From contig JAUVCN010000021.1 in assembly GCA_030595715.1 (NCBI GenBank), forward strand, positions 1 through 34,206: a DNA stretch of 34,206 nucleotides, in the 5' to 3' direction. This DNA is from Thermoplasmatales archaeon (GTDB taxonomy: Archaea; Thermoplasmatota; Penumbrarchaeia; Penumbrarchaeales; Penumbrarchaeaceae). This document shows positions 1-34,206 of the stretch, one piece after another. The notes below the pieces were generated by a model. It did no database searches. It saw only the letters and a list, made by a program, of their open reading frames with translations, and was not told the DNA's origin. Both the position numbers and the translations under genes were made by a program. Positions within the stretch are counted from its first letter, which is position 1; each line of letters opens with the position of its first letter.

Positions 1-2
1 GT

Positions 3-275
3 CTTTGCCTGACAGGTGGAGCAGGCGGGTTCAAGTACTGGATCCTTCTCTATATCTCGATCACCATCCCCATTGGCCAGGCATTGATGAGAGGACTCAA
101 ATTCTTTGAATACTCCCGAAAATTGAAGGAGAAGGGAGAACACGTCTTCGGCCAGCAGCCCAAAAAAGATGAGGTATCCGAGACCCCTGAAGAAGATGAG
201 AAGCGGGGAAAGAAGAAGAAAAAACCCAGAGAGGCCCCATCTCCGCCAAAGAAAAAGGGCAAGAAGCGCAGTTGA
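3..275 (+). CDS. C-terminal part of a membrane protein with a lysine-rich tail (truncated by window edge)
   Basis: The reading frame is open from the first bases of the window, so the gene begins upstream. The visible 90 residues start with a Gly-rich turn and one hydrophobic segment (about residues 13-30, YWILLYISITIPIG), then a basic linker (FFEYSRKLKEKGEHVF) and a 45-residue tail dominated by Lys, Glu and Pro, ending KKKGKKRS. This looks like the last membrane helix and cytosolic tail of an integral membrane protein. A charged low-complexity tail also ends the CBS-domain protein near 19.3 kb, so this may be a habit of the genome. I do not recognise the family. The stop lies 29 nt before the longest purC start, so co-transcription is possible. 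Confidence 0.6.
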   Translation, partial: LCLTGGAGGFKYWILLYISITIPIGQALMRGLKFFEYSRKLKEKGEHVFGQQPKKDEVSETPEEDEKRGKKKKKPREAPSPPKKKGKKRS

Positions 276-304
276 CCCTCATCTTCTAGCGGAAGGGTAA
301 TAAA

Positions 305-1264
305 ATGGTATCCATTAATCCGCTATTCGGAGAAGGTCCCATGGTTGATCTCGAATTGATCCAAATAGGTAAAGTGAAAGAGGTCTATTCCGTCAAAGGT
401 ACGGAAGAGCTCGAATTCAAGTTCACAGACAAGATATCGGTCTTTGACAAGGTGATCCCTTCCATGATCCCGAGGAAGGGTGAGAGTCTGTGCAGGACAT
501 CGGCATTCTGGTTTGAGAAAGGCAGGGACCTGGGAATTGGATCCCATTTCATCAGACTGACCGGACCGGACTCCATGAGGGTCAAGAAAGTGAATGTGGA
601 AAGGGACATGAGGAATATCACCCCCACTTCCCACTCGATCCTCATTCCGCTCGAGTTCATCGCCCGATATTATGTCGCCGGCTCCCTGCTGGACAGAATG
701 AAGAAAGGAAAGGTAACGAATGAGGAGGTGGGTTTTCCCTCTGCTCACACGGCAAGATATGGCGAACCTCTTCCCGAGCCTCTTCTGGAAGCAACCACAA
801 AGCTCGAAGATGTTGACAGACCGCTCACCAATGGCGAGGCAATGGAACTGGCCAAACTGGACAGGGCGGAATGGGATGAGCTCTGGGAATCCGTGTTGAA
901 GATCGATGCGGTGATCGAGAGAGAATCAAAGTCCAGGGGCCTTGTTCATGTGGATGGGAAGAAGGAATTCGGGTTCGATGCTGATCGGGACCTGATGCTG
1001 ATCGATACCTTTGGAACAGCTGATGAGGACCGCTTCTGGGACATTTCCGAACTGGAAAAAGGAAATATGGTGGAGCTCTCCAAGGAAGCTGTAAGGCAGT
1101 ATTACAGAGGATCCGGTTATCACACATTGCTGATGGATGCCCGTGAAAAAGGTGTGACAAAGGACCAAGAGCCGCCAATACCTGCAATGCCCGAAAATGA
1201 GGTCGACAGAATAGCCGGCCTGTACGCCGAGATGTTCGAAAGGTTAACAGGCGACAGGTTCTGA
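305..1264 (+). CDS. purC: phosphoribosylaminoimidazole-succinocarboxamide (SAICAR) synthetase
   Basis: Catalyses the ATP-dependent joining of CAIR and aspartate to give SAICAR in cytosolic de novo purine synthesis. The family is recognised from the opening IGKVKEVY nucleotide-binding loop (residues 21-28 of the longest form), the FTDKISVFD strand-turn, PLEFIARYYVAGSLL, the EATTKLEDVDRPL block and LIDTFGTADEDRFW near the C-terminus. At 319 residues it is like the longer archaeal forms. The start is ambiguous. ATG 305 has only a weak GGAAGG 8 nt upstream, whereas ATG 341 has GGAG 8 nt upstream and gives a more typical N-terminus (MVDLELIQIGK). No other purine gene is visible nearby. The next gene is on the opposite strand and ends 8 nt away. 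Function is very likely; the start is not settled. Confidence 0.95.
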   Translation: MVSINPLFGEGPMVDLELIQIGKVKEVYSVKGTEELEFKFTDKISVFDKVIPSMIPRKGESLCRTSAFWFEKGRDLGIGSHFIRLTGPDSMRVKKVNVERDMRNITPTSHSILIPLEFIARYYVAGSLLDRMKKGKVTNEEVGFPSAHTARYGEPLPEPLLEATTKLEDVDRPLTNGEAMELAKLDRAEWDELWESVLKIDAVIERESKSRGLVHVDGKKEFGFDADRDLMLIDTFGTADEDRFWDISELEKGNMVELSKEAVRQYYRGSGYHTLLMDAREKGVTKDQEPPIPAMPENEVDRIAGLYAEMFERLTGDRF

Positions 1265-1272
1265 ACCTGACC

Positions 1273-2418
1273 TCAGGGATCTTTCAGCCTTCGGTCATAC
1301 TCCAGTCTCTTCTTGATATCGAAGAGGATCTCCTTTGCCTTGTTCAGCTTGCGCATCTCCTCGTTGATGGACTCGGTATAGAGTTCACCAACCCCTCTGT
1401 TCCTATCTGGATGGAAGAGCAAAGCCCTCTTCCTGTAGGCTCTTCTGAGTTCGGTGATGGAAGCATCCCTGTTCACCCTGAGTATCGAGTAAAGGTCATC
1501 CCCATCAACCAATATCCCTTCCATGTCCAGTTCCACGTCCATATCGGGTTCTTCAAGGGGAGGGGGGTCGGCTCTCTTTCTGGTCGGAGGGGGCATCCTC
1601 GCTCTTCGGGAAGGAGGTTCTTTCCTCGTGGTTTCCATCTCCTTCACGAATTCCTCGAAACTTGTCACATTTTTCCCCCGTGAAGGTTCGGGATCAGCCA
1701 TTTCCCTCTGCTTTGGTGGTTCATTTCGTTTACCCTCATACACACTGGTCCGGATCCTCCGTTCAGAGCTCATTTTCATCCTTACCGGCCCTGGAACTGT
1801 GGTTTTCCTGATGGCCAACGCATCGTGTTGGACCTCATACTCTGGCATCTGCTCGAACTCCTTCTCATTGAGGGCTCCGACATAACACCTGAACATGGAT
1901 ATCTCCAGTAAAAAAAAGTAGATACCTCCAAGGGAGACAGGAATGAACCATGGTAATGTGGTAGTCCCGAACAGGACATAACCCAGTACAAAAACCCCCA
2001 GTGCTGTAGAGGACATCAATGCCAGGGTCCCGATGATCCTCCCACCGCGTCTCATATAGGGAATTATAAAGGAAGAGAGAAAGGACCATAGACCCAATTG
2101 CAGAAATATATAATTCAATGGACTGAGCGTGAAGAACCCCAGAAAGAACATGATCGGAGAGGTGACGATAAGGATCAGCGAGATCAGGACCAGCCAGCGT
2201 CCCCTTCTATAAAAAGAACCTTTCAGAAGGTAATATGATCCTGCATACATCCTGATGAAACCCACTATGAACAATACCACAATGATGAAAATGAGAATGA
2301 ACCCGATCGGCGATTCATTGAACATCGTGAAGGCCAAGTATCCGAGGAATAGACAGACGACCCAGAGATTGAGTCCCACCAGCTGCCCCCGTGAACCTCT
2401 CCTGATGTACTCGTTCAA
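1273..2418 (-). CDS. integral membrane protein with C-terminal DnaJ (J) domain
   Basis: A 381-residue protein. The first ~200 residues contain about six hydrophobic segments, some paired with short loops. A charged, Pro-rich linker follows (about 215-305, with RRARMPPPTRKR and several acidic runs). The C-terminus is a J domain (about 307-381) with the diagnostic HPD at 336-338, preceded by helix II residues LRRAYRKRALLF and followed by a shortened helix III/IV ending RLEYDRRLKDP. J domains stimulate Hsp70 (DnaK) ATPase, so this protein probably recruits DnaK to the membrane. It lacks the Gly/Phe and zinc regions of true DnaJ. The start is TTG: the in-frame codon three before it is a stop, and a GGGGAGA Shine-Dalgarno lies just upstream. 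It is divergent from the MarC gene. Substrate unknown. Confidence 0.85.
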   Translation of the reverse strand: MNEYIRRGSRGQLVGLNLWVVCLFLGYLAFTMFNESPIGFILIFIIVVLFIVGFIRMYAGSYYLLKGSFYRRGRWLVLISLILIVTSPIMFFLGFFTLSPLNYIFLQLGLWSFLSSFIIPYMRRGGRIIGTLALMSSTALGVFVLGYVLFGTTTLPWFIPVSLGGIYFFLLEISMFRCYVGALNEKEFEQMPEYEVQHDALAIRKTTVPGPVRMKMSSERRIRTSVYEGKRNEPPKQREMADPEPSRGKNVTSFEEFVKEMETTRKEPPSRRARMPPPTRKRADPPPLEEPDMDVELDMEGILVDGDDLYSILRVNRDASITELRRAYRKRALLFHPDRNRGVGELYTESINEEMRKLNKAKEILFDIKKRLEYDRRLKDP

Positions 2419-2490
2419 TCCTGCTCATCTCCCCTATTTCAGGACCATGAAAGCAGTATGAGTATAAAAGACCGCAATGCTTTGGAAAGA

Positions 2491-2499
2491 CATATATAC
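2491..2499 (+). promoter_or_regulatory. TATA box for the MarC-family gene
   Basis: CATATATAC preceded by the purine-rich GGAAAGA typical of an archaeal BRE. It predicts a transcription start near 2520, which lies inside the longest possible ORF. This is the main reason to place the MarC start at GTG 2524. Confidence 0.5.
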
Positions 2500-2523
2500 A
2501 ATAGGGGGTTCAACCCGGAAATC

Positions 2524-3159
2524 GTGGTATTGGAATTCGCACTGGCAACCCTGATCTCGCTTCTGGCCATCGTCAATCCGATGGGGGCAGTTCCCAACTA
2601 TGTGGCCCTGACATCGGACTACACGTTGAAAGAGAAGAAACGGGTCATAAAAAAGGCAGTCGCAGTCGCGCTGATCGTTCTGATAGTGTTTGGTCTACTG
2701 GGTCAGTTCATATTCGATTTTCTGAATATCACTGTCCCGGGATTCAGGGTGGCCGGAGGTGTTGTTCTCTTTATCATTGCAATGGACATGGTCCAGGGAA
2801 AGACACCGGGATCGAAATTGAACAAGAAGGAGAAGGCCGAGAACCTCGAAAAGGACCAGGTTGGGGTCATACCACTGGGTGTCCCTCTCCTGGCAGGTCC
2901 CGGGTCCATAACTACCGTGATGATCGCCGTATCGGATAGCGGTGAGAACTTTCTCGTCTCGGCACTTGTGGTTTCCGGATGTATCACCGTTGTTATGATC
3001 TTCGCCTATCTTGTACTCCGGAACTCTGATAAAATATTCAAGAGGTTAGGCCGGACCGGGACCAAGATATTCTCGAGGATCATGGGACTCCTGCTTGCAG
3101 CGATCGCGATCCAGTTCATCGCCGATGGTATAAAAGGGCTATTCCCCATTCTTGGGTGA
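2524..3159 (+). CDS. MarC-family (UPF0056) integral membrane protein
   Basis: A polytopic membrane protein with about six hydrophobic helices. The family signature appears twice as the internal repeat expected for MarC: NPMGAVPNYVALT near the N-terminus and GVPLLAGPGSITTVM in the middle. The family was once linked to multiple antibiotic resistance, but that role is not supported and a small-molecule transport role is only suggested. The longest ORF begins at ATG 2458, which adds 22 hydrophilic residues. That stretch overlaps a good TATA box (2491-2499), and family members start right at the first helix, so GTG 2524 (leaderless or nearly so) is preferred, with TTG 2530 also possible. A methyltransferase follows after 9 nt, probably in the same transcript. 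Confidence 0.85.
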   Translation: MVLEFALATLISLLAIVNPMGAVPNYVALTSDYTLKEKKRVIKKAVAVALIVLIVFGLLGQFIFDFLNITVPGFRVAGGVVLFIIAMDMVQGKTPGSKLNKKEKAENLEKDQVGVIPLGVPLLAGPGSITTVMIAVSDSGENFLVSALVVSGCITVVMIFAYLVLRNSDKIFKRLGRTGTKIFSRIMGLLLAAIAIQFIADGIKGLFPILG

Positions 3160-3168
3160 GGCAGAACA

Positions 3169-3783
3169 ATGCTCAACGGGACCGATCCATGGGAGCTCTA
3201 TTACAAGAGAGGAGCGGTAACATGGAAGGGGTCACCCTATTCCTTACCCGAACTCAAGATCGGCTCCAGGGTCCTTGATATCGGATGCGGGACCGGTTCC
3301 ACCCTGATAAGGGCCATTGATAGAGGTTGGGATGTGGTAGGGGTCGATATCTCCGCCTCGGCACTTGACATTACAGGAAAGAGACTGGATCAGAGAGGTC
3401 TTGAATGTGACCTCAGGGTCCTTGACATTACCGATGATGTATCGGACCTTGGTAAATTCGATCTGATATTCTGCCACTATATACTGGGGGCATTGGGAAA
3501 GGTTGCAAGGGATCTCGCATCCTCGAATATCGTATCCATGATGAAGAAAGGATCCATACTCTCTTTCGAGGACATTGCCGTGGGTGATATCAGGGAAGGG
3601 AGAGGCCGTATGATAGAAGAGATGACCTTCATAAAAGGGAATGGGATCGTTCAACACTTCTTCACGTTGGATGAGATCAAAGAGCTCTTCAAGGACCTGG
3701 ACACATCAGATGTTCTGATTGACGAATGGACACATGGCATGATGAAAAGAAAGAGGACAAGGGGTTTAATGATACTCGAATGA
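3169..3783 (+). CDS. class I SAM-dependent methyltransferase
   Basis: 204 residues with a Rossmann methyltransferase fold: motif I VLDIGCGTG at 35-43, the acidic end of strand 2 (VVGVD, D60), a motif resembling FDLIFCHYILG for strand 4, and a post-motif segment beginning MMKKGSILSFED. This is the Methyltransf_11/25 type, for which small molecules, lipids or quinones are common substrates; nothing visible fixes the substrate here. GGTGAGG about 8 nt upstream serves as ribosome binding site. It lies 9 nt behind the MarC gene. The stop is 2 nt from the stop of the convergent thioesterase, so the two transcripts must overlap. Confidence 0.85.
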   Translation: MLNGTDPWELYYKRGAVTWKGSPYSLPELKIGSRVLDIGCGTGSTLIRAIDRGWDVVGVDISASALDITGKRLDQRGLECDLRVLDITDDVSDLGKFDLIFCHYILGALGKVARDLASSNIVSMMKKGSILSFEDIAVGDIREGRGRMIEEMTFIKGNGIVQHFFTLDEIKELFKDLDTSDVLIDEWTHGMMKRKRTRGLMILE

Positions 3784-3785
3784 TA

Positions 3786-4181
3786 TCATATCCTCGGAAG
3801 GACCTCGGGTGGATCGGTTGGTCTGAATGTATTGGTATCCACCCATACCCCGTAATGGAATACCTTTGCGCATATCCTGTCATCGATCATGAATTCACCC
3901 CTCAGGGCCCATTTTGGTCCATTCAACTCCTCCACCCACATGATCGCAGTCACCTCATCCTTGAGCCTTGCAGGCCATTTGTAATCAATTTCCGTGTGAG
4001 CCAGGACCGGGACCTTTCCTTGTTCGATCAGGTCCCTGATATCGATGAATTGGTCCAGGACCGCTGTCCTCATATCTTCTGACCATCGAAGATAGACCTG
4101 ATTGGACACCACCCCTGCGAAATCTACCTCATAGGTCTTTACTTCGAACTTTCGCTCTACTGGATACTTTCTTTCCTCCAT
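3786..4181 (-). CDS. 4HBT-type acyl-CoA thioesterase (hot-dog fold)
   Basis: 131 residues, the normal length for single-domain hot-dog thioesterases. The active-site region YEVDFAGVVSNQVYLRWSED (residues 17-36) matches the YbgC/FadM pattern in which the aspartate (D20) is the catalytic acid and Asn-x-x-Tyr-Leu begins the long helix. A second conserved strand is HTEIDYKWPARLKDEV. It probably hydrolyses an acyl- or aroyl-CoA in the cytosol; the natural substrate cannot be read from the sequence. Translation starts at ATG 4181 behind a perfect GGTGAT Shine-Dalgarno with 6-nt spacing. An AT-rich TATA candidate lies near 4215-4222 on this strand. Convergent with the methyltransferase. Confidence 0.85.
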   Translation of the reverse strand: MEERKYPVERKFEVKTYEVDFAGVVSNQVYLRWSEDMRTAVLDQFIDIRDLIEQGKVPVLAHTEIDYKWPARLKDEVTAIMWVEELNGPKWALRGEFMIDDRICAKVFHYGVWVDTNTFRPTDPPEVLPRI

Positions 4182-4269
4182 GGATGCATCACCGATGAAG
4201 GTGGAGTGTGAACAGATTAAATAACCTTGACCAAGGAAGCTTATTTACCAGTTCCACCTAGCCGACCCA

Positions 4270-5031
4270 ATGAAGGATGTGAAAAGGACCCCATGGTTCG
4301 ATACAAGGAGGACCCCCCGCTTGATGGGAGTGGTCCTGTTGTTGGTCGCATTCATGTTCATCATGGCAAAATTGATCCCGACAAGTGATCCTCCCACCAG
4401 TTGGGAGGGTCACGGAGACAATCTCCTTATCCTTCACATCTTCGAGATCGGCTGCCTGATATTGATGATCGGGGCCTATTTTCATGCATCCAAGAAATGG
4501 GGAAGAAAGAAAGCCACATTCTTCTTCATCTTTGCATTGATGTATGGTTTCATCCTTGAAGAGATAACCGTGACCCAGTCAGGATACTACGAGTACAATC
4601 CGAATGCATGGATCATCATTGGTTCGACAATGATGGCAGTCCCATTCTGCTGGACGGCCGTGATATATGCATGCATAAGAATGATCCAGCAGAGAAAGGA
4701 GCTTTCCGGACTGGCAAAGATCGAAAAGGGACTCCTTGCAGGCGTATTGGCCGTTTCGATAGATGTGGGTATCGATTCCGTATTCGCAAATTACGGATTG
4801 TGGCACTGGGAGGAATGGCAGTGGCTGGGTGTCCCTCTTGCGAACTATACTGCGTGGTTCATGGCTGTCGGAGGGTTCACGGCCATATGGATGGATATCG
4901 AGGAGGTGAAGGTGCCTCAGCTCTTCAAGGAGATATCACTGGCTGCAGGTGTGGTGATATCATACGGATTGCTCCTGCTTCTCGTGTTCGTCACATATAT
5001 TCTTCAGGTGGTGGTGTTCACATGGATCTGA
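4270..5031 (+). CDS. carotenoid-biosynthesis-type membrane protein (DUF422/CruF-like)
   Basis: 253 residues with about seven hydrophobic helices. It resembles the DUF422 family, which includes bisanhydrobacterioruberin hydratase (CruF) and related C50-carotenoid enzymes. Matching features are the conserved glutamates in GFILEEITVTQSGYYEY and the block DSVFANYGLWHWEEWQWLGV followed by PLANYTAWF. In haloarchaea CruF hydrates the ends of the bacterioruberin precursor. No crtB, crtI or lyeJ homologue is visible here, so carotenoid involvement is inference from family only. The TATA-like GCTTATTTACC at 4239-4249 lies about 26 nt before ATG 4270, which suggests a leaderless message. Its 3' end overlaps the next small ORF by 10 nt. 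Confidence 0.65.
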   Translation: MKDVKRTPWFDTRRTPRLMGVVLLLVAFMFIMAKLIPTSDPPTSWEGHGDNLLILHIFEIGCLILMIGAYFHASKKWGRKKATFFFIFALMYGFILEEITVTQSGYYEYNPNAWIIIGSTMMAVPFCWTAVIYACIRMIQQRKELSGLAKIEKGLLAGVLAVSIDVGIDSVFANYGLWHWEEWQWLGVPLANYTAWFMAVGGFTAIWMDIEEVKVPQLFKEISLAAGVVISYGLLLLLVFVTYILQVVVFTWI

Positions 5032-5222
5032 GAGAGATCACTTTTCCCGAGTGGCTTGCGTTGCTTGCCCATGTAGCAGGTGTGACCATATCCATATGGA
5101 TGGGAAGATGGGACCTCGTTGCAGCAGGAATCGCGTTTGGAGTTCCGTCAGCCCTGCTTTTCCATGATCTATCACCCTCGGGAAGGGGGTTGATCATTTC
5201 ATTTCTGAGAAAGATAGTATAG
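5022..5222 (+). CDS. small integral membrane protein overlapping the DUF422 gene
   Basis: A 66-residue ORF starting at ATG 5022, inside the last codons of the DUF422 gene (10-nt overlap), with AGGTGGTG as ribosome binding site about 6 nt upstream. It has two hydrophobic stretches (residues 10-22 and 32-49) separated by a MGRWD turn, and ends with a basic tail. The frame stays open far upstream, but that part is antisense-like noise within the DUF422 gene; only this terminal segment has a coding look and a ribosome site. The overlap suggests translational coupling and a role as partner or accessory of the DUF422 protein. No family recognised. Confidence 0.55.
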   Translation: MDLREITFPEWLALLAHVAGVTISIWMGRWDLVAAGIAFGVPSALLFHDLSPSGRGLIISFLRKIV

Positions 5223-5277
5223 TTTTTAGGGGAACATATTGTATCAACGTAACCAGATATTACTATTGGTCTTCAAT

Positions 5278-6726
5278 ATGAAAGAATACGATCTAATTGT
5301 GATAGGGAGCGGTGCAGGGTTGAATGTCGCCTCGAACGCGCATTCCGACGGAATGAACGTGGCGATCATCGACAACGGCCCACTTGGAGGCACATGCTTG
5401 AACCGGGGCTGCATCCCGACCAAGATAATCCTCTATCCTGCTGATGTCGTCCAGATCATGAAGGATGCCGAGAAGGTCGGGGTCCATGTAAAGGATGTGA
5501 AGGTGGATTTCAAGACCGTCATGAGGAGAATGCATGAGCAGGTCGACGAAGATGTGGCAATGACGACAAGAGGAGTGAAGGCTGCGTGGGGGAAGGGTCT
5601 TGATTTCTACAATTCCACCGGGAAGTTCGTCGGGAAGAGGATCGTCGAGGTCGATGGAAAGAAGATCACGGCCCCTTTGATCCTGATCGCAGCTGGAACC
5701 AGGGAAGCGGCTCCATCGGTGAAGGGATTGAAGGAAGCTGGATACATTGATTCTACCACGGCACTGGAATTGGAAGAGGCCCCGAAAAGCCTGATCATCA
5801 TTGGCGGAGGTTACATTGCGACCGAGATGGCGCATTTCTTCGACTCGATGGGAACCAAGGTAACGATCCTGGGGCGTAATGATAGATTGATCCCCCTGGA
5901 GGAACCCGAGATCTCCGATGAGGTGAAAAGACGCCTTTCACAGAGAATGAGGGTCCATACGGGATACGAGGTTCTGAAAGCAGGCATGGAGGATGGAAAG
6001 AAGTTCATCGTTGCAAGGAACAAACATACCGACAAGAGATTCAGGTTCAGGGCCGATGAGATAATGGTGGCTGCAGGAAGGCGGTCCAATGCCGACCTCT
6101 TCCATCCGGATAACACAGGAGTGAAGACCGATCAGAAGGGATTCGTTATCGTGGATAAATATCTCAGAACGAACATTGATGGGATCTATACGATCGGCGA
6201 TGCCATTGGAAGGAACATGTTCAGACATACTGCCAACTACGAATCCGAGGTTGCCTGGACCAACATGATGGCCGAGAATGAGAACGACATGGTCGAACTG
6301 GATGAACATGCGGTCCCACATGCGGTTTTCACCTGGCCCGAGGTGGCATCCGTTGGCATCAGGGAACAGGATGCCATTGACCGGAATATCCCGGTCCTTA
6401 TCGGTCAGGCATCTTATACCGATGCTATCAAGGGATATGCCATGGGCGATGATGGCTCCAGTTTCGTGAAGGTGGTTCTGGATGCAAAGGGCAGGAAGAT
6501 ACTCGGAGCCCATGCGGTCGGCCCTCATGCTACAGCCATGGTGCAGCCTCTGGTCTACCTCATGAACTCCGGAAAGGGGACCTACATGCCTCTCGTGAAG
6601 GCCCAAACGATCCATCCCGCCATGGAAGAGATCATGGTCAGGGCATTCGGGAACCTTCGACCCGGAAACGGACAGGAAAGGTTCTTCGGAAATGGACATT
6701 CTCATGATCATGGCAAGTCAGATTGA
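5278..6726 (+). CDS. dihydrolipoamide dehydrogenase-like pyridine nucleotide-disulfide oxidoreductase
   Basis: 482 residues from ATG 5278. FAD-binding motif GSGAG at 10-14; redox-active disulfide GGTCLNRGCIPTK with C40 and C45; NAD(P)-binding IIIGGGYIATEMA around 172-184; second FAD motif YTIGDAIGRNMF; and the dimer-interface HPAMEE whose H446 and E451 match the catalytic His/Glu pair. The core is complete and probably active. It is solitary: no E1/E2 or lipoylation genes are visible, so it may act on another disulfide, a metal ion or a lipoylated partner elsewhere. The C-terminus carries an unusual His-rich tail (GNGHSHDHGKSD). A TTG at 5239 would add 13 residues, but it precedes the transcription start expected from the TATA-like stretch near 5216-5226. 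Confidence 0.9.
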   Translation: MKEYDLIVIGSGAGLNVASNAHSDGMNVAIIDNGPLGGTCLNRGCIPTKIILYPADVVQIMKDAEKVGVHVKDVKVDFKTVMRRMHEQVDEDVAMTTRGVKAAWGKGLDFYNSTGKFVGKRIVEVDGKKITAPLILIAAGTREAAPSVKGLKEAGYIDSTTALELEEAPKSLIIIGGGYIATEMAHFFDSMGTKVTILGRNDRLIPLEEPEISDEVKRRLSQRMRVHTGYEVLKAGMEDGKKFIVARNKHTDKRFRFRADEIMVAAGRRSNADLFHPDNTGVKTDQKGFVIVDKYLRTNIDGIYTIGDAIGRNMFRHTANYESEVAWTNMMAENENDMVELDEHAVPHAVFTWPEVASVGIREQDAIDRNIPVLIGQASYTDAIKGYAMGDDGSSFVKVVLDAKGRKILGAHAVGPHATAMVQPLVYLMNSGKGTYMPLVKAQTIHPAMEEIMVRAFGNLRPGNGQERFFGNGHSHDHGKSD

Positions 6727-6772
6727 TATCAGGGAATGGAAATTAAAAAATAGCATCCCTCTCTCTCTTTGA

Positions 6773-6786
6773 CCCCATATATGGGG
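6773..6786. promoter_or_regulatory. 14-bp perfect palindrome at the start region of the first surface-protein gene
   Basis: CCCCATATATGGGG is a perfect palindrome. Its right arm is part of the GGGGGG run that would serve as Shine-Dalgarno for the GTG start at 6795. A TATA-like ATTAAAAAATAG (about 6741-6752) places the transcription start near the palindrome. It could be an operator, or an RNA stem that hides the ribosome site. Seen directly; function inferred. Confidence 0.4.
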
Positions 6787-6794
6787 GGAAAGAA

Positions 6795-9077
6795 GTGAGA
6801 AGATACCTGCCGTGCCTTCTGGCATTGATGTTGATGACAACGTTGATCACTCCTTCAAGCGGTGAAGAGGAAATTGGAGCTCCAACAAGGGCCGAGGGGA
6901 ACATACTGTATGTCTCGGAGACCGGGTCCACATGGTCCAATATATCTGATGCGATCGACAATGCCACCTCCGGTGACACGATAATGATAGCACCCGGTAA
7001 TTATTCATCAGGATTCTTGTTATTGAAGGACTCGATAAATATAATCGGGAATCATACCCAGGGAGATGTCAATATCAAACACATTGGCTCGGAGGCCATC
7101 ATTGGCATTTCAAGCGACCGGTCTAATATTTCCGGATTGAATATCATTGGCGAAGGGACACACCTATTTGCTCTGATGTGCAGTGCATCCAACAACGTCA
7201 CGTTCAGGGATATTGTTATCAGGTCTCTTGTATCGGATGGATTTTTCCTCAGGGACTGTTATGATATCAACATTGAAGGAATGGAAATTAGCTCGGGGAT
7301 ACATCATCCGATGGAGATGCATGATATTGACAGGATGATGATGAAGAACTTCTCGTTCGATACCATCGGTTCAAGATACTCTGTTGGCATCTCGGGTGGA
7401 TGCTACGATATCACCTATCTGAACGGTTCGATCTCCATGAATGATGAGTTCTCTATCGTTTTCAGGACATTGGATGGATTGGACCTGACCATTGATGATG
7501 TTGATACAACGTATCAAGATGGATTCATCAAGATGGAGATGGGGGAAGTTGAGATATTCGATTCCATATTCAATTTTGAAGATGTCATCATTGACTCCAC
7601 GGATGTGAACGATACCGTCAAAGTATTTTTCAGGAAGGATATCAGAGCGTATGGAGAGGACAGATATGGGAGGATGGGGAATATATCTGGTGTGGAATTG
7701 AATCTCACCACAGATGCCGAAATAATGTACAGGACACCGTTCTATGGGGGAACGGATGATGCAAACATCAATCTTTCATACAGAGGCCCGTTCTCATTCC
7801 TTTCAAGGAACTATACGGGAGGAGGTTTCCCATCCACAGCGAACGAAGCTTACCTTCAAGCATATTATCCGGAAGCTGATATGAATGGTTCTTTAGAGAT
7901 AATGGATCTGAACCTATCCAACACTGATCCTATAATTATTGAGTTCAGGGACATCTGGTTCACCAATGGAACCATCTTTGGCCAGGTGAAATACGATGGA
8001 GGACCTCTTAATAACACTCCTGTTGCCAATGCATCTGTTCAGTTATTCATTCCTTTAAGTGCAGAGGATCTTAAAGTCTTTAGATTGAATCCAATTCCAG
8101 ATTACAGTATTGGAAATCTTCAATGGGCACATACAAATTCAACAGGCCATTATGAATTCATGAATATCTCCTTTGGACATCATCTCGGTATTACCATCGG
8201 TCAAGAGGACATGGTGATAAGAGATGGGAACATTTCAGGTTATTATCATGAGGGAGTTGGATTTGCTCATATTCTGAGAGAAACATTACATAAATCATAC
8301 AGTTATATTGTTTATTTCATTGATACTACGGGTCAATTTCCAGATACTCAGATCAATATCTCAGTCCCATACTACGAATACATTCCACCCATGGAAGGAC
8401 CTATCTCCGGGACAGTCAAATTCAATGATAAAGGTCCGAAGGCAAATGAGACCGCTCCTAATGTAACGGTGTCCTTGTTCAACATCACCGGAGACAGGAT
8501 CGGAGAAACCCTCTCCGATGAGAATGGGAACTATACATTTTCCAACATCACGTTCGGAGAAGGCTATGAATTAAGAGCAATGCCATCTCCTGAGGACCTT
8601 GGGATCAACAATAACAGAACCGGATATCTGTTCTGGGACGGTTCCGGGTTCGATCATACGGGAGATACCGTCTTCAATATATCCCTTAAATATTTCCAGT
8701 ACGTAGAACCGGTGATCAAACATCCGAAAGTATTCATCATCGATGATAACAACGACCCCCTCGACCATGTAATGGTAACGATCACTACAGGTGAAGATGA
8801 GTTCACAGCATTTACCAACGAAGATGGTATCGCCGAGTTCAGGGACATTGATGGGATCGAACTCCCGGATGGTGCGGTATTGAAGGCTGAAAAAGATGGA
8901 TATACCACCATCGAATGGAACCAGGGAGATGGGATCCCGAAGATGGAAGAGGAACCCAAAAGGGGAGATGACATCCTCCTTGTATGGGTACTCATAGGAA
9001 TGATCATCCTGATACTGGGATTCGGAATGTATCTTATGATGAAAAAAGGCAAATCCGAAGGTCATCACGAGGAATAG
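6795..9077 (+). CDS. secreted, membrane-anchored surface protein: NosD-like beta-helix plus carboxypeptidase-regulatory-like domains
   Basis: 760 residues. It has a cleavable-looking signal peptide (RRYLPCLLALMLMTTLITPSSG) and a right-handed beta-helix region of the NosD/pectate-lyase type (about 34-330), opening with the typical LYVSETGSTWSNISDAIDNA and GDTIMIAPGNYSSG. Two or three beta-sandwich domains of the carboxypeptidase-regulatory kind follow (about 390-520 and 535-640, each with GxVKxxxxGP and GNYTFSNITFG-like strands), then a final domain (HPKVFIIDDNNDPLDHV). The C-terminus is one membrane helix (VWVLIGMIILILGFGMYLMM) and a short basic/His tail. Many N-X-S/T sequons suggest glycosylation. 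The start is GTG with a purine-rich GGGGGGAAAG upstream. The domain order and ending match the next gene, so the two are paralogues. Ligand or role unknown. Confidence 0.8.
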   Translation: MRRYLPCLLALMLMTTLITPSSGEEEIGAPTRAEGNILYVSETGSTWSNISDAIDNATSGDTIMIAPGNYSSGFLLLKDSINIIGNHTQGDVNIKHIGSEAIIGISSDRSNISGLNIIGEGTHLFALMCSASNNVTFRDIVIRSLVSDGFFLRDCYDINIEGMEISSGIHHPMEMHDIDRMMMKNFSFDTIGSRYSVGISGGCYDITYLNGSISMNDEFSIVFRTLDGLDLTIDDVDTTYQDGFIKMEMGEVEIFDSIFNFEDVIIDSTDVNDTVKVFFRKDIRAYGEDRYGRMGNISGVELNLTTDAEIMYRTPFYGGTDDANINLSYRGPFSFLSRNYTGGGFPSTANEAYLQAYYPEADMNGSLEIMDLNLSNTDPIIIEFRDIWFTNGTIFGQVKYDGGPLNNTPVANASVQLFIPLSAEDLKVFRLNPIPDYSIGNLQWAHTNSTGHYEFMNISFGHHLGITIGQEDMVIRDGNISGYYHEGVGFAHILRETLHKSYSYIVYFIDTTGQFPDTQINISVPYYEYIPPMEGPISGTVKFNDKGPKANETAPNVTVSLFNITGDRIGETLSDENGNYTFSNITFGEGYELRAMPSPEDLGINNNRTGYLFWDGSGFDHTGDTVFNISLKYFQYVEPVIKHPKVFIIDDNNDPLDHVMVTITTGEDEFTAFTNEDGIAEFRDIDGIELPDGAVLKAEKDGYTTIEWNQGDGIPKMEEEPKRGDDILLVWVLIGMIILILGFGMYLMMKKGKSEGHHEE

Positions 9078-9117
9078 TTAAAAAAACCCAATATAATCAG
9101 CATAAAATATCACAGGT

Positions 9118-9127
9118 TTTAAATACC
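9118..9127 (+). promoter_or_regulatory. TATA box of the second surface-protein gene, with ~90-nt 5' leader
   Basis: TTTAAATACC is a strong archaeal TATA element. The expected start of transcription is near 9150, leaving a leader of about 90 nt before ATG 9241, which is long for this window. The leader ends in the strong Shine-Dalgarno GGAAGGAGG, 6 nt before the start codon. Confidence 0.6.
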
Positions 9128-9240
9128 TATACTTTTTAATTCCTTCCGGATAGGATCGCAGGATGATCCAACAGCGGGATGGGATCGAAAATGCACTTGA
9201 ATACCCGATATCCGATCAGTCCTAGGAAGGAGGAAGATCA

Positions 9241-12200
9241 ATGAAAATGACAAATGTAGCGATAAGCTTGATCCTTTTGGCATCAATGTCAGGGGGCCTC
9301 ATTTTGGTCGCGGAGGATGCTGGAGCGGATCAACCAATAGCTCCCACGACAAGATATGTCGCAACTTCCGATTCTACCTATACATCCGTTCAGGATGCAA
9401 TAGATGATTCGGCAGAAGGTGACATGATATACATTGCGAACGGAACATACAACGGGCAGTTGAACATCGGCACCAGTCATCTGCACATCGAGGCGAACTA
9501 CACCGACGAGGTGAAAATAACCCCTGATGTGACCGGACCGACAGCATATGTTGGAAGTGTGACAAATATTACCCTGGTGAACATCAACTTCACATCCCCG
9601 GACTCACAGGCAATGAGGGTTCACCTCTCAGATAATATTACGATGATAAGCTGCACCTTCTGGTCAGGCGGAGGAACCGCAGGTTCATTGTTCATCGACG
9701 AGAACGAAAACATCACCATAATGGGTGATCTCTCCACCGGTTTCACGGTGATCCACTCGGAAAGTGATTTCAGTGATGCACTGAAGATACAGGATTCCGA
9801 GTTCATCTTCTGCTATATTGCACAGATCGAATCCCGGGGGAATTCCGCTGCTGCTGTGGCATTATACAATAAAAATTCCTACGTGGTCATCGCAATGGCT
9901 TCCATTGGTGCAAAAGGTATGAACTCGGATGCCATCGAAGTTGACACCGTCGACTACGGCATGGCATGGGGGATCCTGCCGATATATACCCAGGATATCG
10001 TGGATATCAATTCTGGAAGGTTCATTACAATGGGTGTCAACGTCCCTGATGCGGATGTAAGGGTAGGTTCCGCTGCTGAACTCGGAGTGTTCAATGAGAG
10101 ACTCGTCATCGTCATGGATGAGAATGATGACCCCATCGAGGGAGCGGACATGAAGATGGTCAACAGCTGGGAAGGAGAGATATTTGCCACATCCCATTTT
10201 GGCGGCGTGGAAGGGAAGTCCGATGATGGGGGAGAGTTTGATCATATCCCTGTCCTTAACAGGATCTTCCTGGGTTCCAATACGCCCACCTGGGGTCAGA
10301 ACGACATCACGGTCTACTATGATGGCGGAGATTTCCCGGTTACCATGGCAACGCGGGTGGATGCGAACACATCCGATGATCTGGAGATCACACTTGCCGA
10401 TTTCGAGATACCTGAAGAAGCTGTAAATGTTAAAGCGGAGACCATTTCACACGAGCAGATAGATCTCTCCTTCGAGGCATCACCTGCACTCGATATCGAT
10501 CATTACGAGATATGGGTCGATTCCGGAATGGGATCGGAATGGGATCTGAATACAACTATAGCGGGAACTTACCCTTATTTGGGGATGGTTCCTGATATGA
10601 ACTACAGCTTCAAGGTGATCGCGGTAGATGATATGGGGTATGGCTCTGATGGCATAACGGTCTGGAACATGACCTACCCACCGGTGAACGGGACCATCGA
10701 GGGAATGGTCAAATACATGGGCGGCCCCATGGATGGAATGCCTGCCGTGGGAGCCACAGTTACCCTTGGTCATTCTATCATGGAGTTATTGATAACGACC
10801 ACTGTCAACGAGACCGGGTTCTATTCCTTCGATGAGGTCAAATTCTCGGATGGGTACCTAATGAACGTTGAACCCGTGGACGTCGTTGAAGATATGGGGA
10901 CAGGGTCCGGTTACATCTCCTGGGAAGGAGGATTCGAGCACACTGCACCTCTGGTCAAGAATGTATCGATCCCATACTACACTTATGACAGCGATGAGAT
11001 ATCAGGGATGATCATCTACAGTGGAGGTCCAATAGATGGTATGAACGCCACCAATGCAACCGTTTTCCTCTACAACGAGACAATGGTGGAGATCGAAAAT
11101 ACTACTGTGGGCGAAGACGGCATGTATCTCTTTTCGGATATCGAGTTCGGCATCAACTACACACTGAAGGCCACACCTGTTTCCGCTGTCCCGGACATGG
11201 GAACGGGATCAGGATATGTATCATGGATGTGGACGTTCAACCACACAGGATCCCTTGAAAAGAATATCAGCCTGTCTTACTACGATTATCATTCAGATGA
11301 TATCAAGGGAAAGGTCATCTACATGGGAGGAGACAAAAATGGCCTTAACGCCACCAATGCAACCGTTTTCCTCTACAACGGGACAATGGTGGAGATCGCA
11401 AATGCCACGGTAGGCGAAGACGGTATGTATCTCTTTTCGGACATCGAGTTCGGCATCAACCACACATTGAAGGTCATACCCGTTTCCGCTGTTGAGATGG
11501 GGGGCACAAAATCCGGTTATACGATGAACATGACAGAACTTTTCAACCATACGGGTATACTGACGCAGGACTTCTATGTGCAGTATTACCTCTATGTCGA
11601 ACCCGCCCCTACAACAGGTTCGATCTCGGGAACCGTCATCTATGAGGGAGGAGCAAAGGATGGTACGGTCATCTCCGGTGCAAAGGTATCCCTAATTGAC
11701 GGGGAGGGAGTATATATCAATACCACAACGAATGCGACAGGAGGGTATCTTTTCGAGGATGTTACATTCGGAGATTACGCCATCGAGGTGTTCCCGTCAG
11801 CAGCGGAACAGGGAGAGACCGATGTCAAGAGCGGTTACATGGGAAAAGAAGTGGCCGAATTCACATTTGATTCCGCAACAGGTATCGTGGAGGACGTATC
11901 CCTTGTGTACTACAAATATACACCACCGGTCACATCCCATCCAAGCGTGACCATCGAGGATGAGGATGGAGAACCGCTCGAAGGTGTTCTGGTAACCGTA
12001 ACGATCGGTGATAAGGAATACACTGCTACCACCGGTGCCGATGGTGTGGCCATCTTCGACCAACTCGAAGGAGGGGAGTTCCCTGAAGGGACCGAGTTCA
12101 AAGCCTCTCTCGATGATCATGGAACCATTGAATGGTCCGTGGGGGAGGATGTTCCAAATATGAAGGAGGACAAAGAAGAAGATAACACCCTGATATTTAT

Positions 12201-12285
12201 TCTGATAGCGGTTGTCATCTTGGTCCTTTTGATCGTTGTCTTCATGGCATTCAGGAAGAAGGATGACGGGGCATTTGAAGAGTGA
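9241..12285 (+). CDS. secreted, membrane-anchored surface protein with beta-helix, Fn3-like and four ~100-residue repeats
   Basis: 1014 residues. Signal peptide (about 1-29, ending at AGA), then a NosD-like beta-helix region that opens in the same way as the upstream paralogue (YVATSDSTYTSVQDAIDDS, GDMIYIANGTYNG). An Fn3-like domain sits near 395-480 (IDLSFEASPALDIDHYEIWV). Four ~100-residue carboxypeptidase-regulatory-like units lie at about 483-585, 586-686, 686-790 and 794-898. The last domain (HPSVTIEDEDGEPLEGV) matches the end of the upstream protein. One membrane helix (about 980-1003) and a charged tail finish it. Units 2 and 3 are nearly identical at DNA level over ~150 bp with a 300-bp offset, so this is a recent in-frame duplication. 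Very strong Shine-Dalgarno. It probably projects from the cell surface; a role in adhesion or the cell envelope is inference. Confidence 0.8.
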   Translation: MKMTNVAISLILLASMSGGLILVAEDAGADQPIAPTTRYVATSDSTYTSVQDAIDDSAEGDMIYIANGTYNGQLNIGTSHLHIEANYTDEVKITPDVTGPTAYVGSVTNITLVNINFTSPDSQAMRVHLSDNITMISCTFWSGGGTAGSLFIDENENITIMGDLSTGFTVIHSESDFSDALKIQDSEFIFCYIAQIESRGNSAAAVALYNKNSYVVIAMASIGAKGMNSDAIEVDTVDYGMAWGILPIYTQDIVDINSGRFITMGVNVPDADVRVGSAAELGVFNERLVIVMDENDDPIEGADMKMVNSWEGEIFATSHFGGVEGKSDDGGEFDHIPVLNRIFLGSNTPTWGQNDITVYYDGGDFPVTMATRVDANTSDDLEITLADFEIPEEAVNVKAETISHEQIDLSFEASPALDIDHYEIWVDSGMGSEWDLNTTIAGTYPYLGMVPDMNYSFKVIAVDDMGYGSDGITVWNMTYPPVNGTIEGMVKYMGGPMDGMPAVGATVTLGHSIMELLITTTVNETGFYSFDEVKFSDGYLMNVEPVDVVEDMGTGSGYISWEGGFEHTAPLVKNVSIPYYTYDSDEISGMIIYSGGPIDGMNATNATVFLYNETMVEIENTTVGEDGMYLFSDIEFGINYTLKATPVSAVPDMGTGSGYVSWMWTFNHTGSLEKNISLSYYDYHSDDIKGKVIYMGGDKNGLNATNATVFLYNGTMVEIANATVGEDGMYLFSDIEFGINHTLKVIPVSAVEMGGTKSGYTMNMTELFNHTGILTQDFYVQYYLYVEPAPTTGSISGTVIYEGGAKDGTVISGAKVSLIDGEGVYINTTTNATGGYLFEDVTFGDYAIEVFPSAAEQGETDVKSGYMGKEVAEFTFDSATGIVEDVSLVYYKYTPPVTSHPSVTIEDEDGEPLEGVLVTVTIGDKEYTATTGADGVAIFDQLEGGEFPEGTEFKASLDDHGTIEWSVGEDVPNMKEDKEEDNTLIFILIAVVILVLLIVVFMAFRKKDDGAFEE

Positions 12286-12299
12286 TGTGAGAATGTTTC

Positions 12300-12330
12300 G
12301 AGGGGGGGCAACCCCCCTCATTTTCTTTTA
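12300..12330 (+). terminator. hairpin with GCAA tetraloop plus T-rich tail
   Basis: GAGGGGGG (12300-12307) pairs perfectly with CCCCCCTC (12312-12319) around the loop GCAA, a GNRA tetraloop, followed by the T-rich ATTTTCTTTTA. It starts 15 nt after the stop of the surface-protein gene. It looks like an intrinsic terminator or a 3'-end stabiliser. Confidence 0.7.
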
Positions 12331-12375
12331 ACATGATAGGGACCCTCCTGCTTCAATACTAATTTGTACCATAAT

Positions 12376-12385
12376 GTTTTATAAT
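12376..12385 (+). promoter_or_regulatory. TATA box of the double-propeller gene
   Basis: GTTTTATAAT predicts a transcription start near 12405-12410. This rules against the longest-ORF start at ATG 12394 and favours ATG 12427, which has AGGTGGT about 8 nt upstream. Confidence 0.6.
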
Positions 12386-12426
12386 CGTCCCATATGAATT
12401 CGAATCATATACCAGGTGGTTCAAGG

Positions 12427-15375
12427 ATGATCAACAAAACTGTCTCGACCATTGTCTCTCTTTTCATGGTCCTTACGATGTGGACCCTGATGCCGGTTGA
12501 CGTCAATGTCGAAGGATCGGAAAGTTCGAACACGTCCGGGCAGACCATATGGGATCATGAGGTTCCGTTCAGGGGAATTAAACCTCTTGATGGTATCGCA
12601 ACAGGAGAGATATATACGGATAAACCGGGAGATGAGACGGTCATAACCTCCAGGGACGGAGGCACTTACATCATCTATCTCGAGGATGATCATTGGATCA
12701 AGGAGAAGATATGGGAATCGCCGGGACAGCAGCTCACACCGGCCATCGGCGACCTGAGGACCGACAAGACGGGAAACGAGATCCTTGTTGTCGGTCTCTC
12801 ATCCGGATCCGAAGGTGAGGAACCGGGAGATGGAACCGCAACGGTCCTTATCAGGGAGGGAACCTCCTGGGTCGCAGAACGAGCATACACCGATGATGAG
12901 CTCATTCATGGCTGTGCTATCGGTGATATTGATCCCACCATTCCAGGTGTTGAAGCGGTTTTGACCACTTTCAACCACACTGCTATGATGATCTGGTGGG
13001 ATACCGATCACTGGAACAGCTCGTTCATGTTCTCCGATGGTCACAATATCAGGAAGGCGATCATTGCCGATCTGATCGACACAAATGAGGGGAATGAAGT
13101 GATCTGCGTCTCCAAGTCGGGAAATGCAACACTTGCATATGGAACAGTGGACAACTGGACGTGGGAGAGGATATACCAGGGTGAAAGTCTGGCCAGGGTG
13201 GCAGTGGGCGATGTGGACCCCGATCCGGGTCTGGAGATATACCTGGGTCTGGATGTGGCAGACGGAAGGGTCATTGGTATGAAGTGGACAGGTTCTGAAT
13301 GGATCAACCAGACAGTATTCACTGACACTGACAAGAACAGAGGCGTCTGGACAGGGGATGTCGATCCCACAGTCCCCGGAAATGAACTTTACACCTTCGG
13401 ATACTCGACAAGGCTCGTTCAGGTTACCGGCAGTTTCGCCCTGGGATGGAACTCCAGGGAACTGTTCCGTGATGTGGCAAGGGGGCATGAGATCAGGGTC
13501 GGGGACATACATCCCGAGATCCCTGGAAATGAGATCGGAATTGTTGGTTATTCCAGTAATTTCACTGTTGTATATCCTTCGGAGTGGGTATATGATGTCC
13601 CATTTACCGGGACCGAACCCATTGACGGTATAGCAGTAGGTGAGATCTATCCTGACAGGAAAGGATCCGAGACGGTGATCACATCCCGAGATGGAGGAAC
13701 CTATATCAGCTACAGGGAAGACGGAAATTGGAAGAATGAGAAGATATGGGAATCTCCAGGGCAGCAGTTGACGCCATCCATCGGCGACCTGATCCCTGAA
13801 AGAGAGGGAAATGAGATCCTGGTTGTCGGTCTTTCCTCGGGAGATGAGAATAGCGATCCGGGAGATGGGACTGCAACCGTGCTTTATCGGGATGGAACAT
13901 CCTGGGTACCAACAAGAGCATTCACTGATGACTTTCTCATCCATGGATGCGATATTGGCGACCTTGACCCCAACCATGAAGGGATGGAAGCTGTTCTGAC
14001 AACCTTCAATTTCACAGCTGTGATGATCTGGTGGGAAGATGGTGAATGGCACAATGATCTGATATTCACTGACAGCCATAATGTCAGAAAAGCTGTGATC
14101 GCTGACCTCATCGACACACATGAGGGGAATGAGGTCATCTGCGTTTCAAAATCCGGAAATGCAACACTTGCCTATGGCACCACCGGGAACTGGATCGTTG
14201 AGAGGATCTATTCCGGGATCCCGCTTGCAAGGGTCGCCGTGGGCAATGTCGATCCGGACCCGGGGTTGGAGATATACCTTGGCGGTGATGTTGCCACCGG
14301 CAGTGTCATCGGCCTGAAGTGGACAGGTACCGAGTGGATCGATACGGTGGTATTCGAAGATACTGCAAAGAACAGAGGTGTCTGGACAGGTGATGTCGAT
14401 CCTGATGTTCCGGGACAGGAGCTTTACGCTTATGGATATTCCACAAAACTCACCCAGATAATCGATCCTTTTGGAACCGGTAGATCATCCAGGGAGATCT
14501 ACTCGGATACTGCCAGAGGACACGAGATCAGGATCGGCGACATTGACCCGGATAAAGGAGGAAATGAGATCGGAATTGTTGGATATTCCAAAAGGCTGGT
14601 TGTTGTTTCCCTGCGTGATGAGGGTGAACCTGTCGTCCCAACCTTGACAGGAGAAGGGGCGGCATCATTGAACCATGGCGAGTCAGCTTCTATTGACCTG
14701 ATGGTCGATGGTGAATCATACATGACCCTGGAGGTCTCCGAGATAGAGGGCGCAAGAATATCTCTGCATCCCGAATCTGTATTCATCAAGGGATCCGTCA
14801 AGCTGATGATAGAGGCTGAACATGTGAAGGAGGATATTACAGAGGATGTTACCATCACCCTCCATCATATCGGCGGGACCGTCACCCGAACCGTTTCCAT
14901 ATCGATCACTGGCGATAGTTCCGAACCCGAGGTGGATACGACCTCTGTCTCTGCAGGTGAGGCCATCACATGGGAAGAGCTCGTTAATGTTACCCTCTCC
15001 GAACCTGTGACAAGGTCCTCTTTCGGATCTGCGGTCGGATCGGACAAGATCGGACTGGAGGTCGAAGGAGTTGTTCAGAATGTCGTCTTCACACTATCCG
15101 AAGATGGATCTGTGATATCCGTCTCGATGACAGAGGATGTAGGTAGAGGAGATGCCATCCTGACCATCGGTGGTTTGATGGACCTGGCCGGAAATGAGAT
15201 GGAGACTTTCACACTTGACATCGAGATCAAGAAGGAAGAGAACGATGATCCGGGTTCTACCTGGCTTGTCATTCTCATAATTGCTGTCGTGCTGATCGTC
15301 CTGATCATGACCTTTGTATTCCTCGGAAAGAAAAAAGAGGATGAAGATGATGTACCTGACCTTCCCTCACAGTAG
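12427..15375 (+). CDS. secreted, membrane-anchored protein with two tandem seven-motif beta-propellers and an Ig-like domain
   Basis: 982 residues from ATG 12427 (AGGTGGT ribosome site; ATG 12394 would precede the likely transcription start). Signal peptide MINKTVSTIVSLFMVLTMW. Residues ~42-386 and ~387-730 are two tandem copies of a 345-residue module. Each contains seven G-(D/E)-(I/L/V)-x5-7-G-x-E motifs about 49 residues apart, such as IGDLRTDKTGNEIL, IGDIDPTIPGVEAV and VGDVDPDPGLEIY, which suggests two seven-bladed propellers of FG-GAP/VCBS kind. An Ig-like region of bacterial SbsA type follows (about 850-940, with DLAGNEM). One helix (LVILIIAVVLIVLIMTFVFL) and an acidic/basic tail anchor it. 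The motif aspartates could bind calcium. Binding target unknown. The next gene starts 12 nt after the stop. Confidence 0.8.
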   Translation: MINKTVSTIVSLFMVLTMWTLMPVDVNVEGSESSNTSGQTIWDHEVPFRGIKPLDGIATGEIYTDKPGDETVITSRDGGTYIIYLEDDHWIKEKIWESPGQQLTPAIGDLRTDKTGNEILVVGLSSGSEGEEPGDGTATVLIREGTSWVAERAYTDDELIHGCAIGDIDPTIPGVEAVLTTFNHTAMMIWWDTDHWNSSFMFSDGHNIRKAIIADLIDTNEGNEVICVSKSGNATLAYGTVDNWTWERIYQGESLARVAVGDVDPDPGLEIYLGLDVADGRVIGMKWTGSEWINQTVFTDTDKNRGVWTGDVDPTVPGNELYTFGYSTRLVQVTGSFALGWNSRELFRDVARGHEIRVGDIHPEIPGNEIGIVGYSSNFTVVYPSEWVYDVPFTGTEPIDGIAVGEIYPDRKGSETVITSRDGGTYISYREDGNWKNEKIWESPGQQLTPSIGDLIPEREGNEILVVGLSSGDENSDPGDGTATVLYRDGTSWVPTRAFTDDFLIHGCDIGDLDPNHEGMEAVLTTFNFTAVMIWWEDGEWHNDLIFTDSHNVRKAVIADLIDTHEGNEVICVSKSGNATLAYGTTGNWIVERIYSGIPLARVAVGNVDPDPGLEIYLGGDVATGSVIGLKWTGTEWIDTVVFEDTAKNRGVWTGDVDPDVPGQELYAYGYSTKLTQIIDPFGTGRSSREIYSDTARGHEIRIGDIDPDKGGNEIGIVGYSKRLVVVSLRDEGEPVVPTLTGEGAASLNHGESASIDLMVDGESYMTLEVSEIEGARISLHPESVFIKGSVKLMIEAEHVKEDITEDVTITLHHIGGTVTRTVSISITGDSSEPEVDTTSVSAGEAITWEELVNVTLSEPVTRSSFGSAVGSDKIGLEVEGVVQNVVFTLSEDGSVISVSMTEDVGRGDAILTIGGLMDLAGNEMETFTLDIEIKKEENDDPGSTWLVILIIAVVLIVLIMTFVFLGKKKEDEDDVPDLPSQ

Positions 15376-15387
15376 GTAGTTGAGAAA

Positions 15388-15990
15388 TTGAAAACGAACA
15401 CATTGCAGAAACTGGAAAAGGCCCTTTCGGAGGGCCTTGTCGATGAGGAGGTAATAGGGCTTCTTCTTGCGATAAATAACGTTGATGATGCGGTGACCAC
15501 CTCCTCCTGTTCAGGCAGGTTCCAGTTGATCCAGGTCCCCACGCTCGGAGACAAGTTGGGTTCGAACGTACTTGGCAAATGGCACCGTAAGGTATCAGCG
15601 GAAGAGGTCCTTGAAGCCCTTGGAAAATGGGACGGTACCGGACAGGTCCACCTTCTTGTCCAGCCCCTGCTCGTTCACATCCGCTGCAGGGATATCGAGA
15701 CCGCAGCGAAGCTCAGAACGATAGCACAGGAGAGTGGACTGAAGTTCTCGACCATCAGGTCCGTCAAGCTGGACAGAAAGGGGGGCGTCCAGGAATGGGG
15801 GGTGATGGTGGAGTTTCTCGGAACGGAAAGGATGGAGGTCCCTATCCACGGCATCCCAAGGGACCTTTTCGATGATATCATTCCACCTCTGGTCCACCAT
15901 GGGAATGGATTGATAGAAAGAACCAAGGACCATATCGACCATCTAGCACAGAGAATAACCTCGAAGGACCGATCGGCCAATGGTGAATAA
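15388..15990 (+). CDS. taw3: tRNA(Phe) wybutosine-synthesis methyltransferase TYW3/Taw3 family
   Basis: 200 residues, matching TYW3-family proteins in length and in the marker TTSSCSGR (37-44), plus later blocks resembling LLVQPLLVHIRCRDIETAAKL and the WGVMVEFLGTERMEVPI region. TYW3 N-methylates the tricyclic yW intermediate at G37 of tRNA-Phe; archaeal homologues take part in wyosine-derivative synthesis. The start is TTG 15388, only 12 nt after the preceding stop, with AGGTAG nearby; TTG 15403 is an alternative. No other taw gene is visible here. It may be co-transcribed with the unrelated surface-protein gene. Confidence 0.88.
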   Translation: MKTNTLQKLEKALSEGLVDEEVIGLLLAINNVDDAVTTSSCSGRFQLIQVPTLGDKLGSNVLGKWHRKVSAEEVLEALGKWDGTGQVHLLVQPLLVHIRCRDIETAAKLRTIAQESGLKFSTIRSVKLDRKGGVQEWGVMVEFLGTERMEVPIHGIPRDLFDDIIPPLVHHGNGLIERTKDHIDHLAQRITSKDRSANGE

Positions 15991-16053
15991 ATTCTATCAA
16001 TTGCCAATAAGGTTTAAAAAGGGGTTATCTATCATAAGTTGAGAGTGGTTCAC

Positions 16054-16620
16054 ATGGCCTTGTTGAATAAACCAGGAGTACTGATGTATCACGTTGCACT
16101 GTTCATTCTTTTCGGAACGCTCTTCCTGACGATGAAGAACCTCAATCTGGAAGATGTAACCGCTACTACCGGATACAGTGAGGCCCTGAAGGCATCCATA
16201 TTTGGGATCATTGGCATCACGATAGCGTTCGGTTTCGTGGTGACCATCGCATCCATGATCTCGAAGGCAAGGAAGAACTCGGGTCTTGTAAAGATCCTTA
16301 TGATATTCCTGTGGATCGACCTCGGCATTATGGCCCTCTATACATTTTTCCTCGACATACTCAAAGAGGAGCTGACCGATCCAGGCATCAGATGGATAAT
16401 CGTCATCCTGACCTCGATCCTCTTCTTCATCTCCGTGATCGGGATCATCCTCTTCAAGTTCCCGGGTAAGGTCGAGGAAAGTATCCTTGCCGAAAAGGTC
16501 AGGAAGAAACTGGTTGCCCGGGAGAAGAAGGAAGATAGACCATACTGCCCAGTATGCAGGACCAGTGTCGATAAATCCTTCAAGTACTGCCCCAAATGCG
16601 CAGCCAAGTTCTCGGACTGA
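16054..16620 (+). CDS. four-helix membrane protein with C-terminal zinc ribbon
   Basis: 188 residues from ATG 16054. Four hydrophobic segments: VLMYHVALFILFGTLFL, ASIFGIIGITIAFGFVVTI, ILMIFLWIDLGIMALYTFFL and WIIVILTSILFFISVIGIIL. A basic linker (KVRKKLVAREKK) then leads to a zinc ribbon with CPVC and CPKC pairs 15 residues apart, near the C-terminus. Such DUF-type membrane zinc-ribbon proteins are common in Euryarchaeota and have no set function. The TATA-like GGTTTAAAAAGG at 16010-16021 predicts transcription from about 16042, so TTG 16039 is excluded; GAGAGTGGT precedes ATG 16054. Confidence 0.75.
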   Translation: MALLNKPGVLMYHVALFILFGTLFLTMKNLNLEDVTATTGYSEALKASIFGIIGITIAFGFVVTIASMISKARKNSGLVKILMIFLWIDLGIMALYTFFLDILKEELTDPGIRWIIVILTSILFFISVIGIILFKFPGKVEESILAEKVRKKLVAREKKEDRPYCPVCRTSVDKSFKYCPKCAAKFSD

Positions 16621-16675
16621 TACCTTCCTATTAAGGTATAACCTATATGGATAAGGTCAGCCTATTCCGTTCAAG

Positions 16676-17308
16676 ATGCCGGAAGACCAAACAAGACACA
16701 GGCAGAGATCATATGATGCCTTCCTCGCCCCCATGGAAGTCGCCTGGTTCGGAAAATGGAGAAGGAGGATACTGAAGGACCTCGAAGGCACGGTCCTGGA
16801 CATAGGCTCGGGAACGGGGATCAATCTCAGGTATTACCCCGGGAATGTCGACTGCGTCACTGTCCTGGATCCCGATTCCGACAATCTATCCTTCCTTGAA
16901 AAGAAAGCAGAGAGGTGGGGATACGGGACCAACAGCGGCAGATGCCTGAACACTCAAATGGGAGCCGGTGAGGAACTTCCGTTCCCATCCCACAGCTTCG
17001 ATGTGGTTGTTTCAACTCTCATCCTTTGTACGGTAAAGGACCCTGTAAAGGTCATATCCGAAGGTGCTCGGGTCCTGAAGAAAGGCGGCAAATTCATCTT
17101 CATGGAGCATCAGCTTCCGAGAAAAGGCCCCCAGGCAGCAATATTCAACTTGATATCGCCGGTGTGGCATGCCCCATCCGGGTGCAATCTGAACAGGAAT
17201 ACAGAGAAGATGATCAGGTCCAACAAGAAGCTGAAAGAGATCGAAAGCTTCCGGGGAGGTCCCCTGCTCGGATATCCATTCTTCATTGGAAGCTTTGAAA
17301 AGAAATGA
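16676..17308 (+). CDS. class I SAM-dependent methyltransferase (METTL7/UbiE-like)
   Basis: 210 residues. Motif I VLDIGSGTG at 40-48; strand-2 acidic end VTVLDPD; motif LPFPSHSFDVVVSTLILCTV; and a post-motif VLKKGGKFIFMEHQL. The C-terminal pattern with PVWHAPSGCNLNRNTEKMI is shared with METTL7/thiol-methyltransferase-like proteins, in which a GCxLNR-x-T segment follows the catalytic core. Substrate unknown (lipid or thiol are the family precedents). A TATA stretch lies in 16630-16648 and there is no clear Shine-Dalgarno, so the transcript may be nearly leaderless. A short inverted repeat (TACCTT...AAGGTA, 16621-16638) overlaps the promoter. Confidence 0.85.
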   Translation: MPEDQTRHRQRSYDAFLAPMEVAWFGKWRRRILKDLEGTVLDIGSGTGINLRYYPGNVDCVTVLDPDSDNLSFLEKKAERWGYGTNSGRCLNTQMGAGEELPFPSHSFDVVVSTLILCTVKDPVKVISEGARVLKKGGKFIFMEHQLPRKGPQAAIFNLISPVWHAPSGCNLNRNTEKMIRSNKKLKEIESFRGGPLLGYPFFIGSFEKK

Positions 17309-17339
17309 ATTTGGTGGATGAAGGAATGATGAAAAAAGT

Positions 17340-17373
17340 AGGGGGTTTCATCAACCCCCTATTGTTTTTTTTT
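17340..17373 (+). terminator. hairpin and T-run terminator between convergent genes
   Basis: AGGGGGTT (17340-17347) pairs perfectly with AACCCCCT (17353-17360) around TCATC, followed by ATTG and a run of ten T (17364-17373). It ends the methyltransferase transcript. The T-run abuts the stop codon of the convergent gene on the other strand, so it acts in one direction only. Confidence 0.75.
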
Positions 17374-18556
17374 ATAAAATGCCCGCTGTCTTTCCGCCAG
17401 CTTCGAAGGCCCTGAGTGCTTCATCAAGCATCTCCTGGGTGAGTCCTGCATTGACCTGTACCCTGACCCTTGCCTTGTCCCTTGCGACCATCGGGAAGAC
17501 GATCGGAAGTGCAAATACTCCCAGGTTGTAGAGTTCCTGGGAGAGCTTCTTGGCCTGGTGTGATTCGCCACACATCACCGGGATGATCGGTGTCTCTGTC
17601 CTACCGGTGTCAAAGCCCATCGACTGGATCCTCTTCTTGAAGTATTTGGTATTCTTCCAGAGGTTCTCCCAGTGTATTGGTTCCTCATCAAGGACCTGAA
17701 TGGCTGCAAGTTGTGCACCTGCAACTGCCGGTGGATGAGAACCCGAAAGCAGCCAGCTTCTTGACTTGTTGTATGCGAAGTTGTAAAGGTCCTGAGATCC
17801 TGCTGCAAGGCCCCCCACAACACCGAACGCCTTGGAGAACGTCCCCATCTCCACGTCCAGCTTGTCATTGACATTGTAATGGACACCAATACCTGCGCCC
17901 TTCTCTCCCAGAACACCTTCACCGTGGGCATCGTCGACATATGACATTGCACCATATTCGACACAAAGATTAACCACCTTGTCGAGAGGTGACGTGTCTC
18001 CATCCATGGAGAAAACACCGTCTGTGATGACGAGTACCCTTCTCTTGTCCTGGTTCTTTCTAAGAAGATCCTCAAGTTCACCCATGTTGTTGTGTTTGTA
18101 CACACCCCTTTGGGCTTTGGACAACCTTACGCCATCGATAATGGAGCCGTGGTTAAGCTCATCAGAGATTATCATATCCTCCTTGCCTGGTGCCAGCTGT
18201 GGGATGAGACCCGCATTGGTTGCAAAACCGGTCTGATAGACAAGGGCAGCTTCCCTTTTCTTGAACTTTGCAAGTGCCTTTTCAACCATGAAATGTATAT
18301 CCATGGAACCGGCAATGGCCCTGACCGAACCAGATCCTGCACCATTCTTGTCAGTCCATTCCTTGGCAGATGCTATGAGTCTGGGATGATTGGATAGACT
18401 GAGATAATTGTTGGAACAGAGCATTATCAGCTCCTTTCCGTCGACCTTGCACCTTGGTGTTGAGGGTCCCTGGAGCTCCCTGAGCTGCCAGTTGAAACCC
18501 TTCTCAACGAGATCATCATATTCCTGTTTTAAAAAAGCGGTGGGATCCCTTGTCAT
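17372..18556 (-). CDS. kbl: 2-amino-3-ketobutyrate CoA ligase / glycine C-acetyltransferase family (alpha-oxoamine synthase)
   Basis: 394 residues of the PLP-dependent alpha-oxoamine synthase family. The Schiff-base lysine is K242 in TFSKAFG. The pyridoxal-binding pair is D208/H211 in VDDAHGEGVLG, and H136 in DELNHGSIIDG stacks on the ring. Length and the N-terminal CSNNYLSLSNHPRL fit KBL, which cleaves 2-amino-3-ketobutyrate with CoA to glycine and acetyl-CoA, the second step of threonine breakdown. The related 8-amino-7-oxononanoate synthase (BioF) cannot be fully excluded. No threonine dehydrogenase or bio gene is adjacent. A strong AAAGGAGG Shine-Dalgarno precedes ATG 18556. It is divergent from the CBS-domain gene. 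Confidence 0.85.
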   Translation of the reverse strand: MTRDPTAFLKQEYDDLVEKGFNWQLRELQGPSTPRCKVDGKELIMLCSNNYLSLSNHPRLIASAKEWTDKNGAGSGSVRAIAGSMDIHFMVEKALAKFKKREAALVYQTGFATNAGLIPQLAPGKEDMIISDELNHGSIIDGVRLSKAQRGVYKHNNMGELEDLLRKNQDKRRVLVITDGVFSMDGDTSPLDKVVNLCVEYGAMSYVDDAHGEGVLGEKGAGIGVHYNVNDKLDVEMGTFSKAFGVVGGLAAGSQDLYNFAYNKSRSWLLSGSHPPAVAGAQLAAIQVLDEEPIHWENLWKNTKYFKKRIQSMGFDTGRTETPIIPVMCGESHQAKKLSQELYNLGVFALPIVFPMVARDKARVRVQVNAGLTQEMLDEALRAFEAGGKTAGIL

Positions 18557-18699
18557 TTTTTATTCCTCCTTTACGGATGCGACCGGGGTCAATATGATTC
18601 GGATTTATTACTCTTACTGAAAATAAACATGATTTGACGGGATAAGGTTTATCTTGAAGTAGTATCTCTATAGTCCGAAAACAAGCATAGGGGACCAAG

Positions 18700-19305
18700 A
18701 TGGTAAAATATGTAAAACCAAGGAAAACAGAGGGCACTGATATTTCAAAGATCCTGAAACAGTTCCACCAGATCGATGTAGGGACGATCATGAAGTCCAA
18801 GATGTGGGACATGTGTTATATCACACCTGATACACCGGTCGAGGAGGTGATCGGAATACTCAGTTCCAGGAAACATATCTGGGTTGTCCAGTCCCTCAAA
18901 TCCATGAGACTTCTTGGCCTTATAACCGAAAGAGACCTTGTCGATGTCATTGCACCGAGAAGGATAGATCCTTACCAGTTCACAATATCCGGCCATCACT
19001 TCAAATCCATGCTTTTCGGCGGGATCGAGACCGGTGAGGACATGATGACAACGGACCTCATCAAGATAGGACCCAAACAGACCGTCGGAGCTGCTTTGAC
19101 CAAGATGAAGAGACATCACCTGAAGAGGCTCCCGGTGGTCGTAAAGGGCAAGCTCGTGGGCGAGCTCACCATGAAATCAATGATAATCCAGTTCAAGAAG
19201 GTCCTGAAATGGACCGCAATACTCGATGAACAGGAAAGAATTATGATGGAAGCTTCCGCCGAGAAGAAGAAAAAGGTCGTCAAGATAAAGAAGAAGAAAG
19301 AGTGA
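18700..19305 (+). CDS. two-CBS-domain protein with lysine-rich tail
   Basis: 201 residues. CBS motif 1 begins at DVGTIMKSKMWDMCYITPDTPVEEVIGIL and ends with LLGLITERDLVDVI. CBS motif 2 runs from EDMMTTDLIKIGPKQTVGAAL to RLPVVVKGKLVGELTMKSMI. A pair of CBS domains usually binds adenosine nucleotides or SAM and regulates a partner; no catalytic domain is attached. The last ~15 residues are almost all Lys, Val and Ile (EKKKKVVKIKKKKE). A TATA-like GGTTTATCTT (about 18646-18655) and GGGGACC upstream of the ATG serve as expression signals. The tandem antiporters converge on it, and CBS proteins often regulate transporters, but no direct link is shown. Confidence 0.85.
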   Translation: MVKYVKPRKTEGTDISKILKQFHQIDVGTIMKSKMWDMCYITPDTPVEEVIGILSSRKHIWVVQSLKSMRLLGLITERDLVDVIAPRRIDPYQFTISGHHFKSMLFGGIETGEDMMTTDLIKIGPKQTVGAALTKMKRHHLKRLPVVVKGKLVGELTMKSMIIQFKKVLKWTAILDEQERIMMEASAEKKKKVVKIKKKKE

Positions 19306-19412
19306 CCTTTCCCTCTTTCATTCTCACTATAGACTCTCACTCTTTCATAAGTTCAATACCCGGACAGACCTGGGAATCTCATTTCTGGATATCAATGTCG
19401 TATTTTGAGGGA

Positions 19413-20648
19413 TCACATAGCATTCCAGTCGATCCATCCCTTATCCCTGAACTTCTTCGACAGGACCTTGAGAAGGATCGGTGTGAGCAGGGCCATTATG
19501 ATGGCATTGAAAACGACTGCGGAATAGAGGTCCCTGCCAATTATACCCGATTGGAGAGCTACACTTGCCAGTATAAGGTCAACGGCAGCCCTTCCGTTCA
19601 TACCTACCCCAACCAGCAGGGATTCCGCCCAGTTCAGACCTGATATCTTCGCCCCAAGCCCCGAACCAACCACTTTTCCAGTGAGGCCAAGGATCACGAT
19701 CAGTGGAACGAAGAGGGAAAGGGCCGCACCGGAAAAGGTAACAGAGTAACCCACCCATGCAAAGAAGATGGGAGCGAAGAACCCGAAGGAAAATCTCCCG
19801 AGGGAATCCCTCGTCCTTCTGTTCAGCGAACTCCTTATCGCCATGCCTCCAAGGAAGGCTCCGATCATCAGATGAAGTCCCATCAGATGAGCCATCACAC
19901 CGAAAAGACCTGCCATCAGGATGGTCAATCCGATGCCCTCGGTTGCCCTCATGTCCCCCATCCCCTTGTAGGCCTTCTTCAATATCTTTGGCATAAGGAA
20001 GAGGGCAGCCAGAACAAAGGTCATTGCCAGTATGACAGTTCCTCCCACCGAGAGGAGATTTGGAAGATGTCCTGTGGCAGACATTGAAAGGAGAATTGAA
20101 AGGACGACGATACCAATTATATCATCAACGATGGCGGCATTGATTATCGTCATTCCGAATCTGGTTCGTATACCCTCGATCTGTATCAATGTGGAAATAG
20201 AGAGGGCCACGGCGGTGATCGACAGGGCACCTCCGATATAGAGGGCCACCATTACATCTCCGAAGTAGAGATAGGTGCCTATGAATCCCAGTCCAAATGG
20301 GGCGATCACACCGAGAGAAGCAGTCACGATCCCGGTCTTGAAAGATGCCAGGAAATCCTTGATCCTCGTCTCCAGCCCGGATGAGAACATCAACATCACG
20401 ATAGCGAGGTCCATAAGGAACGAGATCTCCACTTCAACGGTCTCCGGTTTGAGATTCTCGATCACTCCATCCATCGGGAAAGATTCGAAAATAATACCTA
20501 TCCGGCCAAGTATCCCTATCAGAACCGGGCCGAACATGAGTCCGCCGAAAATATTCCCCACGATGGTGGGAAGCTTCAACTTCTCTGCAAGCTTACCGAA
20601 GAAGAGAGCTGCGATAAGCAGAAGCAGCAGATAAATGAAGTTGAACAT
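19413..20648 (-). CDS. cation/proton antiporter, CPA2 (Kef/Nap-like) family, copy 1
   Basis: 411 residues from ATG 20648, with 11-13 hydrophobic helices. Family features are the opening YLLLLLIAALFFGKLAEKL, the ion-binding aspartate pair in the middle (NAAIVDDIIGIVV), the helix LMGLHLMIGAFLGGMAIRSS and the late GMNGRAAVDLILASVAL. It lacks the C-terminal TrkA domains of KefB/C. It likely exchanges Na+ or K+ for H+ across the membrane. The longest ORF would start at ATG 20669, but a TATA box (TTTATAC, near 20676-20682 on this strand) lies just upstream of it. The start at 20648 suits a leaderless message and aligns with the start of the neighbouring paralogue. Same strand, 101 nt downstream of the second copy's stop. 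Confidence 0.88.
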   Translation of the reverse strand: MFNFIYLLLLLIAALFFGKLAEKLKLPTIVGNIFGGLMFGPVLIGILGRIGIIFESFPMDGVIENLKPETVEVEISFLMDLAIVMLMFSSGLETRIKDFLASFKTGIVTASLGVIAPFGLGFIGTYLYFGDVMVALYIGGALSITAVALSISTLIQIEGIRTRFGMTIINAAIVDDIIGIVVLSILLSMSATGHLPNLLSVGGTVILAMTFVLAALFLMPKILKKAYKGMGDMRATEGIGLTILMAGLFGVMAHLMGLHLMIGAFLGGMAIRSSLNRRTRDSLGRFSFGFFAPIFFAWVGYSVTFSGAALSLFVPLIVILGLTGKVVGSGLGAKISGLNWAESLLVGVGMNGRAAVDLILASVALQSGIIGRDLYSAVVFNAIIMALLTPILLKVLSKKFRDKGWIDWNAM

Positions 20649-20670
20649 ATGAGCCGTTGGTATCCGCATC

Positions 20671-20684
20671 TTATGTATAAAACC
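20671..20684 (-). promoter_or_regulatory. TATA box for antiporter copy 1
   Basis: Read on this strand, GGTTTTATACATAA is a strong TATA element about 25-30 nt before ATG 20648. It gives the downstream antiporter its own promoter, so the tandem pair is not simply one operon. Confidence 0.5.
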
Positions 20685-20749
20685 TTCGATTGATGGATGT
20701 GAACTTATTCTTATCCTCTCGACACCACCATCATCCTTTCCGGATCACA

Positions 20750-21979
20750 TCAGTCTTCGACCCATCCTCTCTTCTGGAACTTCTTGTGTAGGAACTTCAT
20801 CAGCATCGGAGTGGTAATGGCCATCGTCGCTGCCATGATGACAACAGCGGAGTAGAGGTCCCTCTCGATGATGCCTGCCTGCAGAGCAACGGATGCAAGT
20901 ATCAACTCAACTGCGGCCTTTCCATTCATACCGACCCCCACAAGAAGTGATTCTGACCATTTCAAACCCGATATCTTTGCTCCGAGTCCTGCACCGATCA
21001 ACTTACCGGAGAATCCAAGAACGATAATAAGAGGGACAAGAGGTGATATTGCCAGTCCCGTGAATGACACCGAGAATCCGACCCATGCAAAGAAAACAGG
21101 GGCGAAGAACCCGAACGCCCATCTTCCAAGTGACTGTTGTGTCCTCTTGTTCAGGGAATCCCTTATGGCCATTCCTCCGAGAAATGCTCCTATCATAAGA
21201 TGAAGGCCCATTATATGAGCAATAACTCCGAATAGACCTGCCATGAGGATGCTGACACCCACCCTCTCGGTCATCCTGAGATCCGTCAGGTAGGAATACA
21301 TCTTCTTCAGAAGTCTTGGAACAACGAACAACGATAATAGCACGAAGATCAATGAAAGAGAGATCGTCCCCGCAATGGACAGGGTATTGAGCCTGCCACT
21401 TGAAGAGAACGAGAGCAGAACGGATAGGATCATTATTCCGATGATATCATCGACGATGGCTGCATTGATGATGGTCATACCGAAACGGGTTCGTACGCCG
21501 TCGATCTGGATCAAGGTCGCGATAGACAATGCCACTGCTGTGATGGATAAAGCGGCTCCGACATAGAAGGCGGTCAGCATGTCTCCTATGTACCAATACG
21601 CTCCGACAAATCCAAAGGTGAAAGGGACAATGACACCGAGGGCTGCCGTAAGGATACCGGTCCTGAAGGAAGCAATGAAATCCTTTATCCTCGTCTCGAG
21701 CCCGGAAGAGAACATCAACATGATGATGGCAAGGTCCATGAGGAAGAACACCTCGAGCTCAACCTCCCCCGGGTGAAGTTGGGTGGCAAGAACAGTGAAG
21801 CTATCGATATCGAATCTGCTTCCAAGAGAATCCAATATGAATATCAGAAAAGGTCCTGCGAATAGGCCCCCCACGATGTTCCCAACGATGGTTGGTTGTT
21901 TGAACCTCTCCGCTACCTTGCCGAAGAAGATGGCGCAGATCAGAAGGAGCAGAAGGTAGATCACAGCCTCCATACTCAT
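20750..21979 (-). CDS. cation/proton antiporter, CPA2 (Kef/Nap-like) family, copy 2
   Basis: 409 residues, a clear tandem paralogue of the downstream gene, collinear over its whole length. Shared landmarks are IYLLLLLICAIFFGKVAERF, LFMDLAIIMLMFSSGLETRIKDF-like helices, the NAAIVDDIIGIM aspartate pair, HLMIGAFLGGMAIRDS and VGMNGKAAVELILASVAL. The two differ mainly in the loop after helix 2 (here SRFDIDSFTVLATQLHP) and in surface charge, as expected for an old duplication with possible difference in ion or pH response. A TATA-like GTTAAAACATTT (about 22003-22014 on this strand) lies about 27 nt upstream of the ATG, so the message may be leaderless. Confidence 0.88.
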   Translation of the reverse strand: MSMEAVIYLLLLLICAIFFGKVAERFKQPTIVGNIVGGLFAGPFLIFILDSLGSRFDIDSFTVLATQLHPGEVELEVFFLMDLAIIMLMFSSGLETRIKDFIASFRTGILTAALGVIVPFTFGFVGAYWYIGDMLTAFYVGAALSITAVALSIATLIQIDGVRTRFGMTIINAAIVDDIIGIMILSVLLSFSSSGRLNTLSIAGTISLSLIFVLLSLFVVPRLLKKMYSYLTDLRMTERVGVSILMAGLFGVIAHIMGLHLMIGAFLGGMAIRDSLNKRTQQSLGRWAFGFFAPVFFAWVGFSVSFTGLAISPLVPLIIVLGFSGKLIGAGLGAKISGLKWSESLLVGVGMNGKAAVELILASVALQAGIIERDLYSAVVIMAATMAITTPMLMKFLHKKFQKRGWVED

Positions 21980-22298
21980 TGGTAAACCGTTACAAGTTAT
22001 GTAAATGTTTTAACTGGATCAGTAGAGGTATTTGTTACATCTGGCGTATTGGATCGAGCAACTACCGATCATGTTAATGGTCAGGGAAGGGGCTTGACCA
22101 TCCTCAATAGATCGATCAAGCAAGGTTCCAGCATGTTTCATGATAGCTCATTATCGTAAGATCTTCCAAAAAATGTATTCATATGATCGAAGTTCCAAAA
22201 TAATATAGATAAACGAAGCATTGGGGTATCTTGCTGAACATGGAGGGGAACATCACCCTCTGGTAATAACCGATCCCACTAGGGGGCTTTGTGTATAA
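21980..22298. other. divergent intergenic region with one inverted repeat
   Basis: This 319-nt gap between divergent genes holds promoters for both sides: a TATA-like stretch near 22003-22014 for the antiporter and AATAATATAGATAAA near 22200-22214 for the radical SAM gene. An inverted repeat, ATGGTCA (22077-22083) and TGACCAT (22095-22101) with an 11-nt G-rich loop, sits in the middle. A weaker GAGGG...CCCTC pair lies near 22242-22260. No convincing ORF or structural RNA seen. Confidence 0.4.
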
Positions 22299-23192
22299 AT
22301 GGTTAAAGAACTGATGGCAAGATCAATACTCCATTATCATGAGCGGACCTTTTCAACAAACTGGGATGCGAATATCTATCGAGGTTGTGAACACAAATGC
22401 AGGTATTGTTTTGCCCAGTATTCACACAGATACCTGAACACAGAAGATTTCTTTGAAGATATTTTCGTCAAGATCAATGCTTCGGAGATACTGACAAAGG
22501 AATTGGGTAAAAAGAAGTGGAAGAAGTTTCCCGTAAATGTGAGTGGGATCTCCGATTGCTATCAACCGGCAGAAGCCAAATACAGGATCATGCCAAAGGT
22601 GATAAGGTCCTTCATCGCGAATAGAAATCCATTGGTGATCGTTACAAAATCGATATTGATCCTGCGTGATATCGAATTGATCAAAGAGCTGAACAATGTT
22701 GCTGAAGTAACGGTAATAATCTCTGTTTCCACTCTGGATGAAGAAAAGCGAAGATCGATCGAGCCGAAAGCAGCTCCCACCATTGAAAGGATGAAAATGC
22801 TGAAAGAGTTCAAGGATATCGGTTGTAAAACTGTGGTTTTATTAATGCCAATTATTCCATATATCACTGATGACGAGAAGGACCTTGATGAAATATTCAG
22901 AGTTACAAAGGAGTTCGGTCTCGGCTCAATTATTGCCTGGCCTCTGCATCTGCATGGAAAGACGAAGAGTGTGTTCTATTCATTTCTAAGAGAACATTTC
23001 CCTGAACTCATATCCAATTATGATCTATTATACAGGAACGGAACCGTTTCCGATGAATACTCGGCCGATCTTCAGAGGACCGTATCCGACTTGAGAAAGA
23101 AATACCGGTTATACTCGGTATACGAACAAACTCGACCGAAGTCCGACAAATGGACACAACAGAGCCTGATGGGTTTTGAACGATCGCAATGA
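22299..23192 (+). CDS. SplB-like radical SAM protein
   Basis: 297 residues. The radical-SAM cluster motif CxxxCxxC is at C30, C34 and C37 (RGCEHKCRYCFAQY), which binds a 4Fe-4S cluster and SAM. The segments VNVSGISDCYQPAE, VTKSILILRDIELI and VSTLDEEKRRSIEPKA are typical of the COG1533 (SPL-like) family. True spore photoproduct lyase has an extra conserved C-terminal cysteine; none is obvious here, so the substrate may differ. These proteins are widespread in archaea without spores, and their reaction is mostly unknown. ATG 22299 has no clear Shine-Dalgarno. The stop is 8 nt from the end of the convergent helicase gene. Confidence 0.85.
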   Translation: MVKELMARSILHYHERTFSTNWDANIYRGCEHKCRYCFAQYSHRYLNTEDFFEDIFVKINASEILTKELGKKKWKKFPVNVSGISDCYQPAEAKYRIMPKVIRSFIANRNPLVIVTKSILILRDIELIKELNNVAEVTVIISVSTLDEEKRRSIEPKAAPTIERMKMLKEFKDIGCKTVVLLMPIIPYITDDEKDLDEIFRVTKEFGLGSIIAWPLHLHGKTKSVFYSFLREHFPELISNYDLLYRNGTVSDEYSADLQRTVSDLRKKYRLYSVYEQTRPKSDKWTQQSLMGFERSQ

Positions 23193-23200
23193 TATCAGCT

Positions 23201-24538
23201 TCATCTGACCCTGGGCCGATGATGTTTTGATCGTCGTTGTCCGGACTGAGAAGCCGGCTTCTCTGTCTGTTTTTCAGTATTGGATGTAACTGGATGGGCA
23301 TGCCGATATCTCTGATGATGAGAGGTTTCCTTCCCCTTTGTATTGCCATGGTAGCCCTGCGGTCGATGAGGTCGGTTCGGAGATCGATTCACCCTATGTG
23401 TCTTTGGAGGGGGCGGCTTGTTGTAATCGAAGTCATCTATAGTTCGGCGTTCTATCTTTGAACCAAGCAATCTTTCGATGGAGCGGATGGTTTGCTCATC
23501 CTCCCTCGTGATCAATGTAAACGCATCACCGGTCTTTGAAGCGCGTCCGGTCCTACCGATCCGATGAGTATAGGCATCCGGGGTATCGGGAATATCATAG
23601 TTGATCACATGAGAAATAGATGTTACATCGATCCCACGGGCAGCGATATCTGTCGCTATCAGGATCTGAAAGGTCCCATTTCGGAACCCGGTCAAAGCAT
23701 TCTGTCGCTGGTTCTGGGACATGTTACCCTGGAGAGAGGCAACCTTGTAACCAAGCTTGTGAAGTTGGATGCCAAGACGTTTTGCCCGATGTTTCGTCCG
23801 GGTAAAAACAAGTACAGACTCTGTATCGGTCTTCTTCAATAATTCGATCAACATGCCGGTCTTGAGGTGTTGGGAAACCGGGTAAAGGGCATGAGATACG
23901 GTATCTACCGGCCTGGAATGACCGATCTGCACTGTAACCGGGTCGTGCATGAAATCATGGGCCAATTTTCGAATATCCGGCGGCATGGTAGCCGAGAACA
24001 ACAGCGTTTGCCTCCTTCTCGGGACGTGCCTCATTATCTTTCGAATATCTGGCAAGAATCCCATGTCGAACATTCGATCCGCTTCATCGATGACAAGGAC
24101 CTCAAGATGGGAAAGATCGATATTACCATTGCTCAGGTGATCAAGCAGTCTACCAGGGCAGGCGACGACGATCTCAACACCTGCCCGTAACGCTTGCAGT
24201 TGCGGATTTTGACTGACACCACCATAGATAGTGAGGCTGCGTAGACCGGTTTGGCGACCCAACGCTTTCGTTGCTTCATGTATCTGTTCTGCAAGCTCAC
24301 GAGTGGGCGCAATTATCAGTGCACGGATCTTACCACGTTTGCGGGAGCGAAGCCTTTCCAGTATCGGCAGCATGAATGCTGCGGTCTTGCCCGTTCCCGT
24401 CTGGGCCAGACCGAGCACATCTTTCCCCTCCAGAACAGGCGGTATGGCCTTTTCCTGAATGGGTGTTGGGGTTACATACCCCATTTCTTTGACCCTCTGT
24501 GAAATACTCGGGTGAAAGTTGAACATTTCAAAATTCAT
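23201..24538 (-). CDS. rhlE: RhlE-like DEAD-box RNA helicase
   Basis: 445 residues. Q-motif (VTPTPIQEKAIPPVL), motif I AQTGTGKT (45-52), Ia PTRELA, II DEAD (151-154), III SAT (182-184), IV-V with VLVFTRTKHRA and ATDIAARGID, and VI HRIGRTGR (325-332) are all intact, so it should be active in ATP-dependent RNA unwinding. The last ~70 residues are a basic, low-complexity tail rich in His, Arg, Pro and Ser, like bacterial RhlE tails that bind RNA. The closest style is bacterial, so acquisition by transfer is plausible. AAGGA precedes ATG 24538, and a TATA-like CATATATAAGTATATG (near 24591-24606) leaves a leader of about 30-50 nt, reminiscent of cold-induced helicases, but that is only suggestive. 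Confidence 0.9.
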   Translation of the reverse strand: MNFEMFNFHPSISQRVKEMGYVTPTPIQEKAIPPVLEGKDVLGLAQTGTGKTAAFMLPILERLRSRKRGKIRALIIAPTRELAEQIHEATKALGRQTGLRSLTIYGGVSQNPQLQALRAGVEIVVACPGRLLDHLSNGNIDLSHLEVLVIDEADRMFDMGFLPDIRKIMRHVPRRRQTLLFSATMPPDIRKLAHDFMHDPVTVQIGHSRPVDTVSHALYPVSQHLKTGMLIELLKKTDTESVLVFTRTKHRAKRLGIQLHKLGYKVASLQGNMSQNQRQNALTGFRNGTFQILIATDIAARGIDVTSISHVINYDIPDTPDAYTHRIGRTGRASKTGDAFTLITREDEQTIRSIERLLGSKIERRTIDDFDYNKPPPPKTHRVNRSPNRPHRPQGYHGNTKGKETSHHQRYRHAHPVTSNTEKQTEKPASQSGQRRSKHHRPRVR

Positions 24539-24632
24539 ATCAATTCCTTACTTATTGCTAAATTCATAGCAGGACACACCCACAGAAAGGTCATATATAA
24601 GTATATGTCCCATCTGGGTCCTGTATCCTTAA

Positions 24633-24938
24633 TTAAACCTTCATAATTGTGATATCAGTTACTTTATCGAACTCATCATCAGATGTGATCGGCTGGTCAG
24701 TATCGTTCTTCATTGCTGTAGCAAGACAGAGCGCATCTCCCCATGCAAAAGGGGAGCTGGCCCTGGCATATTCATACTTTTTATCTGAAGATATCAATGC
24801 GGTTTCTACATCCGGAGGAATGATCCTGATCCGGGATTCCCTTATCCAGACGACATACCTATCTGCATCGGTTTCGCCATGCCTCAATGCAATTGATCCC
24901 ATAACCAATTTTGATGTCAACTGATAGAAATAATGCAA
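24633..24938 (-). pseudogene. remnant of a PIN-domain toxin (C-terminal two thirds)
   Basis: The 101-residue frame matches the C-terminal part of the intact PIN protein at 30255-30668 almost residue for residue from DADRYVVWIRESRI to the end (EFDKVTDITIMKV against EFDKVTDIPIMKI). DNA similarity is obvious too (the CCCCATGCAAAAGG block in both). The PIN aspartates of the C-terminal half (WGDALC, TSDDEFD) remain, but the first ~55 residues with the N-terminal Asp and the Glu are replaced by unrelated sequence (MHYFYQLTSKLVMGS). Without these the nuclease site cannot form. No antitoxin gene adjoins it. It is best read as a decayed duplicate of the AbrB/PIN locus. Confidence 0.75.
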
Positions 24939-24940
24939 TA

Positions 24941-25007
24941 TTAAACGGCAATATATTACTCATTATATGTCAATATATACTTTAAACGGCCCTTTCTTAC
25001 CCATTAT
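24941..25007. repeat. imperfect direct repeat upstream of hipBA
   Basis: TTAAACGGC...TTAC-CATTAT occurs at 24941-24966 and again at about 24981-25006, roughly 40 nt apart. The second copy runs into the left arm of the hipB operator dyad. It could be additional operator sites or a remnant of a local duplication. Confidence 0.4.
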
Positions 25008-25035
25008 GTTGTGAAATTGAACAACATTTATATAC
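25006..25035. promoter_or_regulatory. hipBA operator dyad and TATA box
   Basis: ATGTTGT (25006-25012) and ACAACAT (25021-25027) form a perfect 7-bp dyad with an 8-nt spacer. It abuts the TATA element CATTTATATAC (25025-25035), which lies about 27 nt before ATG 25059. Binding of the HTH protein here would block TBP/TFB access, the classic autoregulation of a toxin-antitoxin operon. Confidence 0.6.
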
Positions 25036-25058
25036 CATTCTTATGATATATTTAACAC

Positions 25059-25409
25059 ATGGCGGATGTGATAGATCTCTCACTTGCCACAAGTGAACAA
25101 ATAGAAAAGGCATTGGGTGACAGGATCGAACAGGTAAGGCTATCTCGCAATATCACACAACAGATGCTTGCAGATGAGGCGTCTATTTCCCTGCGTACCA
25201 TTAGACGCCTTGAGAAGGGCGAAGGAACCTCACTTGATACATTCATCCGTGTATTGATAGCATTTGGAATTCAGGAGAATCTGAAGAATATACTACCTGA
25301 TCCGAACGCCCGCCCCATGGAGAGAGTTAGCAATTTGGGTTCGGAAAGAAAAAGAGCTCGCCCTACCGAAACGAATGAAAGCGATATCCCCTGGTCGTGG
25401 GGTGATTGA
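25059..25409 (+). CDS. hipB: HipB-like XRE-family helix-turn-helix antitoxin
   Basis: 116 residues. An XRE/Cro helix-turn-helix spans about 20-75: GDRIEQVRLSRNITQQMLADEASISLRTIRRLEKGEG, with the recognition helix at SLRTIRRLEKG. The C-terminal ~35 residues are polar and probably disordered, ending PWSWGD; in HipB proteins such a tail contacts HipA. It starts at ATG 25059, about 27 nt from the TATA box, so the mRNA is likely leaderless. It is followed after 4 nt by hipA. By analogy it represses its own promoter through the dyad at 25006-25027 and neutralises HipA. Confidence 0.85.
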   Translation: MADVIDLSLATSEQIEKALGDRIEQVRLSRNITQQMLADEASISLRTIRRLEKGEGTSLDTFIRVLIAFGIQENLKNILPDPNARPMERVSNLGSERKRARPTETNESDIPWSWGD

Positions 25410-25413
25410 GAAC

Positions 25414-26718
25414 ATGGTTACGACAAGTGCAAGAGTTATCCTCTGGGGAAAGCAGATCGGAGCGATCTCCTGGCTTGAGGATCGAGAGATAGGAGTATTT
25501 CAATACGACCCTGAGTTTCAAAGAAGTGGCATACAGGTGGCACCATTGTTGATGCCACTGAGAGAATTCCCATATGAGTTTCCAGCTCTGGCAAAGGAGA
25601 CCTTCAAAGGGTTGCCCGGACTCCTGGCAGACTCCATTCCCGACAAATATGGCAATGCAATTATCAATGAATGGCTAGCGTCTCAGGGAAGGACCCCTGA
25701 GAGCTTTAATCCGGTTGAAAGGCTATGTTATACAGGAAGAAGAGGCATGGGAGCCCTGGAGTTCGAACCAGCAACGATCGGACCCTCCGAAAGCAATAAC
25801 AACGTCGAAGTTAACAAACTCATTGATCTTTCAAATAGGATATTGGATGATAGATCGGACATTGGAGGTGCTTTAACAGGAATGGATGATACGGAGGCGA
25901 TACACGACATACTAAGGGTAGGAACCTCAGCAGGAGGCGCCAGGGCAAAGGCAATTTTGGCCTGGCATCCAAAAAGCAATGAATTTCGTTCGGGACAGGT
26001 CGAGATGGAAAGTGGATTCGAACAATGGATCATGAAGTTTGACGGAGTGGCCAACAACCGAGACAGGGAAATGACCGATCCATCGGGATATGGCAAGATA
26101 GAGTACACATACCACCTGATGGCAGTCAAAGCAGGGATCATGATGTCACAGTGCAGGCTTCATCATGAAGGGGGGAGAAGCCATTTCATGACAAAGAGAT
26201 TCGATCGAACATATGAGGGTGGAAAGATCCACATGCAATCTTTGTGTGCGATCGCACATTTCGATTTCAATCAACCTTCCAGCTATTCATATGAACAGGC
26301 CATCTTGACGATGAAAAAAATAGAGCTTCCACATGAAGATCTTGTTCAGCAGGTCCTGCGTACCATATTCAACGTTGTTGGTAGGAACCATGATGACCAT
26401 GTCAAGAACATTGCGTTTTTAATGAATAGAAAAGGGAGATGGAGGTTATCTCCTGCATTTGATGTCATATATGCCTGGAATCCATCCGGTTCTTGGACGG
26501 GTCGCCATCAAATGAGCGTGAATGGCAAACGTGAAGATATTGAACGTGATGATCTACTGGAACTTGCGAGGATCGCAGGTATCAAGAAGAAGAGAGCAAA
26601 TGGCCTGATAGATCGGGTTGAAGAGGCTTTCGATCACTGGTCAGAACTTGCTGCCTCCACCGGTGTTCCGGAAAAACTCATATCAGAGATACAGAGATAT
26701 TTATTGACAGACCTGTAA
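25414..26718 (+). CDS. hipA: HipA-like serine/threonine kinase toxin
   Basis: 434 residues from ATG 25414, which has a perfect GGTGAT Shine-Dalgarno (25401-25406) overlapping the end of hipB; the upstream ATG 25375 inside hipB is less likely. N-terminal HipA subdomain (VILWGKQIGAISWLED, KGLPGLLADSIPDKYG), ligand loop TSAGGARAK (171-179), substrate/C-terminal kinase core with NHDDHVKN (catalytic Asp at 327, metal-binding Asn at 332) and the DFG-equivalent PAFDVIYAW (Asp 350). All residues needed for kinase activity are present, and it is full length. In bacteria HipA phosphorylates glutamyl-tRNA synthetase and halts translation; the archaeal target is unknown. The HipBA type is unusual in archaea, so horizontal transfer is likely. 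Confidence 0.88.
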   Translation: MVTTSARVILWGKQIGAISWLEDREIGVFQYDPEFQRSGIQVAPLLMPLREFPYEFPALAKETFKGLPGLLADSIPDKYGNAIINEWLASQGRTPESFNPVERLCYTGRRGMGALEFEPATIGPSESNNNVEVNKLIDLSNRILDDRSDIGGALTGMDDTEAIHDILRVGTSAGGARAKAILAWHPKSNEFRSGQVEMESGFEQWIMKFDGVANNRDREMTDPSGYGKIEYTYHLMAVKAGIMMSQCRLHHEGGRSHFMTKRFDRTYEGGKIHMQSLCAIAHFDFNQPSSYSYEQAILTMKKIELPHEDLVQQVLRTIFNVVGRNHDDHVKNIAFLMNRKGRWRLSPAFDVIYAWNPSGSWTGRHQMSVNGKREDIERDDLLELARIAGIKKKRANGLIDRVEEAFDHWSELAASTGVPEKLISEIQRYLLTDL

Positions 26719-26763
26719 GGCCCGGGAAAGCAAATGGTGAACCCTGTGACCCCTTCCGAGATC

Positions 26764-27021
26764 ATGAGGAAATGTATCATCTGTGGTAGGAACTTGAGGA
26801 TCGAACTCCATGAAAGCGGGGAGTACACCGGAGACCATTTTTTTAGAAAGGTCAGAATTCCGGTGGGAGATGGTGAGAATAGATCACTCGCGCCACACTC
26901 ACTATTGAGTATCTCTACACTTGGTCTCCATTCCCCCCTTCCTGACGCAAGAGCGGGAGGGAATCACGGATTTTTTACTGGGTTTCACACTTTTGATGAC
27001 GGAGATAATGATACAACCTAA
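26764..27021 (+). pseudogene. 5' part of a small zinc-finger gene, truncated
   Basis: From ATG 26764 the first ~40 residues look like a real protein: a CxxC finger (KCIICGRNLRIEL) followed by HESGEYTGDHFFRKVRIPVG. I recall small archaeal proteins of this shape that carry a second CxxC near the end, but this frame loses all such character after GDGENR (about position 26884) and runs on through a terminator-like hairpin into the inverted-repeat element before stopping at 27021. The missing second cysteine pair points to a broken gene. The extension upstream to 26734 is probably untranslated. Low to moderate confidence. Confidence 0.4.
26930..26976 (+). terminator. hairpin and T6 after hipBA
   Basis: ATTCCCCCC (26930-26938) pairs with GGG (26955-26957) and GGGAAT (26959-26964), with one bulged A, around a 16-nt loop. 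T6 follows at 26971-26976. It is a plausible transcription end for the hipBA transcript. Confidence 0.5.
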
Positions 27022-27110
27022 CTTTGACATATCGAGCATAGATGAGTGTCAAAGTGAGGCTTCTCCCAACATTGAAAGGCTCGGATCATATTAGATATGT
27101 CAATGTTGGG
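27017..27110 (-). repeat. inverted-repeat (MITE-like) element, copy 1
   Basis: 94 bp, bounded by CCTAACTTTGACATAT at the left and ATATGTCAATGTTGGG at the right (imperfect terminal inverted repeats). The flanks are ATACAA and ATAAAA, a 5/6 match that may be a worn 6-bp target duplication. Orientation is opposite to copies 2 and 3. On the + strand it holds a frame starting at ATG 27042 (MSVKVRLLPTLKGSDHIRYV) that is shared with the other copies. Confidence 0.8.
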
Positions 27111-27170
27111 ATAAAAAATAGACTAACTCAATATTCCGAGCCAGATGTATCCTTATTTCTGACAAATATA

Positions 27171-28328
27171 TCATGAACGTTTCTCATGGGGATATTCGTG
27201 TGCCCGTTTCTGGAAATCGAGTATCTCGACATTTTGGATCACGCCGTTCTCGATCTCAATGGCTTTCCGAATAATACGATTCTTGTCCCAACCTGTTGTT
27301 CCGGACATGACGGTTTCAATAAAGGGACATAATGCGTTACTGATCTCGTATGATGCGGCATTGTATAGATATGTTGGCGAATGGTCCACTGCATAATAGG
27401 TGACCTGCCCTTCTGCACCCACCTGAAATGTTGGCTGTTCAAATGAAGTCGGCCTTGCAAACTCGAAACCCATTCCAGCATCGCAGCTTACGTCAATTAT
27501 GACTGATAATGGCCGCATATCACCTACTTCATTGTCTTCGATGAACATCAGTGGGTCATTGGGATCCTGTAGGATACAATTAATAATGATATCATATTTT
27601 GCAAGCTCAACAGCCATAGGAACAGAAGGTTGTTCTTCATTCTTGATAACATGCACCTTTTTACTGCACTTTTCGGTAACATATTGATGATGTTTTAATG
27701 TCGGGATGGGGCCGGTCAGCGCATACCCCGGCCGTTTGGTAAAAAGTGTTATGTCGGTAATCCCTAACCCCTTCAGACAATGTATCGCCCCACGACCGGT
27801 TGACCCGAAACTCAGTACCGCAGCCCTCTTGCTCTGCCCGTAATGCCCTGTGATGCCAGCAATTTGAAGTGCATGAAGTGTGCTGCAATAACCGGCCATC
27901 TCATTGTTTTTGTGAAAGATGTGTAGGTCTCTGATCTGTTCGGATTTCCAGAGGAACATTGCCTCAAAAGCAATATAGGTCAGTTTTTTATCAATGCCCA
28001 CCTGGGTTATCGCCTCTCCCTGGACACAATGAGGCCAGCCCCATAATACCTGACCTTCGCGAAAGTATTGGAAATCTCCTTCTGTGGGTTTTGGAAGAAG
28101 AACGATATCACACTTTTCAAATAACTCAGGTTTGGAGAGAACCCCTGCCGAATATGAGCGGAGATAGTCGTCATCGAAGCCAAACTTTTGGCTATAACCG
28201 GTTTCGAAATATATACGCTTTCGAAATTCCTCGGGAATATTGGGTATATGTGCTGGATGTATCGGAATTCGAAATTCGTTCTCTTTGGAGGAAGTACCGA
28301 TCACTCCCATTGTAAGTTCTCCGGTCAT
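27171..28328 (-). CDS. N5-(carboxyethyl)ornithine synthase / alanine dehydrogenase-like protein
   Basis: 385 residues. The order of motifs matches the AlaDH/CEOS/saccharopine-dehydrogenase fold: N-terminal KENEFRIPIHPAHI (arginine and histidine of the substrate site), YFETGYSQKFG, EGQVLWGWPHCVQ, YIAFEAMF, HKNNEMAGYCSTLHALQIAG, then the dinucleotide-binding VLSFGSTGRGAIHCL (GSTGRG at 175-180), IDVSCDAGMGFEFARPTSFE and YYAVDHSPTYLYNAAS. The sequence is nearest in style to N5-(carboxyethyl)ornithine synthase, which reductively joins pyruvate and ornithine with NADPH; lysine- or alanine-acting relatives are possible. It is longer than CEOS (about 310-320) by a C-terminal extension. It starts at ATG 28328 with a TATA-like CATTTATAG near 28347-28355; ATG 28310 is an alternative. 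It lies alone between two inverted-repeat copies. Confidence 0.75.
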   Translation of the reverse strand: MTGELTMGVIGTSSKENEFRIPIHPAHIPNIPEEFRKRIYFETGYSQKFGFDDDYLRSYSAGVLSKPELFEKCDIVLLPKPTEGDFQYFREGQVLWGWPHCVQGEAITQVGIDKKLTYIAFEAMFLWKSEQIRDLHIFHKNNEMAGYCSTLHALQIAGITGHYGQSKRAAVLSFGSTGRGAIHCLKGLGITDITLFTKRPGYALTGPIPTLKHHQYVTEKCSKKVHVIKNEEQPSVPMAVELAKYDIIINCILQDPNDPLMFIEDNEVGDMRPLSVIIDVSCDAGMGFEFARPTSFEQPTFQVGAEGQVTYYAVDHSPTYLYNAASYEISNALCPFIETVMSGTTGWDKNRIIRKAIEIENGVIQNVEILDFQKRAHEYPHEKRS

Positions 28329-28730
28329 GTAAAAAGAATCATGGTTCAGCTATAAATGATTTTTAGACATGGATCTGTATCCGGATATGACGATAATGAG
28401 ATAATCCCCGTCAAGTTTTTTAATAAAAATGGCACATCATGAACTCTGCGCTCGATTCTCTCGCTTGCCTCACTTTGTTCGATCAGATAACTGCCACATT
28501 AATTAGCCTCGTTGCGCCGCATTTTTATCTACGTCACTTACTGCTTCAAACTTCTAATTTGTACACAGTGTCTAGCTTCCGTACTTCGATAAAAATGGGC
28601 TCACTCGTACCAAATTGGCTTGGCCCAACCGAGGCGACCTCATGTCGCGGACCGTAAAACGGTGTGCTTCCAGAATGCTTACATTATAGCTTCTAAAATG
28701 CACCGATCCCAGCGCCACATCGGCCTGTAG
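28329..28730. other. gene-poor stretch with an 80-bp inverted-repeat structure
   Basis: No convincing gene. CATTTTTATC (28519-28528) and GATAAAAATG (28588-28597) form a perfect 10-bp inverted repeat about 80 bp across, perhaps an old element of another kind. A short block at 28431 (GGCACATCATGAACTCTG) resembles one at 29772 (GGCACCTCATGAGCTCTG), so this stretch and the 29.8-kb gap may share ancestry. GCCTCACTTTG at 28466-28476 also recalls part of the copy 2 sequence, possibly by chance. Confidence 0.35.
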
Positions 28731-28823
28731 CCCAACATTGACATATCGAATATGATCTGAACCTGTATATGTTGGGAGAAGCCTCACTTTGATACTTATC
28801 TGAAATCATATGTCAAAGTTAGG
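28731..28823 (+). repeat. inverted-repeat (MITE-like) element, copy 2
   Basis: 93 bp from CCCAACATTGACATAT to ATATGTCAAAGTTAGG. Immediate flanks are CTGTAG on both sides, a perfect 6-bp target duplication. The interior can fold into two hairpins: CCCAACA/TGTTGGG and AGCCTCACTTTGA/TCAAAGTTAGGCT (one mismatch). The conserved frame lies on the - strand with ATA in place of the ATG of copies 1 and 3. Confidence 0.85.
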
Positions 28824-28897
28824 CTGTAGGGCCGACCAACTTTATTTAATAGGCTATGTTATCTGCCATCGAATATTGCGATCTTAGAAAGAATATT

Positions 28898-28922
28898 ATA
28901 TGTGAACCCACATATATATGTG
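28898..28922. promoter_or_regulatory. vapBC operator: nested dyads over the TATA box
   Basis: ATATGTG (28898-28904) and CACATAT (28909-28915) form a dyad with a 4-nt spacer. The second arm also starts the perfect 14-bp palindrome CACATATATATGTG (28909-28922). The AT core overlaps the likely TATA element, and the Shine-Dalgarno AGGTGA follows at once, so antitoxin binding would shut off the operon. Confidence 0.6.
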
Positions 28923-28932
28923 AGGTGAATAT

Positions 28933-29166
28933 TTGCCAAACATCACACTATCAGTACCTGAAGAGATCCACACCATAATGAAGCAACATGGTGAGATCAG
29001 ATGGAGTGAGGTCGCCAGAAGGGCCATATCAGATTATGCAAAAAAATTAGCCCTTCTCGATGCTCTAACTAAAAACAGTGAACTTACCGAAGAGGACATA
29101 ATGGAGCTGGATGAGAAGGTAAAGAGAGGGATCTATAACCATTACAGAAGGAAGCAATCCTCATGA
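28933..29166 (+). CDS. vapB: VapB-like ribbon-helix-helix antitoxin
   Basis: 77 residues. The N-terminus reads as a ribbon-helix-helix: strand [11 protein letters not shown], helix HTIMKQHGE and helix [21 protein letters not shown]. The acidic/basic C-terminal helix ([26 protein letters not shown]) probably inserts into the toxin active site. The start codon is TTG 28933 with AGGTGA 6-7 nt upstream. The end overlaps the toxin start by 4 nt (ATGA), the usual coupling in VapBC operons. The dyads at 28898-28922 are the likely autoregulatory site. Confidence 0.8.
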
Positions 29167-29615
29167 AAGTGGTCATTGATTCCAATCGTATTATGGCGGG
29201 TCTCATTAGAAATTCCACTTCTAGAGTAATTATCCTCAGTGAAGAATTCGATTTCATTGCACCTGATTTCCTTGTCGCCGAGATCGATAAATACAGGGAT
29301 TATCTCATGAGGAAGTCCAAACAGACCGAAAGGGAATTTGATCTTACCATGTTAACCCTATTTCAAAGAGTAGAACTCATCCCTGAAGATGAATTCATTG
29401 ATAGCATGAAGATAGCCGAAGAAGTCATGAGAAGTGTTGACATAAAAGATGCCCCATTCCTTGCTGTTGGTTTGGCCTGTAAAACAGAAGGGATCTGGAG
29501 TGAGGACAAGGATTTCGATAAACAGAATTTGCTCATCAGGTATTCAACAAGGGACATGATCGACTTCCTTGTGGAAAATCCTTCACAAAGAGATCAGAAA
29601 ATGCATCACCGCTAA
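29163..29615 (+). CDS. vapC: VapC-like PIN-domain endoribonuclease toxin
   Basis: 150 residues. PIN-domain acidic residues are all present: D6 ([12 protein letters not shown]), E40 (FLVAEIDKY), D96 ([12 protein letters not shown]) and D115/D117 (WSEDKDF). They would hold one or two Mg2+ ions for RNA cleavage, with tRNA or rRNA the usual target of VapC. The N-terminal [10 protein letters not shown] and the fold order fit the PIN_3 subgroup. ATG 29163 overlaps the vapB stop. Complete and apparently functional. Confidence 0.82.
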
Positions 29616-29959
29616 ATTGAAAGATATCAAAGATAATAATGTTTCTATATTGTACTAAATATTTACATAAGTTAAAGATTACATGCAATATATGCCATTA
29701 TTATGATTGGATGCAATAATTACTCTATCCAATAGATAATCCAATTTTACAATCCGTTTTCTTATGATGAAGGCACCTCATGAGCTCTGTGGATATCTCT
29801 CTATAAACTCCTCAATGGTGCACAGTGTGGCACATCACAGATGATATTCAAACTACCAAAGAACCAGGGTGTCAGTGAATTTATTCTCCTCCTTAATGGG
29901 ATAATAGGGTACCTAAATGGGATAGTTGTCCTATCGAAGTTATCCCATTTATACTGCAT
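29616..29959. other. AT-rich gap with a 55-bp dyad
   Basis: No convincing gene. AATGGGATAA (29895-29904) and TTATCCCATT (29940-29949) form a perfect 10-bp inverted repeat, with a further direct copy AATGGGATAG at 29916-29925 between them. This ends about 10 bp before the third inverted-repeat element. It may be a regulatory site or a remnant of another insertion. Confidence 0.35.
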
Positions 29960-30154
29960 CCCAACTTTGACAGATCGAATATGATCTGAACCGACACTTT
30001 CTGAGTGAATACTTTCACGAAGATAAGACGAATCTACTGATTCGTTGGCACGGCGAAGGTTGGATGAATCTACTGATTCATCAGGATCTGAACCTGTCAA
30101 TTTTGGGAGAGGCCTCACTTTGACACTCATCTGTACTCATATGTCAAAGTTAGG
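29960..30154 (+). repeat. inverted-repeat (MITE-like) element, copy 3 (expanded)
   Basis: 195 bp with ends CCCAACTTTGACAGAT and ATATGTCAAAGTTAGG, flanked on both sides by CTGCAT (perfect 6-bp target duplication). It is 102 bp longer than copy 2. The extra DNA includes two 36-bp in-frame tandem units, each with a small hairpin: ACGAATC-TACT-GATTCGT (30028-30045) and GATGAATC-TACT-GATTCATC (30063-30082). Confidence 0.85.
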
Positions 30155-30254
30155 CTGCATATGGTCATTTCAAATGAAAGGACTCGGCAGACAAGAATAC
30201 ACAGGAAATAGGACATCCCATCTCCTGGAACCAGTTCACACATTTCTCATATCA

Positions 30255-30668
30255 TTATATCTTCATTATCGGAATATCCGTTACCTTGTCAAATTCCCTA
30301 TCCGCCGTTATCAGAACATCTGCATTGTTGTTCAAGGCTGTTGATAGACAGAACGCATCACCCCATGCAAAAGGAGAGCTCGCCCTGGCATACGAGTGTT
30401 TCTTCACCGATGACATGATCGCAGTATCGATATCAGGTGGAATGATCGATATCCGGGATTCCCTTATCCAGACAACATACCTGTCCGCGTCTTCTTCCGA
30501 TGCGATCCGGGTCAATGCCCTGTGGAACTCCGCAAGGTTCACGGTGGAGATGATACCTTCCGACCTTCCTTCCTCGATCTCGGTCATTGCCGAATCCAGA
30601 TCTGGATCCCGTCTCTGTTCCACGATGTAGATCACAAGGGCTGAAGCATCGAGGCAATATCTTCTCAT
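30255..30668 (-). CDS. PIN-domain endoribonuclease toxin (VapC-like), partner of an AbrB antitoxin
   Basis: 137 residues with a complete PIN active site: D7 (RYCLDASALVIYI), E47 (TVNLAEFHRAL), D104 (FAWGDAFCLSTAL) and D123 (LITADREFD). The start ATG 30668 overlaps the antitoxin stop by 4 nt. Expected to cleave RNA when released from its antitoxin. The truncated remnant at 24633-24938 derives from a close relative of this gene, which shows the locus has been copied within the island. Confidence 0.85.
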   Translation of the reverse strand: MRRYCLDASALVIYIVEQRRDPDLDSAMTEIEEGRSEGIISTVNLAEFHRALTRIASEEDADRYVVWIRESRISIIPPDIDTAIMSSVKKHSYARASSPFAWGDAFCLSTALNNNADVLITADREFDKVTDIPIMKI

Positions 30669-30916
30669 GATCTACCCTCGCTCTCCTCATCCAAGAGGTC
30701 CTCATCCTTGATATCCCTCAATATCTCTCTTACATCGGAACTGATGGGCAACGATCCCGCCATCTTTGATATTGGATCCCTGGGAACCTTGATCATCACT
30801 ATCTCCTTTCCTTTTCTAAGAAAGGAAATTGTATCCCCAACTTCAAGATCGGACCCCTCTCTTATGTCCCTTGGAATTGTTATTCTGAACCTGGGATCGA
30901 TGTTAGAGCAAGTCAT
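30665..30916 (-). CDS. AbrB/SpoVT-type antitoxin
   Basis: 83 residues from ATG 30916, which has GGTGGT 3-4 nt upstream; the longer frame from 31012 adds a polar, Asn-rich stretch that overlaps the promoter and is unlikely to be translated. The AbrB swapped-hairpin DNA-binding domain is clear: IDPRFRITIPRDIREGSDLEVGDTISFL. The acidic C-terminal tail (DIKDEDLLDEESEG) should wrap the PIN toxin. Translationally coupled to the toxin by a 4-nt overlap. Its own dyad lies upstream at 30948-30977. Confidence 0.82.
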   Translation of the reverse strand: MTCSNIDPRFRITIPRDIREGSDLEVGDTISFLRKGKEIVMIKVPRDPISKMAGSLPISSDVREILRDIKDEDLLDEESEGRS

Positions 30917-30947
30917 AATACCACCAATGTGGGCATTATTAGTATTA

Positions 30948-30977
30948 TTACCCGCACTATATCTATTTTGCGGGTAA
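30948..30977. promoter_or_regulatory. AbrB/PIN operator dyad spanning the TATA box
   Basis: TTACCCGCA (30948-30956) and TGCGGGTAA (30969-30977) form a perfect 9-bp inverted repeat with a 12-nt AT-rich spacer that reads AGATATAG on the transcribed strand, a TATA candidate. The likely target of the antitoxin. Confidence 0.65.
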
Positions 30978-31012
30978 CATTGTGAATTCTTCTCCATCTT
31001 CCCATTATTCAT

Positions 31013-31302
31013 ATATTCACCCGATCATATATTCATGAGTAACGATCAGAGGTTGAGAGGTTACATTTAACACAGGAGAATGGAGCTTTCTGAATGTGAC
31101 GATCTGGAATTGCCATAACATAGGATCGAGGATGAAAAACATGGAGATTTGGGAGACACTTGTAGTTTTCATCTTCCTGTGTCCATAGGAATTCTTCAGC
31201 GCATTAGTCGACGGTACTTGAAGAATTTAAATAATCTAAAAGCGTTATATAATTATCATAATCTTTTTTTTAATGAGAATGAAATTGAAAGATGGTGAGA
31301 CG
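31013..31302. other. intergenic region with inverted repeat, TATA box and a short possible leader ORF
   Basis: Contains AATTCTTCA (31190-31198) and TGAAGAATT (31219-31227), a perfect 9-bp inverted repeat with a 20-nt loop, and the TATA element TTATATAATT (31245-31254), which predicts a transcription start near 31277 for the next gene. A short frame ATG 31132 to TAG 31188 (18 codons, hydrophobic) has no supporting evidence. Confidence 0.45.
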
Positions 31303-34206
31303 ATGTTAAAAAAAGTGATTCCTACATTGATAGTCCATTGTTTTATTCTTTCGTCTTTATTATTAACAACGAGTACCTATCACGCAGAATTTGATGGACT
31401 TGTTCGAACCCTACAAGTCTCACGGACACCCCTGGGGAATTACACTGAATACGAATTCTTCGAGAACATGTCGATCAACGGCCCCCTGAGCATGGCCTTT
31501 GACGATATGGACCGCCCGCATATCATCTATGAAAAGAACTACACTCTGTGGTATGCTTATAAGGACAGCGGCGTCTGGTACCGCCTCCAAGTTGATCCAG
31601 AGAAGAATATTACATTCTATCAATCCATCGCAGTGGATTCATTGGGACATCCGCATATCGCTTACTCGGACTGGAACACAGGGACTTTGAGGTATGCTTC
31701 CTTCAACGGCACCCACTGGACGAAGCAGGTGATACGACCGGGGGGTGCGTGTATACCTGATATTAAGGCCAACTCCACAAATGTTCCACACATCGTTTAC
31801 ATCTACGGGGACGATTTTGTCTATGCCAGACGCGAGGGCCTCAACTGGGTCGTGCAGAAAACCATAGGGGGAGTGGATTGCTACTATCCCTCTCTTGACT
31901 TCGACAAGAATGACAATCCCCATTTCACGTTCGCGGATAGGGATACACATCATCTCTACTACGGTTACTGGAACAACGGCTCCGGGTGGATTATCAACAG
32001 CAACGTCTCATCGGGAGTCGGTGCGTATTCGACAACGGTACTCAAACTTGATTCAAATGATTATCCACATGTACTTCTAAGTGTTTATTTCAGCGAAGCA
32101 AGATATACGTATTATGACGGGAGCAATTGGATTACTATGGACCTGGGATATGTTGGCGGTGTTGGTGGAACCCTGGTTCTTGATAAGAATGATCTTCCGC
32201 ATCTTGGTGGAGTCCTCAGCGCCCACACCTGGTATGATGGGGATCAATGGATTAAGGAGAGATTCTACTTCAATGGCGCTTATGGAAGTACACTGAACCT
32301 TGACTCCAACGACATTCCACATCATGCCTGCAATTTGAACCCAGGCGGCGGTTTTACTTACCGGGCAAAGGACCATATCCCACCCGTCGCGGTGATTAAC
32401 ATCACTGACAAAATAACCGAAGGCGATTTTGTTAAGATGCATGGTTTGAACAGCACGGACAACATCGGGGTGGGATACTGGAACTGGACCATAGAGTTCG
32501 ATTCCCAGGCCGTGGATTATTCCGATAAGGAGACAAACTTCTACAAGTTCTTGGAGTTCGGCAACTACACCATCACCCTGAACGTAATGGATTATGCCAA
32601 TAACTGGAACAAGACTACAACAGTGATAATGGTCAAGGAGAAAATAATTCCTAACACCCCTCCCGAGATCAATCATACGGTTCTCGATTTCTCCTTCGAT
32701 GAGGATACCGTGGATACCAGCATCGATCTGAACTACTGGTTCAGTGACTATGAAAATGATCCGCTGAATTTCAGTTATATCCATAATAAGAATATTTCGA
32801 TAACCGTCCTGCCGAATGATCATGTGAAACTCGTTCCTCTGGCAAATTGGAGCGGATGGGAGACGTTAACGTTCACTGCCAATGATACCGAGGCCGAGAT
32901 AACAGACTACGTCAAAGTAACAATAACCAATGTTAACGACCCCCCAGTAATATGCATCCCACCGGATGATGTAGTATTCAATGAAGATACAGTCAATTCG
33001 GACCTGAACATGTCGATATGGTTCAAGGACATCGACGATAACGATGACTTGGTGTACTCCACTCTGGGATTTCACAAAATGTCGATTGTATTCCATCCCA
33101 ACGGCACTGTCGACTTGAGTCCCGATTCGAACTGGTCCGGGAACCAGACGATCACATTCAGTGCCCATGACGGTGATGAAGCTGTTTACGACTACGTGAA
33201 CGTAGCGGTCCTTCCCATAAACGACGCTCCCGACCCACCGGGTCTGGATGTGGCCATTATTGATGCAAATCCCGACACCAGTTACGTCAGGGAGAACCTG
33301 ACAGCTATCCTCACCATCACCGCACCACAAGATATCGATGGCGACAGGATCTTCAAGTATTCGCTTGATCTCGGTGACAGTTCTGATAATATAACGATAA
33401 ATTATTCGGATGCGTCATCTGTTGTTTACGAGCACACTTATGATGAGGGAGGAGAATATGATATCCGTCTAACGGTGGAGGACGAAGGCGGTCTTACGAA
33501 TTCCGCCATTGAAGTGGGAGTCAAGATTGTTGAACCTCCGACACCCATTTTAGATGACGACATCGATATTAGGTCTCCTTTCAAGCGAAGGGAGGATGCC
33601 AAAGAAAGTATTGAGATTAAATGGACGATATGTAAAATAACCATCCTTCTTGATGAGGTTGATTCGGAGGAAGGGACATATATCGCAACAACGGAGTACC
33701 GATTCGAAGGGACCTGTGGCATCTCTGTTGATGAAATTCATCTATACAGTGGAATCTCCTACTATGGCAATGATCCCGTTTACAATCCTATCTGTGATAC
33801 ATCGAAGGGAGATGGAAAGGAATTGTGGAAAATAATAATCGAACCAAAGGACCAGAAATGGTCCTATTCTTTCAGCCTTTCATCTATAATGAATGAATCG
33901 GAGATCGAACACCCTAAGGATTCAGAGCCACAGACTGAAGAATATTGGTACGGCGCCATCGCCTGGGATCTCAATGGCAATTTCAATATCGATGAAATAA
34001 AAGCCAACAATACTGTGATAATCAATGAAACCGATGATGAAAAGAAAAAAAATGATGATGGTGGACTGGGGCCCCTCCTTGGCATAGGGATTCCAGTACT
34101 GGTGTTTCTAATCCTTCTCCTTCTATCTATAGCCATTGCATTCTATCTGAGAAAAACCAAACCTGAAGAAAAATCGTCCTCGAATGAAAAACTTCAAGAA
34201 GAGAAT
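31303..34206 (+). CDS. large secreted surface protein: propeller, PKD and cadherin-like repeats, membrane anchor (3' end beyond window)
   Basis: The frame is open for 968 codons to the window edge. The preferred start is ATG 31303, with GGTGAG upstream; ATG 31273 coincides with the expected transcription start. Signal peptide KKVIPTLIVHCFILSSLLLTTS. Next come seven motifs of the form D-x2-x-D/N-x-PH (DDMDRPH, DSLGHPH, NSTNVPH, DKNDNPH, DSNDYPH, DKNDLPH, DSNDIPH), probably one seven-bladed propeller. An Ig/PKD-like domain (PPVAVINITDKITEGDFV) and two cadherin-like/tandem-95 repeats with VNDPPV and INDAPDPP joints follow, then a PKD domain (YSLDLGDSSDNI, VYEHTYDEGGEYDIRL), a ~150-residue region with two CxxxD/Cys sites, an acidic stalk, and a membrane helix (LLGIGIPVLVFLILLLLSIAIAFYL). 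Numerous N-X-S/T sequons. Probably near its C-terminus at the edge. Confidence 0.8.
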   Translation, partial: MLKKVIPTLIVHCFILSSLLLTTSTYHAEFDGLVRTLQVSRTPLGNYTEYEFFENMSINGPLSMAFDDMDRPHIIYEKNYTLWYAYKDSGVWYRLQVDPEKNITFYQSIAVDSLGHPHIAYSDWNTGTLRYASFNGTHWTKQVIRPGGACIPDIKANSTNVPHIVYIYGDDFVYARREGLNWVVQKTIGGVDCYYPSLDFDKNDNPHFTFADRDTHHLYYGYWNNGSGWIINSNVSSGVGAYSTTVLKLDSNDYPHVLLSVYFSEARYTYYDGSNWITMDLGYVGGVGGTLVLDKNDLPHLGGVLSAHTWYDGDQWIKERFYFNGAYGSTLNLDSNDIPHHACNLNPGGGFTYRAKDHIPPVAVINITDKITEGDFVKMHGLNSTDNIGVGYWNWTIEFDSQAVDYSDKETNFYKFLEFGNYTITLNVMDYANNWNKTTTVIMVKEKIIPNTPPEINHTVLDFSFDEDTVDTSIDLNYWFSDYENDPLNFSYIHNKNISITVLPNDHVKLVPLANWSGWETLTFTANDTEAEITDYVKVTITNVNDPPVICIPPDDVVFNEDTVNSDLNMSIWFKDIDDNDDLVYSTLGFHKMSIVFHPNGTVDLSPDSNWSGNQTITFSAHDGDEAVYDYVNVAVLPINDAPDPPGLDVAIIDANPDTSYVRENLTAILTITAPQDIDGDRIFKYSLDLGDSSDNITINYSDASSVVYEHTYDEGGEYDIRLTVEDEGGLTNSAIEVGVKIVEPPTPILDDDIDIRSPFKRREDAKESIEIKWTICKITILLDEVDSEEGTYIATTEYRFEGTCGISVDEIHLYSGISYYGNDPVYNPICDTSKGDGKELWKIIIEPKDQKWSYSFSLSSIMNESEIEHPKDSEPQTEEYWYGAIAWDLNGNFNIDEIKANNTVIINETDDEKKKNDDGGLGPLLGIGIPVLVFLILLLLSIAIAFYLRKTKPEEKSSSNEKLQEEN

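Follow-up and report, generated by a model that had tools for sequence, protein, structure and literature searches.

A tandem whole-propeller duplication with a conserved basic ring in a predicted surface protein of a Thermoplasmatales archaeon

A single open reading frame of an uncultured Thermoplasmatales archaeon encodes a predicted cell-surface protein that carries a whole seven-bladed propeller twice in tandem, and each copy holds the same set of invariant basic residues. In the reading that we prefer, to which we assign a probability of about one half, the protein is a receptor or adhesin with two equivalent putative pockets for a negatively charged ligand, and its copies are kept alike by recombination within the gene. 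The gene is part of the window, i.e. the whole stretch of 34,206 nucleotides that was analysed, which lies on contig C193 of a 3.07 Mb draft genome (G000). As an architecture it belongs to a known kind; the new elements are the homogenised copies and the basic ring, and the interest lies in these rather than in the duplication itself. A duplicated whole propeller with homogenised copies makes it possible to test why surface proteins with several propellers maintain sites that are equal, and the ring leads to a specific prediction for the ligand. The features of the gene are collected in Table 1.

Table 1. Positions of the features in the window, with the basis of each assignment
Feature	Position	Residues	Strand	Basis and remarks
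Tandem-propeller surface protein gene	12394..15375		+	single ORF, 993 aa
Signal-peptide-like hydrophobic N-terminus	12427..12516	12-41	+	sequence, judged by eye
Propeller module 1	12541..13581	50-396	+	seven blades; AlphaFold2 module model, fold matches
Closing strand of module 1		53-60		AlphaFold2 module model
Basic-ring region of module 1	12907..13488	H172, R220, K221, R268, R316, R363, H365	+	invariant in 9/9 modules
Propeller module 2	13576..14625	395-744	+	70% identical to module 1; modelled only within the weak full-length model
Closing strand of module 2	13585..13608	398-405	+	homology to strand 53-60; closing role inferred
Basic-ring region of module 2	13942..14523	H517, R565, K566, R613, R661, R708, H710	+
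First Ig-like stalk domain	14641..14913	~750-840	+	strands in full-length model, pLDDT mostly 67-89
Second Ig-like stalk domain, Big_5-like	14917..15234	~842-947	+	Big_5 in relatives, strands in full-length model
Membrane helix, then short charged tail	15253..15324	954-977	+	predicted helix in full-length model, sequence
TYW3/Taw3 tRNA methyltransferase gene	15388..15990		+	Pfam E 3.9e-33; conserved neighbour, outside the proposed mechanism

Duplication and predicted fold

The two halves align by BLASTP over 341 residues with 0 gaps (70.4% identity, E = 7e-176), and direct repeats at a spacing of 1035 bp were independently detected at the DNA level (D1, D3 and D4; 70-74% identity). The earlier note had proposed a tandem duplication of a whole propeller at a strict offset, which is borne out by the ungapped block and by the 345-residue shift between the copies. 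The 345 residues it had given for the module are right as the offset, whereas the homologous block is 341 residues long. The blade motif, with the consensus [GA]-[DEN]-hydrophobic-x(3-6)-G-x-E, starts at residues 71, 119, 177, 225, 272, 321 and 370 in copy 1 and at residues 416, 464, 522, 570, 617, 666 and 715 in copy 2, i.e. at copy 1 plus 345 throughout. The claim of seven motifs in each copy holds, although the motif is longer than had been written. With a pattern that was fitted to the sequence before the shuffle count, the 14 matches (7 + 7) compare with 0.10 on average and 3 at most when the protein is shuffled 2000 times; among three other proteins of the window, the same pattern had 0 matches in two and 1 match in one.

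The alignment of the fourteen blades, a check that had been suggested earlier, identifies the whole propeller as the unit of duplication. Different blades of one copy average only about 24% identity, whereas the same blade is 54-83% identical across the copies, which rules out fourteen recent copies of one blade. According to PMC9218822, new propellers are known to arise by amplification of single blades; the amplified unit here is the whole propeller instead. An assembly artefact is also ruled out as the origin of the duplication, since the copies differ at 30% of their residues and the same architecture recurs in four other genomes, intact in three of them and divided between two contigs in the remaining one.

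AlphaFold2, run on module 1 with nine aligned modules, returned a model with pLDDT 94.1, pTM 0.92 and 28 strands. In the strand list, a closing strand at model residues 6-13 is followed by six sets of four and a last set of three, which we read as seven blades. It is predicted with high confidence that the module consists of seven four-stranded blades, the N-terminal strand closing the last blade as its outer strand. A propeller was thus predicted, and its blade number equals the motif number (seven), in agreement with the earlier proposal. Copy 2 ends with three strands of its last blade, and the equivalent closing strand precedes the copy. This strand sits right behind the last strand of module 1, so that almost no linker would be left between the propellers.

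The full-length model is weak (pLDDT 67.7, pTM 0.44), and therefore the two pockets may not face the same way. Its fold matches are mostly proteins with several propellers, and they were used solely as a sign of several propellers. One 14-bladed ring in place of two propellers retains a small residual probability, against which stand the high confidence with which a single module folds alone and the existence of single-module paralogs. The module model itself superimposes in VIA-align on the propeller of aldos-2-ulose dehydratase with Z 34.6 and an rmsd of 3.0 over 338 of 349 residues, several WD40 propellers tying with it within Z 1; Foldseek ranks CRTAC1 first and aldos-2-ulose dehydratase second. 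Reading the function from structural matches is ruled out, because enzymes and WD40 scaffolds tie in Z.

At the N-terminus, translation likely starts at the second ATG of the reading frame, 12427, because the hydrophobic segment comes after that ATG; this position was also the first base of the interval considered earlier. The product is predicted to be a cell-surface protein with a signal, an Ig-like stalk and a single C-terminal membrane helix, and the predicted helix bears out the earlier description of the protein as anchored. The first stalk domain has no family match, its designation as Ig-like being drawn from its strands and position. In the region corresponding to the second stalk domain, Big_5 is found with E 5.8e-19 in the relative P0005 and with E 0.0097 in P0006.

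Relationship to known propellers and distribution

Searches of Pfam, NCBIfam and PDB sequences with the window protein gave nothing above the cut-off, and PF13517 (FG-GAP_3) does not match it up to E 1. When eight relatives were compared with Pfam, only L039, a paralog from the same genome, passed the PF13517 cut-off (27.2 versus 26.9 bits), and three others matched more weakly, L054 among them at 18.9 bits. The host genomes are rich in such blades: PF13517 exceeds the cut-off in 12 of 12 genomes of the class (46-145 matches in each), compared with 2 of 14 control genomes.

We provisionally regard the protein as VCBS-like, the VCBS/FG-GAP propeller group being the nearest known kind. The label is given because the tryptophan of loop CD, the Ig-like partners and the fold agree, and it is only provisional because the metal loop of AB and a direct profile match fail. 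Shared with the VCBS/FG-GAP supercluster (PF13517) are the seven four-stranded blades, the signal sequence (judged by eye), the Ig-like domains, the sometimes multiple propellers, the G-D turn of loop AB and a tryptophan at the C-D turn, which occupies its column in 12 of the 14 blades. The window protein differs in that all 14 AB loops read [GA]-[DEN]-x...G-x-E, ending in G-x-E in the place of the DxDxDG metal-binding loop, and in having a basic ring where strand A begins in blades 3-7. By hhalign, the module alignment runs in register over 315 columns with a canonical DxDxDG protein of the same genome, at a probability of only 28.8%; with a second canonical protein, from G010, the probability is 0.3%. 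PMC8023676 states that none of the motifs of the VCBS supercluster is universal, so the missing DxDxDG lowers the case for membership without excluding it.

PMC8023676 also describes VCBS proteins that combine a signal sequence and Ig-like domains with more than one propeller, and PMC3192720 describes FG-GAP proteins of bacteria that have 14 repeats. In view of these published proteins, it was too strong to call duplicated propellers unusual. With the integrin alpha propeller and its bacterial homologues, as presented in PMC3192720, the window protein shares the seven blades, the extracellular location and the existence of tandem 14-repeat forms; unlike integrin alpha-type propellers, it has neither the aromatic FG/Cage motif nor DxDxDG. 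The Cage motif places an aromatic residue ahead of a Gly at strand A; the position judged equivalent by eye, which precedes the blade motif by five residues, is occupied by D, L, H, R, A, R and H in blades 1-7 of module 1.

Three solved structures offer further points of comparison. Aldos-2-ulose dehydratase (4a7k), a fungal enzyme with other domains, is the best VIA match of the module and its propeller is also of VCBS type, but the two are only 12-13% identical. The archaeal surface-layer propeller 1l0q is likewise an archaeal surface protein with a propeller, and the full-length model matches it at Z 20.3; in contrast, 1l0q combines a tandem propeller of YVTN-type blades with a PKD domain, as its entry title indicates. 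The AIP1 homologue 1nr0 resembles the window protein in having two seven-bladed propellers in one chain, also according to the entry title, and is an intracellular eukaryotic WD40 protein with diverged halves. The WD40 signature is not apparent in the window protein, since by eye no W-D pair recurs where strand C ends in the alignment of the 14 blades, and WD40 models gave no match in the Pfam and NCBIfam searches. Our literature searches found no paper on this protein, and the absence is claimed for those searches only. With this protein, a propeller group in which most prokaryotic members still await characterisation gains a family that escapes recognition by the profile libraries we searched.

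The relatives taken from named collections come from metagenome-assembled genomes of Thermoplasmata/Thermoplasmatota archaea. Any match at E 0.001 is found in 15 of 57 genomes of relatives, and at 1e-10 the module profile has matches in 14 of 389 genomes from the phylum. Complete double-propeller genes are present in G000, G001 (L034), G004 (L035) and G011 (L037). In G005 the gene is split, with its start on C272 and the last two blades of copy 1 together with all of copy 2 on C74 (L036), and G002 and G003 contain only contig-end fragments, no complete double propeller being seen there; G002 seems to hold two related genes (C43 and C52). The search for relatives with one or more modules, another check raised earlier, recovered both kinds. 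With a blade profile derived from five proteins, 14 blades are recovered in the complete relatives L035 and L037, and 6-7 matches in one stretch, some individually weak, in 17 distinct other ORFs, which correspond to single propellers; these ORFs are 660-910 aa long, with one of 2556 aa. The remainder of the scan consists of contig fragments (3-4 matches), a 1241-aa ORF with 4 weak matches and stray single matches. Two scans of viral contigs yielded 0 relatives.

The locus is conserved as well. TYW3 lies directly downstream in 6 of 6 genomes of the family that have both genes (G000-G005), followed by a zinc-ribbon membrane protein; in G002 it is the C-terminal fragment of the propeller gene that adjoins TYW3. 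Neither the propeller gene nor TYW3 was found in G006 and G007, and this joint absence suggests a missing contig rather than gene loss.

The basic ring and its putative function

Among nine modules, which come from five genomes with four of these in one family, 76 positions are invariant, and eight of them are basic: H172, R220, K221, K241, R268, R316, R363 and H365 in the numbering of module 1. All but K241 are located 4-7 residues before the blade motif in blades 3-7, where the innermost strand, A, begins or just ahead of it; blades 1 and 2 contribute no basic residue. Thus 7 of the 8 invariant basic residues fall within 28 of 349 positions, compared with 1 of 24 variable basic residues (Fisher p 1.8e-5). 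Since the window of positions for the ring had been picked after looking, the count was also taken as the maximum over 41 offsets, and 0 of 5000 permutations reached 7, both with the labels reassigned within the basic residues and with them reassigned within the invariant ones. The ring aside, the module is strongly acidic (net charge -32).

In sequences outside the alignment, the ring is kept at 9 of 9 checkable positions, namely H, R, K and R in L056, R, R and H in L057, and R and H in the copy-1 fragment of L036. The series is absent from the nine single-propeller paralogs that were examined, in which isolated basic residues do occur. As judged from the strand positions in the model, the ring is expected to surround the mouth of the central channel, on the side where the D-A loops lie. 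The rings of the two copies would form two equivalent, putative anion-binding pockets. The conserved charged channel entrance could instead be catalytic or structural.

According to the receptor or adhesin reading, two seven-bladed propellers of VCBS/FG-GAP type would be carried at the cell surface by an Ig-like stalk that is anchored in the membrane at its C-terminal end, and each would present the same Arg/Lys/His ring, from blades 3-7, at the entrance of its central channel. Candidates for the anionic ligand that the ring would bind are glycans (uronic, sulfated or phosphorylated) and acidic segments of surface proteins. Two sites on one arm would raise avidity, and recombination within the gene, by conversion or unequal exchange, would keep homogenising the two copies; homogenised copies would fit selection for two equal sites. 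Binding by two sites is plausible, as both copies keep the same invariant residues under purifying selection. We also consider, more tentatively, a wider formulation that covers a receptor or an enzyme with two sites, in which a VCBS-type channel entrance may have been rebuilt as an Arg/Lys/His anion ring and recombination may keep the sites equivalent while the protein diverges between species.

That each propeller is instead catalytic, for example a lyase or dehydratase of acidic sugars whose active site would be the Arg/His ring and whose activity two copies would double, seems unlikely to us, although several observations point in this direction. The H, R and K of the ring are invariant even though identity to the window modules falls to 37-39% in the most distant modules, a pattern typical of active sites, and the propeller supercluster includes catalytic families, as PMC8023676 describes. 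The leading structural match of the whole module, second by Foldseek, is the propeller of a sugar dehydratase; however, non-catalytic WD40 propellers tie with it, which leaves the match without functional weight. Moreover, there is no sequence similarity to solved enzymes in the PDB, where the best match (E 0.33) is an unrelated plant protein, and no carbohydrate-active family of Pfam or NCBIfam matched in the propeller. A role as a subunit of a scaffold or lattice, in which the propellers would be wall-like blocks packing on neighbouring surface proteins and the ring would serve folding or protein-protein contact, is in our view slightly more doubtful still. The gene comes after another anchored surface-protein gene in G000, G002, G003 and G005, the class genomes abound in FG-GAP blades, and the full-length model matches the archaeal surface-layer propeller in fold, all of which would suit such a role. 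The upstream gene was not found in G004, however, and a lattice role leaves unexplained why invariant basic residues are concentrated at one position and absent from the sampled paralogs.

Likeness of the copies within genes

The copies are more alike within a gene than to their counterparts in other species. In the module trees, from which the G002 and G003 fragments and the two-blade copy-1 fragment of G005 were left out, the window copies cluster together with support of 98/96 in one tree and 97/97 in the other; the copies of L037 do so in the first tree (83/97), the same fork being drawn open in the second. For the congeners L034 and L035, N-copy joins N-copy and C-copy joins C-copy. Topology tests reject trees that unite all N-copies in a single clade (p-AU 2.3e-32 with L037 and 2.9e-5 without), and the same applies to trees in which the C-copies are forced together (p-AU 2.1e-5). 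An old duplication without later exchange is rejected by these tests.

The copies of G005 agree at 88% in blades 1-2 and at 89% in blades 6-7, compared with 65% (57 residues) and 78% to the same-side copy of the congener G003. Two patches of L035 have copies that are 89% alike, versus 80 and 73% to the L034 orthologue in the first patch and 82 and 78% in the second. In L037, the interior of the copies is 75-96% identical, versus 60 and 67% at the edges. The sites supporting orthology between L034 and L035 are clustered (100 sites with a largest gap of 105 nt; p about 0.001 under a uniform expectation). Uneven constraint could produce part of the patchiness along the copies, and this clustering, which is counted below against re-duplication, could partly reflect it as well.

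We infer that either homogenisation, by gene conversion or unequal exchange, or repeated re-duplication lies behind the likeness within genes. Under the latter, which concerns the evolution of the gene only, each lineage would have rebuilt the double propeller from a single one, with no old pair being homogenised. Single-propeller paralogs do exist, and the clustering of copies by gene in the window protein, L037 and G005 is what re-duplication also predicts. We nevertheless hold it to be rather unlikely, because the copy junction lies at the same structural point in all five genes, the gene occupies one locus beside TYW3 in the genomes of the family, orthologous and homogenised stretches alternate in L034/L035, and no single-propeller gene was seen at the TYW3 locus. 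One ancient duplication followed by exchange best explains the common junction and locus.

Both copies are under purifying selection. Between the copies of the window gene, dN is 0.23 versus a dS of about 1.8, which is near saturation, and between the copies of L037, dN is 0.09 versus a dS of 0.54.

FG-GAP_3 propellers across the class

Propellers built of FG-GAP_3 blades (Pfam PF13517) are markedly expanded in this class: each of the 12 class genomes G000-G011 yields between 46 and 145 blade matches, these counts being lower bounds (at least) wherever only some candidates were scored, versus any match over the cut-off in only 2 of the 14 control genomes.

Gene number and stalk in a genome of the same family

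In G002, a genome of the same family that holds only contig-end fragments of the propeller gene, the N-terminal start is present at two separate contig ends, C43 (sequence L056) and C52 (L023), and the two sequences share 86% identity over 80 residues. Since two different contig ends each carry a start, we suggest that G002 possesses two such propeller genes, whose contigs were broken inside the repeat. At its C-terminal end the G002 gene (L116, contig C15) encodes a stalk with an additional segment ahead of the membrane helix, labelled by eye as CarboxypepD_reg-like; this part of the protein may therefore be swapped among lineages.

Other reading frames of the window

The minus strand of the propeller gene itself contains a 440-aa open reading frame, which probably arises as a side effect of codon usage on the coding strand. 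The HipA-like, PIN_2 and PIN/AbrB-like loci are likely to be toxin-antitoxin pairs. The two exchanger genes adjoin and resemble each other.

Features of the window accompanying the propeller gene
Feature	Position	Strand	Remarks
Anchored surface protein	6795-9077		upstream of propeller gene; CarboxypepD_reg repeats in two stretches; weak NosD-like match
Anchored surface protein	9241-12285		directly upstream of propeller gene; CarboxypepD_reg repeats in three stretches; internal tandem copies at 10933-11492, 303-bp spacing
Antisense reading frame	12799-14121	-	inside propeller gene
Sodium/proton exchanger, first	19413-20669	-	judged by sequence
Sodium/proton exchanger, second	20750-21979	-	Na_H_Exchanger match, E 1.6e-48
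HipA-like kinase and HTH partner	25059-26718
PIN_2 protein	29163-29615
PIN protein and small AbrB-like gene upstream	30255-31012	-	AbrB-like label read from sequence
Large surface protein	31273-34206		at least 978 aa, continuing past window end; C-terminal hydrophobic helix, by eye

Follow-up and report, generated by a model that had tools for sequence, protein, structure and literature searches.

hipBA modules are found chiefly in bacteria (Gerdes et al. 2021, PMC8262856), and in E. coli K-12, as in clades I, II and IV–VIII of that survey, hipB lies upstream of hipA, an order shared by the locus described here. The known targets of characterised HipA relatives are tRNA synthetases (PMC8262856). 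In E. coli, HipB, whose tail is degraded by Lon, binds cooperatively to four sites with the operator sequence TATCC-N8-GGATA (PMC3376134). We found no experimental tests of archaeal HipA kinases in the literature.

We analysed a 34,206 nt stretch (the window) on the forward strand of contig JAUVCN010000021.1 (assembly GCA_030595715.1), assigned to a Thermoplasmatales archaeon of the GTDB lineage Thermoplasmatota; Penumbrarchaeia; Penumbrarchaeales; Penumbrarchaeaceae. The host genome is archaeal, as shown by its SSU rRNA and by the presence of several TBP genes. A preliminary description made from the sequence had reported a complete hipBA module with a clean HTH in HipB and all catalytic residues in HipA, and both genes were found at that place with the following features:

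25059–25409, plus strand: hipB, antitoxin/repressor of 116 aa, HTH at residues 23–72 (HTH_3, E 4.9e-10)
25392–25406, plus strand: HipB C-terminal tail W-S-W-G-D, the final two codons being GGTGAT (25401–25406)
25414–26718, plus strand: hipA, Ser/Thr kinase toxin of 434 aa (HipA_C, 1.4e-47; Couple_hipA, 2e-19)
25918–25950, plus strand: Gly-rich loop VGTSAGGARAK, by alignment, including Ser172, the counterpart of the autophosphorylated S150
26392–26409, plus strand: catalytic loop DDHVKN (D327, N332), by alignment
26461–26463, plus strand: Mg-binding Asp D350, by alignment
26734–26890, plus strand: 5′ portion of an ORF lying 3′ of hipA and moving together with the module, broken after ~26890 in the window

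The HTH_3, Couple_hipA and HipA_C matches were all above the Pfam curated cut-offs, and the hipB stop codon ends 4 bp 5′ of the hipA ATG. As in E. coli K-12, HipA is full-length, with the Couple_hipA N-subdomain and the HipA_C kinase core in one chain; it has the Gly-rich loop with its adjacent Ser, the catalytic Asp and Asn and the Mg-binding Asp, and it is preceded by an adjacent HTH antitoxin gene whose product keeps the conserved C-terminal Trp. Several upstream palindromic operators are also common to both, those of the window (O1 and O2, below) being predicted by matrix. On the other hand, the archaeal HipA is just ~16% identical to that of E. coli K-12 on structural match, and the archaeal module has a different operator sequence and an archaeal TATA promoter, with neither sigma70 boxes nor a promoter-proximal operator. 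The locus is not a hipBST module, as the N-subdomain is fused within HipA (residues 7–117) and there is no separate hipS, nor does it belong to YjjJ/HipH, since the HTH is encoded by a separate gene and the YjjJ model gave 41.7 bits against a cut-off of 401. The NCBIfam hipB and YjjJ models both match below their cut-offs.

In a profile alignment of 22 homologues, HipA residues S172, K208, D327, N332 and D350 correspond to S150, K181, D309, N314 and D332 of E. coli K-12 HipA and are invariant in 22/22. The AlphaFold model of HipA, of mediocre to moderate quality (pLDDT 71) and used for fold confirmation only, matched the HipA of E. coli and Shewanella best among solved structures. The preliminary description had named an inactive kinase as an argument against its own reading; at the sequence level no catalytic residue is lost. 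Among the archaeal copies dN/dS was 0.09–0.20 for hipA and 0.18–0.32 for hipB, so that both genes are under purifying selection, which argues that the kinase is maintained. HipA probably has Ser/Thr kinase activity.

In HipB, W112 and W114 were invariant in 19 sequences, within a conserved W-x-W-G-D tail pattern. The GGTGAT had been described as a site coupling the two genes; it lies 7 nt 5′ of the hipA ATG and is well placed as the hipA ribosome-binding site. However, it doubles as the codons for the final Gly-Asp of HipB and the same six bases occur in two bacterial loci (L006 and L010), so it does not specifically point to coupling of an archaeal kind.

HipA_C matches were detected in 16/390 genomes of the host's phylum, in agreement with the mostly bacterial distribution that the preliminary description had stated and that Gerdes et al. 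(PMC8262856) reported, and the hipBA module in 2/12 genomes of the host's class. HipA of the window type was seen only in the host genome (2 copies) and in one other genus of the family. We refer to these three archaeal copies as the window copy, L002 (G000:C192, same genome) and L004 (the other genus). The best 80 loci from 84,980 genomes were all bacterial, with HipA identities of 49–72%. In the best bacterial relative, a Desulfobacterales locus, hipB is syntenic, 63% identical and keeps the C-terminal W-x-W. In the tree, the three archaeal HipA copies formed a group (100/100) within an 11-row clade (96/98) that also takes in Desulfobacterales, Opitutaceae, Chloroflexota, Planctomycetota, Electryoneota and Bacteroidia. 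The other archaeal family of the phylum with HipA_C matches (f19, L086–L088) likewise encodes HipA_C kinases, but these form a separate, distant branch, and forcing the archaeal copies together with them was 55 log units worse (p-AU 1.8e-5), by which vertical archaeal ancestry is rejected. The phylogeny, which the preliminary description had proposed as a check, thus nests the copies in a bacterial clade and not in a vertically inherited archaeal one, and supports horizontal acquisition of the module from bacteria, as judged by sequence. GC and GC3 of hipBA are slightly below those of most neighbouring genes, which is not decisive. A transfer vehicle was not identified among IMG/VR sequences (five matches, ≤53% identity) or plasmids (≤60%, the best in alphaproteobacteria).

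Upstream of hipB we identified the following elements:

24941–24966, no strand: predicted operator O1, TTAAACGGCAATATATTACTCATTAT, 19.8 bits, best of 34181 window positions
24982–25007, no strand: predicted operator O2, TTAAACGGCCCTTTCTTACCCATTAT, 13.4 bits, second best in the window, its centre 41 bp from that of O1
25006–25027, no strand: 7-bp dyad ATGTTGT-N8-ACAACAT, its right arm on the BRE, probably not an operator
25021–25034, plus strand: putative BRE (25021–25026) and TATA box TTTATATA (25027–25034), from the tRNA-promoter matrix

For the operator model, we derived a 26-bp palindromic matrix exclusively from sequences upstream of bacterial hipB genes. The third-ranked window position gave 11.5 bits, and the null count was 0 in 20,000 simulated sequences, a figure valid for that one null model. 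O1 has a counterpart at −118 in both other archaeal copies, and the 41-bp spacing, found in 3/3 archaeal copies, is also the commonest in bacteria (13 cases); O2 is weakly palindromic (5/13 pairs). A genome-wide scan allowing ≤2 mismatches, with a pattern written with the archaeal sites in view and a reversed control that gave three chance matches, returned four sites, namely O1 and O2 of both host hipBA copies. The archaeal half-site TAATMGGYAA resembles that of the close bacteria and accompanies the recognition helix SLRTIGRL, whereas a proteobacterial group has the half-site TAATGCGTCA with the helix SRSTLTRL. O1 and O2 are thus likely HipB operators, to which HipB would be expected to bind.

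The closest bacterial loci, from Desulfobacterales (L006), Planctomycetota (L017), Electryonea (L008), Opitutaceae (L007, L011) and Chloroflexota (L009, L010), share 64–72% HipA identity, a syntenic hipB, the half-site TAATMGGCAA where sites were scored and, in several, the 41-bp operator spacing. They differ in their bacterial hosts and in mostly having sigma70-like boxes upstream of hipB: a TTGAC-type box with a TATATT −10 is present in L006, L007, L008 and L017, and in three of them (L006, L008 and L017) the −10 is within an operator 55 bp before hipB. No comparable sigma70-type pair was found upstream of hipB in the archaeal copies. Instead, the archaeal promoter and TATA box of the preliminary description were borne out with a matrix built from the host genome's own tRNA promoters, on which ACATTTATATACCAT at 25024–25038 scored 9.1 bits against a window 99.9th percentile of 6.3. 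The BRE and TATA box are identical at 13/14 positions across the three archaeal copies. As the TATA box is centred ~28 bp before the hipB ATG, and given the usual archaeal TATA-to-start distance, the hipB mRNA is probably leaderless or nearly so.

Repressors in archaea usually act at the BRE, and factors bound further upstream often activate. The dyad at 25006–25027, which the preliminary description had taken for the operator, exists as described, and its position on the BRE would allow HipB to repress by covering that element; moreover, its centre is roughly at the proximal bacterial operator position, 42 bp before hipB, and its N8 spacing resembles the E. coli TATCC-N8-GGATA (PMC3376134). 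Nevertheless, a 7-bp dyad of some spacing appeared in 29% of shuffles (1.8% with the spacing fixed at 8), that is, at chance level in AT-rich DNA; just 5/7 arm pairs are retained in L002 and L004, the operator model gave −1 to −11 bits for 26-bp windows around its centre, and it is unlike the half-site of the close relatives. Its poor conservation and low matrix score lead us to reject it as the principal operator, and we hold an operator role for it to be quite improbable. With O1 and O2 as the predicted operators, a gap of ~14 bp separates the end of O2 from the BRE downstream. HipB bound there would not necessarily hinder TBP/TFB, and plain steric exclusion is not evident; repression may depend on cooperativity, or HipB may work in some other way. 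At these sites HipB could activate transcription, or repress it cooperatively by bridging DNA, instead of blocking it sterically as in bacteria, given that both operators end upstream of the BRE and that the promoter-proximal bacterial site overlapping the −10 is missing. Yet two cooperative HipA–HipB complexes could still occlude the promoter, and we regard such a departure as unlikely, if deserving more weight than an operator at the dyad. Somewhat more plausible, though still tentative, is a cross-domain rewiring of the promoter, in which the repressor, its half-site specificity and the 41-bp spacing would have been kept while BRE/TATA replaced the sigma70 boxes, leaving HipB control with a non-bacterial geometry.

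Among the three archaeal copies, hipA DNA is ~92–95% identical; the window module as a whole shares 91–92% identity with the other two, whereas neighbouring orthologues between the same genomes share 65–79% DNA identity. A recent move of the module between genera is therefore probable, and on this comparison it is probably still mobile within the family. Similarity between copies begins at or just before O1 (24912–24942) and ends at ~26890, which outlines the mobile unit. It takes in part of the small, cysteine-containing ORF 3′ of hipA (26734–27021 in the window, where it is broken; 1147–1407 in L002; 1228–1482 in L004), which is intact at 84–86 aa in L002 and L004. The HipA of L002 is 93% identical to that of the window, but its gene lacks the usual ATG and the GGTGAT of the window copy and may thus be silent or begin at a different start codon. 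C192, a contig of 6.8 kb, may be misbinned, because along most of its length it shares 90–93% identity with the contig from the other genus.

Two related PIN-domain (VapC-like) sequences were detected on the minus strand. The one at 24633–24938 is truncated and abuts O1; the other (30255–30668) is 92.5% identical over 187 bp to a sequence just upstream of the C192 hipBA. A dispersed repeat of ~103 bp (27011–27113, 28728–28828 and 30085–30160) has 10 matches in the genome, and one copy sits at a terminus of the hipBA contig from the other genus. Two inverted copies flank an AlaDh/PNT-like dehydrogenase gene (27171–28328) found in just 1/16 other relatives tested (G010, 61%), a patchy distribution like that of hipBA. 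A possible VapB–VapC-like pair at 28933–29615 gave weak model matches only. Farther away, 6795–15375 encodes three large proteins, two with carboxypeptidase-regulatory-like or SdrD/SpaA-type domains and a third with no Pfam match and an internal duplication.

If the contig were bacterial contamination in an archaeal bin, there would be no archaeal hipBA to explain; the assembly is a draft of 197 contigs with 1.85% contamination, and C192 is short. However, the helicase gene beside hipBA is matched at 78–79% DNA identity in further genomes of this archaeal family, which makes the placement of the window contig secure; another genus of the family has a HipA of 94% identity, and in 3/3 archaeal copies the sigma70 boxes are replaced by a TATA box of archaeal type. 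Given these family-level matches of flanking genes, we consider a contaminant contig extremely improbable. A domesticated regulator and kinase that has lost its toxin function, kept for example for defence or stress signalling, would agree with the purifying selection on hipBA and with the downstream ORF travelling along. The patchy presence of the module in the class and its near-identity across genera fit a mobile toxin-antitoxin module better, and domestication seems to us improbable, though far less so than contamination.

The locus is best explained as a transferred example of a known toxin-antitoxin module, with bacterial operators and an archaeal core promoter. The preliminary description had likewise suggested a transferred kinase toxin under an archaeal promoter, and the tree, the bacterial-type operators and the TATA box all speak for it. 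We consider it probable that the whole system is an autoregulated kinase toxin working as follows. A bacterial hipBA would have entered the archaeal family horizontally, HipB operators included, and would since have been moved or copied within it, while the donor-type sigma70 −35/−10 boxes and the promoter-proximal operator were presumably lost. The archaeal BRE/TATA would now drive a hipB–hipA mRNA, and HipB dimers on O1 and O2, together with HipA, may autoregulate the operon, by analogy with E. coli. HipA would be restrained by HipB and by autophosphorylation of Ser172; upon loss of HipB it would arrest growth, an aminoacyl-tRNA synthetase being the most likely substrate.

HipA kinases are rare among archaea. 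Since the protein and operators of this module look bacterial and its core promoter archaeal, it may offer a compact, testable system for asking how a toxin that represses its own operon copes with transfer to a domain whose transcription machinery differs, and whether HipA is able to attack an archaeal tRNA synthetase.
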